From contig NZ_FOPH01000016.1 in assembly GCF_900113415.1 (NCBI RefSeq), forward strand, positions 1-64,000: 64,000 nucleotides of DNA, given 5' to 3'. The translations under genes were made by a program, and so were the position numbers. Numbering within the stretch: position 1 is the first letter of the stretch; every line of letters begins with the position of its first letter. Source of the DNA: Oribacterium sp. WCC10. GTDB lineage: Bacteria; Bacillota; Clostridia; Lachnospirales; Lachnospiraceae. Shown here piece after piece: positions 1 to 64,000 of the stretch. The notes beneath the pieces are model-generated. The model saw only the letters and a list, made by a program, of their open reading frames with translations, was not told where the DNA came from and made no database searches.

Positions 1-345
1 TCTCTTTAAGTTCTTCCTCTGTTTGTCATCGTTGAGCTTGTGACTCACCGATGATCCTGCTTGCGCAGGACGCCGATCATAGATCGGTGCATATCGTTCC
101 GGAGTTTTCTGATGAAAACTCCTTCAACTCAAAACTAAAGCTTGGCTTTTCGTTCTGTCCGTTTCTTTACTGCGAATAAATTCGCTTGACCATATTTGGT
201 CGTTTGCTTCCGAGTTCTCTCGAACTCTTCCGCTCTGAATTTTCTTTTTCAAAGAATCTTCAGGGTCTGTGTATTAATCGATCTTTGATTTTCAAGGTTC
301 TAATGTGCTCATTTTCAAGAACTGATGTTCCGGTTCTCTCGAGCG
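1..345 (-). other. Probable rRNA operon leader (rRNA genes lie off the left edge)
   Basis: No protein-coding gene is visible here. Read on the minus strand, the stretch starts just after a strong promoter and contains AGAACCTTGAAAAT and CTTTGAAAA motifs, typical of leaders and spacers of Firmicutes rRNA operons. It also contains stacked hairpins. One is a perfect 9-bp stem with a 4-nt loop (101-122). Another is a nested structure at 48-88 (ACCGAT/ATCGGT outside, CCTGC/GCAGG inside). These resemble the processing stems and antiterminator regions ahead of 16S or 23S genes. The assignment is inferred because the rRNA gene itself would lie to the left of position 1. Confidence 0.5.
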
Positions 346-352
346 CTCAGTT

Positions 353-381
353 ATAATAACAATTCACGGCAAAGATGTCAA
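353..381 (-). promoter_or_regulatory. Strong sigma-A promoter reading leftward
   Basis: The minus strand reads TTGACA (376-381), a 17-bp spacer and TATTAT (353-358). This is a perfect -35 box with a near-consensus -10 at ideal spacing. AT-rich sequence lies upstream of the -35, as in rRNA UP elements. Nothing downstream codes for protein before the window edge, which fits a stable-RNA promoter. Confidence 0.65.
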
Positions 382-443
382 ACACTTTTTAATGTTTTTT
401 AAAAGTTATTTATTTAACAATATTCCTCCGTTATTATGCTTAT

Positions 444-1235
444 TTATGCCCTGTTTCCGAAGCTCTGACACCAATAACAAACCCCATTACTTTCATATAT
501 ACCTATGCCTATATCCCGAAAGTCTCCAAGCATATTCTTACGGTGCCCGTCAGAATTCTTCCATGTGTTAAATACCTCTTCTGCAGAACGGTGGCCGCAA
601 GCAATATTTTCACCTGCGATTGTATAGTTATACCCCATCGCTTTATATAAGGTAAAACACTTTGAACCGTCAGGTCGCGTATGAGTATATTTATTGCTAA
701 GTTCAACAGCTCTAGCTTTGGCAACTTCCGATAGCGTGTCATTCACTTTTAAAGGCGCTTTTCCATTTTCAGTTCTGTACTCATTTACCAGACTAAGAAT
801 TTCTTCAGCAGAAGCTGCAACGTCAATCTTTTCACCATTGCATTGAGACGCCTCGACGCCGGTTTTCATCTGATATAATCCGGACAAGTCATTGTATGAA
901 ATATTGTTGGCAAGAGATGAGTACAGCATTTTACCCTGCGTATCAACTGCTGCAGAACTTAAATATAGAGCCGGGTGTATCCAAAGTGCCCCGTCATCGC
1001 CAAAGAAATACGGAATGTTATCTATCACACGCCACCCTGTGACCATCAGTTTATATGATGGATCTACATAATATACCTTTCCGGAGTCCTGTATCCACCC
1101 ATCCGCAAGAGTTATCCCATCTTTTGTATATGCCCAGTTTGTTCCCAGTTGAATCCAGTTTCCGGCAAGTGATTGCACAGACAGCATAACACTTGCTGCC
1201 ATTCCTATTATTATTGATATTTGGCTTTTCTTCAT
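444..1235 (-). CDS. Secreted CAP/SCP-domain protein (YkwD-like) with a cell-wall-binding-type N-terminal part
   Basis: 263 residues. Residues 1-25 form a signal peptide (basic start, hydrophobic core, end near SLAG). Residues 26-95 contain tryptophan/glycine-rich repeats (WIQ...WAYTKDGI..., GWI...GKVYYVD, GWRVI...PYFFGDDGAL) like CW_binding/choline-binding repeats, suggesting attachment to the envelope. Residues 140-263 are a CAP domain, with VNEYRTENG, a H in YTHTRPDG, GENIA and a SDGHRKNML motif before the final strands. CAP proteins of this class are secreted and their biochemical role in bacteria is mostly unknown. The gene stands alone, upstream of the rRNA-type promoter and downstream of gap. 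An identical style of N-terminal repeats occurs in the unrelated protein at 51188. Confidence 0.85.
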   Translation of the reverse strand: MKKSQISIIIGMAASVMLSVQSLAGNWIQLGTNWAYTKDGITLADGWIQDSGKVYYVDPSYKLMVTGWRVIDNIPYFFGDDGALWIHPALYLSSAAVDTQGKMLYSSLANNISYNDLSGLYQMKTGVEASQCNGEKIDVAASAEEILSLVNEYRTENGKAPLKVNDTLSEVAKARAVELSNKYTHTRPDGSKCFTLYKAMGYNYTIAGENIACGHRSAEEVFNTWKNSDGHRKNMLGDFRDIGIGIYESNGVCYWCQSFGNRA

Positions 1236-1268
1236 TTCTTTATCCCCGTTTTATTCTACGCCCATTTT

Positions 1269-1330
1269 TGATGCAGAGTTAAAAGTACCAAATCAAACTC
1301 CTATGCTAATCAGTGAATCGCAAAGTCCGG
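1269..1330. repeat. Degenerate copy of the TGATGTAAGTGTCAAAAGT inverted-repeat element
   Basis: The left part (TGATGCAGAGTTAAAAGTACCAAATCA) matches the left end of the complete element at 18575, including the internal ACCAAATCA. The following GCTAATCAGTGA block matches the interior before its right end. The terminal repeats themselves have decayed. The rest of the 1236-1638 intergenic space holds only the gap terminator and AT-rich sequence. Confidence 0.5.
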
Positions 1331-1554
1331 GCGCATCCATTATTTTCTACGCTTTTTGAAGAGCGAGACACAACCTATGACAATTCCCAACAGCCGTTGC
1401 ATATGTTTTGTGGGTCTCTTCATTATAAATAGCAACTAAGAACTTTTATCCTTTATTTTTTGTAGTATACTACCTTAAATTTATCGAAAAAAGCGACGTT
1501 TTTATTAAATCATTCTGAGGAAATTACCTTTATATCCCACAATCACCTTAAGCC

Positions 1555-1603
1555 AAAAATTGACCGGCAAACCGGCGCTTGCATTGCACCTGTTTGTCGG
1601 TCA
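1555..1603 (-). terminator. Intrinsic terminator of gap
   Basis: TGACCGGCAAAC (1561-1572) pairs with GTTTGTCGGTCA (1592-1603), a 12-bp stem with one G-U pair. On the minus strand it is followed by AATTTTTGG. It lies 36 bp after the gap stop codon. Confidence 0.8.
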
Positions 1604-1638
1604 ACTCATCTAATATCTATATAACTACCAGGATTGAT

Positions 1639-2754
1639 TTACTTCTTCTTTTCTACTGCCTTCTTGTCAACAGGCTGTGCAGCAACATCGCTCTTTGCCT
1701 GCTCGGGCTTTTGGCTCTTTGCAGCCTTTGCCTGTGCCTTTGCATCCTTACGTGCAACATACTGTAACAGGTTGATGCACTGATTTGAATAACCCCACTC
1801 ATTGTCATACCATGCAATGAGCTTAACAAAGTTGTCATCAAGCATGATTCCGGCCTTAACGTCGAATATACATGTCTGGAAGTTTCCTCTGAGATCAGAA
1901 GAAACGATCTCGTCTGTATTGTACTCGATGATATCCTTCATTTCATGACGGGATGCATGCTCGATAGCCTCGCAGATTTCCTCATAGTTTGTCTTTGTCT
2001 TAAGCTCAGCTGTAAGATCAACTACTGATACATCGTTGGTAGGAACACGGAAGCTAAGTCCTGTCATCTTTCCTTTAAGCTCAGGAATAACCATTCCAAC
2101 AGCCTTGGCAGCTCCTGTTGATGAAGGAATAATGTTGTTAAATACTGAACGTCCTGTTCTCCAGTCGCGACCTCCGTTTGAGTCTACCGGCTTCTGCTTG
2201 GATGTAGATGCATGAATTGTAGACATAAGAGCTCTCTCGATTCCAAACTTCTCATTAAGAACCTTAGCAAGAGGTGCAAGACAGTTGGTTGTACATGATG
2301 CATTTGAAATGATTCTCATGGAAGGATCATAGCTTTCGTTGTTAACACCGAAAACGAATGTTGGGAAGTCAGGATCCTTGCCCGGTGCTGTAAGGATAAC
2401 CTTCTTTGCACCGCCTTTGAAATGCTTTTCGCAATCCTCAAGACGAAGGAACTTACCTGTAGACTCAATGATGTATTCAGCTCCTGTTGACGCCCAGTCA
2501 ATATTTGCAGGGTCATCCTCTGAGAATACATGTATCTTCTTCCCATTAATCACAAGCTCATTCTCTGTGTATCTAACACGGCCTCTGAAACGACCGAATA
2601 CCGAGTCATACTCCATCTGATAGGCCATACGTGCAAGATCAGCATTTCTTAAGTTTATAGCGCATACCTCGATATCATTATCACGCTCCTCGAGAATTCT
2701 AAGGATAACTCTTGCGATACGGCCAAATCCATTGATACCAACTTTAACTAACAT
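1639..2754 (-). CDS. gap: Glyceraldehyde-3-phosphate dehydrogenase, phosphorylating type
   Basis: 371 residues. It oxidises and phosphorylates glyceraldehyde 3-phosphate in cytosolic glycolysis. The Rossmann motif GINGFGRIAR (7-16), catalytic SCTTN with Cys154 and the partner His181 are present, and NEWGYS (318-323) marks the C-terminal NAD-side loop. Two oddities are visible. First, the acidic residue that follows AIN in NAD-specific enzymes is Leu (AINLRN), and the DLP or DGP loop before the RR/WRGGR segment reads DSN. In known GAPDHs, loss of that Asp together with changes at these loop positions shifts preference toward NADP. Second, after a normal end at about residue 335 there is a 35-residue tail rich in Lys, Ala and Gln, absent from standard enzymes of about 335 residues. 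The ribosome site GAGAGGAG precedes the ATG. The gene is monocistronic with its own promoter and terminator. Confidence 0.95.
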   Translation of the reverse strand: MLVKVGINGFGRIARVILRILEERDNDIEVCAINLRNADLARMAYQMEYDSVFGRFRGRVRYTENELVINGKKIHVFSEDDPANIDWASTGAEYIIESTGKFLRLEDCEKHFKGGAKKVILTAPGKDPDFPTFVFGVNNESYDPSMRIISNASCTTNCLAPLAKVLNEKFGIERALMSTIHASTSKQKPVDSNGGRDWRTGRSVFNNIIPSSTGAAKAVGMVIPELKGKMTGLSFRVPTNDVSVVDLTAELKTKTNYEEICEAIEHASRHEMKDIIEYNTDEIVSSDLRGNFQTCIFDVKAGIMLDDNFVKLIAWYDNEWGYSNQCINLLQYVARKDAKAQAKAAKSQKPEQAKSDVAAQPVDKKAVEKKK

Positions 2755-2790
2755 AATTGCTCCTCTCTATCTAAAAAATCAACTATTCGG

Positions 2791-2819
2791 ATTGTAGCAC
2801 TATTAAATTTATATGAAAA
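2791..2819 (-). promoter_or_regulatory. Likely gap promoter
   Basis: TTTTCA (2814-2819), a 17-bp spacer and TACAAT (2791-2796) on the minus strand, about 37 bp before the gap start. The -35 is weak; the -10 is good. Confidence 0.4.
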
Positions 2820-3037
2820 CAAATGTTAATTTATGGACATTTATGACTATATTTTATCAATTGTTATAATGTTTTAGCTTTTAATTCGTGCACATTCAAC
2901 AAAGCTTGATTTTGCGCCACTTTTTGTGGTTTTTGTATACATAAGAGCAGGTATCATCCGGTCTCACGCCATGTTTTTTGTATCCAAAGAAATACATAAA
3001 AGGGGAGCTCACCATAATGCCTCCTGTAATTTATCAA

Positions 3038-3064
3038 CAAAAAAGACCAGGCTCTAATGCCTGG
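3038..3064 (-). terminator. Intrinsic terminator of the NifX-like gene
   Basis: The stem CCAGGC (3047-3052) with GCCTGG (3059-3064) has a 6-nt loop. On the minus strand it is followed by TCTTTTTTG. It lies 56 bp after the stop codon of the gene at 3120. Confidence 0.8.
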
Positions 3065-3119
3065 CCCTTAATATCCCCGGAGGCCTCAAGTGAATTTTGA
3101 GGATTATCTATTTATGTTC

Positions 3120-3455
3120 TTAAGAGTAGTTCGCCACCTCGTTAAATGCCAACTCACCCCTGGCAAACTTTTCAGCAGCGTCATCACAATTGCCTTCCAT
3201 GCCACCACAAACTCTTATTCCCAACTCAGCGAGAGAAACCTGCGCTTCATCACCTATACCACCACAAACCAAAGCATTAACGCCTATTCTGCGTAGTACA
3301 CCAGCCAGCGCACAATGCCCCTGTCCATCGGTGCTGACTACAGATGAATCTATGATATCGTTTCGCTCAATGTTGTAAAGCTTAAAAAAACGAGTCTCAC
3401 CAAAGTGCTGAAACACTTCTTTTTTGTCCGGATCATAAGTAATTGCAAGAATCAT
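3120..3455 (-). CDS. NifX/NifB-C-terminal-like (dinitrogenase iron-molybdenum cofactor family) small protein
   Basis: 111 residues forming the single domain of the family that includes NifX, NifY and the C-terminus of NifB (PF02579). Visible features are the MILAITYD start strand, an FQHFGET loop with the conserved His, and the glycine-rich ALVCGGIGDEAQ segment before the last helix. In nitrogen fixers these domains bind iron-molybdenum cofactor precursors. In non-fixing anaerobes they are common as stand-alone proteins of unknown role, possibly in iron-sulfur or redox-metal handling. No nif gene is seen nearby. It is monocistronic, with a promoter at 3521 and a terminator at 3038. A Cys near the middle (GHCALAG) and CGG pairs could bind a metal, but this is inference. 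Confidence 0.85.
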   Translation of the reverse strand: MILAITYDPDKKEVFQHFGETRFFKLYNIERNDIIDSSVVSTDGQGHCALAGVLRRIGVNALVCGGIGDEAQVSLAELGIRVCGGMEGNCDDAAEKFARGELAFNEVANYS

Positions 3456-3520
3456 AGTCTCATTAACCTCTTCTATTCAATTTTCTATACTTCTTAGGCC
3501 TGCAAGCCAATAATAAAATT

Positions 3521-3549
3521 ATTATAAATTTTTCAGTATAATAAAACAA
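3521..3549 (-). promoter_or_regulatory. Promoter of the NifX-like gene
   Basis: TTGTTT (3544-3549), 17-bp spacer, TATAAT (3521-3526) on the minus strand. The -10 is perfect and the leader is about 60 nt. Confidence 0.55.
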
Positions 3550-3596
3550 GCTATGGTTTAAATTTAATTCAATTTTTAATGGAAGAAGCCACGCGG

Positions 3597-3697
3597 CATT
3601 GAGTGCTTCAAAGGAATCTGCAAAGATTCTTGCTCTTTCACACGAATGTGTGCGTTGGCACTAATCAGCGAGTGACAAATACTTTTGACACTCAATG
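3597..3697. repeat. Degenerate copy of the inverted-repeat (MITE-like) element
   Basis: The right half, from ACACGAATGTGTGCGTTGGC through ACTTTTGACACTCA, is nearly the same as the right half of the complete element at 18575. The left end (CATTGAGTGCTTCAAAGG) is an imperfect inverse of the right end. The element lies between the sortase terminator and the NifX-like promoter. The rest of 3456-3909 holds those two sites and no gene. Confidence 0.65.
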
Positions 3698-3721
3698 ATG
3701 ATATCGGCTCAACAAAATTCC

Positions 3722-3752
3722 AAAATAAAAAGCCTCCCACCACAGGAGGCTT
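3722..3752 (-). terminator. Intrinsic terminator at the end of the pilus operon
   Basis: AAGCCTCC (3730-3737) pairs with GGAGGCTT (3745-3752). The minus strand continues TTTTTATTTTG. It lies about 160 bp past the sortase stop and is the first terminator after the pilus genes. Confidence 0.8.
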
Positions 3753-3909
3753 GACCAATGTTATATACTTGTGAACTTTGTGCCCATAAGATTATTTACT
3801 AAATATATGTGTCCCACCATCTTCATGTTAATACATTAACGCATTTTTTGCAACAAAAATCTTAAAAAAGATATTTCTTTTGTCATTCACCATTGACTTT
3901 ATAATTATT

Positions 3910-4863
3910 TTATCTTTTTTTCTTTTTCACAGGTGCAAACAGTGCAAAAGCCAATACAATAACTGCAAATACGGCAAACGCTATAGGAAGATACTCCGGT
4001 ATCTCATGTCCCTGAGACGCATCAGATTCAACGGCATTTAAGCTCGTACCTCCTGTAGCTTCGTAGTTTCTCGCCACATACTCTTCTTCAGTTATGGTCT
4101 CTGTATGCTCGCCCTTAACCAACATACGATGAGTGTTGACACCATACGGGGTACAGGTTACCAGAGTGCAGTAATCCTTGCCTTTTTCAATGTCTATATT
4201 ATCAACTTCGTCAGGAAGAACTACCGTAACATCGCACACCTTATATATAAGAACCTTTCCAAGGACATGCAATGCGAAAATGTCTCCCTCTGTCATTTCA
4301 TCAAGCCTCGTAAAAAGCTTTGCTGAGGGAAGACCACGATGCCCTGATAACACAGTATGTGAGCTTTCTCCGCCAACCGGAAGAGAAGAACCCGGAATAT
4401 GCCCCACTCCTATCTGAAGCACTGATTCATCCGTTGAATGATATATAGGAAGGCGTACTTCTATTTTAGGAATGGTTATAAAACCCATAATTCCGGTTCC
4501 GGTAGAATTCAAAAGTCCCGTATACTCTTCCTCTTCTTTTTCGCTCATTTTGTATCTGTCATTTTTTGAAAGAAGCTCTTTATTATATCTGACCGCATCG
4601 TCCCACTCTTTCTCTACATGATCGGAATCGTCCGATTGAATCTGTTCAGTATATCCGGCAATGATTCTGGACTGGTGTAATGCATTCCACTTCTCACTGA
4701 TGGTTGGATATAGTAAAAGGCCGATTCCGGCAAGCATCACCAGCACCATAAAGCCGGTTATGACATTCGAAAATGCACCCTTCTTTCCTTTTGTGATTGG
4801 AGTTCCGGCAGATTTTATTTCATCATTATTCTGATCTGTTTCAACAGTTTTTCTTTCTTTCAT
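3910..4863 (-). CDS. Class C (pilin-polymerising) sortase
   Basis: 317 residues. It cuts LPxTG-type sorting signals and links pilin subunits through a lysine of the next subunit on the outer membrane face. There is an N-terminal membrane helix at about 33-53 and a second one at 291-311, followed by a basic tail; two anchors are typical of class C sortases. The catalytic triad is His175 (TVLSGHRGLP), Cys237 (TLVTCTPYG) and Arg246 (NTHRMLV). The TCTPYGVNTHRMLVKG block is diagnostic of this class. No clear lid motif (DPF/W) is visible in residues 100-125. It is the last gene of the pilus operon, separated from the backbone pilin by 419 bp of repeat-containing DNA, so it may be transcribed at a lower level than the pilins. 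Confidence 0.93.
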   Translation of the reverse strand: MKERKTVETDQNNDEIKSAGTPITKGKKGAFSNVITGFMVLVMLAGIGLLLYPTISEKWNALHQSRIIAGYTEQIQSDDSDHVEKEWDDAVRYNKELLSKNDRYKMSEKEEEEYTGLLNSTGTGIMGFITIPKIEVRLPIYHSTDESVLQIGVGHIPGSSLPVGGESSHTVLSGHRGLPSAKLFTRLDEMTEGDIFALHVLGKVLIYKVCDVTVVLPDEVDNIDIEKGKDYCTLVTCTPYGVNTHRMLVKGEHTETITEEEYVARNYEATGGTSLNAVESDASQGHEIPEYLPIAFAVFAVIVLAFALFAPVKKKKR

Positions 4864-4904
4864 ATCTCAATCTTTCATCTATGGGAACAAAGGATAATTG
4901 AAAT

Positions 4905-5032
4905 TTAGGAAAACGCTGATTAAATCGTTTCCCTGGCCGGATTTTCGATGCGAAGCATCAAATACCTTTGAAAATCCGTGTCCCGACGCCGGAGGCTCTG
5001 AAGAAACACTGATATAATCAGTATTTCCTTAG
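4905..5032. repeat. 128-bp palindromic intergenic element, copy A
   Basis: About 75-80 percent identical by eye to copy B at 17073. Order of parts: a short stem (GGAAAACGCTGATTAAATCGTTTCC), CCGGATTTTCG with a later inverse CGAAAATCC-like arm, GACGCCGGAG, and a right stem with an ATAATCAGTATTTCC end. The outer ends (GGAAAACGCTG and its near-inverse CAGTATTTCC) are inverted repeats. It sits between the backbone pilin and sortase genes. Confidence 0.75.
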
Positions 5033-5124
5033 TTTCTTAAAAATCGAGTAGCAGTCTGTATAAAACTGCTACTCAAAAATAATTCTATATGTAGATTAAG
5101 CACGTTGCATATGCAAGCAAACAT

Positions 5125-5168
5125 TCACGTATTAATGAATGACAAACACTTTTGCGACTCATGTCTTG
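5125..5168. repeat. Right-end fragment of the MITE-like element
   Basis: AATGAATGACAAACACTTTTGCGACTCATGTCTT aligns with the right end of the element at 18575 (AGTGAGTGACAAATACTTTTGACACTCACGTCAT), with several substitutions. It has no left partner. Together with copy A above it fills the 4864-5282 intergenic space. Confidence 0.5.
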
Positions 5169-5282
5169 TACATCGAATAATAAGTACCTGACACGTTGTT
5201 TATTGTAAAAATGCTGAAATATACAGTGATTACAGCGAATATGATGTATCAGCTACTCAATATATGCTGTACTCGTCAGCAA

Positions 5283-7154
5283 TTATGCTGCGTCATTTCT
5301 TCTCTTTATGATGATAGCTGCGCCGCCCATGATAACAAGGATTGCACCGAATGCATACATGATAGTTGTACCAATGCCACCGGTTGATGGAAGTGTTGAA
5401 CCTGTGTAGTTAACAATCTCTGTCTTTACAATTCCATAGTTGTCATCAGACTTAATCTCTGTCTTGTCATTAAGCTTTACGGTGAGTGCCTTTAGAGCAG
5501 CATCCTTAGCTGTCTTGCCTTCCCAGTTCTGATCATTAACTGTAACAGCTGTAAGCTCAAGCTTTACTCTGTCTGTGAGCTTATTATATCCGCTAGGTGC
5601 CTCTGTCTCTTCGAGATAATAAACGCCTGAATCAAGGCCCTTGATCTTTACAAGACCGTTAGCATCTGATTCAACCTCTGTAGACTCACCTTCTGCAACT
5701 TTATAATCAGCATCTTTCCAGCCCTTAAAGTTAAAATCTTTCTTTTTTCCATTGTCATCCACATCATAACTAAAGACTGCTACATCGCCTTTTTCTGTGA
5801 AAAGCTTGAACTTTGCGCCTGAAAGCTTTCTTCTGTATACTTTCTCAGCTGTCCCATCACCATCCAGATCATAGCTTACCTCTTCAAACTTAGCTTTATC
5901 CTCCTGATTAAGAAGGGCATAGTCAGTCTCTGACATGTAGGTTACCTTTTCGTTGTCAATCTCGTAAGTAAATACAATGTTCTTATCCTCAGGAGTTTTT
6001 CCATGTCCTTCTCCGTTGGGATTATTAGAATACTCAAGATGGAACTCGTTCTCATTACCCGGAAGACCTACTGCAGCTTTCTCATTAAGTGAAGCATTGT
6101 ATCTTACAACAAACGTACTGTCCTTTGTAATGTTTATTTCTTTGCCGGAATCCTTTGCAACAGCTTTTTTTAGGTCTTCGAAAGATACATTAAGTACTGT
6201 TGAACCATCATCTGTCGATACTGTCTTTCTATAACCAGTCTTGTCATCCTTGTTTGTCACTTCTTTTAATTCTATCTCTGTAGAATCATCGACTGCTGGT
6301 CTGAAATATACCTTAACGCTGTCACCATCAAGTGTAAGACCCTCGCTCATGGTATCAACAAAAGAATAGTAGTAGGTCTCATACTTATCGTAGTTTGATG
6401 GAAGTGTACCAACAAGCTCATAAGGGATTACGTCGCCAATGCTGTAATCCGCTACATCGTTGTACTGTTCACCTACTTTGAAGGAAGCAATTCTGGTATC
6501 TTCATCTCCTTCAACTTTCTTAACGTTCTCTTTTACCTTCTTAAGAGATGAAGGTGCATCAAGCTTCGTCTCAGTCTCAGTATCTCCGACGATCTGAAGG
6601 ATGTACTGTGTATAAGAACCATTCTCTACGTCTTTGCCGTTAAGTTTTTCCTGTGATCCGTCAAGATCCTTTACAAAGTAATAACCTGCAGGAAGTGCTA
6701 CAGTACCTTCATTTCCGGCATCGATATCAATAGTTGCTGTAGCACTCTCACTCAAAGCCTTGCTGATGAGTTCTGCAAATTCCTCTACATTTATTTTTCC
6801 TTCCTTTGCATCTTTTTCATCTGTAAGTTTTGCTGCAACCTTTGCCGCATCTTCATCATTTATTTCATTTGGAAGTTTTGTTGTATCAACGCCTTCTCCC
6901 CACTTGATGTATGATAAGCTTCTTTTAGCATCTGTCACAGTAAGCTCACCCTTGAAAATCTGATAAATCTCGAACTTGTGAGCAGTCTTACCTGTATTCT
7001 TAATGGTAAAGTTATACTTATCTGTCTTTTCCTCTGCCCCCTCGGTTGATGAACCATTCTCTGTTGCAGCGTATGCTGTGAAGCCCTGTGAAGTTACGGT
7101 TCCCATAGACATACTTGCGATAAGTGCCAGTGTCAAAAAATTCTTCTTTTTCAT
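5283..7154 (-). CDS. LPxTG backbone (major) pilin with isopeptide-forming domains
   Basis: 623 residues. It is probably the polymerised shaft subunit of a sortase-assembled pilus. Residues 1-30 are a signal peptide ending near AYAA. An N-terminal pilin domain (about 45-190) is followed by a D2-type fimbrial isopeptide domain (about 220-420), then a Cna_B/SpaA-like domain. The latter carries the classic E-box YYLEETEAPSGYN near residue 515, whose Glu helps form the internal Lys-Asn bond. The sorting signal is LPSTG at 588, with a hydrophobic helix and KRRNDAA tail. No exact YPKN pilin motif is seen; the lysine-rich SSLKKVKENVKKVE segment near 205 is a possible linking site (inference). The start is fixed by GGAG 13 bp and GGG 5 bp upstream of the ATG. 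A strong hairpin lies just upstream (7177-7215). Confidence 0.92.
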   Translation of the reverse strand: MKKKNFLTLALIASMSMGTVTSQGFTAYAATENGSSTEGAEEKTDKYNFTIKNTGKTAHKFEIYQIFKGELTVTDAKRSLSYIKWGEGVDTTKLPNEINDEDAAKVAAKLTDEKDAKEGKINVEEFAELISKALSESATATIDIDAGNEGTVALPAGYYFVKDLDGSQEKLNGKDVENGSYTQYILQIVGDTETETKLDAPSSLKKVKENVKKVEGDEDTRIASFKVGEQYNDVADYSIGDVIPYELVGTLPSNYDKYETYYYSFVDTMSEGLTLDGDSVKVYFRPAVDDSTEIELKEVTNKDDKTGYRKTVSTDDGSTVLNVSFEDLKKAVAKDSGKEINITKDSTFVVRYNASLNEKAAVGLPGNENEFHLEYSNNPNGEGHGKTPEDKNIVFTYEIDNEKVTYMSETDYALLNQEDKAKFEEVSYDLDGDGTAEKVYRRKLSGAKFKLFTEKGDVAVFSYDVDDNGKKKDFNFKGWKDADYKVAEGESTEVESDANGLVKIKGLDSGVYYLEETEAPSGYNKLTDRVKLELTAVTVNDQNWEGKTAKDAALKALTVKLNDKTEIKSDDNYGIVKTEIVNYTGSTLPSTGGIGTTIMYAFGAILVIMGGAAIIIKRRNDAA

Positions 7155-7176
7155 TTCCCTATACTCCTCATATTTA

Positions 7177-7215
7177 ATGTCATCCCTTTTGGCTTAGCCA
7201 AATGAAGGATGACAT
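7177..7215 (-). promoter_or_regulatory. Long hairpin just ahead of the backbone pilin ribosome site
   Basis: Outer arms ATGTCATCC (7177-7185) and GGATGACAT (7207-7215) enclose an inner palindrome TTTGGCTTAGCCAAA. No T-run follows on the minus strand, so it is not a plain terminator. It sits about 10-20 nt upstream of GAGGAGTATAGGGAAATG. It could mark an RNA processing point or stabilise a separate pilin transcript, letting the shaft subunit be made in excess of the adhesin. Confidence 0.6.
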
Positions 7216-7346
7216 CATATTTTTCAGTCGTTTCTTAAAAGCACATGTATACTACACAAATTTCTCTTATATTTCAAATTAAATTTGCATCTATATTATG
7301 CTTTTTTATATTTTGTTTATAAGATTTTGTCGGTTGCCTTTAATAT

Positions 7347-10300
7347 TTAAAACTTTCTTCTCTTAATGATCGCAAAACCACCCAAAAGAACTAAAAACAT
7401 TCCCATGAAATACATCATGGTTGTTCCGGTGCCACCTGTGATAGGAAGTTCTATAACAAGCCCCGGCGAATTGGAAATCGACAGAACATATCCGGATGCA
7501 TATACCGGCCTATCACTGTTATAGTCAAGCTTTACATTACTGTCTTTGCCATCACAGATAGTAAAGTAATACGCATTATCACTGTTAACATGATAGCCAT
7601 CAGGAGCCCGTGACTCTACAAGACAGTACTCCTGGTTGAAAAACATCTCATTACCATCTTTGTGATGATCCAATTCCACTGTGAATTCTCCGTCTTCGCC
7701 CGTAGAAAAAGCTTTCAAAAACTCTCTGGCGCCATCCTCCTTTACTATATAGAGATCGAATACAGCACCTGAAAGCTTAGTCTGAACATCCCCTTCCTTG
7801 TACTTAACGATCTTAATCTTTGGAATGCTTCCGTTACCCGTTAGCCAAGAATCGAATTCCGCATCAAATTCCGTAATTGATTCAAAGGTCATAAGAGTTG
7901 CCTTATTTTTAAGAGTTACAGTATTTTCTTTGAAAACAGGCACAGCCTTATAGCTTATTTCAATCGCTGTTTCATCAGGAATCTTGTCAAAGGTAAGAAC
8001 ATTTCCAGAAAGCGAATATTTAATTTCTGAGACCCTGTCCTTATTTTCCTTATCCTTCGCGGTTATCTTAATAGTGGAAATGTCTATGATCTGATTCTCA
8101 AATTCATCCTCAAGTACCATCGCATCCCCATTGTTAAGCTTTTCTTTGCCGGAATTGATGGTTATCGTATACTTTGCCATTCCGTCACCATCTTCATTCC
8201 ACTTGTATCCCTTTTTCACAGGATTATGCTCGTATGTTATATTAACTTCTGATTTTTCAGTCGCCCAGTAAGCAATATTTTTGAACACAGTTTCTCCGCC
8301 ATTTGCAAGTGCACTCTGAATAGCATCGCTTTCATTCACAGAAAGATAATATCTTATCCTGTAGTATCCGTAATAGCTGCCGTCTGACTGCTTCGGAAAA
8401 TCTCCGATATGAATCTTTATTATGCCTGAATCGGTTTGTGTCACATCCACATCCGCTTTTTCACCGGTATCATCCCCGCAATCATACTGATTTCCACCAT
8501 AAATGCGAGCCGCCGTGGAAGTAAGATCATTGTTATACTGAGATTTACCCATGTAGGAAAGAACCTTAGTATCAAAATAATCATCTATGGTCACATTTCC
8601 GTGTGTCACTCCTCCAAGCACAAGGTCATAGCTGTATACAAGTCTTCCATTATCGGTACTGTAATATGCCCCCTGCTTCTTCAGACTTTCCCTTGATGGA
8701 TATGCCTTTGCATTTACTTTAAGTTCACTGGTCCCTAGCTTTATCGTAGCCTCATTATTATGCTCCCTATAATGTCCGTTACCTGAATCCTCAGCATAGT
8801 CCATCCAGTCTTTGTTGTTTTTGGTCTTGTAGATTACAGTTATTGTTCTCTCCGAAACCGTGCTATTAAGTCCTTCAGTAGTTTTGTTTCTGTCCTTATA
8901 AAAGGTAAATGTAAGTGTTTCTGTAGTCTTATCAAGTTTGTAGCTTTCTGAATCGCTAAGTCCATAAACACCTGTAAGTTCATAAAACTCATCAAATTTA
9001 TGAACATTATTTATCCATACATTCGGAAGCGTATCCACGATATGAAGCTTGTCAGCTCCACCGGCTGGAACATTGACATGAATGGTCCAGCTGACTTCGC
9101 CTACGTTTACATCTGTTGCATGCTTTGATGCAGTAATATTTGTATTATTTCCCGGTGTGACCTTTACCTCATCATAATTTGAAGAATGATCTGTTTCCGC
9201 ATGGTTCTTTACTTTAAGATCTGAGGTTCCGTTGGGAATATTCACGGATGTCGTATAAGTCACTTTATATGACGCCTTGCCATCTGATATAGGCGGATAC
9301 CATTTCCACTCATAGTCGTTAGGTCTTTCCAAACTCTCCCAAGGTATCTCTCTTGTCTCTGTTCTTCCATCCTCAAATGTAACCAGAACACTGATGCCTT
9401 TTCCGGAGTATCTCATATTTGATCTCGACTTTTCGTCTATAGAATCCTTTATGTAAGAAACCCGTGTAACGCGTTCTTTATTTGCCTCGATAGTCCAGGT
9501 CATATTCTTAGAGATACCATTACTATTAATCGCATCATTCCTGACCTTCGCAGTCTTAACCTCAACGGATCCATATTTAACAAGTGATGAAAAAGTAACA
9601 TTCTCCACAGGACATGATTTAGACTCATCATCTCTTCCCAGAATCTTTACAGTTACATTATTGCCGGTTTCGCTGAATGTAGCATGACCATTCTGAGCAA
9701 TCTGATCAAAATCCACCGATGCCGTATAGTTAATATTTGCCGTCTCACCATTTGACATCTTAGGGACTAACACTGTAAAGCCTTTACTGTCAGCTTTAGT
9801 CACCTTCGCATCATTGTTTCCATAGATTTTTATAGAATCTGTATCCAGGCTAAGCGCCTTGCCTACAAGCTCGTCCACAGCCTGAATGTTCCTGGTAGTG
9901 CCTTTGGAATATAACGTTACTGTGTAATGTATTTTTTTGTCATTAGCATCATAATATCCGGATTTATAGACATCAACTTTGGCTGAATCATCTATCTTTA
10001 TTTCCCTTGTGATACTATCAGAAAATACGATCTTCTTTGAGTTCTTGTTAAAATAGCCTTTGAAACCAGCTTCAATCTCTACGTTCGTCGAATTGAGAAG
10101 GTGGCTGAAATTGGGGCTTTTTGTATTCCATTGGAGTTCAACTGTACGCTCTTTGGCTTTTACAATTAAACGGTTCTCACTGATAACATATTTTCCGTCA
10201 ATGACAATAGTAAAATAGCGGCTTTGATCCTCTACATACAGTCCTTCAGGGATGTGATAAACCATCCATGTGTCATCATAAGGGAACTGATTCTGATTTG

Positions 10301-12512
10301 TCTCTTCAAACTTAAGCGTAAGCTTATAGGTCTCTCCGTTTTCAACCACCCAGGTCTTTCCATCATCAGAGCGTGCACCCTCTATGGAAACATTTGTAAG
10401 AAGGTTTCTTCCGTCTACGCCTGTTTCCACCATCACGAAAGGAGATAATGTTTCAGCTGTAAATGATATCTCACGAACTGATCCTTCATCGTCCCCGGTA
10501 ACCTGCGTATCACTTGATTCAGTCAGATCTTCTACACGGCTGAGATCATTGTTTTCGATATGGAAAAGCTTTAACCCTGCATTATCTTCAGTAACGACAG
10601 GCTCAACAAACTCCATGTTGATGGACACATTACCATCAGGTTCAACTTCATTACCTTCTTCATCCACGAAGGAGATGTCGTAAGAATACATATTCTTAAC
10701 AAATCTGTTCTCATTCTTAAGCAGGTCGTTGAATGTATCCTCTGCATCTTTCATCTCTTCGGATCTGAGTTCTGTAGCTTTGAGTGTTACTTCCTTATCA
10801 AAAGAAGAAACACCGTAAGAAGCCGTCACTGAAACCCTGCCGTCATCCGAGATGGCTGTCTGTGTCAGACTTTTGCAAATGTTGATGCTTCCGGCATAAG
10901 TGCCAAGTTCAACGGTGAACTCATCATCTTCGGTATCAATGTTTGCCTCGGCTTTAAAATAGAAAGCGCCTTCGATACATGTTTCCGACTTAACATAAGT
11001 TCTGTCAAATGTAATAGTGATGACGTCCTCTTCTACGCTGTAGGAGCCGACAGTTCTGTCCTCATCCTTTATCTTTCCCTTCTCTTTTTTTGCAGCTTTA
11101 AGTCCTTCCGGTATGCTATAAGCTACGCTGCAATCATCTGTTGAAAGAGTATGTTCAGGGATATTAAAGAATAAAGTGATATAAATATTCTCCCCGGAAT
11201 CAAAATTGTTTACTTCTGTAAATCCTTTGCGCGAAAGCCTCTTTGTTGACGAGAAGGTAAGATACTCATCAAGATCAATGGCATTTGATGTTTCATCCTT
11301 GGATTCTGCAGCAATCGTGCTTGATTCAGCTGCTGTTTCTCCGGTCACTTCGGATGTTCCTATTGATTCTTCCTTTGTTCCATCAGTTGTTTCAGATGTT
11401 TCGCTTATTTCTACTTTTGTCTTTTCTGTTACCTCAGTTGTATCACTGGTTTCTTCAGCTGCCTCAGTTGTCTCGCTGATTTCTTCCCCAGCCTCTCCGA
11501 CAGTATCAGATGTTTCGCTGATTTTTCCCTCTGTCTCTTCGATAGCCTCAGTTGTTTCCTTTGTTTCTTCTGTCTCGTCGGTTGCCTCAGAGATTTCGCT
11601 GGTTTCTTCTGTCTCTCCGGTTACATCAGTTGTTTCGCTGATTTCTTTTCTTTCTTCGGTTTTCTCAGTTGTATCACTGACTTCTTCCGCTTCGCCGGTT
11701 GTCTCAGTTGTTTCCCTTGTCTCTTCTGCATCTTCGGTTGACTCAGAGATTTCATCGGTTTCTTCCCTCTCTTCTGTAACCTCAGATATTTCACCAGTTT
11801 TTTCTTTATCTGTCTCTCCGGTTGCTTCTGATGTCTTGCCGGTTGCTTCTGTTGTATCTCCGGCTTCTTCCGATTGAACCTTTTTTCCTTCAATCTGATT
11901 CAATGAATCGTTACTATCTATGATGTTTCCAGAATTTGTTTCTTTAACATCTTCAGAAATTTCTTCACTTTGAACAACAGCTTCTCCATTCACTAAAAAT
12001 GTATCTTCATTTATCTTCTCACGTTCGTTTGCTGAAGAAACATCATGAGTTGTATCAGCTGTTCCCGAAGACTCCTTCTTTAGTTCGCTCTTTGTGGAAA
12101 CATCCCTGCGCTTTTCGACGTCATCCTTATGCCAGACATAAACCAGGCTGTTTCTGGTCTTGCCCAGCTTATCGATTCTTTCAAGAATCTTTTCGTCATG
12201 CTTTTTATCTGCTTCTCCCATCTTAACGGCAATGTTACTTGCTGTTGCGACGGTGTTTCCGTCAGAATCCTCTCCGAAGTCGATCACAGGTGAATCCTTC
12301 ATGCCGTTTCTGACAAGCTGTCTTAATGCTTCATCTCTTGACAATTCGCCCTCATCGTACTGTTCAAGAATTCTGTTTATGTAATCATCTCTGTTTACAG
12401 CAAGTGCAATTCCGACATCACCTATGATGCTCGATAATATAATCACTGTTGCCATGAACAGGCTCATGAACTGTCTGAACCCTTTATTGCTAAAACCTGT
12501 TCTGTTCATCAA
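7347..12512 (-). CDS. Very large LPxTG-anchored adhesin, probable pilus tip protein
   Basis: 1721 residues. The signal peptide is about 1-39 (hydrophobic FMATVIILSSIIGDVGIALA). Residues 40-205 are charged. Residues 210-410 are a Thr/Glu/Ser repeat stalk (units such as TEETEEISETTE). The central part is a long series of beta-rich segments with alternating Asp/Asn/Thr/Val, as in surface adhesins. A Cna_B/SpaA-like domain follows at about 1570-1680, with an E-box relative YCLVESRAPDGYHV. The C-terminus has LPITG at 1689, a membrane helix and RRKF. Large size, single sorting signal and location beside the backbone pilin and class C sortase point to a tip or ancillary subunit. No VWA MIDAS motif (DxSxS) was recognised, so the ligand cannot be guessed. 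Confidence 0.88.
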   Translation of the reverse strand: MMNRTGFSNKGFRQFMSLFMATVIILSSIIGDVGIALAVNRDDYINRILEQYDEGELSRDEALRQLVRNGMKDSPVIDFGEDSDGNTVATASNIAVKMGEADKKHDEKILERIDKLGKTRNSLVYVWHKDDVEKRRDVSTKSELKKESSGTADTTHDVSSANEREKINEDTFLVNGEAVVQSEEISEDVKETNSGNIIDSNDSLNQIEGKKVQSEEAGDTTEATGKTSEATGETDKEKTGEISEVTEEREETDEISESTEDAEETRETTETTGEAEEVSDTTEKTEERKEISETTDVTGETEETSEISEATDETEETKETTEAIEETEGKISETSDTVGEAGEEISETTEAAEETSDTTEVTEKTKVEISETSETTDGTKEESIGTSEVTGETAAESSTIAAESKDETSNAIDLDEYLTFSSTKRLSRKGFTEVNNFDSGENIYITLFFNIPEHTLSTDDCSVAYSIPEGLKAAKKEKGKIKDEDRTVGSYSVEEDVITITFDRTYVKSETCIEGAFYFKAEANIDTEDDEFTVELGTYAGSINICKSLTQTAISDDGRVSVTASYGVSSFDKEVTLKATELRSEEMKDAEDTFNDLLKNENRFVKNMYSYDISFVDEEGNEVEPDGNVSINMEFVEPVVTEDNAGLKLFHIENNDLSRVEDLTESSDTQVTGDDEGSVREISFTAETLSPFVMVETGVDGRNLLTNVSIEGARSDDGKTWVVENGETYKLTLKFEETNQNQFPYDDTWMVYHIPEGLYVEDQSRYFTIVIDGKYVISENRLIVKAKERTVELQWNTKSPNFSHLLNSTNVEIEAGFKGYFNKNSKKIVFSDSITREIKIDDSAKVDVYKSGYYDANDKKIHYTVTLYSKGTTRNIQAVDELVGKALSLDTDSIKIYGNNDAKVTKADSKGFTVLVPKMSNGETANINYTASVDFDQIAQNGHATFSETGNNVTVKILGRDDESKSCPVENVTFSSLVKYGSVEVKTAKVRNDAINSNGISKNMTWTIEANKERVTRVSYIKDSIDEKSRSNMRYSGKGISVLVTFEDGRTETREIPWESLERPNDYEWKWYPPISDGKASYKVTYTTSVNIPNGTSDLKVKNHAETDHSSNYDEVKVTPGNNTNITASKHATDVNVGEVSWTIHVNVPAGGADKLHIVDTLPNVWINNVHKFDEFYELTGVYGLSDSESYKLDKTTETLTFTFYKDRNKTTEGLNSTVSERTITVIYKTKNNKDWMDYAEDSGNGHYREHNNEATIKLGTSELKVNAKAYPSRESLKKQGAYYSTDNGRLVYSYDLVLGGVTHGNVTIDDYFDTKVLSYMGKSQYNNDLTSTAARIYGGNQYDCGDDTGEKADVDVTQTDSGIIKIHIGDFPKQSDGSYYGYYRIRYYLSVNESDAIQSALANGGETVFKNIAYWATEKSEVNITYEHNPVKKGYKWNEDGDGMAKYTITINSGKEKLNNGDAMVLEDEFENQIIDISTIKITAKDKENKDRVSEIKYSLSGNVLTFDKIPDETAIEISYKAVPVFKENTVTLKNKATLMTFESITEFDAEFDSWLTGNGSIPKIKIVKYKEGDVQTKLSGAVFDLYIVKEDGAREFLKAFSTGEDGEFTVELDHHKDGNEMFFNQEYCLVESRAPDGYHVNSDNAYYFTICDGKDSNVKLDYNSDRPVYASGYVLSISNSPGLVIELPITGGTGTTMMYFMGMFLVLLGGFAIIKRRKF
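11270..11885 (-). repeat. Thr/Glu-rich tandem repeat stalk inside the adhesin gene
   Basis: The DNA is a run of imperfect units (GAAACAACTGAGG..., about 36-48 bp each) coding TEETEEISETTE-like peptides. Such repeats are prone to length change by slippage. The low-complexity codons also leave a 223-codon open frame on the opposite strand (11206-11877), which is not a real gene. Confidence 0.8.
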
Positions 12513-12600
12513 CTTTTTCCCTCATAACTACTCTTACTATCAATGTGCGTGATCAGAATATCTCTTCCGGAAATCATCCTGATCAAAACTGCGCACTACT

Positions 12601-13353
12601 CTATTTTCTGTGCTTCTTAAAAAATACGATGGACCAGACTGTCAAAGTTGAAATGGAAATGACAATGATCAGAAGATACATGTTCATCAGACTTGAATCT
12701 CCGGTCTGAGGTACGCGCATCTTTCCAAGTACCATTTTTTTATCAATTTCCGGTATATCACGGTCTTTACCAAGTACATGTCCGTCATTCTCTTCAGGAC
12801 TGTCCTTATCATCATTCTCCCCCGGCGGAGTTCCATCGGAACCTCCATTGCCACCCCCATGGCCATGGTCATCCTGAATTTTTGCCTCCAAAATATTCGA
12901 AGAAGATTCTCCATCAAGAACTGTCACAAAAGAAGGTAATGCATCATATCCTGATCTCTCGGAATAAATAATGATATATAAGCCTTCTTCAAGTCCGCTA
13001 AAAGACGTACTTCCGTTTTCATCTGAAGCCTGTGTAGCTAATGCAGGAATGTTGTTCCTGATTATATTTTCCTCAATCTCAGATGCTTTCTCTGAGATAT
13101 CATTGGCCGTCTGCTCTTTTACAATGAAATCCGAATCAATAAGTTCTTTGAAATAATCACTTATGACATACGAAGCATCTGTCTCTCGATAAGATGCCAC
13201 TTCATATATAGAAAGATTCCATCCGGCAATGGCCTGATTTTTTGAATTATGAATGTTGGTAACTGTGACAGAATTGTTCCCGGCTGCCATTGCAGTTGAT
13301 GTCGAAAGCATCAGCTGCGTGAACATCAACACCCACATCATTAATTTTTTCAT
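12601..13353 (-). CDS. Small (minor/anchor) pilin with xPQTG sorting signal
   Basis: 250 residues, first gene of the pilus operon. The signal peptide ends at about residue 24 (STSTAMAA). One Cna_B-like prealbumin domain covers about 27-160 (NSVTVTNIHNSKNQAIAGWNLSIYEV...). Its last strand GLEEGLYIIIYSERSGY stands where an E-box would be, but lacks the ETxAPxGY consensus, so the isopeptide bond may be absent or different. A Gly/His/Asp/Glu-rich linker (about 165-200) leads to VPQTG at 214, a membrane helix and FFKKHRK. A short pilin with a Pro/Gly-rich stretch and a variant sorting signal often serves as the basal subunit that links the fibre to the wall; that role is inference. The gene is 88 bp upstream of the adhesin. 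The 13354-13627 space above holds the amt terminator and presumably the operon promoter, which I could not place with confidence. Confidence 0.85.
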   Translation of the reverse strand: MKKLMMWVLMFTQLMLSTSTAMAAGNNSVTVTNIHNSKNQAIAGWNLSIYEVASYRETDASYVISDYFKELIDSDFIVKEQTANDISEKASEIEENIIRNNIPALATQASDENGSTSFSGLEEGLYIIIYSERSGYDALPSFVTVLDGESSSNILEAKIQDDHGHGGGNGGSDGTPPGENDDKDSPEENDGHVLGKDRDIPEIDKKMVLGKMRVPQTGDSSLMNMYLLIIVISISTLTVWSIVFFKKHRK

Positions 13354-13517
13354 ACTATCCTATACTCACTCTTTGCTTAAAAAAGCTCATCATCACTGTT
13401 AATTTCACATTATTTTTGTAAAATCGCAATGTGGAAATAATAGTCCTATTTCTCTTATAAATCTACTTAAATTTCAATTATTATTTGTGCTTTATTAAAT
13501 AATAATATGTCACACAC

Positions 13518-13555
13518 AAAAAAGCCGGTATCGAACTTAAAATACGACACCGACT
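13518..13555 (-). terminator. Intrinsic terminator of amt
   Basis: An 11-bp stem with G-U pairs (AGCCGGTATCG 13523-13533 with CGACACCGACT 13545-13555). The minus strand ends in GGCTTTTTTG. Confidence 0.8.
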
Positions 13556-13627
13556 ATCTTAAATTTATCTATATTTTGTTTCTATTTAATAGTAAGATTT
13601 TGTTTCTTATTGTTATAAAAAGAAATT

Positions 13628-15397
13628 TTACTCGACATCCTGAAGAGCTGCAGGTCCTTCTTCACCTGTTCTGATCTTTACAACATTATCAAGACTGTAT
13701 ACAAAGATCTTTCCATCTCCGATATGACCTGTATAAAGCGCTCTCTTTGCAGCTTCAATAACATCTTCAACAGGAATCTTGCTGACAACAACTTCAAGCT
13801 TGATCTTTGGAAGGAGGGTAGCATCAAGTTCTACACCTCTGTACATCTCGCCGGAGCCCTTCTGAACTCCACAACCCATAACCTGTGTTACTGTCATTCC
13901 TGTAACTCCGAGATCATTCATAGCTCTTCTGATCTTGTCATATCTCGAAAGTTTTGCAATGATAGTAACCTTATGAATTCCGCTACCGCCATGGAGAGGG
14001 GTAGAAAGTACCTGAACGGAGGCTCTCTTTTGGAACTCAGAAGCCTCATCATATTCATCAGTACCGAGATCAGTGTTCTCATTTACTGCCATATTAAGTG
14101 TATTGGAAACGTCCATGATTGCAAAGCCTGAATATGCTGAAGCAAGGCCATGCTCGGTTGAATCAAGTCCCTGTATCTCCTCTTCCTCTGAAACTCTGAG
14201 TCCGAGTAGAGCCTTAATTGCTAAAAATGTACCTGTAATAGTAACTGCGGTCCATGCGGCTGTAGCAAACATTCCCACAAACTGTAATCCGAGAAGCTTC
14301 AATCCTCCACCATAGAATAGACCAACCATCTCATTTCCGGCAGCATCTGCGATTGAATATCCCGGTGCTGCATTTGTTGCAAAAAGACCTACAGCAAGTG
14401 TGCCCCAGATACCATTCAGGCAATGAACAGCTACAGCACCTACCGGATCATCCACACGAAGCTTATAGTCAAGGAACCATACACCGAAGCAAACAAGAAG
14501 TCCGGCTACTATACCTATCATTGATGCGCCAAATGCATCAGTAACATCGCAAGGTGCAGTAATTGCCACAAGACCGGCAAGAGAAGCATTAAGACACATA
14601 GATACATCCGGCTTGCCATATCTTAACCATGTAAAGATCATGCATGTTACAGTTGCAAGAGCCGGTGCAATGGTAGTTGTTACAAATACTGATCCAAGCT
14701 GCTCAACGGTTGTACATGCCGCACCGTTAAATCCGTACCAGCCAAGCCAAAGGATGAAAACGCCGAGGGCTGCGGCTGTAAGATTGTGTCCCGGGAAAGC
14801 ATTAACCTTAACTATATTTCCGTCCTTGTCTTTCTCAAACTTACCAATACGTGGGCCGAGGAATGCTGCACCGATAAGTGCTGAGATGCCTCCGACCATG
14901 TGAATACAGTTTGAACCGGCAAAGTCATGGAATCCAAGCTGTGCAAGCCATCCGCCGCCCCATGTCCAGTGAGCCTCTATCGGATAGATTACCGCCGAAA
15001 TAACCGCCGAGTATACACAGTAGGAAATGAACTTGGTTCTTTCTGCCATGGAACCTGATACTATGGTTGCTGTGGTAGCACAGAACACAAGGTTGAATAC
15101 GAAGTTCGACCAGTCAAAACTTCCGTAATTTGTAAAAATGTCAAAGCCCGGTTTACCGATGATTCCCAGAAAATCCTCTCCCAGGAAAAGGCCGAAACCT
15201 ATAAGAATGAAAACAACCGTTCCTATACAGAAATCCATCAGATTCTTCATGATGATATTTCCTGTATTCTTGGCTCTTGTAAATCCGGCTTCGCACATTG
15301 CAAAACCTGCCTGCATCCAGAACACCAAAGCTGCGCCTATCAAAAACCATACTCCGAAGACGCTTGAGTTAACAGCACTTAAAATTTCCTGACTCAT
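13628..15397 (-). CDS. Ammonium channel fused to a P-II signal protein (Amt-GlnK fusion)
   Basis: 589 residues. Residues 1-430 are an Amt/AmtB channel with about 11 membrane helices. Visible family marks are MQAGFAMCEAGFTRAKN near 29-45, HWTWGGGWL and DFAGSNCIHMVGG with the pore His, and the second pore-His segment VHCLNGIWGTLAVG. After a linker, residues 475-589 are a complete P-II domain (HKVTIIAKLSRYDKIRRAMNDLG, T-loop GCGVQKGSGEMYRGVEL with Tyr519 at the uridylylation position, TGHIGDGKIFVY ATP loop). P-II normally plugs the channel as a separate protein when nitrogen is rich. Here channel and plug are one chain, so block and release need no recruitment step. GGGGG just before the ATG is a strong ribosome site. 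It is a single-gene unit between two terminators. No glnA or other nitrogen gene is adjacent. Confidence 0.92.
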   Translation of the reverse strand: MSQEILSAVNSSVFGVWFLIGAALVFWMQAGFAMCEAGFTRAKNTGNIIMKNLMDFCIGTVVFILIGFGLFLGEDFLGIIGKPGFDIFTNYGSFDWSNFVFNLVFCATTATIVSGSMAERTKFISYCVYSAVISAVIYPIEAHWTWGGGWLAQLGFHDFAGSNCIHMVGGISALIGAAFLGPRIGKFEKDKDGNIVKVNAFPGHNLTAAALGVFILWLGWYGFNGAACTTVEQLGSVFVTTTIAPALATVTCMIFTWLRYGKPDVSMCLNASLAGLVAITAPCDVTDAFGASMIGIVAGLLVCFGVWFLDYKLRVDDPVGAVAVHCLNGIWGTLAVGLFATNAAPGYSIADAAGNEMVGLFYGGGLKLLGLQFVGMFATAAWTAVTITGTFLAIKALLGLRVSEEEEIQGLDSTEHGLASAYSGFAIMDVSNTLNMAVNENTDLGTDEYDEASEFQKRASVQVLSTPLHGGSGIHKVTIIAKLSRYDKIRRAMNDLGVTGMTVTQVMGCGVQKGSGEMYRGVELDATLLPKIKLEVVVSKIPVEDVIEAAKRALYTGHIGDGKIFVYSLDNVVKIRTGEEGPAALQDVE

Positions 15398-15602
15398 ATT
15401 TACCCCCTAAACTTTCATTTGATTTTTTCGCTACAGAATGATGTAAAAAAAAACGACACAATGGTCAATGTACAACGTACATCGATACAACATTGCATCG
15501 TTCTTTATTCTTCCTGCATATTTCTATATGATCGATCATCATTCATACTCACCCGGGATCATTGATCCAACATATAGACATACGCTTATTCTGTGCGATA
15601 AA

Positions 15603-15636
15603 CAAAAAGCGCCTTGGATAAATCCAAGACGCCTTT
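15603..15636 (-). terminator. Terminator of the ROK regulator / sulfoquinovose operon
   Basis: AAAGCGCCTTGGAT (15606-15619) pairs with ATCCAAGACGCCTTT (15622-15636). The minus strand ends GGCGCTTTTTG. It is the first terminator after the ROK stop (15728). The remaining 15398-15602 stretch holds amt upstream DNA with several short dyads (ATGTACGTTGTACAT, GATCGATC), but no gene. Confidence 0.85.
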
Positions 15637-15727
15637 GCCTTTATGGATACATAATTTAAAGCATAGTTAAATATCTGTCAAGAACAATTTGAATGTTGAT
15701 GCATCGATGATATATCCCCAAGTTATA

Positions 15728-16912
15728 TCATCTCAACTTTAGTATTTTGTCATTAAACACTATGGCCACGGCTCCTATAGAATCCTCGTGATCACTGATT
15801 GTTGATCTGCTGACAAAGTCTTCATCGAGCATAGGATACCGGCGTGTAAAAACATTTTTGAAATTGCTCTTTATATAGTCTATATCAAAAAGTTTTCCGT
15901 AATAAATTATATTATCAGGAGACAGCACAACTGAGACATTGTAAAGTGCCTGAGCAAGCATCTCCATGATGCCGTCTAAAACCGATTCGACTCCGGGATC
16001 CTGAAATGAGCACCATTCGTATATGTTCTGTTCTTCTACCCTCTGTATGTCCCCCGCAAAATGTTCCCATAGTACAGGAGTTACACTCTCAGAAAACATA
16101 GACCTGACTTTATCCGTGATAGCACCTACTGACACTACGGATTCAAGCGTATGGCTATGGTTGTCTATGATGATATGTCCAAGTTCTGAAGTCCTTCCGT
16201 CCTGATTGCTATAGACCTTATTATTGATAGCGATGGAAGATCCTAAACCCGGGCCCCACTTGACGAAAACAAAATTACCTTTTTCTCTGCCGGCACCATA
16301 AATAAGCTCTGCCATTGCAAATGCATTAACATTGTTCTCAACCACAACCGGCAGACAGAGTTTCCTCTCCAGCATCTTCTTGACGGGGATAGGAACATCC
16401 CAGATGTTGTTTCCGTCAGACTCCCGCAGATTCTCCTTTAGGCCATATCCAGGCATGGTGACACCAACACCAAGGAAATCATCCGGTCCGATAGAGATGC
16501 TGTCCATAAGTTCATAGACTGTGTCCACGATCTTTTGGAGATATGTCTCCGGAAGCGTACCGGTGTCAGTTGTTATGGCTTTTTTCAGGATACATCTACC
16601 CCGAAGATTATTGATTGAAATCACAGTCTGATTTCGTTCAATGCATATCCCAAGAATGTTTGTGAAATCCTCATCCAGTCCTATGCGGATCTTTTTGCGA
16701 CCCACATGAGCTTCCTCTTCCATCTCACCGTTTTCCTTGAGAATACCTATCTCCAGAAGTTCATTACTGATCTGCGTCACAGCAGCTGCCGTAAGTCCCA
16801 GTTCGGTAGCGATATCCTTCCTTGCCATATCACCCTTGTCGTTCAACAAACGGATGATTTTACTTCTGTTTTCTGATTTAACATCGTTGCTGTTTATTCC
16901 TGAGTATTTCAT
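15728..16912 (-). CDS. ROK-family transcriptional regulator without the usual zinc cluster
   Basis: 394 residues. The N-terminal winged helix (about 12-75: NRSKIIRLLNDKGDMARKDIATELG, LTAAAVTQISNELLEIGIL) binds DNA. The rest is a ROK sugar-kinase fold, with GPGLGSSIAINNKVYSNQDG, ELGHI and a conserved GVGVTMPG-like loop. ROK repressors usually carry CxCGxxGCxE after GH, which binds zinc and is needed for shape. Here the segment is HIIIDNHSHTLESVVS with no Cys at all. It is the last gene of the sulfoquinovose gene set, after a 128-bp repeat, and ROK operators are AT-rich dyads of TTAGTT-type like the one at 27946. A role as the operon's sugar-responsive repressor is likely but inferred. AGGAGACGGCATG fixes the start. 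Confidence 0.87.
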   Translation of the reverse strand: MKYSGINSNDVKSENRSKIIRLLNDKGDMARKDIATELGLTAAAVTQISNELLEIGILKENGEMEEEAHVGRKKIRIGLDEDFTNILGICIERNQTVISINNLRGRCILKKAITTDTGTLPETYLQKIVDTVYELMDSISIGPDDFLGVGVTMPGYGLKENLRESDGNNIWDVPIPVKKMLERKLCLPVVVENNVNAFAMAELIYGAGREKGNFVFVKWGPGLGSSIAINNKVYSNQDGRTSELGHIIIDNHSHTLESVVSVGAITDKVRSMFSESVTPVLWEHFAGDIQRVEEQNIYEWCSFQDPGVESVLDGIMEMLAQALYNVSVVLSPDNIIYYGKLFDIDYIKSNFKNVFTRRYPMLDEDFVSRSTISDHEDSIGAVAIVFNDKILKLR

Positions 16913-17072
16913 GCCGTCTCCTATACGTTACAAGAGAAATATGAAAACGAGCCCTGTACACCTTTTGACGCAAATATCTGAAACTGTAACAGCCTAATTG
17001 CATCTGTTCGCCATTGTAGCATGGGATTTCAAGCTCTACCATGTACAAAACGCTTGAAAACACGTGCTTTTT

Positions 17073-17204
17073 TTTAGGGAAACGCTGAATAAAACGTTTC
17101 CCCTGCCGGATTTTCGGCTCAAAGCATCAATTTCTTTTGAAAATTCGTGCCCCCGACGCCGGAGTTTCTGAGGAAATGCTGATAATAACAGCATTTCCTC
17201 AGTA
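17073..17204. repeat. Palindromic intergenic element, copy B
   Basis: Same order of parts as copy A (4905-5032): GGGAAACGCTGAATAAAACGTTTCCC, CCGGATTTTCGG, GAAAATTCG, GACGCCGGAG, then a near-perfect hairpin GAGGAAATGCTG / CAGCATTTCCTC. The outer GGAAACGCTG and CAGCATTTCC are inverted ends. It begins 4 bp past the sftI-like stop codon and separates that gene from the ROK regulator. The 16913-17072 remainder shows only the ROK upstream region. Confidence 0.75.
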
Positions 17205-17208
17205 TCGG

Positions 17209-18549
17209 TCAGAATCTGCACACCTCAACACCAAGCATATTACCGAGTGCTTCGAGTTCTTCTGCACAGCTTCCGTATGTCACAACATAGTGTGGCTCCC
17301 AACCGCCCTTTACTGCATCTTCAACTATCTTCCTGGAATTATTATCAGTCTTTACAACTATAGATGTTCCAAGGAACTGCTTTGGTTTATCGAGTACAGC
17401 TCCTTCTGCGATAAAGAATCTGAACTTTCCGTTCTCATCTCTTCCAACACGGAAGATGGTTGCATGCTCCGTACTTTCGCATCCAAACTCCATCGTAGGT
17501 CCAAGTTTTCTGTTTGGATGTACACCAACGGCTGCGCCGGTATCTTTTCTTGCGAGATCACAGGATGCCATTCCGCAATGCCAGAATGTAATTGTGTTTT
17601 CACCCTCATCCAGTGAAACAGGATCACCAAAGAAGCATGACTTTCCTGTAAGCTTTGATCCTATGTACATTGAAAGAGCACCGTATGTATCGGATTCACA
17701 GCTTGCAGATACTCCCAGTGAATTGAGAAGGGAAAGAACCGCGCAAACAGGTGTGCCGAAATCAGTGAAGAAATCCGGCCAGCAGCGTGAAGAAATCGCA
17801 CCGATATGATTCTCTGTTACATAGTCCTTGTACGCCTTGTAGAGCTTTGCAAAATCCTTAACATTCTTTTCAGGGGTGTTATCAAGTCCAACGATCTTCT
17901 TTTTAGCATCATTGAGATACTCTTCACACTCTTCGTCTGTATATGACTTTGCCTTATTGATGAGTTCTCTTGATTCGATAGAATCGAGAGTTGCACCAAA
18001 TACTGAGGTAATGTCACAGTCCAGTGCTCTTCCGAAGCCAAAGCCCTGAGGAGTATGTCCGATAGACACAAGCTTCAAGCCCTTTAAGTCTTTCTTTACT
18101 CTTGCAGCATTGATAACAGCTCTTGCCTTGTCAATGATTTCCTGCTCATCAGGGGCACCGAACATATACTCAAACTTTGAGTCTTTTCTGAATGCCTTGA
18201 TACTGTTTGCCGCAGAAAATGCTCCTGTCAGTGAATTCAGTCTGAGTCTTCCGCCGTCGATAACAGGCTCTCTCAAAGTCCAGAGAAGAATAGGACATGA
18301 GAATTTCCTCAGGACCTCAGTAGCATATGCAGCATTTGCGAATGTTATATTCTGAAGAACTATAAGGTCAGGATTTATCTTATCCAGAAACTCATCAAGA
18401 AGGTCTATGGACAGAAGCATTTGCTCCGGAACCACAACATCCTCTGTGATGTCTCTAAGCATCTTTACTGACTTATCAAACTGAACCTGTGCACTCTCTA
18501 AATGAAATGTGCCTACTCCTATAGGTACATATGCTACCTGAAAACCCAT
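17209..18549 (-). CDS. sftI: Fucose/arabinose-isomerase-like enzyme, probable sulfoquinovose isomerase (SftI)
   Basis: 446 residues of the L-fucose/L-arabinose isomerase superfamily: an N-terminal Rossmann-type half and a C-terminal beta half with EFGCESTEHATIF and GGWEPHYVVTYGSCAEEL near the end. In sulfo-TAL gene sets an isomerase converts sulfoquinovose to 6-deoxy-6-sulfofructose, the substrate of the transaldolase. Placement in an operon with a sulfoquinovosidase, transaldolase and SLA reductase makes this the natural candidate. From its sequence alone it could be an isomerase of another hexose. The start follows a GGAAAAGAGGAAATAAC ribosome site. The transporter gene tctA-like is upstream, with a complete MITE inserted between them. 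Confidence 0.75.
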   Translation of the reverse strand: MGFQVAYVPIGVGTFHLESAQVQFDKSVKMLRDITEDVVVPEQMLLSIDLLDEFLDKINPDLIVLQNITFANAAYATEVLRKFSCPILLWTLREPVIDGGRLRLNSLTGAFSAANSIKAFRKDSKFEYMFGAPDEQEIIDKARAVINAARVKKDLKGLKLVSIGHTPQGFGFGRALDCDITSVFGATLDSIESRELINKAKSYTDEECEEYLNDAKKKIVGLDNTPEKNVKDFAKLYKAYKDYVTENHIGAISSRCWPDFFTDFGTPVCAVLSLLNSLGVSASCESDTYGALSMYIGSKLTGKSCFFGDPVSLDEGENTITFWHCGMASCDLARKDTGAAVGVHPNRKLGPTMEFGCESTEHATIFRVGRDENGKFRFFIAEGAVLDKPKQFLGTSIVVKTDNNSRKIVEDAVKGGWEPHYVVTYGSCAEELEALGNMLGVEVCRF

Positions 18550-18574
18550 TGTTATTTCCTCTTTTCCAATTACT

Positions 18575-18702
18575 TGATGTAAGTGTCAAAAGTACCAAAT
18601 CATATACTTGCACTTTGATTTGAGACTTTATGACCCGCCCGAACACAAATGTGTGCGTTGGCGCTAATCAGTGAGTGACAAATACTTTTGACACTCACGT
18701 CA
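18575..18702. mobile_element. Complete 128-bp MITE with terminal inverted repeats and target duplication
   Basis: The left end TGATGTAAGTGTCAAAAGTA is the inverse of the right end TACTTTTGACACTCACGTCA (18 of 20 match). TTACT (18570-18574) is repeated directly after the element (18703-18707), or TTACTT if one shared T is counted. It has no coding capacity. It sits between tctA-like and sftI inside the operon. The remaining 18703-18879 stretch has only fragments (ACGCCGGACGG) reminiscent of the other repeat family. Confidence 0.85.
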
Positions 18703-18879
18703 TTACTTAAGTTTATGTCTGTTCAATTTTTCCGGAATGATGACCTGAAAACTGCATTTCTTCACCCATTAGGGGGCAGACGCCGGACGGAATAATCCCT
18801 GCTCGAATCTATCCGGTCAATTAAGTATGAAGTTCATTTGGAACCTTTACTTCTGTAAAGTGTCATCACTCACTCCCCT

Positions 18880-20436
18880 TCAACAGGCCTCTGCTGAAAG
18901 ATCCTCATGCATCTTTTCGATTTCTTCAGCCTGCTCTTCGTTGAGGGCTTCAACCTTCTTGTTGATTCTGAGCATTGAGCCAACCAATACAACTGTGATG
19001 AGAAGGATGATGAGAGATATAGGTCTCTTGAAGAAAATGAAGTAATCTCTGTCATAAGACATCATAGCTGTTACAAAGTTTGTCTCCATGATCTTCGCAA
19101 GGATCAGTCCGAGAAGAAGCGGAATGGCATCTATCTCCATGATCTTAAGAAGATAGCTGAATACCAGAAGTACGGCACAGAATACCATCTCCTTGAAGTT
19201 TCCTGTTCCTGCAAATGCTCCTGCGAAGCAGAAAAGCATGATAGCCGGTGCAAGATAGGTGTACTTAACCTGTACAACTTTGGCTACAACTCGTGTCATA
19301 ACCTTACCGAGCGGCCAAAGGAAAAGGTTTGCAACGAAACATCCAACGATGATTGTGTACGCCTGAAGTGCCTGCTTTGTGAACATGTTAGGACCCGGCT
19401 GCATACCATGAAGGATAAATGCTCCGAGAAGGAGGGCTGTAACACCGTCTCCCGGGATACCCATGGTCATGAGAGGAATCATTGCTGAACCTACGACTGC
19501 ATTGTTGGAAGACTCTGCTGCTGCGATACCTTCGAGAGAACCCTTGCCGAACTTCTCAGGATGCTTTGAAAACTGTTTAGCCTGGTTATAGCAAAGGAAC
19601 TGCGCAACACCACCGCCTACGCCCGGCATAGCGCCGATAAATGAAGCGATAATGGTTGAAATGGCTGTTGCCGGAAGTATTGACTTCGCCTCTGAAAGGC
19701 TTAATCCCTTCTTATCGATCTTATTGGCATCTTCCATCTTTCCGCCGTTTACCTTGAACTCGGCAAGCTTTCCAACAACCTGCTTAAGAGCAACAAGTGC
19801 GATCATTGCAGGAAGCATATCGATACCAAACTGAAGGATGGATACTCCAAATGTAAATCTTGAGACACCTGTTACGGCATCAACACCGATGCAGGCGATA
19901 AGTATTCCGAAAAGACCTGAAAGGATTCCCTTTGGAAGTGAGTTTCCGGATACACCTGCTAGAAGTGAGATTCCGAGGATTGCCATTGAGAAATATTCAA
20001 CTGAAGTAAACTTTGAAACAAATGCTGCGATAGGAGCTGCAAGAATAAGAAGCAGAAGTGCGCCGATGATACCACCAAATGATGAAGCAAAAAGTGAAGT
20101 ATCAAGTGCCTGAAGAACTCTGCCCTTCTTAGCCAGTGGATATCCGTCAAATGTTGTTGCGATAGCCGAGTTTGTTCCGGGCGTATTGAGTGTGATGGCA
20201 CTTATGGAACCGCCGTACATTCCGCCTACGTAAACAGCAAGGAGTGAAATGATGGCTGTACTCGGATCCTTGATTCCGTAAGTAAGCGGAAGGAACAGAA
20301 TGATTCCAAGTGTAACGCTGAGACCCGGTATACAACCGATGACCATACCCATGAGCATTCCGCCAAATATGAATGCCAGATTTCCTAATGTAAATACCGC
20401 AGCAAAAGCGGATGAAATATAATCAAAATAACCCAT
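18880..20436 (-). CDS. TTT-family transporter large membrane subunit (TctA-like)
   Basis: 518 residues, about 11-12 membrane helices. TctA marks are the conserved GGMYGGSISAITLNTPG segment (near 70-86) and the second repeat IGAMPGVGGGVAQFLCYN. It forms the channel of a tripartite tricarboxylate-type, binding-protein-dependent secondary importer in the cytoplasmic membrane. The open frame begins 6 bp earlier, but AAAGAGG lies only 1 nt from that ATG and 7 nt from the MGYFDY start, so the latter is chosen. It is 12 bp after tctB-like and in one operon with the sulfoquinovose genes. The likely substrate is therefore sulfoquinovose or a sulfoquinovosyl compound; that is inference from context. 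Confidence 0.9.
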   Translation of the reverse strand: MGYFDYISSAFAAVFTLGNLAFIFGGMLMGMVIGCIPGLSVTLGIILFLPLTYGIKDPSTAIISLLAVYVGGMYGGSISAITLNTPGTNSAIATTFDGYPLAKKGRVLQALDTSLFASSFGGIIGALLLLILAAPIAAFVSKFTSVEYFSMAILGISLLAGVSGNSLPKGILSGLFGILIACIGVDAVTGVSRFTFGVSILQFGIDMLPAMIALVALKQVVGKLAEFKVNGGKMEDANKIDKKGLSLSEAKSILPATAISTIIASFIGAMPGVGGGVAQFLCYNQAKQFSKHPEKFGKGSLEGIAAAESSNNAVVGSAMIPLMTMGIPGDGVTALLLGAFILHGMQPGPNMFTKQALQAYTIIVGCFVANLFLWPLGKVMTRVVAKVVQVKYTYLAPAIMLFCFAGAFAGTGNFKEMVFCAVLLVFSYLLKIMEIDAIPLLLGLILAKIMETNFVTAMMSYDRDYFIFFKRPISLIILLITVVLVGSMLRINKKVEALNEEQAEEIEKMHEDLSAEAC

Positions 20437-20448
20437 AATCATACCTCT

Positions 20449-20925
20449 TTAGATTATTCCCTTGAGTATTCCGGCAGGAAGATCCACATGGAACACATTC
20501 TGGAAAAGGAAGTAAACTATGACCACCATAGCCAGTGTATAAATGTAGATAAGCGGTTTTCTTTCGCCCTCATACCACTGGATACCGCAAAAGATAAGCA
20601 TTCCGGCAGGAATAAATCCAAGTATCCTGGTAAGTGCCACAAACACTACCAGTGCGCCTATAAGAAGCAGCTCTTTTCTTTCATTTTCCCAGGCGAATTC
20701 ATAAATATGCTCTTTATGGAAAACGAGACTTTGTACCAGAAGTATGATGGAACAGATAAGTATGCCAACCAGACATATACCGGGTATTATTCTTGGGCTT
20801 GGCGCTCCCGAATCCCACATGGGAAGTCGCACCTGTGTGGGCATTACCAGAAGCATGATGACCGAAAACAGTCCCATTACGATACCCGCCAGAAGGTTGG
20901 TTCTGATTTTAATTGTTTTTTTCAT
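20449..20925 (-). CDS. TTT-family transporter small membrane subunit (TctB-like)
   Basis: 158 residues with four predicted membrane helices and the family feature GAPSPRIIPG near residue 43. The frame is open further upstream, but GGAG lies 8 nt before the MKKTIKIR start. The upstream extension would also run through a strong hairpin (20954-20983), so the internal start is taken. It works with the TctA-like and TctC-like subunits on either side. Confidence 0.88.
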   Translation of the reverse strand: MKKTIKIRTNLLAGIVMGLFSVIMLLVMPTQVRLPMWDSGAPSPRIIPGICLVGILICSIILLVQSLVFHKEHIYEFAWENERKELLLIGALVVFVALTRILGFIPAGMLIFCGIQWYEGERKPLIYIYTLAMVVIVYFLFQNVFHVDLPAGILKGII

Positions 20926-20953
20926 AAGAAAATCTCCAAAATAGACCAAAACA

Positions 20954-20983
20954 GCCCGGCACTGCACAAAGGCAATGCCGGGC
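20954..20983 (-). terminator. Attenuator-type hairpin between binding-protein and membrane-subunit genes
   Basis: GCCCGGCACTGC (20954-20965) pairs with GCAATGCCGGGC (20972-20983), a 12-bp stem with one G-U. It is followed on the minus strand by TGTTTTGG. Such hairpins after solute-binding genes allow partial read-through and protect the upstream mRNA, so the binding protein is made in excess. Confidence 0.7.
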
Positions 20984-21046
20984 AGCTCTTAAGTTTTTAA
21001 CTTATTAATAATTCAATGAACAACTATTTATACCTGATAACCAGAA

Positions 21047-22153
21047 TCAGTTCTGACCGCTGAGAAGCTTGAAAGCCTCTACCGCTGCCTTACATGCATC
21101 CTCATAGTGCTGAACATCATCCTGTCCGTAGATCTCTGTATCGTTAAGCATGATGCTTGCAATGAAATCCTTGTACTCGTCTGTTGCCCAGACATCCTTT
21201 GCAACCTGAACGACTGCATCCTGCCACTCCTGAGATGCACCCTTACGTGTTGCAAGAGAACCGCCCGCAGGAAGGATTGACTTTGTATAGTCCTTAGAAG
21301 CATCAAGATCAGCTGCCATATCAGCGCCTGCAAGTGAAGGAACTGTTATATCGCCCTGAGGTCCCTTGAAACCTGTGAATGCCTTGTCAGAGAATGCAAG
21401 AACCGGAATAAGATTTCCTGCTTCAACATCTTCCTGTGCAGCCTGTGTTGTACCTACGAAACAATCAACTTCACCATCTGTGAGACCCTTCTTCTGAGCA
21501 GCACCACCGTCATAAGGTACTACCATTACCTTTCCGCCCTCCTGAGCAAGAAGTGAACCTAAAGCAAGATGTGGGTCTGAAAGAGGGTTTCCACCGGACA
21601 TCTTAAGTCCGCCGCTCTTTGCCTTCTCGATAAGGCCGCCAAGTGTCTGATCAGGTGTTGTGTAAAGGATCCAGGTTCTGTCGTCTACTGTTGCAAGTGG
21701 AAGGATCTCGCTTCTGTCGAAATCAACAACTTCTGTATTGAACTGCTTTCCGAGATCATGACGATAAGCTACACCGTATCCGTAAACGAGAAGATCTGTT
21801 GTGCTTGGATCTTCCTGTGTAAATGCTGTTGCTGCTGCAAATCCGTCACCGCCTGTCTGCTGCTCAACGATGAAGTTGTACTCAGGATGAGTCTTTGTTG
21901 CTACTTCTGCGAACTTTCTTGCGATGATATCTGCTGTTCCGCCTACGCCGTAAGGGCAGATAACCTTAACTGTCTCACCGCTTCCTGTTGCTGCCTGCTT
22001 TTCTTCAGCTTTTGTCTCTGCTGCTGATTCTGTCTTGGCAGCTTCTGTCTTGGCTGCCTCTGTTGCAGCTGAAGGTGCGCTTGAGCTGCCGCATGCAGCA
22101 AGTGATGCTGCCATTGCTGTTGCAAGGATTCCTGCCAATAACTGTTTTCTCAT
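21047..22153 (-). CDS. TTT-family solute-binding lipoprotein (TctC/Bug-like)
   Basis: 368 residues. Lipoprotein signal peptide with lipobox SLAAC (Cys21), then an Ala/Glu/Lys/Thr-rich linker to about residue 58. The Bug fold starts with VKVICPYGVGGTADIIAR, the canonical loop that cradles the ligand's acid group, and includes ADIIARKFAEV and a DVDCFVG-like strand. Carried on the outer membrane face, it delivers substrate to TctAB. TTT binding proteins commonly bind carboxylates. A sulfonated sugar would be a plausible anionic ligand here, but binding residues for sulfonate cannot be assigned by eye. A truncated repeat and 176 bp separate it from the upstream tauE-like gene. Confidence 0.9.
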   Translation of the reverse strand: MRKQLLAGILATAMAASLAACGSSSAPSAATEAAKTEAAKTESAAETKAEEKQAATGSGETVKVICPYGVGGTADIIARKFAEVATKTHPEYNFIVEQQTGGDGFAAATAFTQEDPSTTDLLVYGYGVAYRHDLGKQFNTEVVDFDRSEILPLATVDDRTWILYTTPDQTLGGLIEKAKSGGLKMSGGNPLSDPHLALGSLLAQEGGKVMVVPYDGGAAQKKGLTDGEVDCFVGTTQAAQEDVEAGNLIPVLAFSDKAFTGFKGPQGDITVPSLAGADMAADLDASKDYTKSILPAGGSLATRKGASQEWQDAVVQVAKDVWATDEYKDFIASIMLNDTEIYGQDDVQHYEDACKAAVEAFKLLSGQN

Positions 22154-22302
22154 AGTAACTTCCTCCTGTTTACCTATGTAAATATTTTTCTCGGTCTTAT
22201 GACCTTTTGATTTTTAAATTTAAGATGTTAATTTTCCTAAATACGCCTTATGCTCAATGATCTCGATACGGTGAGACTATGAATTGATATCCATACAGTC
22301 AT

Positions 22303-22335
22303 GGAAACGCTGAATTAATAAGTGGTTTCTCAGAA
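22303..22335. repeat. Truncated left stem of the 128-bp palindromic element
   Basis: GGAAACGCTGAATTAATAAGTGGTTTCTCAG matches only the first stem of copies A and B (GGAAACGCTGAATAAAACGTTTCC). It reaches into the stop codon region of the tauE-like gene. Confidence 0.45.
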
Positions 22336-23190
22336 TAAGAGCTTTATTCCCATCAGTAAGAGAAGAACAAATGTCACGATCATAAATGTATGCTGGCTCA
22401 TTCTCTTATAAAGCATTGAACCTATCTTCAGTCCTCCGAACAAAAACGGTGCTGCACATACTGTAGTAAGCATGAGCTTGACATCCCAATATCCTGATCT
22501 CAGATCATCCATAAGAACCAGAGTATTCAGAAATATCCAAACCGTCGATATGGTGGTTCTGAACTGATTTTTCTCCGGAATACGCTTTGCAAGATAGCTT
22601 ATGAGAAGCGGGCCTCCGCTGACAAAAATTCCATGAATCACTCCGGCTACCGGAAGCAGCAGACAGGATAATCCCGAAAAAGCCCTGCCCTTATCGCTTT
22701 TCTTCGCTTCGCTCTCCGTATCAACTTTCAAAGTCCCATTTATATCTGAATCTGTTTCAGCATCCGGCCTTTCTTTTTCCAATGCTTCTTCAGAATGAAC
22801 TTCACCTGACTTTTTTCCGGAGCCTGTCATAAGCTCCTTGATAAGCCCTTGTATCGATACTGCTATAACAAAAATGCCAAGCACCAGATAAAGCAGCTTT
22901 TCTTTTCCGAGAAGCATATCCTTAATGCATATTCCCGCCAGTATTCCGACAGACATTATGGCCACTATCTTCCACAATTCCTTCCATACTACATATTTCC
23001 TGTTTCCGAGAAATACATAGATTCCACTGAATAATCCAAGAATATTCAGTACCGGTTTTGCTACCGGGTACCCCACCAGCATGAGTCCGAAGGGCATGGC
23101 GAGAAGTGTTCCCGCAAAGCCTGTGACTCCATGCATGATGTGGGCGAGAAAAATATCAAGAAAGAAGTAAAGATAATTAGTACTAAGCAT
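22330..23190 (-). CDS. TauE/SafE-family membrane exporter, probable sulfonate exporter
   Basis: 286 residues with about seven to eight membrane helices in two halves. The N-terminal half begins DIFLAHIMHGVTGFAGTLLAMPFG (family repeat) and the second half has AGVIHGIFVSGGPLLISYLAKR. A charged loop (about 115-170, Glu/Asp/Lys-rich) connects them. TauE/SafE proteins export sulfite or small sulfonates and recur in sulfoquinovose gene sets as the exit for the C3-sulfonate end product. Here that would be 2,3-dihydroxypropanesulfonate (DHPS). The specific cargo is inference. It lies between the sulfoquinovosidase and the TTT importer. Confidence 0.85.
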   Translation of the reverse strand: MLSTNYLYFFLDIFLAHIMHGVTGFAGTLLAMPFGLMLVGYPVAKPVLNILGLFSGIYVFLGNRKYVVWKELWKIVAIMSVGILAGICIKDMLLGKEKLLYLVLGIFVIAVSIQGLIKELMTGSGKKSGEVHSEEALEKERPDAETDSDINGTLKVDTESEAKKSDKGRAFSGLSCLLLPVAGVIHGIFVSGGPLLISYLAKRIPEKNQFRTTISTVWIFLNTLVLMDDLRSGYWDVKLMLTTVCAAPFLFGGLKIGSMLYKRMSQHTFMIVTFVLLLLMGIKLLF

Positions 23191-23263
23191 CTGTGTTCCT
23201 TTTCAGCCCGTCTTTATGTTAATGTTAAGAATCTGCTTTATTGTGCCGGATACCTCGCTGCAA

Positions 23264-25270
23264 TCAACTGCGCCTGCCGTATTTATCAGTAATGTTTTCG
23301 AAAAGTTCTCTGTATCCGGAAGACTTTCTGTAAAATACAGGCGGAAATCCAAGTTCCGCATCTACAACATTTATGCCCTGACCGTAGCTTCGTCCTGTCC
23401 AGAAGTGAATCCACTCATCATCCGGAAGAAAAACTTCTCTCTCAGTCTTTCCGGCTTCATAAACCGGCGCTACCAGCACATCTCTTCCAAGGAGATATTC
23501 AAACTGCTCCGTATAGCAGCGTGGCTCATCATAATGAAGGAACAGCGGTCTCTGAACCGGAATTCCCTTTTCATGATTTTCCTTTACGGCATCCTTTGTG
23601 TACTGTGACATCTCTCTGTAAATATCTACAAGTCGTGCCATCCTTCTGATACCGTCTTCATCATCATAGAACTGATAACAGTCGTCCGGTCTGTTCCCCT
23701 CGTGAGTTCTCATAACAGGTGTAAATGCTGCCATCTCCGCCCATCTCATGAAAACTTCCTTGGTTCTGACATTGCCGAAAAGTGATGTATAACCACCAAT
23801 ATCGCTGTGACTTAATCCGCAGCCCATCATTCCCGAGCCTAACGCCGCTGAAATGACTGTGCATAAACCGTCATGTCTTGAGAAATCAACCGACTGATCT
23901 CCTGCCCAGAGAAGTGTGCAGTACTTTTGGCTTCCCGCAGCTCCTGCTCTCATGAAGTAAACTATCTTACCGAGGTTTCCCGTCCCGGAAACCGCTTCGT
24001 AATTGCATTTTGCCCAGAGAAGCGGCCAATGATTATGCTCAACCATAGCCTCTTTTCCGCTGTGAAGCACGATATCGTCAGTTGGAAGGTATTCACCGAA
24101 ATCCGCCATCCATCCGTCGATTCCTATGTCAATACTGTACTTCTTGATGATTCCCTTGAACCACTCGAAGGCTTCCGGGTTTGTAAGATCCACCGCACCG
24201 CAGTAGAACTCACCGAAATCCACAAGATATGTGGTACCATCGTGGCGCTTTGCGAAATATCCCTTTTCTTCGCCTTCTTTAAACAGCTCTCCGTCATTTA
24301 CAAGATATGGATTCACATAACCAAGGAATTTAATTCCCTTTTTGTGAAGCTCTGCTATCTTCTCAGGAAGATCCGGATACATCTCTTTGTGATAATGCCA
24401 GTCCCACTGAAGTCTCTTGCCGAAGCTTGTGATTCTCTTGCCGCACCAGTCCTGACACCAGATTCCCGAAAGCTTTACGCCTTTCTCACGTATCTTTTCC
24501 GCAAGTCCGAAGGACCTTTCATTTCCGCCCTGAACTCCGAAGATAAGTCCGTTATATACCCAGTCGGGAAGTTCAGGCTGTCTTCCGAAGTATGCTGTTT
24601 CCTTTAAAAGAAGTTCTTCAAAATCCTTTGCTGCCTCTATGCGTATAGAAGCGGGAACCTCCCAGATCTGAAGCTCATGGAACTCATCATTTCTGAAATC
24701 AAAATCAGCATAGGCTGTTGAATCAACATGGAGATAATATCTTTTTGATGAAACGAAGGTAGGCTCAGGATAGTTCGTATTGTAGTAGTCCCCTCCGGCC
24801 TTGTTCTCAACGTCCGATCTCCAGGTTACATATGTTGTTTTATCTCTGCCGACTCCCGGCTCTGATGTCCAAAGGGGGAAATGTCTCCCTCTAAGGTCAA
24901 AATAGGACATCTGCTCACCGCAGCCATAGATATGCTCATCCTTGTCGGCTGCGACTCTGAACCAGAACCTGTTTATGGCCGGATCATGATTCTCAAATTT
25001 TATTTCCGCACACTCACCCTTTAGGGTAACTGTGGCTGTTATCTTTCCTTCAAAATCAAGGACAGTGGTTCCGTCTTTTTCTTCCGAAGAAGTAAGTTTC
25101 AAAGGAACTTTATCTTCCACATAATCCTCGATCTTGAAATTTCCTCTGTACATATCAACAGATTCTTTTCCATGACCTATGTAGATCATGGGCTTATCCG
25201 AATCTGCGGAAAGTATGATTCTGTCACCTTCTGTAAGTTTTAATGTCTGACCAATAATCTGTAATTCCAT
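23264..25270 (-). CDS. sftG: Sulfoquinovosidase, GH31 (YihQ family)
   Basis: 668 residues. It hydrolyses alpha-sulfoquinovosides such as sulfoquinovosyl glycerol from plant sulfolipid. The GH31 catalytic pair is Asp390 (GWMADFGEYLP, nucleophile) and Asp458 (WAGDQSVDF, acid/base). The sulfonate pocket of E. coli YihQ (Arg301, Trp304, Tyr508) is preserved as Arg286 and Trp289 (GKRLQWDW) and Tyr494 (HSDIGGYTSLF). Other close YihQ matches are FMRAGAAGSQKY, RTHEGNRP and LLGRDVLVAPV. These residues separate sulfoquinovosidases from ordinary alpha-glucosidases, so the call is specific. There is no signal peptide, so it acts in the cytoplasm on imported glycoside. It lies in the operon between DUF4867 and tauE-like. 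Confidence 0.92.
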   Translation of the reverse strand: MELQIIGQTLKLTEGDRIILSADSDKPMIYIGHGKESVDMYRGNFKIEDYVEDKVPLKLTSSEEKDGTTVLDFEGKITATVTLKGECAEIKFENHDPAINRFWFRVAADKDEHIYGCGEQMSYFDLRGRHFPLWTSEPGVGRDKTTYVTWRSDVENKAGGDYYNTNYPEPTFVSSKRYYLHVDSTAYADFDFRNDEFHELQIWEVPASIRIEAAKDFEELLLKETAYFGRQPELPDWVYNGLIFGVQGGNERSFGLAEKIREKGVKLSGIWCQDWCGKRITSFGKRLQWDWHYHKEMYPDLPEKIAELHKKGIKFLGYVNPYLVNDGELFKEGEEKGYFAKRHDGTTYLVDFGEFYCGAVDLTNPEAFEWFKGIIKKYSIDIGIDGWMADFGEYLPTDDIVLHSGKEAMVEHNHWPLLWAKCNYEAVSGTGNLGKIVYFMRAGAAGSQKYCTLLWAGDQSVDFSRHDGLCTVISAALGSGMMGCGLSHSDIGGYTSLFGNVRTKEVFMRWAEMAAFTPVMRTHEGNRPDDCYQFYDDEDGIRRMARLVDIYREMSQYTKDAVKENHEKGIPVQRPLFLHYDEPRCYTEQFEYLLGRDVLVAPVYEAGKTEREVFLPDDEWIHFWTGRSYGQGINVVDAELGFPPVFYRKSSGYRELFENITDKYGRRS

Positions 25271-25370
25271 ACTGCCCTCTTTTGTTTTCTATATTGAAGC
25301 GTTTATCTGTCACGAAGGCTGCGCCGCCGCTTCACAGTGACGGCTGCACCCCGTGATCATGGCAAAAGTT

Positions 25371-26042
25371 TCAATAATGGAGTTCCTTATTTGGTCCGAT
25401 GACTCCTGTAACCGCTCCCTGTTTTACCAGTGGTTCTCTCTCAGGATGACAGATGACCCATTTGTTTCTCTGAAGAAGCAGCTCGCTTTCCTTGTCTACC
25501 GGCGAAAGCTTCTCAAGCGGTGTGTTGGTTCCCTTTGGCAGGATCACAACTCCCTTGAATCCTTCATCCGTCACTCTGCAGGGTGAAAGGTGAAGAGTTG
25601 TCTCATACATCTCTATCACTGTGCCCTTCGGCACGAAGAATACCTGCACATCCTTAATGTCATAGGTATTATCCTTTATGTCCCAGACATGTCCGAGACA
25701 AAGCATAAAGTCTGTAACGGCAATGTTTATCTCGCTGCCCTTGTGATACTCGAAACCGTTGTATGTGGTGTTTCTGCCGTTGCAGTATCCGATTTCTATA
25801 GGCATCCCTCCGTACAGAAGATTCTCAACCTTCTCTTTTACGGCCAGGTTCTCCATTTCGGGAACCGATGCTACATAGACATTGCCCTGCTCCGGAATAG
25901 GAGTTTCTTTTTCCATATAAGCGATAACTTCCGAAAAATCGTATCCTGTGACTACACGTCCGTAGGTCTTGAAGGCTTCCGGGTCAAGAACTGACTTTAC
26001 AGAAACATCATTAACTTCATTTAAATGCTTTAAAAGCTCCAT
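25371..26042 (-). CDS. DUF4867 family protein of the sulfoquinovose operon
   Basis: 223 residues. I recognise the DUF4867 family from GYDFSEVIAYMEK, EGNVYVASVPEMENL, IGYCNGRNTTYNGFEYHKGSEINIA and FVPKGTVIEMYETTLHLSPC. The beta-rich middle with HKGSEIN and TLHLSPC resembles a cupin-type fold with possible metal or substrate ligands (His, Glu, Cys). The function is unknown to me. Genes of this family sit beside sulfoquinovose transaldolase genes in gut Firmicutes. Candidate roles, all inference, are an SQ mutarotase, an isomerase of a C3-sulfonate, or a sugar-acid side enzyme. Here it lies between SLA reductase and sulfoquinovosidase, in the same direction and 94-100 bp from each. Confidence 0.75.
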   Translation of the reverse strand: MELLKHLNEVNDVSVKSVLDPEAFKTYGRVVTGYDFSEVIAYMEKETPIPEQGNVYVASVPEMENLAVKEKVENLLYGGMPIEIGYCNGRNTTYNGFEYHKGSEINIAVTDFMLCLGHVWDIKDNTYDIKDVQVFFVPKGTVIEMYETTLHLSPCRVTDEGFKGVVILPKGTNTPLEKLSPVDKESELLLQRNKWVICHPEREPLVKQGAVTGVIGPNKELHY

Positions 26043-26136
26043 AATTATTCATAGATAAACGGTCATCTCCCCTGTCGTTATTTTCCCCGTGGATCAACCA
26101 CCGCCATCTTTCATTCCCCTTTTACAGTTACTCTCT

Positions 26137-27000
26137 TTATGCCTTTTCAGATCTTACAACCTTGATGGTCGCCGAGAAGTCTTCCTTGGCAAATCCCATC
26201 TCCATAGCCTTGTCGTAAACTCTTACTACATTCATCTCACCCGGCATAGGAAGTCCCTTCTCCTCAGCAAGCTTCTTGCAGATGTTCACATCCTTATACA
26301 TGTTCTCGATGGAGAAGGCTGTTGCGAAATCATTCTTCTCGATAACGTCCTTCTTGCTGTCCAGATAGAAGTTCTGTCCGCCGCCGTAGGAAATAGCTGT
26401 TGCGAAAGTCTGAATGTCTATTCCGCAAACTGCTGCAAGGTTTGAAACTTCATTGACACCGTTCTGAATCTGTCCGACAAGTGCATTGTGAAGGATCTTC
26501 ATGGTGATTCCGGTTCCGTTCTCACCCATACGGATGATGTTCTCACCCATGTAGGAAAGGATAGGACGAACTGTATCATAAAGTTCTTCGTCACAACCAA
26601 CGTAGATTCCAAGCTTTCCTGCGATTGCTGCAGGCTTTGACTTAACTACGGGAGCATCTGCGAACTGAGCGCCTGTTTCCTTAACCATCTTTGCGATCTC
26701 AACTGAAACGCTTGGGTCGATGGTACTCATATCGATGCAGATCTTGCCTTTTCCAAGTTTAGGAAGGATTTCGGTATAAACCGCTCTTGAATGCTCTGAC
26801 TTGGGAACCATGGAAATAATCACATCCGATTTCTCAGCGAGGTCAACATTGTTCTCAGCAGGAACTGCTCCCAGCTTTGCAAGTTCTTCAACCTTTGCTT
26901 TTGCAAGATCGAAACAATAAACTGTGTCGTCGTGCTTTTTTACTATATTTGCACACATTGACTCGCCCATGATTCCGAGTCCGATAAAACCAATCTTCAT
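26137..27000 (-). CDS. Beta-hydroxyacid dehydrogenase family, probable 3-sulfolactaldehyde reductase
   Basis: 287 residues from the MKIGFIG start. The frame is open 32 codons further, but GGAGGAAGC directly precedes this ATG. The Rossmann motif is FIGLGIMGES (5-14), the substrate loop ADAPVVKSKPAA (115-124) and the catalytic Lys168 lies in GITMKILHNA. E. coli YihU, the SLA reductase of the same family, has a basic residue (Arg123) in the loop that follows APV. Here Lys120/Lys122 take that place, whereas 3-hydroxyisobutyrate dehydrogenases have SGG. That supports a sulfonate substrate. It would reduce SLA to DHPS with NAD(P)H, regenerating cofactor during fermentation. It is the second gene of the operon, after the transaldolase. 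Confidence 0.85.
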   Translation of the reverse strand: MKIGFIGLGIMGESMCANIVKKHDDTVYCFDLAKAKVEELAKLGAVPAENNVDLAEKSDVIISMVPKSEHSRAVYTEILPKLGKGKICIDMSTIDPSVSVEIAKMVKETGAQFADAPVVKSKPAAIAGKLGIYVGCDEELYDTVRPILSYMGENIIRMGENGTGITMKILHNALVGQIQNGVNEVSNLAAVCGIDIQTFATAISYGGGQNFYLDSKKDVIEKNDFATAFSIENMYKDVNICKKLAEEKGLPMPGEMNVVRVYDKAMEMGFAKEDFSATIKVVRSEKA

Positions 27001-27161
27001 TGCTTCCTCCAAAGATCTTTTTCTTTTAGTTGTCAGATCTTCTATTCTCTGATTTTCTCCGATGATAATATCTTTTGTTTTTATATGTCCCGTCAATCAG
27101 CATTACTTCCTAACTTCATACCGATCGGCAGGCTCCTGTTACCTATCTCAGATTTATGAGA

Positions 27162-27848
27162 TTACTCTGTTTTTGTGTTATCCCATGCATCGCAGAAGGT
27201 TCCGATTCCCTGAGTTGTGTATGCGTGGTGCTGAGCGCTCTTGTAGATTGCAAGACCTGCTGTGATAATGTCTGCACCTGCTACTGCGCAGTCAACCATC
27301 TGCTTTGGTGAACGGAGTGCTGCACAGATGATCTGTGTCTTTCCGTAGAAGCCATAGTTCTTATAGATGTCAACGATGTCCTTGATGTACTGTCTGCAGT
27401 CTTCGCCGTTGTCCTCTTTCCAGCCGATGAAAGGTGATACAAAAAGTGAACCGTTCTTAGCTGCGAAAATAGCCTGCGCAGGAGCAAATACAAGTGTAAG
27501 GTTTGTTCTGATGCCTTCCTTCTCAAGCTGTCTTGCTGCTGCTACACCAGCCTCTGTTGCAGGAATTTTGATAGCAAAGTTTGGAGAAACCTTTGCATAC
27601 TTTCTTGCTTCAGCTACCATATCCTCTGTCTTGTCAAGATGTGGATTGATCTCGATGGAAACAGGGAATTTGTCGATACCCTCAAGGCCGTTTTCCTTAA
27701 TCCAGTTTGCGATATCTGTGATTGCTGTTACGAATGGCTTTCCGCTAAGCATGATGTGCTTAGGGTTTGTTGTTACACCGTCAATTCCGAATGTCTTGTA
27801 CGCATAGTCGATCTCATCTAATTTTGCACTATCAAGAAAAAACTTCAT
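27162..27848 (-). CDS. sftT: Transaldolase family, probable 6-deoxy-6-sulfofructose transaldolase (SftT)
   Basis: 228 residues, the short transaldolase/fructose-6-phosphate-aldolase type. Marks are Asp6 (FLDSAK), TTNP (26-29) and the Schiff-base Lys94 (FAIKIPATEAG). In the sulfo-TAL pathway the enzyme takes the dihydroxyacetone part of sulfofructose, releases 3-sulfolactaldehyde and passes three carbons to glyceraldehyde 3-phosphate, giving fructose 6-phosphate. Operon partners (sulfoquinovosidase, SLA reductase, isomerase-like enzyme) make that assignment much likelier than a pentose-phosphate transaldolase. It is the first gene, right after the promoter. AGGAGGAAGT precedes the ATG. Confidence 0.87.
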   Translation of the reverse strand: MKFFLDSAKLDEIDYAYKTFGIDGVTTNPKHIMLSGKPFVTAITDIANWIKENGLEGIDKFPVSIEINPHLDKTEDMVAEARKYAKVSPNFAIKIPATEAGVAAARQLEKEGIRTNLTLVFAPAQAIFAAKNGSLFVSPFIGWKEDNGEDCRQYIKDIVDIYKNYGFYGKTQIICAALRSPKQMVDCAVAGADIITAGLAIYKSAQHHAYTTQGIGTFCDAWDNTKTE

Positions 27849-27945
27849 TACTTCCTCCTATTTTACGAGAACCCTTCCCCCCCTTTAAGTCTGTTTTTTT
27901 AGGTTAGGGCTTGTCTCGTCTGATGCTGTATTTGGTTCGCATCAA

Positions 27946-27966
27946 TTAGTTAATTCAATTAATTAA
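27946..27966. promoter_or_regulatory. Candidate operator for the ROK regulator at the sulfoquinovose promoter
   Basis: A 21-bp dyad (TTAGTTAATT, central C, AATTAATTAA) with one mismatch. It overlaps the expected transcription start, 6 bp downstream of the -10. Its TTAGTT...TTAA form resembles operators of ROK/XylR-type repressors. Assignment to the ROK gene of this operon is inference. Confidence 0.5.
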
Positions 27967-27971
27967 TTAGT

Positions 27972-27999
27972 ATTATAGTGCGACTTGCACAATTGTAAA
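27972..27999 (-). promoter_or_regulatory. Promoter of the sulfoquinovose operon
   Basis: TTTACA (27994-27999), a 16-bp spacer and a perfect TATAAT (27972-27977) on the minus strand. The leader to sftT is about 115 nt. The rest of 27849-28359 holds the dyad, the GH32 operon terminator and a shared repeat block. Confidence 0.65.
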
Positions 28000-28142
28000 G
28001 AGCATAATCGACCATATATGCACCACTTTATGATTTTTGTGAATTCTATATCAAACATCAACTTAATTTTATCCAAATTGACAGCTTTTTAAGATTGTAT
28101 TTTTGTAGTAAATATGCATTGCAGCCATCAGCTAAAATCCCA

Positions 28143-28202
28143 CAAAAATACCACCCTTAACTTCCATGGCCATAAAGAGCTCATGAAATATCAAGGGTGG
28201 TT
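28143..28202 (-). terminator. Terminator of the sucrose-type operon
   Basis: ACCACCCTT (28150-28158) pairs with AAGGGTGGT (28193-28201) around a long loop that carries CATGAGCTC and TGGCCATGG dyads. The minus strand ends GGTATTTTTGTGGG; the plus strand also has a short T-run (GGTTTTAC). Confidence 0.65.
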
Positions 28203-28296
28203 TTACTTTCAGACTTCTCACATTAATAATGGCAGCGCACCATTAATGTTTGAATGTCAGGTATCTTATATTCTCTTTTAAACTATGATATCACGT

Positions 28297-28337
28297 AAGG
28301 ACGTTTTTTGCGGCCTGGGCGTGAGGAATATGGGAGG
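28297..28337. repeat. 41-bp block shared with the interior of the MITE at 34317
   Basis: AAGGACGTTTTTTGCGGCCT... aligns with 34482-34522 at roughly 80 percent, both ending GGAAT(A/G)TGGGAGG. Here it ends about 20 bp downstream of the GH32 gene's stop codon. Confidence 0.5.
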
Positions 28338-28359
28338 AACGCGTGAGCGCAAGGCGGAT

Positions 28360-29841
28360 TCACTTGTCCAGTTTCCAGAAATCGAGATTCATCACTGCGC
28401 TTCCTTTTGCTGAAAAGCTTATTTTTCCTGCATCTTCAGGAGCATATACTGTTGACGAACATGTACTTTCCCCATCATTGACAAAAATTTCAGCGGAAAA
28501 TCTGTCAAGAAGTATACGAAGCTTAAGCCTGCCGCCATTATATCTCACAGGGAACTCTCTTTTGTTATTTATATCATTCGGGAATCCGGAATAGGTTCTG
28601 TCGAAGATGGCTATACCATCCTCCGGTCTGTAAATAAAGTCTGTATGGAAATCAGCATTTGAATGGAATGATATCTTAAATTCCCTAAAACTCTGTCCGT
28701 TAGGCACAAGCTCAAGTTCCATATCGCAAACCTTCCCGGAAACCCCGGGAAGAGTTGTCTCATGAAGAAGATCTACATCCCTGTATGCAGCATGCTCCTT
28801 TCTGTAACTCTCGATTTCTCTCACCGGTCTCTGATAAAGTCTGCCGTCTTTACAGCTCAGCTCTCTCGGAAGAATCATCTGACCGAACCACTTCTGTCCC
28901 TCGGGCACCGCCTTACAGGACTCCCATGACTGCATCCATGCTGTCATGATCCTGCGGCCATCCTCGGATTTAAGAGTCTGCATGGCATAGAAATCAAGGC
29001 CGTAATCTATGGCAGATACACTTTCGCGTACAAAGCTGTGATTTTTCCTGTCATAGCTTCCCACAATCACGATATTACCGTTTCCATTGTGAAATTCCAG
29101 TGTTCTGGCCTGCATGAACTGAGGAGAGGTAAATATAAAGTGTTTACCGTCAAGTTCAAAAAAATCAGGGCACTCCCACATCTTTCCATATTCATTTCGG
29201 GAACGGTCAAGCACTGTTACAAACTTCCATTCTTTTCCGTCCTTACTTTCAAAAAGAAGTATGGCACCGCTTCCGTCCTCTGTTCTGTTGCCGGCCACTA
29301 TGTAGTAACAGTCATCCTCTTCATCAAACCATATCTTAGGATCTCTGAAATCCACTGGACTCCAGCCCTCAGGAATACTTTTATGATCTATCACCGGATT
29401 ATGCCGGAATTTTTCATAATCAGCTCCATCTCCGAAAGCAAGACACTGGGTCTGTCGTATGATTTCTTTTCCTTCCTTATATTCGGATTTCACTCCGGTA
29501 TAGACCAAAAGCTGCTTTCCGTCCTTTGTTTCAACCGCGCCGCCTGAAAAGCATCCGAAATTATCATAGGATTCATCCGGAGCTATAGCCGCAGGTAGAT
29601 AATCCCACTTCACATAGTCCTTTGATACCGCATGGCCCCAATGCATGGGACCCCACTCTGTTTTGTATGGATAATACTGATAAAACTGATGGATCGTTCC
29701 CTTATAAATCGAGAATCCGTTGGGATCGTTCATCCATCCTGCCCGGGGCGAGAGATGATATACGGGTCTTTCATCCTCACCTATATATCTCTCTGTCTCT
29801 TTCTCCTGCTCTCTGGCCTTTTTCAGTAATTCACTAATCAT
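28360..29841 (-). CDS. GH32 beta-fructofuranosidase, probable sucrose(-6-phosphate) hydrolase
   Basis: 493 residues. The five-bladed propeller carries WMNDPNG (nucleophile Asp in SPRAGWMNDPNG near residue 38), RDPKIW (transition-state Asp) and WECPDFF (acid/base Glu). A C-terminal beta-sandwich follows from about residue 345. No signal peptide is present, so it acts inside the cell. The partner importer is a CUT1 ABC system, not a phosphotransferase, so the substrate is more likely free sucrose or short fructans than sucrose 6-phosphate. The start codon overlaps the LacI stop by 4 bp (ATGA), showing translational coupling. Confidence 0.92.
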   Translation of the reverse strand: MISELLKKAREQEKETERYIGEDERPVYHLSPRAGWMNDPNGFSIYKGTIHQFYQYYPYKTEWGPMHWGHAVSKDYVKWDYLPAAIAPDESYDNFGCFSGGAVETKDGKQLLVYTGVKSEYKEGKEIIRQTQCLAFGDGADYEKFRHNPVIDHKSIPEGWSPVDFRDPKIWFDEEDDCYYIVAGNRTEDGSGAILLFESKDGKEWKFVTVLDRSRNEYGKMWECPDFFELDGKHFIFTSPQFMQARTLEFHNGNGNIVIVGSYDRKNHSFVRESVSAIDYGLDFYAMQTLKSEDGRRIMTAWMQSWESCKAVPEGQKWFGQMILPRELSCKDGRLYQRPVREIESYRKEHAAYRDVDLLHETTLPGVSGKVCDMELELVPNGQSFREFKISFHSNADFHTDFIYRPEDGIAIFDRTYSGFPNDINNKREFPVRYNGGRLKLRILLDRFSAEIFVNDGESTCSSTVYAPEDAGKISFSAKGSAVMNLDFWKLDK

Positions 29842-30833
29842 ACTTTTCCCTTCACTTCCGTCGACATTCCCCTCTTTAATTTTACAGGCAGTGTAATGAC
29901 TTTTTTCTCCGGATTCTTTCCTTCTATTCTCATCTCAAGCTGTTTGAAGCACTCTCTTGCAAGTTCCTTGATGGGCTGCTCTATAACGGTTATGGTAGGA
30001 TATGACATCTCTATAATATCTGTTCCGTCATAGGAAACTATCTTCAGATCCTCAGGTATGCGCTTTCCTGACTTCAGGGCTTCCTTTTCGATATTGAGTG
30101 CTATAAGATCTGTGCCAAACACTCCGTCTATATCTCCATGCCTTTCAAAAAAATCTTTACACAGATTTTTGTTATACTCATAGCCCAGGCTGTTCCACCT
30201 GGTGTAGACATTGATCACCTCAACGCCCCTGTCTCTCAGTACCTTTTCAAAAGTATCATGCCTTATGACAAACGGTGCCGAGGTATTTTCTTCATTTCTG
30301 AATTGAGCTACTTTTCTGCAGCCTGCCGCCAACAGCTCTTCAGCAGCCATCCTTCCTCCGGCTTCATGATCCGATCTCACGCACGGAATCATATCTCCCA
30401 GATCTCTGTCAAGTGCTACAACCGGACGTTCAACCGCTGCATACTGCTCAATGTCCAATGTATGAGAGGCCACCACTATCCCATCCACCAGCTTTTCTTT
30501 GAGCATCTTCAGGTACTGATACTCATAATTCTCTTTAAACCAGGTGTTGCAGAGCATCATCCTGTATTTATGCTCTGCAAATATCTCCTCCAGTTCATTT
30601 ACAAAGGCGGAAAAAAACGGATGATCTATCTCAGGGATAATAACCGCGATTATACCGTTTTTATTGCGGTACAGATTTCTGGCTACAGCATTGGGCGTAT
30701 AGTCAAGCTCCCGAATAGCATTTTCTATGCGTTCTCTCGTCTCTTCCTTTACGTAGCCCGTATCATTAATGACACGCGATACGGTGGCAACTCCAACCCC
30801 TGCCAGCTTTGCCACTTCCTGTATGGTTGCCAT
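29838..30833 (-). CDS. LacI-family repressor of the sucrose-type operon
   Basis: 331 residues. The N-terminal LacI helix-turn-helix is TIQEVAKLAGVGVATVSRVIN, followed by the hinge helix (YTPNAVARNL) and a periplasmic-binding-like core (IAVIIPEIDHPFFSAFVNELE). It lies inside the operon between the permease and GH32 genes. Two identical LacI-type palindromes at the operon promoter (34176 and 34251) are its probable targets, giving autoregulation. AAGGAGTAAGGAGCT precedes the ATG. Confidence 0.93.
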   Translation of the reverse strand: MATIQEVAKLAGVGVATVSRVINDTGYVKEETRERIENAIRELDYTPNAVARNLYRNKNGIIAVIIPEIDHPFFSAFVNELEEIFAEHKYRMMLCNTWFKENYEYQYLKMLKEKLVDGIVVASHTLDIEQYAAVERPVVALDRDLGDMIPCVRSDHEAGGRMAAEELLAAGCRKVAQFRNEENTSAPFVIRHDTFEKVLRDRGVEVINVYTRWNSLGYEYNKNLCKDFFERHGDIDGVFGTDLIALNIEKEALKSGKRIPEDLKIVSYDGTDIIEMSYPTITVIEQPIKELARECFKQLEMRIEGKNPEKKVITLPVKLKRGMSTEVKGKV

Positions 30834-30925
30834 AGCTCCTTACTCCTTTCCTTCCGTCTTTCCTTAAATCAAAAAACCTACACATATTTTTGCATATTCC
30901 CTGCGCATCATCAACCTGCATCTCA

Positions 30926-31783
30926 TCATCCCTTTATTCCGGAGGAAGCTATTCCTTCCACATAGTATTTCTGCATGAATATGAACATGAGGATCATAGG
31001 TACCGCAGAGATCACAAGTGCCGCCATGATGGCGCTGTAATGAACAGGCTGCGTTCCGAAGAACACCTGAACAGCCAGCTGAATAGTTCTCTTTTCCTCT
31101 CCGGTCATAACAAGAAACGGCCACATAAAGTCATTCCAGTGAGCTACAAAATCAAGGATGAATACTGTCGCATAAACCGTTTTTGAGATAGGAACCACTA
31201 TGCTGAAAAAAGTCCTTATATGTCCGCTTCCGTCGATATATGCAGCTTCGATCAACTCATCCGGAATATCGGAAAAGAACTGTCTGAACATGTATATCGA
31301 AAAGCACTTCGGGATGAAAGGGATAACCAAAGCCTGAAGTGTATTGACCCAGCCAAGCTGTGACATCTCTATGTAGAGAGGAAGCATGATAGCCTCCATG
31401 GGAAGTACCATGAGTGCTATGACCAGATTAAGTATAAGTCCCTTACCCTTAAAATCAAATTTTGCAAGTGCATATCCGCAAAGTGAATTCAGAAACAGGT
31501 CTCCCACAAGAATCAAAGCGATATAGCAGAATGTATTTTTCAGAACATTCAGTATATTAAGTCGTGTGAATACCTCTATGTAATTGTTTATGGATGCATG
31601 TGTCGGAATAAATGTCCTTATGGAATTCATATTGGCAAATATCTCCGCCTCAGGTTTCAGCGATGCACTCACCATCCACAATAGCGGCGAAACAAAGATG
31701 ATGCCGATGATTAAATTCCCCAGATAAAAAAGAAATTTACTTATTATTTTTTGTCTTTCAATCGAACTGGTTCTGCTGCTCAT
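30926..31783 (-). CDS. CUT1 sugar ABC transporter permease (MalG-like)
   Basis: 285 residues, six membrane helices. The EAA loop is EAAYIDGSGHIRTFFSIVVP (near 195-214), which docks on the ATPase. Its partner permease lies 20 bp upstream. No ATP-binding gene is in this operon, so it probably shares a genome-encoded MsmK-type ATPase. Inferred substrate: sucrose or a fructo-oligosaccharide, from the GH32 gene. Confidence 0.92.
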   Translation of the reverse strand: MSSRTSSIERQKIISKFLFYLGNLIIGIIFVSPLLWMVSASLKPEAEIFANMNSIRTFIPTHASINNYIEVFTRLNILNVLKNTFCYIALILVGDLFLNSLCGYALAKFDFKGKGLILNLVIALMVLPMEAIMLPLYIEMSQLGWVNTLQALVIPFIPKCFSIYMFRQFFSDIPDELIEAAYIDGSGHIRTFFSIVVPISKTVYATVFILDFVAHWNDFMWPFLVMTGEEKRTIQLAVQVFFGTQPVHYSAIMAALVISAVPMILMFIFMQKYYVEGIASSGIKG

Positions 31784-31803
31784 GAAATACCCCTTTCAGT
31801 CTC

Positions 31804-32697
31804 TCAGTCTTTCGGCATGGTCAAACGTTTCATAACAAGTGACATCGTTACAACGATGATGAAAAACACAGCTGCCGCAGAGCAGGCATATCCAAAATTA
31901 CCTTCCTGAAAACCTTCGGTATAGATATAGTAGACCAGTGTTTTGGTTGAGTTCTGCGGACCGCCCTTTGTCATGACATATGGCTGCGTAAAAAGTTTCA
32001 TAGCCTGTATCATAGTTATCATCACAACATACTTTATGGTTGATTTAAGTCCGGGCAGCGTGATATAGACCAGTTTCTGGAAAGCCGTTGCACCGTCAAC
32101 CGAAGCAGCTTCATATTGGGATGACGGAATAGCCTGAAGTCCTGCGATGAAGATCATCATCTGGTATCCTGCTCCCTGCCATGCAGACATGAAAATGATC
32201 GAATTCATGGCAGTCTTTTTATTACTCAGAAAATTGATGCTCTCCATCCCCAGACTTTTAAGCAGTGAATTGATGAGACCTGTAGATGGATTTGAATTGT
32301 ACAGGATCGTCCACAGTATAGATATGACAACCATGGAGGTGAGCTGTGGAGCGAAGTACATGGTTCTGAAAAAAGCGACTCCCCGTGTTTTCGCCGCAAC
32401 CAGAAGTGCAAGTCCTAAAGCCAGAGCCGTCTGTACAGGAACTACAACTACCGTAAAGTAAATTGTGTTTTTAAACGCCTGCCAAAAATCTTTGTCCTGA
32501 AAAAGCTTTATATAGTTTTCTATATTAATGAAAGTCATGTCCTGCGGCCGCATTATCTGATACCGAAAAACTGAAAAATACACGGTATATATCATCGGTA
32601 CAAGAAGAAATGCTATGAGCAGAAAAACCGATGGTGTTACGAGTACTGCCGCTGAGGTACTTTCATTTCTGTTTTTTACATTATTTACCTTTACCAT
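31804..32697 (-). CDS. CUT1 sugar ABC transporter permease (MalF-like)
   Basis: 297 residues, six membrane helices. The EAA loop is EAASVDGATAFQKLVYITLP (near 198-217). Short N-terminal extension (VKVNNVKNRNESTSAA) before the first helix, as in MsmF/LacF types. Lies between the binding-protein and second permease genes. Confidence 0.92.
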   Translation of the reverse strand: MVKVNNVKNRNESTSAAVLVTPSVFLLIAFLLVPMIYTVYFSVFRYQIMRPQDMTFINIENYIKLFQDKDFWQAFKNTIYFTVVVVPVQTALALGLALLVAAKTRGVAFFRTMYFAPQLTSMVVISILWTILYNSNPSTGLINSLLKSLGMESINFLSNKKTAMNSIIFMSAWQGAGYQMMIFIAGLQAIPSSQYEAASVDGATAFQKLVYITLPGLKSTIKYVVMITMIQAMKLFTQPYVMTKGGPQNSTKTLVYYIYTEGFQEGNFGYACSAAAVFFIIVVTMSLVMKRLTMPKD

Positions 32698-32767
32698 AGT
32701 AAGTTCCTCTTATGCAGTCAGCGCTTAAGCGCCGACTGCTGTTTTATCATACATGATACCTTACGCA

Positions 32768-34126
32768 TCACTTTGCATAGTATGTATTGTAGTCTTCTTG
32801 AAAATCTGCGGCCACGCTGTCAAGCTGCTCCTTGATGTAAGCTTCATCAACCTTATGATCTGAAGCTGCTGCGGAGAATATGTTAGACATAGCCTCTGCA
32901 TACTTTGTAGAGAAGGACGCATAGGACGGAGTACGTGGACGAGGTACTGCAGTATGGTTAAGCTGTTCAACCATCAGTGAAAGCGGGTAATCCTTGTAAG
33001 CAGCCATTGACTCAGTCTCATAAGAAGAATTTCTGGTGGCAGGCTTTGCAATTGCTGCAGCATATGTAGCAACATTGTCTGTATTCATAAGCCACTGTAA
33101 GAACTTTCCTGCAGCGTCAACATTCTGGCAATCCTTTGAAATAGCTGCTGACCAGTCTCCGCATGGTGAAACCGCCTTCTTTGTATCATCGGAAACCGGA
33201 TAGTAGGTTACTCCCCAATCAAAGTCAGCATTATCTGTTAATGTTGCCACATCCCATGAACCACCCAGCATGGTAGCACATGCCTTGTTAAGGAACTCAT
33301 CTGTAATCGGCTCTATGTTTGCATATCCGTCTGCTATAAGCTGCGCAAGGAAAGCGCTGGTCTTCACTGCCTCATCACTGTTTACATATCCATCTGCCGT
33401 ATCTCCTGTCTCGTTGATATAGTCCTTACCCTGTGAGATATACATAGGTTCCAATGCATAAGGAATTCCTTCACCATGATCCATGATGATATGTGTTCCC
33501 ACATGATCCTCAGTTGTACACTTTTCAGCTATATTACGAAGCTCTGACCATGTAATAGGGTTATCAACAGTCCTTTTATCGATGTCATCCACATCGATTC
33601 CTGCTTCTCTGAGCATGTCTTTGTTGTAGTAGAAGGCAACAGATGATTCCGTCGCGGAAATGGCATAAGTCTTTCCGTCATATGTGCACTGGGCAACTGT
33701 TGAAGGAACAAAATCCTTCAGATCCTCTGCCGTAAAGTATTTATCCAGAGGCACTATGATATCATTCGCTGCATAGTAGGAAACCTGAGGCCCGTCCACA
33801 AAGAAAATGTCCGGAAGAGAATTTGATGTGACAGCTGTTGCAACTTTATTGTCATAAGCGTATGAATCCGAACGATCTATAGCATCTCTTTTTACCTGTA
33901 TATCAGGATTTGCCTTGTTCCACTCATCAATTTTTTCTGCCCACCATTTTTCCACAGATTCCTTATCTGTAGGACTCCAGATAGTCAAGCTTGCTGCTCC
34001 GTCTGAAGCGCCTGAAGCTGCAGAAGTTGACTGAGCCGGTACTGCTCCCGCGTTTGAAGCTCCGCCGCATGCAGTAAGTGATACGGCCATAACTGTCGAA
34101 AGAATGGTTAATAGGTTCTTTTTCAT
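32768..34126 (-). CDS. Sugar-binding lipoprotein of the CUT1 ABC importer
   Basis: 452 residues from MKKNLLTILS. The frame opens 29 codons earlier, but AAAGGGAGATCC before this ATG and the immediate signal peptide fix it. The lipobox is SLTAC. The mature part is a family 1 extracellular solute-binding fold (LTIWSPTDKESVEKWWAEKIDEW at its start, AKFLQWLMN, aromatic residues WSEL and GGSWDVATL that stack on sugars). It is the first gene of the operon and feeds the two permeases downstream. Confidence 0.93.
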   Translation of the reverse strand: MKKNLLTILSTVMAVSLTACGGASNAGAVPAQSTSAASGASDGAASLTIWSPTDKESVEKWWAEKIDEWNKANPDIQVKRDAIDRSDSYAYDNKVATAVTSNSLPDIFFVDGPQVSYYAANDIIVPLDKYFTAEDLKDFVPSTVAQCTYDGKTYAISATESSVAFYYNKDMLREAGIDVDDIDKRTVDNPITWSELRNIAEKCTTEDHVGTHIIMDHGEGIPYALEPMYISQGKDYINETGDTADGYVNSDEAVKTSAFLAQLIADGYANIEPITDEFLNKACATMLGGSWDVATLTDNADFDWGVTYYPVSDDTKKAVSPCGDWSAAISKDCQNVDAAGKFLQWLMNTDNVATYAAAIAKPATRNSSYETESMAAYKDYPLSLMVEQLNHTAVPRPRTPSYASFSTKYAEAMSNIFSAAASDHKVDEAYIKEQLDSVAADFQEDYNTYYAK

Positions 34127-34175
34127 TGGATCTCCCTTTCTCTGCATTACATATACAGTAGTAACGTCGTTTTTG

Positions 34176-34189
34176 TGGAACCCGTTCCA
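34176..34189. promoter_or_regulatory. LacI-type operator O2
   Basis: TGGAACCCGTTCCA, with TGGAAC/GTTCCA half-sites around CC. It is identical to O1 and also shares the flank ATATGTTGC. It lies downstream of the start site, 75 bp (about seven helical turns) from O1, suited to DNA looping. Confidence 0.75.
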
Positions 34190-34202
34190 TATGTTGCCTT
34201 TT

Positions 34203-34233
34203 ATAATGCACAACCAGAAAAGTTGTGCATTAT
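34203..34233. promoter_or_regulatory. 12-bp inverted repeat between the two LacI operators
   Basis: ATAATGCACAAC (34203-34214) and GTTGTGCATTAT (34222-34233) are a perfect inverse pair with a 7-nt loop. In the transcript it would form a stable hairpin in the 5-prime leader. It may also be a site for a second regulator. Confidence 0.5.
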
Positions 34234-34250
34234 CCCCTTCAATCCATTAA

Positions 34251-34264
34251 TGGAACCCGTTCCA
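34251..34264. promoter_or_regulatory. LacI-type operator O1
   Basis: TGGAACCCGTTCCA starting about 14 bp downstream of the -10, so it covers the early transcribed region. A bound LacI protein here would block initiation or elongation. Confidence 0.8.
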
Positions 34265-34277
34265 TATGTTGCTTTTA

Positions 34278-34306
34278 ACTATAAACATCTTTTGGATTTC
34301 TGTCAA
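34278..34306 (-). promoter_or_regulatory. Promoter of the sucrose-type operon
   Basis: TTGACA (34301-34306), 17-bp spacer, TATAGT (34278-34283) on the minus strand. It is close to consensus, so regulation is by repression. The MITE at 34317 ends only 10 bp upstream of the -35. Confidence 0.8.
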
Positions 34307-34316
34307 GCCTTTAATA

Positions 34317-34629
34317 TGATATAAGTGTCAAAAGTCTTCCTCCACTTGTGCTTGCACAAAAGTGGAGGATAGACTTCATGACACGCCCCACATGACTGGT
34401 GGCAGATTCCGTAGGAATCTGGCATATAGCACCAGCCCTTCGCGAAGCGAACTAAATGGGCTGGTGTTCCCAGAGAGCACGAAAGGACGATTTATCGGCC
34501 TGAGAGTGCGGAATGTGGGAGGGCGCTGATGATCCAGTGGATCATCGCTTAGCGCCGACCGAAGTGGAACGTAGACGCGGGAGCGCATAGCGCGAAGCGG
34601 TCCGATATCGACTTTTGACACTCACATCA
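34317..34629. mobile_element. 313-bp MITE with terminal inverted repeats and 6-bp target duplication
   Basis: Ends TGATATAAGTGTCAAAAGTC and GACTTTTGACACTCACATCA are inverse to each other (18 of 20). TTAATA flanks both sides (34311-34316 and 34630-34635). The interior is GC-richer than its surroundings and full of hairpins (CCTCCACTTGTGC/GCACAAAAGTGGAGG; CGCTGATGATCC/GGATCATCGC; GAAGCG/CGCTTC). It has no transposase; an 81-codon open frame inside does not look like a protein. It separates the diol-dehydratase terminator from the sucrose promoter. Confidence 0.85.
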
Positions 34630-34674
34630 TTAATATACCTGAGATAGAAAGATACGGGTCATATCAACTTTATC

Positions 34675-34724
34675 GTAAAAAAGTGCAGATGTCAGAGGAA
34701 ATTAATCTCTGATATCTGCACTTA
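34675..34724 (-). terminator. Terminator of the glycyl-radical operon
   Basis: AAGTGCAGATGTCAGAG pairs with CTCTGATATCTGCACTT (17-bp stem, one G-U). The minus strand continues into TTTTTTACG. It is 64 bp after the alcohol dehydrogenase stop. Confidence 0.9.
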
Positions 34725-34787
34725 ATCATCATTTTCACGGAAGATCCCGAAAAATGATCCTTCATTTCTCCAAAGCTCAAAGACCTG

Positions 34788-35945
34788 TCACAGCGCCTTT
34801 TTATAAAGCATCACACAATCCTTAAGTGTGGTCTGGCGCGGGTTAGCCATGATGTTAGCCTGTCCCTTCATGGCATCTTCTGCCATAACATCGACCTTAT
34901 CTTCTGTTACCCCAACATCCGAAAGCTTCTCCGGTATGCCGAGCTGCCTGTTAAGCTTTTTAAGTTCATCCACAAGCATCATAGGAACGAAGTTCTCAAC
35001 AGGTCCCTTTTCTTCTCTGATGTATCTGTAGATCTTCTCATACTTTCCGTCATGGTCTGCGATAGCGTTGAACTCAGCCACATAAGGCAGGAGGATGGCA
35101 TTGGCAACACCGTGAGCCACATGGAAATGTCCGCTTACCGGGTGGCTTAATGCATGAACGTCGCCGAGTCTTGCCCATGCAAATGATATTCCCGCGAAAT
35201 TGGACCCAAGCATCATGGCACTGGCAGCCTCAGAGTCCTTGCGGTTGGCGGTGAATCTGCGGAGATTCTTTCCGATAAGCTCCATAGCCTTTTCTGCCAT
35301 GGCATCTGAGAACGGTGTGGCATTGTTTGAAACGTAGGCCTCCATGGCGTGAATAAGGGCATCGATACCGCAGGAAGCTGCTACAGATGCAGGTGCGGTC
35401 ATGATGAGCTCCGGATCAAGGATGGCAAACTTCGGAATCTGCTCATAACTGAAAACAGACATCTTGAAGTTTGTTATCTCGTCAGTAATTACCGCTGAAG
35501 CCGTAACTTCACTTCCCGTTCCCGCTGTTGTGGGAACCGCAATGATAGGTGTGATAGGTCCGGGAACCTTGCCTGTTCCCACATACTGCTGTATCTCACC
35601 GCCGTATGTTGCAAGAACACCGACGGCCTTGGCAACATCCATAGGACTTCCGCCGCCGAGAGCAACGATGCAGCCTGCGCCGGACTCCTTGTACTTTGCA
35701 GTTGCATCTTTTACACAGGCAACTGTAGGGTTTGGAACCACATCAAGAAAACTTTCGCAGCTGATGCCTGCTGCCTCTATAAGATCAACTACCTTCTTAA
35801 CTACACCTATGGACTCGAGTCCTCTGTCAGAAACCAGAAAAACCTTATCTGTCTTCATCTCTGACTTCACAAGCCCCGGTATCTCCCTGAGGCTCCCCAT
35901 TCCGAATTTTATAGTCTGCGGTACTTTAAAATCAAAATCCTTCAT
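34788..35945 (-). CDS. Iron-containing alcohol dehydrogenase, probable aldehyde reductase of the diol-dehydratase operon
   Basis: 385 residues from MKDFDF. The frame opens four codons earlier, but no ribosome site precedes that ATG, while GGAGAATGAG precedes this one. NAD-binding GGGSPMDVAKAVG and the TTAGTGSEVT motif are present. Metal ligands are Asp and His in GIDALIHAMEAY, then His in ALSHPVSGHFHVAHG. Type III alcohol dehydrogenases beside glycyl-radical diol dehydratases reduce the aldehyde that the dehydratase makes: 3-hydroxypropanal to 1,3-propanediol, propanal to propanol, or 3-sulfopropanal to 3-hydroxypropanesulfonate (HpfD). The sequence alone does not decide between these. Confidence 0.9.
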   Translation of the reverse strand: MKDFDFKVPQTIKFGMGSLREIPGLVKSEMKTDKVFLVSDRGLESIGVVKKVVDLIEAAGISCESFLDVVPNPTVACVKDATAKYKESGAGCIVALGGGSPMDVAKAVGVLATYGGEIQQYVGTGKVPGPITPIIAVPTTAGTGSEVTASAVITDEITNFKMSVFSYEQIPKFAILDPELIMTAPASVAASCGIDALIHAMEAYVSNNATPFSDAMAEKAMELIGKNLRRFTANRKDSEAASAMMLGSNFAGISFAWARLGDVHALSHPVSGHFHVAHGVANAILLPYVAEFNAIADHDGKYEKIYRYIREEKGPVENFVPMMLVDELKKLNRQLGIPEKLSDVGVTEDKVDVMAEDAMKGQANIMANPRQTTLKDCVMLYKKAL

Positions 35946-36133
35946 CTCATTCTCCATTAATCAATTCCCAAAGCTCCGCGCTTTATCCAATGATACGCGG
36001 AAAATCAGGAACCATTCCATAATATTTATTTTTATAATCAGCTATAATCTCTCACCTGAAAGAATCATACATTTGTCATAAGCTTCCGGATGTATCCAGG
36101 AAAAAAGCTTCTGAAAGTCCTATATTTCATAAA

Positions 36134-38620
36134 CTATCCAAAACTAAGCTCTGTCCTCTGTATCAGATCTTTCTGCAGCGCTTTTCCAAGTTCCACGAAA
36201 TAAGCGCTGTACCCAGCAACTCTCACCAGCATGTCCCTATATTCCTCAGGATTCTTCTGAGCTGCCCTCATGGTAGCCGAACTCATGATATTGAACTGCA
36301 CATGCATTGCCCCAAGCTTTACATATTGATCGATAAATGCTATCAGGTTATCTCTTCCTGTTATTCCTGCCACTGCATCCTGTGGGAACTTCATGTTCAT
36401 GAGGGTTCCGTTTCCGGCCTTACTGTGGTCAACCTTTACAAGAGAGTTTGTCAATGCTGTCGGCCCCGACACATCATGTGAACCGCCATCGGTATGTACC
36501 GGTCCCATATTGTCTGAAATTGCCTCGCCCTTCTTTCGTCCGTCGAGAGTTGCATTGGTGGCCATTCCCATGGCGACATTGGCATTAACGGAATAAACTC
36601 CCGGATTGAACTGACCGCCCTTTCGATAGGTCTTTCTGCCACGTATATGCCCGGTGTAGCAATCAAACATGAACTTAAAGAGCTCGTCTGCATAGTCATC
36701 ATCATTTCCGTAATGATGAACCTTTGATCCGTTAACCAGCGCATAAAGCTTTTCGTACCCCTTCCAGTTATGCTTCACCGCATCCAAAAGCTCCTCGCCT
36801 GTCACTTTTTTTTCGTCAAACAAAAGCTGCTTAATCGTAGCAAGAGAATCCGCACAGGTTCCGAGACCGCTGGCCTGAGGTCCGATGCCGTTGTACTTTG
36901 CACCGCCTTCGGTGAGATCTTTTCCGGTGTCTATGCAGTTCTGAAAAAATGCTGACACATAAGGCAGCGGTTTTCTGTGCTCATGAGCCGCTTCGATAAT
37001 GTATAGGCTTGAACACATCTGATCACACCAGTAGTCGAACTGCTTATCTATGCTTTCCAGCACCTCTTCAAAGTTCTTGTATGTAGCGAGACTTCCTGTA
37101 TCCGGGCCGAACTGATCATCACAATCAAGGAACTTTCCGCCGTTTATGACCATCTCAAGCATCTTAGGAGTATTTACATAAGCAGCGTCATGCCAGCCAT
37201 ATTCAGCGCCCGGTAGATCCGGTTCCACACAACCGACAACACAGTAGTCACGGGCTTCCTCCATAGACATTCCTTTGCTTAACATTGCCTTTATGGCCGG
37301 AGCATCATTGAAAAGCTTAGGATGTCCATAGCCGGCTCTTATACATTCAACGGTTTTCACCTTCAGTTCATAAGGAGTCTTTTCAGATACACGGACACAG
37401 ATCCATGGCACCATCATACGGGTATGTTCCGAAGCCTCCAAAACAAGGAAAGTAAGGTCATTGGTGGCATCATTACCATCCTTATCAAGGCCTCCGATAG
37501 TGAGACTCTCACCGCCGAAGCCTCGTCCGTTTCTTACGGCAGTTGAACCCCAGTCTTTGAGCTTTGTGGGATTGTTGAGTTTCACGAACTGATCTTCAAG
37601 AATCTCAAGAGCCTGTATTTTGGTGATAACTCCGTCATCGATGTCTGCCTTGTAGTAGGGATACAGCCACTGATCCATGCGCCCGTAGGAGATGGAATGA
37701 CCGTTACTCTCGATGGTTATAAGGGTTGTAGCAAAATTAAAAAGCTGTATAGCCTGCCAGAAGGATCTTGCAGGTCCCCCTGCTATCTGATGACAGTTAA
37801 ATGCCATCCTTTCAAGCTCGTCTCTTCTCTCAGGATCTGCTTCTTTATCAGCATATTCCTCTGCGAGACGTGCGTATCTCTCTATATAGGCACAGGATGC
37901 CTCAAGCTCTATGAGCATTGCATCATAGAATTCCTTTTTATCGGAGAACTCAGGGTCCTTTTTGGATAATGCTTTCCTGTGGCCTCTTGCCTCTTCCATG
38001 AGACCGTTGAAGCCCACCTTCATAAGCTTTCCGTAGTCTATGGCAAGATGACCGGTTCCTGCATAATGATAGAGATTGGTCTGGAAGATCTTCCTGCCTG
38101 CCTCAGAACCCTTTAACTGCTCTTCATCAAGACGTCCCTCTACTTCATCTGCAACGGTTCTTCCCTGCCACCATTTGAGAAGCTCGATGGCTTCCTGCTT
38201 TTCTTCCTCATTTCTCCAGTAGAACTGATCATGCTCTCTGTCTTCGAAAGGATGATTCACAGCCTCATCCAGGATCCAGTTAACGGAAAACTCAGGATAT
38301 ATAGGTGATGCTTTCGCGGGGGCAGCATTATCACCAAGGATAAGCTCCCGGTCATAGATATGAAGTGTTACATTTTCGAGAATGTTTTTGAAGGCATAAG
38401 CACACCGGAGCTTTGCCGGCGCGTTTGGATGTGCCTTGTAAGATTCCGTCACGAGGCGCAGACGCTCGATATCGATCCAGTAATTCTTCTCAAGGAAAGT
38501 CTTTCTCAGGTAATTGATCCTTGGGAACGGTGACCAGTCCTTGTGATTAACCTCATAACCCAGGTGGCACTGATGATCATAAGGCTCAGTGCCTGAGCAG
38601 GTAGTGTGAAATTCTGCCAT
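36134..38620 (-). CDS. Glycyl-radical diol dehydratase (glycerol / propanediol / DHPS dehydratase type)
   Basis: 828 residues. The radical is held at Gly803 (RVAGYSAYF); Cys464 and Glu466 (VVGCVEP) do hydrogen abstraction. Three further residues match the diol-binding set of glycerol dehydratase: His191 (GTGHLAIDY), His308 (ESNGHSIS) and Asp478 (GWHDAA). That set favours elimination of water from a 1,2-diol over C-N or C-S cleavage. DHPS dehydratase HpfG belongs to this branch and sits with an activase and an iron alcohol dehydrogenase, as here. Because the same strand carries a DHPS-forming sulfoquinovose operon about 8 kb away, DHPS is a serious candidate substrate, but glycerol remains possible. 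No microcompartment shell genes are near. AATGGAGGAATATAC precedes the ATG. The enzyme is oxygen-sensitive, so the host is anaerobic. Confidence 0.88.
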   Translation of the reverse strand: MAEFHTTCSGTEPYDHQCHLGYEVNHKDWSPFPRINYLRKTFLEKNYWIDIERLRLVTESYKAHPNAPAKLRCAYAFKNILENVTLHIYDRELILGDNAAPAKASPIYPEFSVNWILDEAVNHPFEDREHDQFYWRNEEEKQEAIELLKWWQGRTVADEVEGRLDEEQLKGSEAGRKIFQTNLYHYAGTGHLAIDYGKLMKVGFNGLMEEARGHRKALSKKDPEFSDKKEFYDAMLIELEASCAYIERYARLAEEYADKEADPERRDELERMAFNCHQIAGGPARSFWQAIQLFNFATTLITIESNGHSISYGRMDQWLYPYYKADIDDGVITKIQALEILEDQFVKLNNPTKLKDWGSTAVRNGRGFGGESLTIGGLDKDGNDATNDLTFLVLEASEHTRMMVPWICVRVSEKTPYELKVKTVECIRAGYGHPKLFNDAPAIKAMLSKGMSMEEARDYCVVGCVEPDLPGAEYGWHDAAYVNTPKMLEMVINGGKFLDCDDQFGPDTGSLATYKNFEEVLESIDKQFDYWCDQMCSSLYIIEAAHEHRKPLPYVSAFFQNCIDTGKDLTEGGAKYNGIGPQASGLGTCADSLATIKQLLFDEKKVTGEELLDAVKHNWKGYEKLYALVNGSKVHHYGNDDDYADELFKFMFDCYTGHIRGRKTYRKGGQFNPGVYSVNANVAMGMATNATLDGRKKGEAISDNMGPVHTDGGSHDVSGPTALTNSLVKVDHSKAGNGTLMNMKFPQDAVAGITGRDNLIAFIDQYVKLGAMHVQFNIMSSATMRAAQKNPEEYRDMLVRVAGYSAYFVELGKALQKDLIQRTELSFG

Positions 38621-38732
38621 GTATATTCCTCCATTTTATTTCTGTATACTTGGTTTATGTTTATATGAAACCAAAGGTATTTATTTCTATGTTTTTACTT
38701 AGTCTTGTAACTACCCGGGTCAGGCGATCCAA

Positions 38733-39683
38733 TCAATTCTTTGCTCCGGTTCCAACCGTGCAATTGATTCCTCTCTCTTCAAAGTAATCTCTGATTTTCT
38801 CTACCCGCTTTTGAAACGCCGGCCTGTTAAATCTCAAATCCTTCATGGGGTATTCCCGCCCCAGAGATTCATACTTTTCTATTCCCAGACGCATGTAGCT
38901 AAGAAGCTGCAGAACCTTTACATGGTTCTGTAATTCCTCCAGTATGAAATCTGCTGTTTGGGAAATGTTTTCCATGTCGTCGTTTATGTGTGGTATCACA
39001 GGAATGCGAAGTATCAGGTCATCTCTCGATTCCGACAGTATTTTCAGATTCTCGAGTATCAATCTGTTGTCGACTCCGGTAAAGGTTTTGTGTTTCACCG
39101 GGTCCATCATCTTGATGTCTGATATCAGGATGTCAGTGTAGGGGAGTACCTTTTCTATTTCCGTCCGGCCTGCGAAGAATGTAGATTCAAGGCAGGTGTT
39201 AATGCCTTCCTCTCTGCACTCTTTAAAAAGCCCGGCAACGAAATCCGCCTGCATCAACGGCTCGCCACCGGAAACCGTAACTCCGCCTCTGGATTCTTCA
39301 TAGTAACCTCTGTCACGAATTATGATATCCATACATTCGGAAACAGACATTTCCTTTCCCCAGACCTTGATGGCATCAGATGGACACCCTTCTACACAGG
39401 ACATACACCCGGTACATTTTTCTCTGTCAAGACCGGATAACCTGTTTCTCGTAAAGTGTAAAATGTCTTTTTCAGGACATACGTCAAGACATTCACCACA
39501 CTGTTTTTTTCCGATACATCTTTTACTGTAAAGTCCCGGTTCAGGACTCTTCCTCTGACTCTCGGGATTGCTGCACCACTTGCACTTAAGAGGACAGCCC
39601 TTCAGAAAAATCTCGGTTCTGAGCCCCGGTCCGTCATGTATGGTGAACCTCTGAACATTGAACACTACTCCGCTTTTATTCAT
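38733..39683 (-). CDS. Glycyl-radical enzyme activase (radical SAM)
   Basis: 316 residues from MNKSGVVFNVQRF. The frame opens 12 codons earlier at a GTG, but the ATG with AAAGGATGGTGAG upstream is better. The radical SAM cluster motif is GCPLKCKWCSNPES (CxxxCxxC), then a ferredoxin-like insert with two 4Fe-4S motifs (CIGKKQCGECLDVCPEKD and CTGCMSCVEGCPSDA), then GGVTVSGGEPLMQ for SAM binding. It abstracts hydrogen from the glycine of the dehydratase encoded just downstream. It is the first gene of the operon; a perfect dyad lies about 90 bp upstream. Confidence 0.93.
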   Translation of the reverse strand: MNKSGVVFNVQRFTIHDGPGLRTEIFLKGCPLKCKWCSNPESQRKSPEPGLYSKRCIGKKQCGECLDVCPEKDILHFTRNRLSGLDREKCTGCMSCVEGCPSDAIKVWGKEMSVSECMDIIIRDRGYYEESRGGVTVSGGEPLMQADFVAGLFKECREEGINTCLESTFFAGRTEIEKVLPYTDILISDIKMMDPVKHKTFTGVDNRLILENLKILSESRDDLILRIPVIPHINDDMENISQTADFILEELQNHVKVLQLLSYMRLGIEKYESLGREYPMKDLRFNRPAFQKRVEKIRDYFEERGINCTVGTGAKN

Positions 39684-39773
39684 GAACTCACCATCCTTTC
39701 GGAAACTTCCTTTAAACACGTTAAATTTTAGGAGATTTTAAAGAGCTTTAATATTACCCGTATTTCTTATTTC

Positions 39774-39795
39774 ATATAGGGAATGTTCCCTATAT
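39774..39795. promoter_or_regulatory. Perfect 22-bp dyad upstream of the glycyl-radical operon
   Basis: ATATAGGGAA and TTCCCTATAT with a 2-bp centre, every base paired. It stands alone between the formate dehydrogenase terminator and the activase gene, so it is a likely operator. No regulator gene is adjacent. Confidence 0.6.
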
Positions 39796-39802
39796 ACGTA
39801 AT

Positions 39803-39845
39803 CAAAAAGAACCGGAACAGTCGTTTTTTCAGACTGTTCCGGTTC
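39803..39845 (-). terminator. Terminator of the formate dehydrogenase operon
   Basis: GAACCGGAACAGTC (39809-39822) and GACTGTTCCGGTTC (39832-39845) form a perfect 14-bp stem. The minus strand continues TTTTTGATT. Confidence 0.95.
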
Positions 39846-39960
39846 GTTAAGTTTTATTTATTCAGCTACATCCGACACCATCCGGAGCTCATCCGGCTCC
39901 ACCTTGCATCTCAGGATCAATATCCCGATGCCGGCATTTTTATCAAAAACCCGCTCCGAA

Positions 39961-42666
39961 TCAGATTCCGCAGGCCTCAACCTTTACCGCACACACTTTA
40001 TATTCCGGAATACGGGCAAATTCATCAAGCGCTGCATTGGTCAGCATATTTACAGGTGAATCAGGGAAATGAAACGGCATCCAAGTCTCTCCCTCAGAAA
40101 CTTTCCTGCCTACGCGGGCCTTTGCAGTTATGGAACCTCTTCTGCTTGTAACTCTCACGAGACTTCCGTTTCTGATTCCAAGTTTATCTGCGTCCCTATA
40201 ATTTATTTCTATGAAACCTTCACCAGAGATATCCATGAGCCCCTTTGAACGTGAAGTCATGGCAGAAGCATTATAATGATACAGAATTCTTCCGGTCATC
40301 AGAATAAAGCTGTATTCTTCATCCGGAAGTTCATCGGAATCCCTGAACTCTGCCGGATACAGAAGAGCCTTTCCGCGTACCGGATGCCCTTTATGCATTA
40401 TATCCGTACCCGGTTTATCCTTATCAGGACATGGCCACTGAAGGCTTTCTCCACTATCAAGTCTTGAGTGACTGATTCCATGGAAGCTCGGCGTCAGTTC
40501 AGCAATCTCATCCATTATCTCTGAAGGTGTCAGATACGGCTGCTTATATCCCATGGCATTCATGAGATCAATGATTATATCCGTATCCGCTCTCATTTCT
40601 CCCGGAAGCTCCACTGCCTTTCTGATTCTCTGTACTCTTCTCTCAGTATTGGTAAATGTTCCCTCTTTTTCTGCATAACTTAATGCCGGAAGGATAACGT
40701 CCGCATATTCTGCGGTCTTTGTCATAAAGAGATCCTGAACCACAAGGAACTGAAGACTCTCAAGTGCCTTTATTATGTGGTGTGTATCCGGATCGGAAAC
40801 TATCGGATCCTCACCGCAGATATAAAGTCCCTTTATCTTTCCCTCAATTGCCGCCGGAAATACCTCCGTCGCTTTCAAGCCCGGAGTCCTGTTTAGTTTG
40901 ACTCCCCATGCCTTCTCGAATTTAAGTCTGACGTCTTCATTATCCACCTTCTGATATCCCGGGAAGTCTGTCGGCATAGCACCCATATCACAGGCTCCCT
41001 GAACATTGTTCTGACCGCGGAGAGGATTTACACCACAGCCGCTGCGACCGATCTTTCCGCAAAGCACTGCCATATCAGACATTGACATGACGCCCTCCGT
41101 TCCGGTGGAATGTTCCGTTACTCCAAGACAATAAATGATGGGAGCCTTCTTTGCAGTGGCATACATTCTCGCTGCTTCTCTCAGCATATCAGGATCTATA
41201 TGGCAGATTTCACCGACTTTTTCCGGAGTATACTCTGAGACAAGTTCCCTGATCTTTTCGAAACCTTCGGAATTATCCCTTATGTACCCGTGATCCACCA
41301 GATCCTCGTTTATCATGACATTCATCATTCCGTTGGCAAATGCAACGTTTGTGCCGGGGCGAAGCTTCAGATGTATGTCAGCCACCTTTGAAAGTCCTAT
41401 GTCTCTGGGATCCACAACTATCAGCCTTGTACCCCTCTTCACGGCTTCTCTTATCTGCATACCGACAACCGGATGAGCCTCCTCAGGATTGGAGCCTACC
41501 AGCATTATCACGTCCACATCATGGGTAATGTCATAGACAGGATTAGTCATAGCCCCAGAACCAAGTGTCTTTGCCAGCCCTGCAACAGATGCGGAGTGAC
41601 AGACTCTGGCACAGTTATCCGTGTTGTTTGTTCCGAAGCAGGTTCTCACCATTTTCTGCACCATGTAAATGTCTTCGTTTGCACTTCTGGAACAGGCAAA
41701 TCCGGCAAGACTGTCGCCCCCAAACTTTTCACGAAGCTCCATAAATCTCTTCGCTGTATAATCTATCGCCTCTTCCCAGCCTGCTTCCCTGAATTTACCG
41801 GTGCTCCTGTCTTTAATAAGCGGCTTTTTCAATCTGTCCGGCGAATGAACAAAATCAAAGCTCCCGCTTCTTCCCTTTACACAAAGTCTCTTGTGGTTTG
41901 ACGGACCGTCCGCAGCTTCAACATTAACGATTCTGTTATCCTTTACCACAAGATAGAACTGGCATCCCGTCGCACAGTGAGGACAGGTGGTCAAAACCTT
42001 TTTAACCTCCCACTCTCTGTATGTCCTTTCTCTTTTTAGTGACAATGCTCCCGTCGGGCAGACAGCGGCACAATTACCGCAGCTTTCACAGCCGGTTTCC
42101 TTATAGTTTTCTCCGAAGGGTGCCTCAACGATATGAAAAGTACCAAGTCTTCCGCTCTTTATAGTGCCGTTACATGCCACCCGATGACACATATTGATGC
42201 ACCTCTGACAATGGATACACTTTCCGGGTTCATAGCTGATGTAAGGATTACCCTCCATAACAGGAAGCCTGTTTTCTATCTCCGCTCTGTTTCCCACATG
42301 CTCTGAACCGCGGACATCATATCTGTTGCAAAGACTCTGAAGCTCACATTTTCCGTTGGATGAACAGCTCATACAGTCAAGATCATGGTTTGAAAGTATG
42401 AGTTTAAGCATGTTTCTTCTGTATTCTGTGAGGAGATCCGACTCCGTCACGATACTCATCCCGTCCCACACTTTGGTTCTGCAGGCAGGAAGCAGAGAGT
42501 CATATCCTTCAACCGAAACCATGCAAAGCCTGCATGAACCAATGTTACTTACATCCTTAAGATAACAAAGGGTAGGGATATAGAATCCAAGGTCCGTAGC
42601 AGCCTCTAGGATCGTGCAGACTTTTTCAAGCTGATAATCCGCACCATTTATCTTAATGTTTATCAT
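39961..42666 (-). CDS. Molybdopterin formate dehydrogenase catalytic subunit, cysteine form, with NuoG-like N-terminus
   Basis: 901 residues. Residues 1-75 are a 2Fe-2S domain (Cys34, Cys45, Cys48, Cys62), 80-120 a NuoG His-Cys cluster region (HDLDCMSCSSNGKCELQSLC) and 140-205 two 4Fe-4S motifs (CIHCQRCINMC, CESCGNCAAVCP). A further cluster (CPHCATGC, about 228-235) then leads into the molybdopterin fold. The active-site residue is Cys356 (CARVCHSASVAG), in place of the selenocysteine of FDH-H. It converts formate and CO2 in the cytoplasm, passing electrons along the clusters to the partner encoded upstream with a 4-bp overlap. A MobA-like gene lies divergent from this operon, consistent with a bis-guanylyl cofactor. 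The direction in vivo (formate disposal or CO2 reduction) is unknown. Confidence 0.9.
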   Translation of the reverse strand: MINIKINGADYQLEKVCTILEAATDLGFYIPTLCYLKDVSNIGSCRLCMVSVEGYDSLLPACRTKVWDGMSIVTESDLLTEYRRNMLKLILSNHDLDCMSCSSNGKCELQSLCNRYDVRGSEHVGNRAEIENRLPVMEGNPYISYEPGKCIHCQRCINMCHRVACNGTIKSGRLGTFHIVEAPFGENYKETGCESCGNCAAVCPTGALSLKRERTYREWEVKKVLTTCPHCATGCQFYLVVKDNRIVNVEAADGPSNHKRLCVKGRSGSFDFVHSPDRLKKPLIKDRSTGKFREAGWEEAIDYTAKRFMELREKFGGDSLAGFACSRSANEDIYMVQKMVRTCFGTNNTDNCARVCHSASVAGLAKTLGSGAMTNPVYDITHDVDVIMLVGSNPEEAHPVVGMQIREAVKRGTRLIVVDPRDIGLSKVADIHLKLRPGTNVAFANGMMNVMINEDLVDHGYIRDNSEGFEKIRELVSEYTPEKVGEICHIDPDMLREAARMYATAKKAPIIYCLGVTEHSTGTEGVMSMSDMAVLCGKIGRSGCGVNPLRGQNNVQGACDMGAMPTDFPGYQKVDNEDVRLKFEKAWGVKLNRTPGLKATEVFPAAIEGKIKGLYICGEDPIVSDPDTHHIIKALESLQFLVVQDLFMTKTAEYADVILPALSYAEKEGTFTNTERRVQRIRKAVELPGEMRADTDIIIDLMNAMGYKQPYLTPSEIMDEIAELTPSFHGISHSRLDSGESLQWPCPDKDKPGTDIMHKGHPVRGKALLYPAEFRDSDELPDEEYSFILMTGRILYHYNASAMTSRSKGLMDISGEGFIEINYRDADKLGIRNGSLVRVTSRRGSITAKARVGRKVSEGETWMPFHFPDSPVNMLTNAALDEFARIPEYKVCAVKVEACGI

Positions 42667-44492
42667 TCCCCTCTGCCTCCTTCCATAGCTCCGCAGCCGA
42701 AGTGGTCACAGCGCAGACATCTTCCTGCTTCACGCATTGCCTCCTCATGTGTCATGGGAAGCTCAACAAATTCAAAATCAGCTCTTCTTTCAAACGGGTC
42801 CCGTTCCTCTATTTCAGCTCTTCCTGTCGGCGTACATGTAGATGGCATGGCATCGGGAACAGAAACATCCAGCGAAATCTTATGATGGTATCCCAGATAC
42901 TCATCGATGTTGTAAGCTGCCACCTGACCTGCCGCTATGGCATTGATGGCAGTAGAAGGTCCTGTGACACAATCCCCACCGGAAAAGACATTATCCATCC
43001 CCTCTACCCGGCAGAATTCATCCGCTTTTATCCGGCCTCTCTCGACAGGAACTCCTGAAGCCTGAAAGCTTTCAGTATCACTTCTCTGACCGACACCAAG
43101 GATCAAAAGATCACATTTGAAACGATACGGATAATTGCTTGAGTGCTCAGTGGTCATCATTCCGAACTTATCATACTCTGCAACTATCTCCGGCTGGAGC
43201 CATACAGCTCTCACCTCGTTACTTTCTTTATCAGTTTCAATGTTAAGGAAGCTGAGAAGTGTTCTGAATCTGACTCCTTCCTGCATGGCTGCTTCTATCT
43301 CACTGGGGAGCGCGGTATAGTCATCACGTTTTCTTGTGAACACGTGAATAGTCTCCGCATTAAGCCTTGCTGCGGTACGTGCAGCATCCATGGCAACATT
43401 TCCTCCGCCGATAAGGACTACCTTTTTACCGCGCAAATCTATATTTTCACCTCTGGCAACAGCCTGCAGGAAATCTGCTGCAGGGATAACATTTTTCGCA
43501 TCTGCGCCCTCCACAGGCATGCGATTACCGATCTGAGCTCCTATGCCAAGATATACAGCATCAAAATCCTGCCTGAGCTCTTCAATTCTGATGTCTATGC
43601 CGATTTTTGTACCGCTGTGAATCTCTATATCTCCTGCTCTCAGTATGGCTCTAATGTCTTCATCCAGTCTTTCCTTCGGAAGTCTGTATTCGGGAATGCC
43701 GTATCTGAGCATGCCGCCGAGTTTCTCATGCTCCTCGTACACATGAACCTCGTGTCCCATAAGCGCAAGAAAATAGGCAGAAGTCAGGCCGGACGGGCCG
43801 CCTCCGACCACTGCAATTTTCCTGCCGGTTTTGACATTTTTCGCAGGAACAGATACCTTGTCTGCAGAAACCATATCAACAGCATATTTCTTGAGACCTC
43901 TGATATTGATCGGAGCATCTATAAATGTTCTCCTGCATTTTCTCTCACAAGGATGCTCGCATACCATGGCACAGGCCGTCGGGAAAGGATTCCTGTTTCT
44001 GATCACCTTAACCGCACCTTCATAATCTCCCGCCTTTATCATGGCTATATATGCAGGAACATCAACGTGCGCAGGGCATAATGTCACGCACGGTATAGTT
44101 TGAGATGATTGAAGACATCTTCTGTTTTTTATATGACTTTCATACTCATCGGGAAATTCCGATAGGGAATCAAGTATCAGTTTTGCTCCCATGATTCCCA
44201 CCGCACAATCAGCTGTTTTCGCAATCATCCTGCACTTATTCTCGATCTCCGATAGTGCATCCTGTGAAGCATCCCCATCTATAATGCTCTTCAATATCGC
44301 ATCAACTTCACTTAATCCGTCTCTGCACGGAACACATTTCCCACATGATTGATTCATGGAAATCTGCAGAAGTGACCTGTACAATGTAAGCGGACACAGT
44401 CCCGGCGGATAAGAAGTCATCATAGTTTTGAATTTCCGAAGAACTGTATCTGTTCTGTCATTAATGTTTCCCTTTTTACTTAGTGCACGCAT
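42663..44492 (-). CDS. NuoF-C-terminus/GltD-like diaphorase subunit of the formate dehydrogenase
   Basis: 609 residues. Residues 40-125 match the C-terminal 4Fe-4S part of NuoF (QSCGKCVPCRDGL and later DCAVG), without the FMN/NADH-binding Rossmann part of NuoF. Residues 130-600 are a GltD/NfnB-like flavoprotein: 4Fe-4S motifs (CVTLCPAH, CAMVCEHPCERKC), FAD site GGGPSGLTSAYFLALMG, NAD(P) site LIGGGNVAMDAARTAARL, and a closing GGDCVTGPSTAINAIAAGQ. It would accept electrons from the catalytic subunit and pass them to NAD(P). With both a ferredoxin-type cluster region and a flavin, bifurcation is imaginable but unproven. GAGGTTGAT precedes the ATG. Confidence 0.85.
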   Translation of the reverse strand: MRALSKKGNINDRTDTVLRKFKTMMTSYPPGLCPLTLYRSLLQISMNQSCGKCVPCRDGLSEVDAILKSIIDGDASQDALSEIENKCRMIAKTADCAVGIMGAKLILDSLSEFPDEYESHIKNRRCLQSSQTIPCVTLCPAHVDVPAYIAMIKAGDYEGAVKVIRNRNPFPTACAMVCEHPCERKCRRTFIDAPINIRGLKKYAVDMVSADKVSVPAKNVKTGRKIAVVGGGPSGLTSAYFLALMGHEVHVYEEHEKLGGMLRYGIPEYRLPKERLDEDIRAILRAGDIEIHSGTKIGIDIRIEELRQDFDAVYLGIGAQIGNRMPVEGADAKNVIPAADFLQAVARGENIDLRGKKVVLIGGGNVAMDAARTAARLNAETIHVFTRKRDDYTALPSEIEAAMQEGVRFRTLLSFLNIETDKESNEVRAVWLQPEIVAEYDKFGMMTTEHSSNYPYRFKCDLLILGVGQRSDTESFQASGVPVERGRIKADEFCRVEGMDNVFSGGDCVTGPSTAINAIAAGQVAAYNIDEYLGYHHKISLDVSVPDAMPSTCTPTGRAEIEERDPFERRADFEFVELPMTHEEAMREAGRCLRCDHFGCGAMEGGRGE

Positions 44493-44652
44493 ATCAACCT
44501 CACTGAAACAAAACTCCCGATTTTTAAATGAATCCTTTTTTTATTTTAACATGAAATCAATATACACAATCTCTATTTTAATACATTTCCTAAGCAGAAA
44601 TGCTGCTACCTATTTTACGGATCAACAATCAGTTTCAGGCTATGATATGATA

Positions 44653-44672
44653 TGATGTAAGGGTCAAAAGAA
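44653..44672 (+). repeat. Single left end of the MITE-like element
   Basis: TGATGTAAGGGTCAAAAGAA differs at three positions from the left end at 18575. No right end follows before the mobA-like gene. It lies in the divergent space between the formate dehydrogenase operon and mobA. Confidence 0.5.
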
Positions 44673-44696
44673 CCCAAAAAAACACTGATTATTTAA

Positions 44697-45389
44697 ATGT
44701 TTACCTCAACTAAAGCTAACATCGCATTTATGAACAGAGAAGAAATATTCAAAAAAGGCTTTTCCGGCATCATACTCGCCGGCGGAAGAAGCCGGAGAAT
44801 GAAAAGAGATAAATCAGAAATAAAGATAGGGGATAAAACATTTCTTGAGATTCAGATTGAAAAGCTTAAAATGCTTGGTGCCTCTGAAATTCTTATCTCA
44901 GGAAAAACCGTGCAGTTTTCGGGAGTCAAAAATGTCTCTGACATCATTCCGGACTGTGGTCCTCTGGGCGGCCTGTATTCCTGCTTTGCAAACTGTTCAT
45001 GTGATGATGCACTTGTTCTTTGCGTAGACAGTCCGCTTCTAAGTATCACAACTCTTAAAGAGCTCCTTATCACTCATCAAAGCAGCTTAAAGGACGCCAC
45101 CATTCTTTCACACAATGGTATAACAGAACCACTCATTGCTGTTTATAACACAAGAAAGTATCCCCTCATTAAAACTCTATTAGACGGAACAGCGAAACAA
45201 GTCACTGTTGTCTGTTTTCCGGATAAAAATATTGCAGAGAAAAAAGCAAAGAAAAAGCCGGCAGTACGGGCGTTTCTTGACAGGCTCGACTTCCGGCTGT
45301 ATGAATTCAAAGGTGATGAAACTGAGCTACTGAACTTTAACACACCGGAGGATCTTCATCATTTCCCCCCAAGCAGTTTCATCAGCTGA
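44697..45389 (+). CDS. mobA: MobA-like molybdenum cofactor guanylyltransferase
   Basis: 230 residues. The nucleotidyltransferase signature is IILAGGRSRRMKRDKSE (about 25-41). PDCGPLGGLYSC and the metal-binding LVLCVDSPLL (Asp near 108) follow. MobA joins GMP to molybdopterin for bis-MGD enzymes such as formate dehydrogenase, which is encoded divergently next door. The C-terminal half (from about 160) is lysine-rich and less typical. No good ribosome site precedes either Met1 or Met12, so the start is uncertain. The 3-prime end overlaps the convergent LuxR gene by 31 bp. Confidence 0.85.
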   Translation: MFTSTKANIAFMNREEIFKKGFSGIILAGGRSRRMKRDKSEIKIGDKTFLEIQIEKLKMLGASEILISGKTVQFSGVKNVSDIIPDCGPLGGLYSCFANCSCDDALVLCVDSPLLSITTLKELLITHQSSLKDATILSHNGITEPLIAVYNTRKYPLIKTLLDGTAKQVTVVCFPDKNIAEKKAKKKPAVRAFLDRLDFRLYEFKGDETELLNFNTPEDLHHFPPSSFIS

Positions 45390-46477
45390 TATCTGCTGTT
45401 TACATGGCACTTTTCATAGATGTTCTCCACATGCTTTTTTACCGTGTGGAAACTTATCATCATTTCTGCTGCGATTTCTTTATAAGTGTATCCCTTTGCC
45501 ATAAAGGAAGCCACCTTCTGTTCTGTTTTGGTAAGCTCTCCCATACAGTATGAAGCCACTGCTTCCGGCGAAGAATCATTGGCAGACAAAGTATCACTTA
45601 CGACATCCTTTTTATGTATGGTTATCCAATGATACATATCAACTATTCCGTTGGAATATCTTTTGGGATAATCATGTATAGTGTAGATATAATTCTTGAT
45701 AGTCCGGTTATGAACCTCAGAAATATCATCATCACTCACTCCCAAAAGAAACGGCAGCCAACCGCATGGTGTATCAGAATCTATCCTGCCGACACTTCCC
45801 ATAAGTTCTTCAAGTCTCTTTACCGCCTCGTCACTGTGATCAAGAACATGCATAAAATCATCCGTAATAAGATATGCTCTCTCACCTGATGAAATAATCT
45901 CTCCCTGAATCTTTGATATGATCTTCACCTGTTCATATTTCTTGAAATTCTTATACGCCATAGCAATGTAAGAATAAATATCCTTCATGTAACTCAAGTC
46001 ATCTTCTGAAAAATCCCCCTCTGACTCTTCTCTCAGAAAAACCAGTTGTATGTAGGCATTAATGCCGAAAGCCATAGTGAGACTGTAGTGAGCATTGAGA
46101 TATTTTTCAAGGAAATCAACATATACCGACTCTTCATAATCAGTCACTATATCTGTGGCCCTGTATATCCTCGGCTCAATATCAAAGTAAGTAAGGTGAT
46201 CACTTACCGCATCATCGTATATATTTCGTCTCACTATATCTTCCGGAACAAAATCGCGATAAGGATGAGTTTCCGCTTCCTGCGCTCCTCCTGTTTTATC
46301 CGTCCAGGAGAGAAACTTTCCATGAGTATCAAAATAAACGATATTTACATTATTCAATCCGAAGTTTCTCTCAAGTGCTTCCAGCATAAACGGGCTGAAA
46401 AACTCCTGTGCCGAAATCTGATGATTCTCCATTTCGAGAAAGAAATTCTTCTGCCCGTCATTTCGTCCGTAATTCAT
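45359..46477 (-). CDS. LuxR-type transcriptional regulator with an unassigned sensory N-terminus
   Basis: 372 residues. The C-terminal 60 residues are a LuxR helix-turn-helix (ELTKTEQKVASFMAKGYTYKEIAAEM, MISFHTVKKHVENIYEKC). Residues 20-180 look like a PAS/GAF-type sensor (FFSPFMLEALERNFGLNNVNIVYFD..., FGINAYIQLVFLREESEGDFSEDDLSYMKDIYSYI), but no domain can be named with certainty. It has no receiver domain. Possible targets are the neighbouring formate dehydrogenase/mobA or symporter genes; there is no sequence proof. Confidence 0.8.
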   Translation of the reverse strand: MNYGRNDGQKNFFLEMENHQISAQEFFSPFMLEALERNFGLNNVNIVYFDTHGKFLSWTDKTGGAQEAETHPYRDFVPEDIVRRNIYDDAVSDHLTYFDIEPRIYRATDIVTDYEESVYVDFLEKYLNAHYSLTMAFGINAYIQLVFLREESEGDFSEDDLSYMKDIYSYIAMAYKNFKKYEQVKIISKIQGEIISSGERAYLITDDFMHVLDHSDEAVKRLEELMGSVGRIDSDTPCGWLPFLLGVSDDDISEVHNRTIKNYIYTIHDYPKRYSNGIVDMYHWITIHKKDVVSDTLSANDSSPEAVASYCMGELTKTEQKVASFMAKGYTYKEIAAEMMISFHTVKKHVENIYEKCHVNSRYQLMKLLGGK

Positions 46478-46707
46478 CTATAATTAATCCTTTAATCTTT
46501 TCATAAAACCGGCTTAGGTCCATATCGTATACTCACCTGCATTAAGATAGAGCAGCTTCTCCACTATCCATCATATAAAAACCGTGGTTCAATGATACAA
46601 CATTTCCAACCGACTTTCCTCAAAAATATCAAATACCCCCTTATGCAGCCGGCATAAATCCGGGTGATTGCTTTGCCCTGCTTCGGACACAATTATTCAT
46701 ACTGATA

Positions 46708-46750
46708 ATAAAAAAGGCCCCCTGGGATTCTGTTTCAAATCCCGGAGGCC
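46708..46750 (-). terminator. Terminator of the symporter gene
   Basis: GGCCCCCTGGGATT (46716-46729) pairs with AATCCCGGAGGCC (46738-46750), with one bulge. The minus strand continues TTTTTTATTAT. Confidence 0.9.
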
Positions 46751-46766
46751 TTAGCAATATTCACTT

Positions 46767-48011
46767 TTAAGCAATTCTTGCATCTGTAGCTTTCTTCATT
46801 TCATCAGACTGCTCTGTGATACCATGCTTTTCTGCATAGCCTGTAAGGATAAGTGTAAGGGCACCATCACCTGTTACGTTACATGCAGTTCCGAATGAAT
46901 CCTGAAGTGCAAAGATTGTGAGCATAAGAGCGGTTCCTGTATCATCAAAGCCGAGAACGCTGATGATAAGTCCGAGCGATGCCATAACTGTTCCACCCGG
47001 CACACCTGGCGCTCCGATAGCGAATACTCCGAGGAGCAGACAGAAGATGATCATCTTAGGTGCAGGCGGGAATGTACCGTAAAGCATCTTTGAAACTGCC
47101 ATAACGAAGAATGTCTCTGTCATAACAGATCCGCAAAGATGAATGTTTGCAAAAAGCGGAATACCAAAGCTTACCATATCATCACGAAGTGTAGGCTCTG
47201 ATTTCTTTGCGCACTGAAGGGCTACAGAAAGTGTTGCTGCAGATGACATTGTACCTACTGCAGTCATGTATGCAGGGCCGTAGTTCTTCAGAATATTCAT
47301 AGGATTTCTTCCTGAATAAGCCCCTGCGATTCCGTAAAGAAGTGCAAGCCAGATATAATGTCCTACCATGACGATAACGATGATGGCGAGGAATATCGGA
47401 AGCTGCTTTGTGATAGTTCCCTCATATGCAAGTGTGCAGAATGTTGTTCCGATAAGTACAGGAAGTACCGGAATGACAAACTTCGTAACGATACTGAGTA
47501 CTATCTTCTGGAACTCTTCGAGTATATTTGTGATGTACTTGCTTGAATTCCATGCCGCTGCAAGTCCTACCAGAACTGAGAAGAACAGTGCTGACATAAC
47601 AGGCATGATCTGCGGAATATCAAGTGCAAATACAGGTGCAGGAATCTCCTTAAGTCCGTCTACCTCAGGATTGATAGCCATATGCGGAAGAATCGCATAT
47701 CCTGATGCTGTTGCAAAGAATGCTGCTCCGATAGATGATACATATGCGATGCAGAGCGCAACCATAAGCATCCTTGAAGCATTGTTTCCGAGTCTTGTAA
47801 TTGAAGGAGCGATAAAACCGATTACGATAAGCGGTACGCAGAAGCTGATAAACTGTCCTACGATATACTTAACGCAGACAAGTACGTTAAGTACTGCCAC
47901 TCCAAATGCTGAGCCATCCGCAGCATTCAGTGCAAGTCCTACGATGATACCTATCGCAAGCGCACATAAAAGCTTAAACGGTAGGCTGTGAATAAAGCCT
48001 TTCTTTTCCAT
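46767..48011 (-). CDS. DAACS-family sodium:dicarboxylate/amino acid symporter
   Basis: 414 residues from MEKKGFIHSLPFK. Earlier in-frame ATGs lie in or before the AAGGAGGAACAAGGGG ribosome site, so this one is used. About eight membrane helices plus two re-entrant loops. TMSSAATLSVALQCA is the serine-rich loop of the GltPh/SstT family, and GAPGVPGGTVMAS and DSFGTACNVTGDGA (with the NxxGD-type end) bind sodium and substrate. SstT relatives carry serine/threonine; others carry glutamate or dicarboxylates. The upstream gene is a cysteine-desulfidase/serine-dehydratase-like enzyme in the same direction, hinting at serine or cysteine as cargo (inference). Confidence 0.9.
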   Translation of the reverse strand: MEKKGFIHSLPFKLLCALAIGIIVGLALNAADGSAFGVAVLNVLVCVKYIVGQFISFCVPLIVIGFIAPSITRLGNNASRMLMVALCIAYVSSIGAAFFATASGYAILPHMAINPEVDGLKEIPAPVFALDIPQIMPVMSALFFSVLVGLAAAWNSSKYITNILEEFQKIVLSIVTKFVIPVLPVLIGTTFCTLAYEGTITKQLPIFLAIIVIVMVGHYIWLALLYGIAGAYSGRNPMNILKNYGPAYMTAVGTMSSAATLSVALQCAKKSEPTLRDDMVSFGIPLFANIHLCGSVMTETFFVMAVSKMLYGTFPPAPKMIIFCLLLGVFAIGAPGVPGGTVMASLGLIISVLGFDDTGTALMLTIFALQDSFGTACNVTGDGALTLILTGYAEKHGITEQSDEMKKATDARIA

Positions 48012-48080
48012 CCCCTTGTTCCTCCTTTTCATTGGGAACATCAGCCCTCTGTATTCATTTTTCAAAGGGGTGATGCTTAA

Positions 48081-48187
48081 TGTCAGTTTATGCAGAGACT
48101 GACATATGATTGATTTTTGTTTTATGCCACTCTCAGGCTTAATTGAGATGAACGAACAGCATAAAACAATTTGAAGAAATCAATCAT
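48081..48187 (-). promoter_or_regulatory. Structured leader upstream of the symporter gene
   Basis: Two dyads in series. TGTCAGT/ACTGACA (48081-48104) is a small hairpin. A large nested one pairs ATGATTGATTT (48106-48116) with AAATCAATCAT (48177-48187), and inside it GTTTTATGC (48119-48127) with GCATAAAAC (48159-48167). It fits no riboswitch class I recognise. The rest of 48012-48480 is AT-rich with no gene; this long gap suggests the symporter is transcribed separately from the enzyme gene upstream. Confidence 0.5.
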
Positions 48188-48480
48188 GACTTCTTCTATG
48201 TGAACCGACGCACATTACCCTTAATTCATGCATCAGATCATATATATTTAATATATCATTACTATAATACACAATCATGACTTATATATCCACACCAAGA
48301 TATACATACTGCACAACAGCCACAATCATATCCTTGAAATTCTTTCCTTTTCAGAAGATCATTGAACCCTGATGTATGAATGTTTCACATCATAAGTCAG
48401 CAACAACTTCTATGAAACAATGAACAGCGCAGTATTCCCTCTGTCACTCATGTATCCTATCCGCAATACAAAATCCATGC

Positions 48481-49794
48481 TCAAAGGCATGCTCCAACAT
48501 CCACCTTGTCTGTCATGACATTAAGAATTTCCTTATCTGTAGGCATCATTCCGATCTTTCCGATGTAGCCCATATTCTTGATGGTCTGCTCTACATCCTC
48601 CTCAACGATTCCCTCGCCTGGCTGGAAAGATTTGTCATTCATACTCATATAGTGAGCAAGAAGCGCAGCATGAACAGACGCTGCGATCTTGGCCGCACAG
48701 CTTGGCTTCGCACCATCACATACGATGCCGCCGACATTGGCAAGCGTATTGGTGATGGTCTTCGCAATATGAACATAATCTCCACCGCTCATATATGTGA
48801 TGGCAGCTCCGGCTCCACAGGAAGCACTTACTGCTCCGCAGAATGCTGAAAGTGCACCGATATAGTGCTTAATGTAAATAGATACAAGGTTCGAGATAAT
48901 AAGAGCACGCATACGCTTTTCATCTGATAATGAAAGCTCCCTTGCGTATACGACAACAGGCATTGTAACAGTGATCCCCTGATTTCCGGAACCCGAGTTA
49001 ATGACTACCGGCATAGGACATCCCGACATTCTGGCATCTGAGCCGGCTGCTGCACAGGCACAGGCACAAGACTTCACATTATGGCCAAAGTTCTCGAGAA
49101 TTGTCTTTCCTACACTGGCCCCCCATGGGTTATCAAGTCCTTCCTGTGATATTGCAGAATTCATCTTTATCTGACGGTTAAGAATATCTTCAACCTCGGA
49201 AAGATCTACCTGATTCGCATAGTCAAGAAGTCCCTTCAGACTCATTAGATTTCTGTTTCCTGCATGAATGGCTTCTGAATACTCATTCTTTTTACCATGC
49301 TCAACGAGAACTTCTCCGTCTCTCTTTATCAGCGTGATATCCGTATGATGTTCAGCGATAACGACCTCGGCATCATGCTCTTTTCCTTTGATGAGAGCCT
49401 GAATATAAAGATTCGGTACATTCTCAACATAGTTGCAATCACAGAACTTTTGTGCCACCAGTTCTCTCGTCTTATCGCGATCCTCATCTGTGACCTCTGC
49501 GATAACCTCAAGCTTCTTGTCCGGATTTCCTCCAACTACTCCAAGTGTGGCAGCAACCTCAATGCCTCTCTGACCTCCTGAATTCGGAACTTTGACACCC
49601 TTTACATTCTTGATCATGTTACCGGAACAATTGATAGTGATATGCACCGGTTCATCTGAAAGAACCTTTCTGGCCATTGCTGCTGCATATGCTATGGCGA
49701 TCGGCTCTGTACATCCCATGGCGGGAATCAGTTCATTACGTAAAATGTCTGTATAATTATCCATCAGTTCCTTATCGAGTGAAAATTCTGCCAT
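48481..49794 (-). CDS. UPF0597 / L-cysteine desulfidase-like (serine dehydratase alpha-like) enzyme
   Basis: 437 residues. Family marks are GCTEPIAIAYAAA (Cys28), NCSGNMIKNVKGVKVPNSGG, the Cys-rich KSCACACAAAGS, GCPMPVVINSGSGNQGITVTMPV and FCGAVSASCGAGAA. These Cys residues fit an oxygen-sensitive 4Fe-4S centre. Characterised members (CdsB, CyuA) release H2S, ammonia and pyruvate from L-cysteine. Others may act on serine or related substrates. The symporter downstream may bring in the substrate and the GntR regulator upstream may control it. GAGGAGGTAATT precedes the ATG. Confidence 0.88.
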   Translation of the reverse strand: MAEFSLDKELMDNYTDILRNELIPAMGCTEPIAIAYAAAMARKVLSDEPVHITINCSGNMIKNVKGVKVPNSGGQRGIEVAATLGVVGGNPDKKLEVIAEVTDEDRDKTRELVAQKFCDCNYVENVPNLYIQALIKGKEHDAEVVIAEHHTDITLIKRDGEVLVEHGKKNEYSEAIHAGNRNLMSLKGLLDYANQVDLSEVEDILNRQIKMNSAISQEGLDNPWGASVGKTILENFGHNVKSCACACAAAGSDARMSGCPMPVVINSGSGNQGITVTMPVVVYARELSLSDEKRMRALIISNLVSIYIKHYIGALSAFCGAVSASCGAGAAITYMSGGDYVHIAKTITNTLANVGGIVCDGAKPSCAAKIAASVHAALLAHYMSMNDKSFQPGEGIVEEDVEQTIKNMGYIGKIGMMPTDKEILNVMTDKVDVGACL

Positions 49795-49838
49795 AATTAC
49801 CTCCTCTGTTTCACGTACCGGAAACGCTGTTCATATTA

Positions 49839-49863
49839 CTGATAATATCACTGGTATTATCAG
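49839..49863. promoter_or_regulatory. Dyad upstream of the UPF0597 gene, possible GntR operator
   Basis: CTGATAATA (49839-49847) and TATTATCAG (49855-49863) are perfect inverses with a 7-bp gap. The neighbouring GGAAACGCTG also recalls the 128-bp repeat family, so it may instead be a remnant of that. Confidence 0.4.
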
Positions 49864-49994
49864 CTGTCATTCTTAAATTTCTATGAAATGATGCACTATT
49901 TATTGGATAATATTTCGCCCCGTTTCACTTGCATTTTCCCGATGTCTTTTGAGAAAACACAGGTGTCTCCCGTATGCGATACAATACAAACCAA

Positions 49995-50070
49995 TAAAAA
50001 AATCACCCGAACATGAACCTTTCTCAAATGTAAATCCAACATCGGAGATCAATCCATATTCAGGTGATTT
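49995..50070 (-). terminator. Terminator of the GntR regulator
   Basis: AAATCACCCGAACATG (50000-50015) pairs with CATATTCAGGTGATTT (50055-50070), a 16-bp stem with G-U pairs and a long loop. The minus strand ends TGATTTTTTTATT. Confidence 0.75.
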
Positions 50071-50154
50071 GTATATCATTTTGATTCTATATTCTATACA
50101 GACTCTTGCAGCATTTCAAGAAGCAAATATCCGAATCTGAACTATCAATCCTTT

Positions 50155-50811
50155 TTATCCGACAGATTTCGAAAAGAACATCGATGTACCGCCGAAATCA
50201 TTCAGGTCTTCTTTCAGATGGAACAATGCTTCATCTATCTTTTCATGCTTAAGTGCATCAAGAATCTCTTTATGATGCCTTGTATCCATGGAAAACATGA
50301 TATCCACACCGGGATTCCAGTAGAACTGGGCATAGGCCCGTTTAAGCCTTATCATACACTGTTTAAGCTGCGTGGTAGCATAATCATTGCCACAGCTTTC
50401 TATAAGCCTGATGTGAAATTTGATATTATACTCGAAGTGAGTTCTTGCATCTGTATCATTGATCCTGCAATACTGATCCAGGTGCTCCAGCTCGGCATAA
50501 TCCTCTGCACTGATATTCCTGTATCTCTCACGAAGTATGCCGCCCTCCAGTGCAAGTCTGAACTGCAGCATCTCATAGATATCATCTTTGGTGAGTCTGA
50601 TAACTTCATATCCATATCTCGGTATGCTTCGTAATACACCATCAGCACACAGCGATAGCAACGCTTCTCTAACCGGAGACTTGCTGCACTTATACTTTTC
50701 GATCATTGCTTTTTCATTCAAAATCTCACCGGAAGTATAGGTCGAAGAATAAATGTCTTCGAGTATGGAATTGTAAACAAATTCTTTCAGATTAGTTGTC
50801 TTACGCTCCAT
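50155..50811 (-). CDS. GntR-family (FadR/FCD type) transcriptional regulator
   Basis: 218 residues. N-terminal winged helix (about 10-75) with YKCSKSPVREALLSLCADGVLRSIPRYGYEV, then an all-helical FCD domain (LEGGILRERY, FHIRLIESCGND and HHKEILDALKHEKIDEALFHLKEDL), whose His and Asp residues usually bind a metal and a small organic acid or amino acid. Its own terminator follows, so it is a separate unit upstream of the UPF0597 gene. AAGGAGATTGC fixes the start. Confidence 0.92.
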   Translation of the reverse strand: MERKTTNLKEFVYNSILEDIYSSTYTSGEILNEKAMIEKYKCSKSPVREALLSLCADGVLRSIPRYGYEVIRLTKDDIYEMLQFRLALEGGILRERYRNISAEDYAELEHLDQYCRINDTDARTHFEYNIKFHIRLIESCGNDYATTQLKQCMIRLKRAYAQFYWNPGVDIMFSMDTRHHKEILDALKHEKIDEALFHLKEDLNDFGGTSMFFSKSVG

Positions 50812-50837
50812 GCAATCTCCTTAACTGCTCTTTTGAT

Positions 50838-50877
50838 GACTCAGTCCACGAATAATGCTTCATGGAAGGACTGAGTC
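50838..50877. promoter_or_regulatory. 10-bp inverted repeat in the GntR gene leader
   Basis: GACTCAGTCC (50838-50847) and GGACTGAGTC (50868-50877) are perfect inverses with a 20-nt gap, 26 bp before the GntR start. Could be an autoregulatory site or a leader hairpin. The rest of 50812-51187 is AT-rich with no gene. Confidence 0.45.
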
Positions 50878-51088
50878 GTCCACCGTGTTCTCGCGAAAAT
50901 CAGCCTTAACTAAAAATCAGCTTCAGCTGTACTTTCATTTTCGTATTTTAACGCGTGCAAATTTGATTTACAAGTGAGCGTTTTCATGTATAAATCCACT
51001 CTTTCCATAGTTCGTTTTATTTTTCAATTCGTATTATTTAAACAATTATAAATATATATTTTTTACAACATAATTTTCGGTTTTTTTG

Positions 51089-51097
51089 TTATACTAA
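51089..51097 (+). promoter_or_regulatory. Extended -10 promoter element for the secreted protein at 51188
   Basis: TGTTATACT is an extended -10 (TGnTATACT). No convincing -35 is seen, as expected for that class. The leader is about 85 nt. Confidence 0.45.
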
Positions 51098-51187
51098 AAA
51101 TAGATTTTCTACATTTGCGATAACTGTGAAAATTTTATCCTTATGTACATTTTTGCAACGTGATTTAATACTAAAAAGGAGGTCAAG

Positions 51188-51994
51188 ATGAAACTGAAAA
51201 AGCTGTTGATGACTACAGGTCTTACTTTTGGACTTGTGGTGATGTTCGCTCTTACATCTTTTGCCGGAAAATGGCATTGGGGCGATTATGGCTGGTGGTA
51301 TGAACTATCGGACGGTTCATATGCCAAAAACGGTCTTTGGTCGATTGATGGCGAAAAGTACGCATTTGACAGTCATGGCTGGATGATTTCCAATGACTGG
51401 TTCCAGGGCACCAAGGGCTGGTACTACTGCACAAACAGCGGAGCTGTTGCAAGAAACCAGTGGGTAGGCAACTACTACATGGGAAGCGATGGCATCATGC
51501 TCACAAACACGTGGACACCTGATGGCTATTATGTCAATGAACTCGGTGAATACGATCCTTCGATGGGCGGTGGCAATAAAGACGAAGAAATCAGCGAGTA
51601 CTACACCATCGACGGCAACTGGGATAACCGTGATCAGTCCGGTTACAGCAAGGATAACAGAGTGGATCTATGGATAAATGTTGATCCGGGTGATGCATAT
51701 CTTGCCACTATGGATTTCGGTCTTTATATGAGCAGCGGCACACCGTACAGTCTCTATGATTCGGTTAATCCTAACGGTGACTCCCTGAAGATTGCAACAG
51801 TCGACGGTCTCAACTGGGGCTGCAGAAGTACGATATCCGACAAGTGGTATGACATGACTTATAACGGCAAAGATACCATAACACTTTACTGGAGAAGCAC
51901 AGCATGGACTTCATCCGGAAAACTTATATTTAAGAGAAGATCCGGCGGACGTCTGCTTAACTCATGGGACAGCGGTTCAGGCGGAGTAGGCTGA
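51188..51994 (+). CDS. Secreted protein with cell-wall-binding-type repeats and an unknown C-terminal domain
   Basis: 268 residues. The signal peptide is about 1-27 (FALTSFAG). Residues 28-125 hold CW_binding-like aromatic/glycine repeats (WYELSDGSYAKNGLWSIDGEKYAFDSHG, GWYYCTNSGAVARNQWVGNYYMGSDGIML). After a Gly-rich linker (about 126-135), residues 140-268 form a beta-rich domain (YYTIDGNWDNRDQSGY, VDLWINVDPGDAYLATMDFG, TITLYWRSTAW) that I do not recognise. No catalytic motif is evident. AAAAGGAGGTCAAG is a near-perfect ribosome site. Its N-terminal design matches the CAP protein at 444, so both may bind the same wall polymer. Confidence 0.8.
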   Translation: MKLKKLLMTTGLTFGLVVMFALTSFAGKWHWGDYGWWYELSDGSYAKNGLWSIDGEKYAFDSHGWMISNDWFQGTKGWYYCTNSGAVARNQWVGNYYMGSDGIMLTNTWTPDGYYVNELGEYDPSMGGGNKDEEISEYYTIDGNWDNRDQSGYSKDNRVDLWINVDPGDAYLATMDFGLYMSSGTPYSLYDSVNPNGDSLKIATVDGLNWGCRSTISDKWYDMTYNGKDTITLYWRSTAWTSSGKLIFKRRSGGRLLNSWDSGSGGVG

Positions 51995-52053
51995 TATATT
52001 GCAGAGTCTCATCATGATCCGTACCCGCAACTCCTTAACTATTTAATACGAAT

Positions 52054-52097
52054 AAAAAGCCCTTCAGGGAGTTTAACCACTTCCTGAAGGGCTTTTT
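52054..52097. terminator. Bidirectional terminator between the secreted protein and PrsW-like genes
   Basis: AAAAAGCCCTTCAGG and CCTGAAGGGCTTTTT form a 15-bp perfect stem with T-runs on both strands. It serves the two convergent genes. Confidence 0.92.
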
Positions 52098-52107
52098 CCA
52101 TGTCATC

Positions 52108-52995
52108 TCACACAGGAGAATCATAATATGCGTATTTCTTTATATTCTTATAGGCTGTAACATTAAGCACCACCATTACAATCATGAGAAGAATACCAAG
52201 AATGATCTGTATCGCTTCAGATTCGACAACACCACTTAGCATACAGATAAAATCATAAGCTCCATGAATCAGTATTGCGGTGATCACACCCCGTCTTCTG
52301 AGCTTTTTAGCACCCACAGGATCTCCGTGAAGCTCATGAGTCTTTGCCTGCCCGTAATAATAACCCATGTAAATGCCGAAAACACAATGTCCCGGAAATG
52401 CCGCTCTAAGGAACGCCGTGCTGGCTGTACTGTCGACGATGTACAGAAGATTCTCTGCAATATCAAATCCAATGGCAAGCATAGTACTGTACACAACTCC
52501 GTCAAAACGATAGTTAAATGCCGGATGCTTCCATGTAAAGGATTTCAAAATAAAGTATTTGCACAGTTCCTCCGTTGCGGCTGCCAGAATAAATGCTTCA
52601 AAAAAGCAGTAAACAACAGGATTCCACCAAAATAAACAGTCTATAAGTACTCCCATGAAAGATTCTATGAAACCGGCTGCTGTAGTTGCAAGAAATGCTC
52701 CTCCAAGAAAAAGTTTCAACATCAGTCCCACCGGTTCAGGCTCTATCCGATCCATCTTATATATAAGAAACATCAGCACTATACCTGGTATGCAGGATAC
52801 CATCAATGCAAGATCGGCTTCTCCATCCTCCATAAAGAAAGAACTAATGATAAAACCAATCGTCAATACTATGATGAGAATTATGGGCATACCCCTGACA
52901 ACAAATGTCTGCCGCTGCACTAGGCAGGGTGTCCCGCACTTAGGACAAAACCTCGCTCCATCCCGGAGTGGTGAACCGCAATTTTGACAAAACAT
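52108..52995 (-). CDS. PrsW-family intramembrane metalloprotease with N-terminal zinc ribbon
   Basis: 295 residues. A double-Cys zinc ribbon opens the protein (Cys3, Cys6, Cys17, Cys20). About eight membrane helices follow. PrsW/CPBP-type catalytic motifs are Glu142-Glu143 (ATEELCKYF), Glu181 (DIAENLLY), His203 (FPGHCVFG) and His244 (LIHGAYDF). Bacillus PrsW cuts an anti-sigma factor at the membrane; the substrate here is unknown. The cytosolic ribbon is a common add-on in Clostridia. Confidence 0.88.
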   Translation of the reverse strand: MFCQNCGSPLRDGARFCPKCGTPCLVQRQTFVVRGMPIILIIVLTIGFIISSFFMEDGEADLALMVSCIPGIVLMFLIYKMDRIEPEPVGLMLKLFLGGAFLATTAAGFIESFMGVLIDCLFWWNPVVYCFFEAFILAAATEELCKYFILKSFTWKHPAFNYRFDGVVYSTMLAIGFDIAENLLYIVDSTASTAFLRAAFPGHCVFGIYMGYYYGQAKTHELHGDPVGAKKLRRRGVITAILIHGAYDFICMLSGVVESEAIQIILGILLMIVMVVLNVTAYKNIKKYAYYDSPV

Positions 52996-53191
52996 AATCC
53001 ATCTCCATAAAACAGCTGTGAGTTTCCAAAGTATTCCATACCGGTGAGTGAATCACTCCCTGACTTTCTGTGATAATGCATTATCCCGTGCAACTCTCAC
53101 CCGGATGCATCATCAAAATCAACTTAAGTTTATCACAAAATACTATGATGATGTCAGGGTCATTCGATATCGGAGATCATAAAAAAGCAGC

Positions 53192-53374
53192 ATGCAGTAC
53201 TTCCACCAGCTTGTTTCAGAGGGAAAAAGCATCATGGAGGCCTGCATAAACAGCGGTTTTTCTGACTACTCCAGCTTCACAAGAAGCTTCAAGAAGATAC
53301 ATCAGATGAGTCCGACACAATATATAAAAAGGATGGAGGCAGGCGAAGCTGCGCAGAAATATGTATTTCTATAA
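53192..53374 (+). pseudogene. Remnant of an AraC-type DNA-binding domain
   Basis: 60 residues. GKSIMEACINSGFSDYSSFTRSFKKIHQMSPTQYIKRM matches only the second helix-turn-helix of AraC regulators. The first helix-turn-helix and the ligand domain are missing. The frame upstream is closed by TAA three codons before the ATG and no ribosome site is seen. It is probably the tail of a decayed regulator. 52996-53191 contains nothing else recognisable. Confidence 0.7.
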
Positions 53375-53558
53375 CCTTATCAATAGAGCAAAATCAGCCT
53401 TTATTGCGTCATTTTCAACCTTTTGTCTGTCAAAACCTGATGAATCCTTTCTTAAATGCAAATAAATTTTGTTAAGATATAACATTGTTCAATGCGTTTG
53501 TATCATGTTATATTTCTTTTCCAATGGCGGTCATAACCGCCTGCGGAAAGGTGAATCT

Positions 53559-53720
53559 ATGAAACAGTATAAACTCAAAAACGGAACTTATATTGTAGAG
53601 GCTGTTCCTATGTCTATGGGCTCTATCGAGGGTTATGGCGTACGTTATACACCTAACGGCAATATCGTATGGTGTGAGCGCAACGGCTTTGAACTGGACT
53701 ATGAGCCTGTAAATAAGTAA
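53559..53720 (+). CDS. Small conserved-looking protein of unknown function (53 aa)
   Basis: MKQYKLKNGTYIVEAVPMSM... is 53 residues with no signal peptide or membrane helix. GGAAAGGTGAATCT before this ATG supports the start. The frame is open 30 codons further, but that part is Cys/Phe-rich and lacks a ribosome site. A terminator follows directly. I do not recognise the family; the alternating beta pattern (TYIVEAV, GYGVRYTPNGNIVWCE) suggests a small sheet. Confidence 0.6.
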   Translation: MKQYKLKNGTYIVEAVPMSMGSIEGYGVRYTPNGNIVWCERNGFELDYEPVNK

Positions 53721-53730
53721 AGATATGAAT

Positions 53731-53777
53731 AAGCTGTCGCATGACCGGATAATACTCCAAATCAGCGGCAGCTTTTC
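53731..53777 (+). terminator. Terminator of the 53-aa gene
   Basis: AAGCTGTCGC (53731-53740) pairs with GCGGCAGCTT (53765-53774), one G-U, followed by TTC. Confidence 0.65.
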
Positions 53778-53822
53778 TCATGAAGATACGAATCCCCCTG
53801 CTGTCTCAGCACATCAGCGCTT

Positions 53823-54221
53823 TTATTTTTTATATCTCTTTATATTCAGGATATGGTGAAACCGAACCTCCAGATCCGCAAATCTCTCATCTTCTATCCT
53901 TCGACTGTAAGTAGCAAAATCAACTCTTATATCCTTTATTACTCCACCCTTAAGCTGAAACAGCACAGGTATGGTCAGCTCAGATCGTTGATTAGCTTCC
54001 TTTATCATATCCACGTACGCAAATACATTATCGGAATAAACCGAATCATCCTTAAATGCACATAAAGTATGTATATACTTATTCCACCCGATAATCTCTT
54101 CTCCGTAAATCTCTGCGACGATATGGCCGCTTTCGACATCACTCTCATCCTGTGTGAAATTGACGCCCATTTCACAGGTTTTATATTCAGACTTCCCAAG
54201 TAACTGTTCCAAAAATCCCAT
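53823..54221 (-). CDS. Hypothetical protein (132 aa)
   Basis: Start chosen at MGFLEQLLGKSEY, 9 nt after AGGAAA; an ATG two codons earlier is too close to it. Residues 15-130 alternate beta strands (GHIVAEIYGEEIIGWNKYIHTLCAF, LTIPVLFQLKGGVIKDIRVDF, DLEVRFHHILNIKRYKK). No membrane segment and no family recognised. It stands alone. Confidence 0.55.
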   Translation of the reverse strand: MGFLEQLLGKSEYKTCEMGVNFTQDESDVESGHIVAEIYGEEIIGWNKYIHTLCAFKDDSVYSDNVFAYVDMIKEANQRSELTIPVLFQLKGGVIKDIRVDFATYSRRIEDERFADLEVRFHHILNIKRYKK

Positions 54222-54420
54222 ATACATTTTCCTGTTAATTATGATGTAGTATAGTTTTTAACACGCATTTTTACGAAATATACTATGACATATTATACCA
54301 TCATTAAACACTGCCATATCTTAAAAACACAATCTTTATCCTTTTCTTTGTCTTATTATTTAATTCCTTTTGCCGATTAAACTACTAAGAGGAAAGATCC
54401 ATTAGGAAGGTGGTACGGTC

Positions 54421-54858
54421 ATGATAAACATCAGTAAAAAGGACGCTTTAAAATATCTGGAAAATACTCTAAACAATACAAGCCAAAAAGAAATCATGGA
54501 TCTTATCTATGAGACCACAGTACTTGGCAGAGCCGCCAGTGATGAAAATGCCATGTCATATTTTTGCAGGGCATATAATATAACTGCTTTCGGAGTAGAA
54601 CATCAGTACAGAAATGTACTGAATGATTTTCTGCAGGAATTCGGCTCTGATCCGATACGCAGAGCCTTCTCTCAGCTTTTCACAAGATATCCGAACGGAA
54701 TCTCAAAAGATTTCCCTACTTTTGCAGACATGCTGGAAGCACAGATCAAGTTGAACAATGAAAATGACGAGAAGCTTATTGAATCCCACGAAAGCATGTT
54801 TAACATCTTTTCGGCTTTCGGTAGCATTTTTGGCTCCCCAAGAGTTCGCGCAAATTAA
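54421..54858 (+). CDS. Hypothetical helical protein (145 aa)
   Basis: Predicted mostly alpha-helical (SKKDALKYLENTLNNTSQKEIMDLIYETTVLG..., MLEAQIKLNNENDEKLIESHESMFNIFSAFGSIFG). AGGAAGGTGG 8 nt before the ATG is a good ribosome site. No known domain recognised. A terminator follows; no partner gene in its unit. Confidence 0.6.
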   Translation: MINISKKDALKYLENTLNNTSQKEIMDLIYETTVLGRAASDENAMSYFCRAYNITAFGVEHQYRNVLNDFLQEFGSDPIRRAFSQLFTRYPNGISKDFPTFADMLEAQIKLNNENDEKLIESHESMFNIFSAFGSIFGSPRVRAN

Positions 54859-54868
54859 GACAACATAA

Positions 54869-54898
54869 AAGGCTCAGCCCTAACGGGTTGAGCCTTAA
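54869..54898 (+). terminator. Terminator after the 145-aa gene
   Basis: AAGGCTCA/TGAGCCTT with inner CCC/GGG pairs around CTAAC, then TTAATTC. The opposite strand also ends in a short T-run (CCTTTTATG), so it may end the tRNA transcript as well. Confidence 0.7.
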
Positions 54899-54902
54899 TT
54901 CG

Positions 54903-54975
54903 TGCACCTTCAGGGACTTGAACCCTGGACAAACGGATTAAGAGTCCGCTGCTCTACCAACTGAGCTAAAGGTGC
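54903..54975 (-). tRNA. tRNA-Lys (anticodon CTT)
   Basis: The minus strand folds into a full cloverleaf. The acceptor is GCACCTT/AAGGTGC with discriminator A. The D arm is GCTC AGTTGGTA GAGC. The anticodon stem encloses CTCTTAA (anticodon CTT). The T arm is CAGGG TTCAAGT CCCTG. 73 nt; CCA is not encoded. Confidence 0.95.
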
Positions 54976-55006
54976 ATTTCGTTCATCGCTCTTGGCGACG
55001 CGTTAT

Positions 55007-55035
55007 AATATACCCTTTTCTTATGTATCTGTCAA
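55007..55035 (-). promoter_or_regulatory. Promoter of tRNA-Lys
   Basis: TTGACA (55030-55035), 17-bp spacer, TATATT (55007-55012) on the minus strand; the start would lie about 25 nt before the mature tRNA. Confidence 0.75.
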
Positions 55036-55323
55036 CAGTTTTTTTAAAAAAAATTTCGAAGTAAGAATTGAATGTGAATGTCATAGCAAACCTTAACAAT
55101 TCTTTATACTTTTCTGTTTTCCCTTCAGCTTCATTTAAGCTTACTGCGCTATCATATGTCCATCAGATAGAGATATCTGAGCCCTATATATTTTTTTCAT
55201 ACTACCCGCCGGAGAAACGATAACGACAGTTTTTACTTTTCCCCAAAGAACTATCGCAATCCTCCCTCACTCTCTCCGGCAACCCTCGTTAACAAAGGAT
55301 AATTCCTTTTATATATACATACT

Positions 55324-55497
55324 GATGGGACCAATACAATGGACATCCGTTTAAAGCACCACTCACACATCACGCAGTAATCTGCACGATGAACTCAGCG
55401 GTCAAATGCATATCCGTCAAAACCGGATGCACACAAGACCGCGCTACCATTCATACGAACAGGCCGGAATCTTTAATCGATTCCGGCCTGTTGTTTT
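55324..55497 (+). ncRNA. Candidate structured small RNA convergent with the PucR-type gene
   Basis: No plus-strand protein is credible here, yet all parts of a small RNA gene are present. The promoter is TTAACA-17-TATATA (55289-55317). A two-part hairpin follows at 55398-55442: outer GCGGTC/GACCGC, inner TGCATATCCG/CGGATGCA. A perfect 14-bp terminator stem (55458-55471 with 55479-55492) ends in GTTTTTC on the plus strand only. The terminator loop contains the stop codon of the PucR gene, so the RNA would be antisense to the end of that mRNA. Class unknown. 54976-55323 otherwise holds only the tRNA promoter and AT-rich DNA. Confidence 0.5.
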
Positions 55498-56615
55498 TCT
55501 GCCTCCTTAAAGGCAAATATAGAAATGAATATCTCATCCGGTTTCCCGAAATCTATATCAAATACTTTCTCCAGTTGTGAAACTCTATACTTAACAGTAT
55601 TCAAATGAATCCCCATTTTGTCGGCAGTATTCTGCTTTGAACACATATTATGAACATAAATATCAAGGGTTTTAAAATAATCAGTCTTATACTCTTTATC
55701 ATATCTCAGGATTTCACGTATCTCAGGAATTATGAAGGGACTTGTATCCTTAATATCGCGACTTAAGCATTCTCTCATATAAGCATTGTAGTAATCCCTG
55801 AAATATTCAACGCTGCCACTGCCATTTCGGATGGCAACATCTGCCTGAACAGCATAAGCCTTAAGCAAATGCAGGCAGTCAAAGGGCAGACTCACTCCAA
55901 GACGTATGTCCTTCCTCAAATGTTTTTGAGGAACATCGTGACCTTCTGAAGTCAGGATGTAACACTGATTACTGATCACTCCGCACAAAAGCATGGGATC
56001 CATATTTTTAATATCGACAAGAAAAGCGCTCAACAGTGCAGAACGGTCTTTAACCGATGTATCCGCTTTGATGATATGGTATGGAGGTTTCCCGGTATAT
56101 CCGGCAGATTCCAGTATCTTCCTTCCTGTACTCTCTGACTCCGGTGTATCCTGTAAAAGAAGTGCAAGCCCCTGCTCCAGAGTGGAACCCGATGTTCTTG
56201 ACTGCATTCTGAGATAAATCTCCGCCGCTTCACTGATATGTATAACCTCATCATCTGTCACAGGCTCCTGCTCGACTATGGTCAGTTTTCCTATGGAATT
56301 ATTCCCGGAAAAAATATCCATAATCACCACATCTTTATCAAACAGACTGTCATGAAGCCGCACTGGTTTCCTGTTCCCACTCACCTTCTCCAAAAGTCCG
56401 CTGCTCACCCACCTGTCGACCCGTTCCATGGTTTTTCCATCTTCAAAATCACGGATAAACGGCGTCGATGAAGGCTTGAAAGATCTCGCCAGTATCCTAT
56501 ATGCCACATCCATGATCCACAGGGGATTTCTGATATACTTCGCACAGGCTTCCACATATTCCTCCAATGTCTTCGCATGTACGATTATCTCAAACAGATC
56601 TTCTTTTCTCATCAT
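55473..56615 (-). CDS. PucR/CdaR-type transcriptional regulator
   Basis: 380 residues. The C-terminal PucR helix-turn-helix (TLDIYVHNMCSKQNTADKMGIHLNTVKYRVSQLEKVF) covers about 325-365. The middle resembles the GGDEF-like non-catalytic region of the family, and residues 1-150 a sensor part (ARSFKPSSTPFIRDFEDG..., VVIMDIFSGNNSIGKLTIVEQEP). It is directly upstream, in transcription order, of nothing else; the flavin reductase gene at 56881 lies just behind it in the same direction, and is a likely target. Its stop codon falls in the loop of a plus-strand terminator hairpin. Confidence 0.88.
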   Translation of the reverse strand: MMRKEDLFEIIVHAKTLEEYVEACAKYIRNPLWIMDVAYRILARSFKPSSTPFIRDFEDGKTMERVDRWVSSGLLEKVSGNRKPVRLHDSLFDKDVVIMDIFSGNNSIGKLTIVEQEPVTDDEVIHISEAAEIYLRMQSRTSGSTLEQGLALLLQDTPESESTGRKILESAGYTGKPPYHIIKADTSVKDRSALLSAFLVDIKNMDPMLLCGVISNQCYILTSEGHDVPQKHLRKDIRLGVSLPFDCLHLLKAYAVQADVAIRNGSGSVEYFRDYYNAYMRECLSRDIKDTSPFIIPEIREILRYDKEYKTDYFKTLDIYVHNMCSKQNTADKMGIHLNTVKYRVSQLEKVFDIDFGKPDEIFISIFAFKEAEKQQAGID

Positions 56616-56880
56616 AACTTTCCTTATTTTGCTGTACTCCCCGAAATGTTACCCGAATAACTCACCGGTTACCATCCTATTATACAGAAAAAGCTCTGAT
56701 GTTCAAAAAACGGGCAGAGAAAAAAACGTCCGTAGACATTTCTCCTCTGCCCTTATGTAACATAGTGTTCGATATATAACTCGGCAAAAACATCCGATTC
56801 ATAACAATAACAAGCTGTTATGATTCCCTATTCCGAAACACTCTGTTTCTATCCTTTATCTCATATCTTTTACGTATTGA

Positions 56881-58851
56881 TTATCCTCTGGCAAATTCAG
56901 CAGCTTCTTCTCCGCAGATTCTTCCGCCTGAAAGTGCATTCATCATAGTTACACCCTCAACTAAAGGATAAGAATTATTGAACATTTCTGCAACATCATT
57001 TCCGGCTGCGTAAAGTCCTTTGATTACAGTTCCGTCATCCTTGATAACCTGAAGGTTTGAGTTAACAAGAACTCCACCTATACCGCCAAGTGAAACAGGT
57101 CTTGCCTTTACCGCATAAAGTGTTCCATCGCCAAGACTCTTCATGTACTTAGATGCCTTTCCATATACCGGATCTACTCCATTCTCACAGGAAGCATTGT
57201 AGTCTGTCAATGTTTTCTCAAGAGTTTCAGCATCAATGCCCATGTTTGCTGCAAGCTCAGCAACATTGGCACCCTTAAATACGATTCCCTTTGAAACTCC
57301 GTCCTCAAGAGCTGCACGGAACTCAGTCCATCCTTCATCTATTGAGAACATAGGTATAGTAGGTTCATAAGCAACTGCTGTATCAACATCCAGAGCCTTT
57401 GCGCCACCCTCTTCGAGAGCCTTCACCATATCCTCTGAAATGATTGAATAGAAATACTCACCCTGTGTAGCTGCTGCATTTGAGCAAAGTGCTGTATCAT
57501 AGTTCAGATCCTCAGGACAGAATCTTGCTGCACGTCTGTTTACCCAAACGCTTGTAGGCATATAGATGGCCTTTGCGATCTCATCCTTGCCCTGGCCTGT
57601 CTGGATTCCTGAGTATGAAGTTACACCGTGATACTGCTGTATAGTCTTGCCTTTACCTGCCCCGATAGCACGTGACATGGTGGCACCGTCACCGGTCTGT
57701 GTTCCTGTTGTAAATGTTTCAAGCGGGAACCCAACCTCTTCCTCAATCATATCGGCATTGGCACCAAATCCGCCCGTTCCGAGAACAACTGCCTTACATG
57801 AAATGTCATAGGTTGTGCCGTCCTTTGCAGTTGCAACAACACCTGTGATTGCATCATTCTCAGCCTTAAGTTCAGTTGCAGGTGTCTCAAAAAATACCTG
57901 TCCGCCGGCCTCTGTAAACTTATCGATCAGAGTTGTGTAGTATCCTGCCTTGTTCTCCTGATCCTTATAAATGTGATATGTCTGGAATCCGTCAGCATGT
58001 GCAGCCTGCTCTGTACCCATGAAAGTAAACTCCATGCCGTTCTCTTCGAGCCAGTCGATAGTCTCTCCCGAACGGTTGGCAATGTTGTAGAACAGCTGTC
58101 CGTCATCCATCCAACAGTTATAATCCTGCCAGTATTTAAGCACATCTGCCGTTGTGAAAGTTCCTGCCACGCCTGCAGCCTGCTGATCCTTTGAATCAAT
58201 ACCCATCGGACCACCGGCTATGATAGATACACCGCCCGGTGTTGCCGCTTTCTCAAGAAGTATAACATCAGCACCTGTCTGCTGAGCAGTAAGAGCCGCT
58301 GATACTCCGGCAGCACCTGCACCTACAACTACAACATCAGCTGTGAGTTCCTTTACCTCAGTTGACTTCTCTGCTTCTACTGCAGCGAAATCTTCAGGGT
58401 TGCCACCTGCCTCTGTGATAGCCTGCTTTACAGCCTCCATGATTGCATCAGATGTAATAGTTGCACCGGTAACCGCATCTACCACAGGACTTCCGGCCTT
58501 CACGATAGCTTCAGGAATCTGCTCGAGAGCTGCTGTTGCAACCTCGGGTGTTTCAGTATTATCACCGATCTTAACTTCAGCGATCTTTCCGTCCGCGATA
58601 ACAGTTGTAACAGTCATCTTACCGTTACGTCCATCAACTGTGATGTCATAGCTTCCGTCTATTAATGCTCCTGCCTCTGCCTTCTCACCACCCTCGGATT
58701 CCTTTGCTGTCACTGTTGACTTCTCTGCTTCAGTACCTGCTGCAGTTGTCTCTTCCTGAGCCTTAGTTGTCGCAGTAGGTGTCTGTGTGGTTCCGCATCC
58801 TGTCATGACCATACCGGCAACCAACGCTGCGGATATAAGTTTTTTGTTCAT
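56881..58851 (-). CDS. Lipoprotein FMN-binding/fumarate-reductase-like flavoprotein (urocanate reductase type)
   Basis: 656 residues from MNKKLISAAL. The frame opens earlier, but GGAGAG lies just before this ATG. The signal peptide has lipobox VMTGC, then a Thr/Glu/Ala-rich linker. Residues about 90-165 are an FMN_bind domain with VDAVTGATITS, the covalent flavinylation motif. From about 185 on is an FAD fumarate-reductase fold (VVVVGAGAAGVSAALTAQQTGADVILLEK, FNNSYPLVEGVTMMNALSGGRICGEEA). Such exported reductases use external electrons to reduce fumarate, urocanate or other enoates as terminal acceptors. An ApbE flavin transferase must be encoded elsewhere. The substrate cannot be told; the PucR-type regulator beside it probably senses it. 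Confidence 0.87.
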   Translation of the reverse strand: MNKKLISAALVAGMVMTGCGTTQTPTATTKAQEETTAAGTEAEKSTVTAKESEGGEKAEAGALIDGSYDITVDGRNGKMTVTTVIADGKIAEVKIGDNTETPEVATAALEQIPEAIVKAGSPVVDAVTGATITSDAIMEAVKQAITEAGGNPEDFAAVEAEKSTEVKELTADVVVVGAGAAGVSAALTAQQTGADVILLEKAATPGGVSIIAGGPMGIDSKDQQAAGVAGTFTTADVLKYWQDYNCWMDDGQLFYNIANRSGETIDWLEENGMEFTFMGTEQAAHADGFQTYHIYKDQENKAGYYTTLIDKFTEAGGQVFFETPATELKAENDAITGVVATAKDGTTYDISCKAVVLGTGGFGANADMIEEEVGFPLETFTTGTQTGDGATMSRAIGAGKGKTIQQYHGVTSYSGIQTGQGKDEIAKAIYMPTSVWVNRRAARFCPEDLNYDTALCSNAAATQGEYFYSIISEDMVKALEEGGAKALDVDTAVAYEPTIPMFSIDEGWTEFRAALEDGVSKGIVFKGANVAELAANMGIDAETLEKTLTDYNASCENGVDPVYGKASKYMKSLGDGTLYAVKARPVSLGGIGGVLVNSNLQVIKDDGTVIKGLYAAGNDVAEMFNNSYPLVEGVTMMNALSGGRICGEEAAEFARG

Positions 58852-59159
58852 AAAACTCTCCATTCTGTACAACATCTGCAGGTTTAAGCATTTTCGGACT
58901 TTCCCGTAACCCATCAGTTTCCGTGAACATTATTCGAAAGCCAGATGCAAATTCCTACAGATTTGTAGTGTTAATTTTTTAACGTATCTATAACACTATA
59001 TTCTCACAGATATGCCGATTTATGTATGTCTGTTTCGGACAAACGTCGAGGAATAAATCTTCCATTTAAACCAAAATCCATCTGTTATGCTCCGTCTTAT
59101 GTCACCGTCATATCACGTGTGGTTCAAAAGCAGAAACTATTCACTACAGAATCATACGT

Positions 59160-59189
59160 AAAAAAAGAGACGAGGTTTCCCCCGTCTCG
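59160..59189 (-). terminator. Terminator of the DEAD-box helicase gene
   Basis: GAGACG and CGTCTC (59167-59172, 59183-59188) around a short GC/AG core; the minus strand ends CTCTTTTTTTACG. The rest of 58852-59260 shows no gene. Confidence 0.8.
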
Positions 59190-59260
59190 CTACATAATAT
59201 GCCGCGCACGCTGCATACCTTTGTACGCTGCGCGATGCTCAATAATCCGTGATCAGCCGA

Positions 59261-60892
59261 TCAGGAAGCTCTTCTGTCTCTCTTCTTGAAGATTCTGTCA
59301 TTGGCACCGGGCTTACGCTCCTTTTTTCCAAATGACTTTTTACCGCCATCCTCTTTTACTCCTGCACGCTTACTTAACTTCTTCTCAAAGCTTTTTTCAG
59401 CGTCTGCCAGAATGTCTTCATTCTTCTTGTAAAACTTTTCAAATCCTGTCTTAACAGTCTTTGTAAAGCTCTTATTTTCTTTCTTAAAGTCCTTTTTCCT
59501 TGTATCTTTATCCTTTGATGCCTTTTTGCCGGTTGTCGTTGCTTTGATCTCAGCAACAGCCTCCTCAACCGAAAGTCCCTCAAGTCTTACCCTGCGTCTC
59601 TCAAGTCTCTGCTTACGCTCTTCGCGAGCCTGAGCCATACGCTCATCATGCCCGCCTCTGTGTCCGCGTGTTCTTCTCTCGCCATGTCTTCCTCCACGCT
59701 TCATGCCTGTTTCATCGCCTTCTGCATTAGCCTTTCCGAATCTTCTTCTGGCGCCCTTCTGAACGCGCTCGATTGGAATCGAAAGTTCTGTCTCAAGCTC
59801 CGGAATCTCTTTCTGCATCATCTTCTCTATATCATAAAGAAGACCCATCTCATCTCTGCTGCAAAGAGTGATGGCTTCACCGGTCTGTCCGGCTCTTCCC
59901 ACACGTCCGATACGGTGGATATATGACTCCGTCTCCTCCGGAAGATCATAGTTAAATACATGGCTGATCTTAGGAATGTCGATACCTCTTGATGCAACAT
60001 CTGTTGCGATAAGCACCTTTATATTTCCGGAACGAAAACGCTCAAGAGCATTCTGACGCTGGCCCTGAGTCTTGTTTCCATGGATTGCCATGGATATGAT
60101 GCCAAGCTTTCCAAGATCTCTCACAAGATGATCTGCTCCATGCTTGGTTCTGGTAAATACGATGGACTTCTTGACGTCCTCCTGCTTCAGAAAATCGCCG
60201 AGAACTGTTTTCTTGCTCTCCTTCTCCATAAAGCAGATCTTCTGATCAACAGTCTCTGCAGGACTTGTTGTAGGAGCGATCTTTATAGTCTCCGGATCAG
60301 TCAGAATATCTCTTGCCAATGCCTCTATCTCCTTTGGCATGGTGGCTGAAAACATTACAGTCTGTCTATCCTCAGGAACTTCACTTACAACCCGGCGGAT
60401 ATCATGTATGAATCCCATATCAAGCATTCTGTCCGCCTCGTCAAGGATAAGTATCTCTATATCCTTGAGGCTTACGACACCCTGATTCATATAGTCAATG
60501 AGACGTCCGGGAGTCGCCACAAGTATATCGCAGCCTCTTCCGTAAGCGCTGAGCTGTGGTCCCTGCTTGGCTCCGCCGTAGAAACATACTGTACGGAGTC
60601 GCATATAGCGGCTGTACTTCTTGAAATTGTCAAGTATCTGTATCGCAAGCTCTCTGGTCGGAGTAAGGATGATTGCACGAGGATTCTCGCGGGATTCATT
60701 CTCAAGCATGTTAAGTACAGGTAATGCAAATGCCGCCGTCTTTCCTGTTCCGGTCTGTGCACATGCGATGAGATCCTTTCCATCCATCATAAGTGGTATG
60801 GCCTGTTCCTGGATAGGAGACGGCTCCTTGTAACCAGCCTTTGTTATGGCGTCAACGATGCGCTTGTTCAGATTTAATTCATTAAATGTCAT
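59261..60892 (-). CDS. DEAD-box ATP-dependent RNA helicase with a basic C-terminal tail
   Basis: 543 residues. The full motif set is Q motif (FNELNLNKRIVDAITKAGYKEPSPIQEQAIP), AQTGTGKT (motif I), PTRELAIQ, GGAKQGPQ, TPGRLIDY, DEAD (LDEADRMLDMGF), SAT (MFSATMP), TDVASRGIDIP and HRIGRVGRAGQ. Residues 390-543 are Lys/Arg/Glu-rich and of low complexity, a tail that raises RNA affinity in CshA/RhlE-type cold-shock helicases. No RRM (DbpA) domain is seen. A separate transcription unit with its own terminator. Confidence 0.93.
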   Translation of the reverse strand: MTFNELNLNKRIVDAITKAGYKEPSPIQEQAIPLMMDGKDLIACAQTGTGKTAAFALPVLNMLENESRENPRAIILTPTRELAIQILDNFKKYSRYMRLRTVCFYGGAKQGPQLSAYGRGCDILVATPGRLIDYMNQGVVSLKDIEILILDEADRMLDMGFIHDIRRVVSEVPEDRQTVMFSATMPKEIEALARDILTDPETIKIAPTTSPAETVDQKICFMEKESKKTVLGDFLKQEDVKKSIVFTRTKHGADHLVRDLGKLGIISMAIHGNKTQGQRQNALERFRSGNIKVLIATDVASRGIDIPKISHVFNYDLPEETESYIHRIGRVGRAGQTGEAITLCSRDEMGLLYDIEKMMQKEIPELETELSIPIERVQKGARRRFGKANAEGDETGMKRGGRHGERRTRGHRGGHDERMAQAREERKQRLERRRVRLEGLSVEEAVAEIKATTTGKKASKDKDTRKKDFKKENKSFTKTVKTGFEKFYKKNEDILADAEKSFEKKLSKRAGVKEDGGKKSFGKKERKPGANDRIFKKRDRRAS

Positions 60893-60923
60893 TTATTTTT
60901 CCTTTTTATAGATATGTATATAA

Positions 60924-60983
60924 TGATGTAATGGTCAAAAGTATCAAAGAATGTGCATGTACGATGGTTTGATACTTTATGCG
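60924..60983 (+). repeat. Left-half copy of the MITE-like element with an internal dyad
   Basis: TGATGTAATGGTCAAAAGTA is the terminal repeat with two changes. It continues as AAAGTATCAAA ... TTTGATACTTT, an inner inverse pair. No right terminal repeat is present. It lies just upstream of the helicase gene. Confidence 0.6.
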
Positions 60984-60999
60984 TATTCATTTATACAAT

Positions 61000-61028
61000 A
61001 AAACTGACCGGGGCTTGCCCGATCAGTT
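61000..61028 (-). terminator. Hairpin with T-run between ABC operon and helicase
   Basis: AACTGACCGGGGC pairs with GCCCGATCAGTT; the minus strand ends CAGTTTTATTG. It may be a second terminator for the ABC operon. Confidence 0.65.
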
Positions 61029-61154
61029 GAGTAATTATTTCATCGATAAGACTCGTGGAAGTGTAACACAGTACCCTGAAAATAGCAATGTCTATTTCAA
61101 GTACAGAATAACGTAAAATAGCCGGATTTATATTTCTTTATGAAAATTTAACGG

Positions 61155-61187
61155 AAAAAGAGCCACACACCGCGAAGTGTGCAGCTC
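61155..61187 (-). terminator. Main terminator of the ABC transporter operon
   Basis: GAGCCACACAC with GTGTGCAGCTC (one mismatch pair) around CGCGAA; the minus strand ends GGCTCTTTTTCC. It is 145 bp after the ABC ATPase stop. The rest of 60893-61331 contains repeats but no gene. Confidence 0.85.
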
Positions 61188-61293
61188 TCTTCCAACGTCT
61201 GTAAGGAGATAATAAAAAAACAATGTATTATTGGCCTAGTATATGCATCGGCGTCTTTTGTATCTTAATAAGTATTTTTTGAAAAATATTTTA

Positions 61294-61329
61294 TGACGTG
61301 AGTGTCAAAAGCATTTGCCCCTTACATCA
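61294..61329. mobile_element. 36-bp minimal MITE: two terminal repeats back to back, with 5-bp target duplication
   Basis: TGACGTGAGTGTCAAAAGC runs straight into the inverse end TTTGCCCCTTACATCA, leaving almost no interior. TTTTA flanks both sides (61289-61293 and 61330-61334). The right-hand copy of TTTTA includes the stop codon of the ABC ATPase gene (61332-61334), so the element landed exactly at the gene's end. Confidence 0.75.
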
Positions 61330-61331
61330 TT

Positions 61332-62978
61332 TTATATCTCCAGTCTTCCGCTGCAGATTAGTTTTCCTGACTTTCTGTCAAACAGAAGGATATTGTTGCC
61401 GGTAATATTGATTTTCTCTTCCTGTCCTATCTGATAGATCATTCCGCCGAAAATAACTCCGGTAAGAAGGAATTCTCCGATCTTAAGCTTGAGAGTCGAC
61501 TCCATACCTGTAGGCATGGCACCGTATACTGTGGCATCGATACTACCGTTTTCTTCTATATCAATAGCCTCCGGTCTTATACCGATAACATAATCTTCAT
61601 CCGTAATTACCGGCTCATCCAGAAGACTCTCATCCACTTCGGTAACCTTCTGAATACGATACTTGAATACCTCGTCCTTATTGGACTTTTCTACTGCACC
61701 CTTCCTGCTTAGTCTCTCCTGTTCAAGTCTCTGCTTTTCCTGCTCGGAAGCATCTCTCTTTGCTCTCCAGTCCTTTATATCGAACTTCTCATCAGGAACA
61801 AAGCTTGCCTTGATTCCGCCAAGCATATCTATACTGAAGTTTCCGTCAGACTGCTGATTTCCCTTAACATCCACAAAGTTCATCGAAGGATTTCCTACGA
61901 AATCCGCAACAAACAGATTGGAAGGTCTGTTGTATACTTCAAGCGGCGCCGCATACTGCTGGAGAACACCATTGTTAACAAGACATATCTTGGTTGCCAG
62001 CGTCATAGCTTCCATCTGATCATGCGTTACATATACAAATGTGCTTCCGGTTTCTACATGGAGTCTCTGAAGCTCATATCTCATCTCAAGTCTCAGCTTT
62101 GCATCAAGATTGGACAGTGGTTCATCCATAAAGAGCACCTGTGGCTGTGGTGCAAGAGTTCTTGCTATGGCAACTCTCTGCTGCTGTCCTCCGGAAAGCT
62201 CTGCCGGATATCTGTCCATGAACATTCCTATCTTAACTATTCTTGAACAGGCTCTTACTCTGGAGTCGATTTCTTCCTTTGACAGTTTTCTCCTGGTCTC
62301 AATGACTCTTCCGTCCTTTGTCACTTCGCATTTATCATTTAGCGCCTTTCCTTCATTCGCATACCTGGTCTTTATATCCGAAAGCTTTTTCTCATAGTCC
62401 GAAAGCTTCGACTTGGCTGAAACATTTGGCTCCGCGGCCTCATGTATCTTTAGATCAAACAGTTCTTTAGCTGTGAATAAAGACAATGAAAACGCATCAA
62501 TAAGTTTGACATAAGCCTTCTTTTCATCAAGTTTTCCTGTTTTATCCAGACACTCAGTGATGGTTTCCTTAACCTTGTTTCCATTCTGAAGGGCTCTTAT
62601 CATGTCCACGGTCTGCTTCGCTTCCACATCGAGAACCGGCATTTCTTCATTAATATTCTTAAGTCCGAAGGAAATGTTTTCATAAACAGTCATGTTGGGC
62701 CACAATGCATAGTTCTGAAACAGGAATCCCACTTTACGCTTGTTTGGAGGAACATTGATACCTGCATCCGAATCAAATACCACTGTATCTCCGATTTTTA
62801 TTCTTCCCTCTGTAGGTGTTTCAAGTCCTGCTATCATTCTTAAGATGGTAGTTTTACCACATCCTGAAGGTCCAAGCAGTGTTATAAATGAATTGTTCGG
62901 GATATTCAGGCTTACATTATCGACGCCGAAAAACTTACCCCATCTTTTAGTCACATTCTCCAATATAATCTCAGGCAT
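61332..62978 (-). CDS. ABC transporter ATPase with a 120-residue insertion in the helical subdomain
   Basis: 548 residues, against about 350-370 for FbpC/PotA/UgpC-type ATPases. Walker A GPSGCGKT (36-43), Q-loop Gln88, signature LSGGQ (261-265), Walker B VLFMDEP (281-287), H-loop His319. The distance from Q-loop to signature is about 173 residues, against about 53 normally. The extra part (about 108-248) is charged and helical, and sits where the ATPase contacts the permease. A second insert (about 400-450, Lys/Glu/Arg-rich coiled-coil-like) splits the C-terminal TOBE region, which still ends with YVIGIRPEAIDIE. All catalytic motifs are intact, so it should be active. It is 2 bp from the permease gene. 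Confidence 0.9.
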   Translation of the reverse strand: MPEIILENVTKRWGKFFGVDNVSLNIPNNSFITLLGPSGCGKTTILRMIAGLETPTEGRIKIGDTVVFDSDAGINVPPNKRKVGFLFQNYALWPNMTVYENISFGLKNINEEMPVLDVEAKQTVDMIRALQNGNKVKETITECLDKTGKLDEKKAYVKLIDAFSLSLFTAKELFDLKIHEAAEPNVSAKSKLSDYEKKLSDIKTRYANEGKALNDKCEVTKDGRVIETRRKLSKEEIDSRVRACSRIVKIGMFMDRYPAELSGGQQQRVAIARTLAPQPQVLFMDEPLSNLDAKLRLEMRYELQRLHVETGSTFVYVTHDQMEAMTLATKICLVNNGVLQQYAAPLEVYNRPSNLFVADFVGNPSMNFVDVKGNQQSDGNFSIDMLGGIKASFVPDEKFDIKDWRAKRDASEQEKQRLEQERLSRKGAVEKSNKDEVFKYRIQKVTEVDESLLDEPVITDEDYVIGIRPEAIDIEENGSIDATVYGAMPTGMESTLKLKIGEFLLTGVIFGGMIYQIGQEEKINITGNNILLFDRKSGKLICSGRLEI

Positions 62979-62980
62979 GA

Positions 62981-64000
62981 TTACTTTCCTCCGATTCCAC
63001 TGTCAAGACTTGCTCCTGTCAGCTTATTTACCAATGTATTGAATACCAAAATCGTCACTATCAAAATCAGATTTATGGCACTTGAAAATGCATATAGTCC
63101 CATCTCATCAAAGTAGTCCAAAGTTGTTGAGAGAATAAATCCCTGTGTGCAGAGAAGCAGGAACAGTGACAACTCTCGGAGACATGTCATAAACGGAAGC
63201 ATATATCCGCTGATGATAGATGACTTCTGGATAGGAATGATGATTCTGGTCATTCTCTTTATCCATGGAGTATTCTGAATGATGGCTGCCTCTTCAAGCT
63301 CATTACTTATCTGAAGCATTGAGTTCAGCGAACTTCTTGAGGCAAAAGGTATGTACTTTACAACACCTGCGATGATCAGCAGCGTGTAAGTATTAAACAG
63401 ATTGATGTGTTCATTTGAGAAAAGAATGAAGAACGCCGCACCAACTGCAATTGATGGCATAAGGTAAGGCAGAAATGCTACATTGTTAACGTAGTTTGCC
63501 CACTTGTTTCTTCTCTTCTTTGCTACGGCATATCCAATGAGCGTTCCGATTGTGCCGGCGATGAGGGCACATACCACCGCGAGGAACAGGGTGCCAAAGA
63601 ACGCATGCCAGATAGTATTGTTATAGAGTATACCGGACTGTCCGTACATTCCGTTCTCTGTGATATTCTCATTTGTAACCCACCACTTTGTAGTCAGATG
63701 TGCGAGATTTCCTGTATACAGGAAGCTGTAGTCTCCCGGGTTCGGCAGGAATGTCTCCAGCGCAAAGAGGATGATAGGCCATATACTTGTGAAGAAAGTA
63801 ATGATGATAAATATTACTCCCACAACATATTTTCCCATCTTTCCGATACTTAACTTTGTGAGCTGTCCCGACTTTCCGGTTACCGTTGTATAGTTCTTAC
63901 GGCTCTTCAGGCTCATCTGGTTCATTCCCAGAATCAGCACACCGAATACCATCATTATGATGGCAAGGATACTTGCCTCACCGGTATACTTACTGTTAAG
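62981..64000 (-). CDS. ABC transporter permease, FbpB-like two-module type (5-prime end cut by window edge)
   Basis: The frame is open to the right edge, so the N-terminal part lies outside. The visible part has a hydrophobic end of the first module, then a full second permease module. The latter has helices at about GKYVVGVIFIIITFF, WHAFFGTLFLAVVCALIAGTIGTLIGY, and an EAA-type loop ELEEAAIIQNTPWIKRMTRIIIP. Fused two-module permeases of this type serve ferric-ion, thiamine or aminophosphonate importers, with a periplasmic-type binding protein. The substrate cannot be told. Its ATPase follows after 2 bp. Confidence 0.85.
   Translation of the reverse strand, partial: LNSKYTGEASILAIIMMVFGVLILGMNQMSLKSRKNYTTVTGKSGQLTKLSIGKMGKYVVGVIFIIITFFTSIWPIILFALETFLPNPGDYSFLYTGNLAHLTTKWWVTNENITENGMYGQSGILYNNTIWHAFFGTLFLAVVCALIAGTIGTLIGYAVAKKRRNKWANYVNNVAFLPYLMPSIAVGAAFFILFSNEHINLFNTYTLLIIAGVVKYIPFASRSSLNSMLQISNELEEAAIIQNTPWIKRMTRIIIPIQKSSIISGYMLPFMTCLRELSLFLLLCTQGFILSTTLDYFDEMGLYAFSSAINLILIVTILVFNTLVNKLTGASLDSGIGGK

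Follow-up and report, generated by a model that had tools for sequence, protein, structure and literature searches.

Sulfoquinovose (SQ) is the sulfur sugar of green plants. The accessible parts of two reports (PMC8397734, PMC11489063) describe Clostridium symbiosum as using SQ by the sulfofructose-transaldolase (sulfo-TAL) pathway. The SFT clusters of this organism and of Eubacterium rectale share SftT, a 3-sulfolactaldehyde (SLA) reductase, the DUF4867 protein SftX, SftG, a TauE-type exporter and SftI. An extended sulfo-TAL pathway, in which HpfGHD accompany the sulfo-TAL genes, is found in the accessible text of PMC11489063 for Enterococcus gilvus. A TTT importer for SQ was not found described among the literature matches listed or in the article texts searched.

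We analysed a window of 64,000 nucleotides from Oribacterium sp. WCC10, in which the sulfo-TAL operon comprises ten genes on the minus strand, from 27848 to 15728. Their order is SftT (27162..27848), SLA reductase (SftR/YihU-like, 26137..27000), DUF4867 protein of SftX/SqvB type (25371..26042; PF16161, 260 bits), GH31 sulfoquinovosidase (SftG/YihQ, 23264..25270), TauE/SafE-type exporter, probably for a short sulfonate (22330..23190; PF01925, 80.5 bits, cut-off 32.6), TctC-type binding lipoprotein (21047..22153), TctB (20449..20925), TctA (18880..20442), SQ isomerase SftI (17209..18549) and a ROK-family protein (15728..16912; PF00480 and a winged HTH). Pfam and NCBIfam searches returned all ten families as named by the first-pass annotation, with TctC marginally below its Pfam cut-off. 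That annotation had also called the operon complete, which has to be changed, because DHPS dehydratase genes stand upstream of its borders: beyond 27999 the minus strand continues with hpfH-hpfG-hpfD (39719 to 34788), and DHPS may for this reason not be the end product. The closest loci in relatives belong to Oribacterium and other Lachnospiraceae, which supports the earlier view of the host as an anaerobe, here an Oribacterium-like one. Taken on gene content, key residues, relatives, linkage and importer alternation, the region is quite probably an extended sulfo-TAL catabolic locus with TctCBA uptake and an hpf branch, its reactions, cargo and end product being predicted from sequence.

The assignment to the sulfo-TAL type, proposed from the start, holds at the level of sequence comparison. 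Among solved structures, SftT matches BmSF-TAL (8bc3) best, with 281 bits against 154 bits for the best transaldolase outside that group, and the proposed Schiff-base residue Lys94 (alignment of 15) is Lys in 80/80 named relatives; a second transaldolase, 40% identical to SftT, is encoded elsewhere in the genome. In the GH31 enzyme, identified by NCBIfam and a solved-structure match, the sulfonate residues singled out earlier, R286, W289 and Y494, align with R301, W304 and Y508 of E. coli YihQ, and the nucleophile and acid/base aspartates D390 and D458 with D405 and D472. Together with Q247 and Q273, the sulfonate-binding set, called QQRWY in GH31 sulfoquinovosidases, is complete. The enzyme shares 69% identity with the GH31 of locus L050, a protein identical to E. 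rectale sulfoquinovosidase 6PNR over its first 160 residues. The reductase carries V-K-S-K where 2-hydroxymethylglutarate dehydrogenase 3cky has S-G-G-T, so that the lysines 120 and 122 noticed in place of SGG are real; K120 aligns with YihU R123, and 64 of the 65 relatives that were read keep K-S-K or K-S-R, the first K being unreadable in the remaining one. It scores 142.9 with the NCBIfam SLA reductase model (cut-off 348) and 192, which is higher, with the 3-hydroxyisobutyrate model (cut-off 291.6); its assignment draws on Pfam, residues and linkage in relatives. It most likely starts with the ATG at 27000, which lies 32 residues into the reading frame listed with a TTG start. For SftI (PF02952) the only NCBIfam match is the SftI equivalog NF048012 (411 bits, E 5e-123, under the cut-off of 700), and the gene is linked in 60 of 80 named loci.

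All three subunits of the TTT importer are present. TctA (PF01970, 437 bits) and TctB (PF07331) lie above Pfam cut-offs; TctC, at 25.7 against 27.0, is 1.3 bits below and matches solved TctC proteins by profile (TphC, 1e-11) and in a model-based fold search. Comparison with relatives places the TctB start most likely at 20925, not at the GTG at 20967. In the tree, TctA of sft loci forms its own clade. This kind of TctA (at least 60% identity) was found in 10 of 392 genomes of the order, nine of which also have SftT, a gene present in 36 of the 392 overall; in eight of the nine both fall into a stretch of about 15 kb on a single contig. A sample of 398 genomes of the phylum (E 1e-110) gave, apart from the genome itself, a single match at 39%, hence no wider spread of TctA in that sample. 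We then compared importers in the 60 named loci with three core genes: TTT occurred in 16, a GPH carrier alone in 33 and a sodium-solute symporter (SSS) in two. These importers alternate at the same loci with at least seven changes on the tree, and the comparative data show that importers are exchanged at sulfo-TAL loci. An exporter (TauE or DASS) is present in 15/16 TTT loci, and in 14 of the 16 TTT genomes searched no orthologues (at least 60%) of the two other importers were found. Two genomes were counted against the link: G039, with TTT on a different contig from its sft genes, beside an FGGY-type kinase (by reading of the ORF), and with an SSS orthologue; and G164, with TTT and HpfG, where no SftT was found at 76% completeness. 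Co-occurrence of TctA with SftT and importer alternation thus lend comparative support to the original suggestion that TctCBA is the likely SQ or SQGro importer of the locus.

Upstream, HpfH (38733..39719; NF048008, 520.8 bits, cut-off 500), the putative activating enzyme, and HpfG (36134..38620; NF048009, 1538 bits, cut-off 1000), the glycyl-radical DHPS dehydratase, both exceed NCBI curated cut-offs. The closest solved structure to HpfG is glycerol dehydratase 1r8w (631 bits), and HpfG is 71% identical to the enzyme encoded within the G071 sft cluster. The iron alcohol dehydrogenase at 34788..35957 (best curated model score 331.6, cut-off 550) was assigned as likely HpfD, a 3-sulfopropionaldehyde reductase, because it follows hpfG as in L068-L071, L051, L054, L055 and L092. 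The pathway is accordingly predicted to extend to 3-hydroxypropanesulfonate (3-HPS). Formate dehydrogenase genes were also considered as hpf partners and rejected; the 901-aa one has no match in L070 or L071.

A promoter-like site, TTTACA-16-TATAAT (27972..27999, minus strand, 11/12 matches), precedes sftT and is kept in the four nearest relatives, L068-L071. The single promoter postulated earlier for all ten genes is plausible on this account; at the same time, the region holds 26 promoter-like sites where chance would give 23.8, and sftI and the ROK gene are set off from the genes before them by 330 and 296 bases. Terminator-like hairpins, likewise on the minus strand, lie between tctC and tctB (20954..20983, 12 pairs; the gap folds in relatives too) and 3' of the ROK gene (15605..15636, 14 pairs).

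In the proposed mechanism, the TctC lipoprotein would capture SQ and/or sulfoquinovosyl glycerol, and TctAB would take it up, with ion symport as the probable mode. SQ would be released by the GH31 enzyme, which is seemingly cytoplasmic, SftI would convert it to sulfofructose, and SftT would transfer the C3 part of the latter to glyceraldehyde-3-phosphate; this would yield sulfolactaldehyde together with fructose-6-phosphate, a substrate for fermentation. The reductase would form DHPS from sulfolactaldehyde while re-oxidising NADH; HpfG, activated by HpfH, could then dehydrate DHPS to 3-sulfopropionaldehyde, and its reduction to 3-HPS by HpfD would provide a second NADH sink. TauE would serve sulfonate export, and regulation of the locus is probably exerted by the ROK protein.

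It is a real, if lesser, possibility that the pathway is an ordinary one ending at DHPS and that the hpf genes act on external DHPS or stay unused on SQ. In the window a five-gene ABC-LacI-GH32 cassette separates hpf from sft; E. clostridioformis YL32 encodes both gene sets, and the accessible text of PMC12330013 gives DHPS as the only product, with 3-HPS not observed. HpfG was not found in 11 of the 16 named TTT loci, C. symbiosum L107 included (some locus stretches are cut), and its occurrence without SftT in 3/9 genomes was counted against the extended pathway. Against this, hpfHGD stands directly before sftT in two Oribacterium relatives (L070, L071), hpfGD precedes sftT in L092, and in L051, L054, L055 and L061 hpf genes are part of the sft cluster or its neighbours.

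That the TTT serves a different acid, such as a C3 sulfonate or citrate, with SQ entering by another carrier, for example the CUT1 ABC system at 30926-34213, appears unlikely. TTT systems are mostly carboxylate carriers (PMC5812351, in its accessible part), the TTT of G039 stands apart from its sft genes, and the CUT1 binding protein weakly matches SmoF (E 5e-6, last of 56 matches); however, the carriers that take turns with TTT are sugar importers, not exporters. The CUT1 system itself was rated low as SQ importer, its genes being grouped with LacI and GH32 and found in just one of the 16 named TTT loci (L068). Degradation of a non-sulfonated sugar by pentose-phosphate-type or aldolase-type enzymes is very improbable: the reductase and DUF4867 families are known in other sugar pathways too, but among solved transaldolases BmSF-TAL is by far the nearest to SftT, the second transaldolase is encoded elsewhere, the GH31 enzyme retains its sulfonate residues and hpf genes are linked in relatives.

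Returning to the extended sulfo-TAL reading with TctCBA uptake, the hpf genes predict a further product beyond DHPS. According to the accessible part of PMC11489063, 3-HPS, unlike 3-sulfopropionate, was not used as an electron acceptor by Bilophila wadsworthia, and the product made would therefore affect downstream H2S formation. More tentatively, sulfo-TAL bacteria might exchange matched importer and glycosidase modules for different sulfolipid fragments, TTT or SSS going with a QQRWY sulfoquinovosidase and a GPH carrier, of either of two types, with a QQQWY GH31 relative; TTT would then be the first tripartite importer known for a sulfonated sugar or glycoside. We keep this idea as doubtful, since in L084 and in E. 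coli the partner of a QQRWY enzyme is a different MFS_2 carrier. In the QQQWY relative, the sulfonate-binding Arg is replaced by Gln.

Compared with known systems, SmoFGH-type ABC and YihO-type GPH importers of SQ or SQGro also belong to sulfoglycolysis clusters, but represent unrelated transporter families. The cargo had been called unusual for TTT, and in the accessible parts of the reports neither SlcHFG, a tripartite system for the sulfonate sulfolactate (PMC5812351, PMC10507020), nor the Vibrio sp. C42 TTT for alginate oligosaccharides, an acidic sugar (PMC13390454), is reported for a sulfonated sugar, while the sft TctA stands on a separate branch; still, such published uptake of sulfolactate and acidic oligosaccharides makes an SQ-type cargo less surprising. 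E. gilvus has HpfGHD as here, but with the sugar transporter SqvU, HpfE and HpfXYZ (accessible text of PMC11489063), whereas the importer here is TTT and no HpfXYZ-like genes were found among ORFs of at least 150 aa listed between 31000 and 46000. In L050, with its E. rectale-type GH31, SSS takes the place of TctCBA, and hpf genes were found neither there nor in L107. The latter, C. symbiosum ATCC 14940, carries all ten genes of the operon, TctCBA included, in an identical order. TctCBA represents one named candidate importer in organisms including C. symbiosum.

The window sits on contig C6 of a 3.64 Mb genome, and Pfam and NCBIfam searches bore out the families that the first-pass annotation had given to ten minus-strand genes running from 27848 to 15728. 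Among solved structures the sulfofructose transaldolase SftT matched 8bc3 (BmSF-TAL) best with 281 bits, accompanied by two sister entries titled only 'Transaldolase' (279 and 272 bits), and the next solved match dropped to 154 bits. Its Lys94, earlier named as the Schiff-base residue, is conserved in 80/80 named relatives, and an SftT identical to that of the window occurs in Oribacterium sp. P6A1, Lachnospiraceae bacterium JC7 and Oribacterium sp. UBA4274. The best solved match of the GH31 glycosidase was 6PNR, identified as E. rectale SftG in the available portion of PMC11968277. At another locus (L050) the GH31 has the same first 160 residues as 6PNR and is 69% identical to the window enzyme. 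The GH31 residues R286, W289 and Y494, previously proposed to bind the sulfonate, aligned to R301, W304 and Y508 of E. coli YihQ, as did D390 and D458 to D405 and D472, and K120 of the reductase paired with R123 of YihU; these aligned positions we take to be sulfonate-binding or catalytic. The lysine pair read earlier in the reductase recurs as K-S-K or K-S-R in 64/65 relatives, the remaining one being unreadable. Since the sulfoquinovose (SQ) isomerase SftI, with 411 bits, fell short of its curated cut-off (700), and the reductase stayed below the cut-off of the sulfolactaldehyde (SLA) reductase model and scored higher with the 3-hydroxyisobutyrate model, both assignments lean on linkage. By eye, positions 13628-15397 of the window read as coding for an ammonium transporter that ends in a PII-like domain.

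The tripartite TctCBA (TTT) system is the candidate importer of this cluster. With at most three candidates scored per genome, TctA of at least 60% identity was found in 10/392 genomes of the order, the next match being 43%. SftT was present in 9/10 of these versus 36/392 overall (hypergeometric probability 1.6e-9, kinship ignored), and in 8/10 both genes share one contig, about 15 kb or less apart. The same kind of TctCBA stands without sft genes nearby in two genomes: G039 (locus L180), where it lies on a separate contig from sft beside a gene reading as an FGGY kinase, and the 76% complete G164 (L179), where HpfG was present and SftT was not found. A rapidly built tree of 45 TctA sequences, for which the program flagged long branches, set the 23 of this kind apart from the others by a branch with full support. 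It should be added that a MAG titled Treponema sp. (L089) carries the full ten-gene TTT-type cluster in unchanged order, reflecting either inter-phylum transfer or misbinning.

SftT, reductase and SftI are all present at 60 of the 80 named SftT loci; at the remaining 20 a partner is missing or a contig end cuts the locus. Among the 60, importers were GPH alone at 33, TTT alone at 15, both at one (L076), the sodium-solute symporter SSS at two and none seen at nine, whereby 'none seen' means no match to the query carriers; at one of these nine, L084, sftT is preceded by a diverged MFS_2 carrier. Exporters, counted likewise, were TauE at 35, DASS/CitMHS at 11, none seen at 14 and both at 0, and a TauE or DASS exporter was also present at 15/16 TTT loci. 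On a core tree of 68 rows, including the window, seven loci outside the named set and L076 (set as TTT), the importer label changed at least seven times, importer-less rows being uncounted. TTT thus stands in for sugar-type importers, with the exporters kept alongside. A search for rival importers in 16 TTT genomes, with G379 as SSS control and the L077-type rather than the L098-type GPH as query, recovered an SSS orthologue (at least 60%) in G039 only and an L077-type GPH orthologue, with an internal stop, in the L072 genome only; the window genome and C. symbiosum had neither. The DASS/CitMHS-type carrier found where TauE otherwise stands, as at L077:8272-9699 and further sft loci, is a candidate alternative sulfonate exporter. 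Separately, 13/80 named loci gave an SftT-like gene (72-78% identity) but no match for the sft reductase in the surrounding stretch (L094, L097, L110, L117 and L121, 20.7 kb each; L087, L088, L114, L122, L124, L128, L130 and L147), representing either orphan transaldolases or dispersed pathways.

The importer also tends to go together with the type of GH31. Among the 60 loci, the sulfoquinovosidase with the QQRWY set of sulfonate-binding residues occurred at 16/16 TTT and 2/2 SSS loci, and GPH-only loci had another GH31 type (30/33) or no GH31 seen (3/33). This second type (L077:4556-6628, L098:12928-14856 and further named loci) carries Gln at the YihQ Arg301 position in 34/34 cases across the 80 named loci (33 QQQWY, 1 EQQWY), versus Arg in 19/19 readable sulfoquinovosidase-type enzymes, two more being partial. 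The pairing is not strict, because L076 holds both importer-GH31 modules, L084 has a QQRWY-type enzyme alongside a different MFS_2 carrier, and in E. coli YihQ accompanies the MFS_2 carrier YihO. A literature search with the two motif names gave no paper.

As the GH31 shows no signal peptide on reading by eye, the importer should bring in glycosides such as sulfoquinovosyl glycerol (SQGro) besides SQ; growth of E. rectale on both is described in the accessible part of PMC11968277. By eye, the N-terminus of TctC is a signal of the lipoprotein type, and an alignment of 17 TctC sequences matched TphC and a terephthalate-binding protein at 1e-11. Its AlphaFold model (mean pLDDT 82.9) retrieved only TctC/Bug-type proteins as the 17 best PDB chains, and residues invariant in the 17 sequences include Y130-R131-H132-D133, D157-D158-R159-T160-W161 and S186-G187-G188-N189. 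A terminator-like hairpin between tctC and tctB (20954-20983), matched at this site in several relatives by hairpins of differing sequence on reading by eye, could raise TctC relative to TctBA.

The first-pass annotation had overlooked a glycyl-radical enzyme with hpf neighbours upstream. All on the minus strand, these are HpfG (36134-38620; 1538 bits, passing the NCBI cut-off of 1000; closest solved structure glycerol dehydratase, 631 bits), HpfH (38733-39719; 521 bits, cut-off 500 passed) and an iron alcohol dehydrogenase (34788-35957), which passes no specific model and is assigned to the HpfD position by placement. In the window and L068 a five-gene CUT1 ABC-LacI-GH32 cassette (28360-34213), which looks like an inserted fructoside module, separates hpf from sft; it is absent there from L070 and L071, both titled Oribacterium, where the hpfH-hpfG-hpfD run stops 293 bases upstream of sftT, and L069 has other ORFs in between. 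HpfG (E up to 1e-250) occurred in 9/392 genomes of the order, 6/9 also with SftT (hypergeometric chance 2.7e-5, kinship ignored). At L181 a glycyl-radical enzyme, 71% identical to its window homologue, lies within the sft cluster; the compact row there (L181:2999-14238, genome G071) of TauE, hpfH, hpfG, Fe-ADH, sftI, ROK and tctCBA is, as judged from its genes, an extended sulfo-TAL and TTT set. Directly upstream of hpfH, window 39961-44492 holds a formate dehydrogenase alpha-type protein (TIGR01591 passed) partnered by a 609-aa NAD(P)-binding protein; any tie to the hpf route, which consumes NADH, is conjecture.

The sulfo-TAL pathway and its hpf extension are already known, the latter from Enterococcus gilvus (PMC11489063, in the part available). 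3-Hydroxypropanesulfonate (3-HPS) is not claimed firmly as end product here, because E. clostridioformis YL32, with sft and hpf sets at different places, showed no 3-HPS according to the available text of PMC12330013. Within the literature searched, one paper brings SQ and a tricarboxylate transporter together, and in it the TTT is a putative sulfolactate importer. Use of SQ by C. symbiosum through sulfo-TAL is stated in the portions at hand of PMC8397734 and PMC11489063, which both cite Frommeyer et al. 2020, a work outside our literature check; those portions do not name its SQ importer. That TTT systems take up sulfolactate (PMC5812351) or alginate oligosaccharides (PMC13390454), as the accessible sections of both describe, makes a TTT at an sft locus less surprising. 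C. symbiosum ATCC 14940 (L107) has the same TTT layout as the window, and the arrangement thus exists in a species that has been studied.
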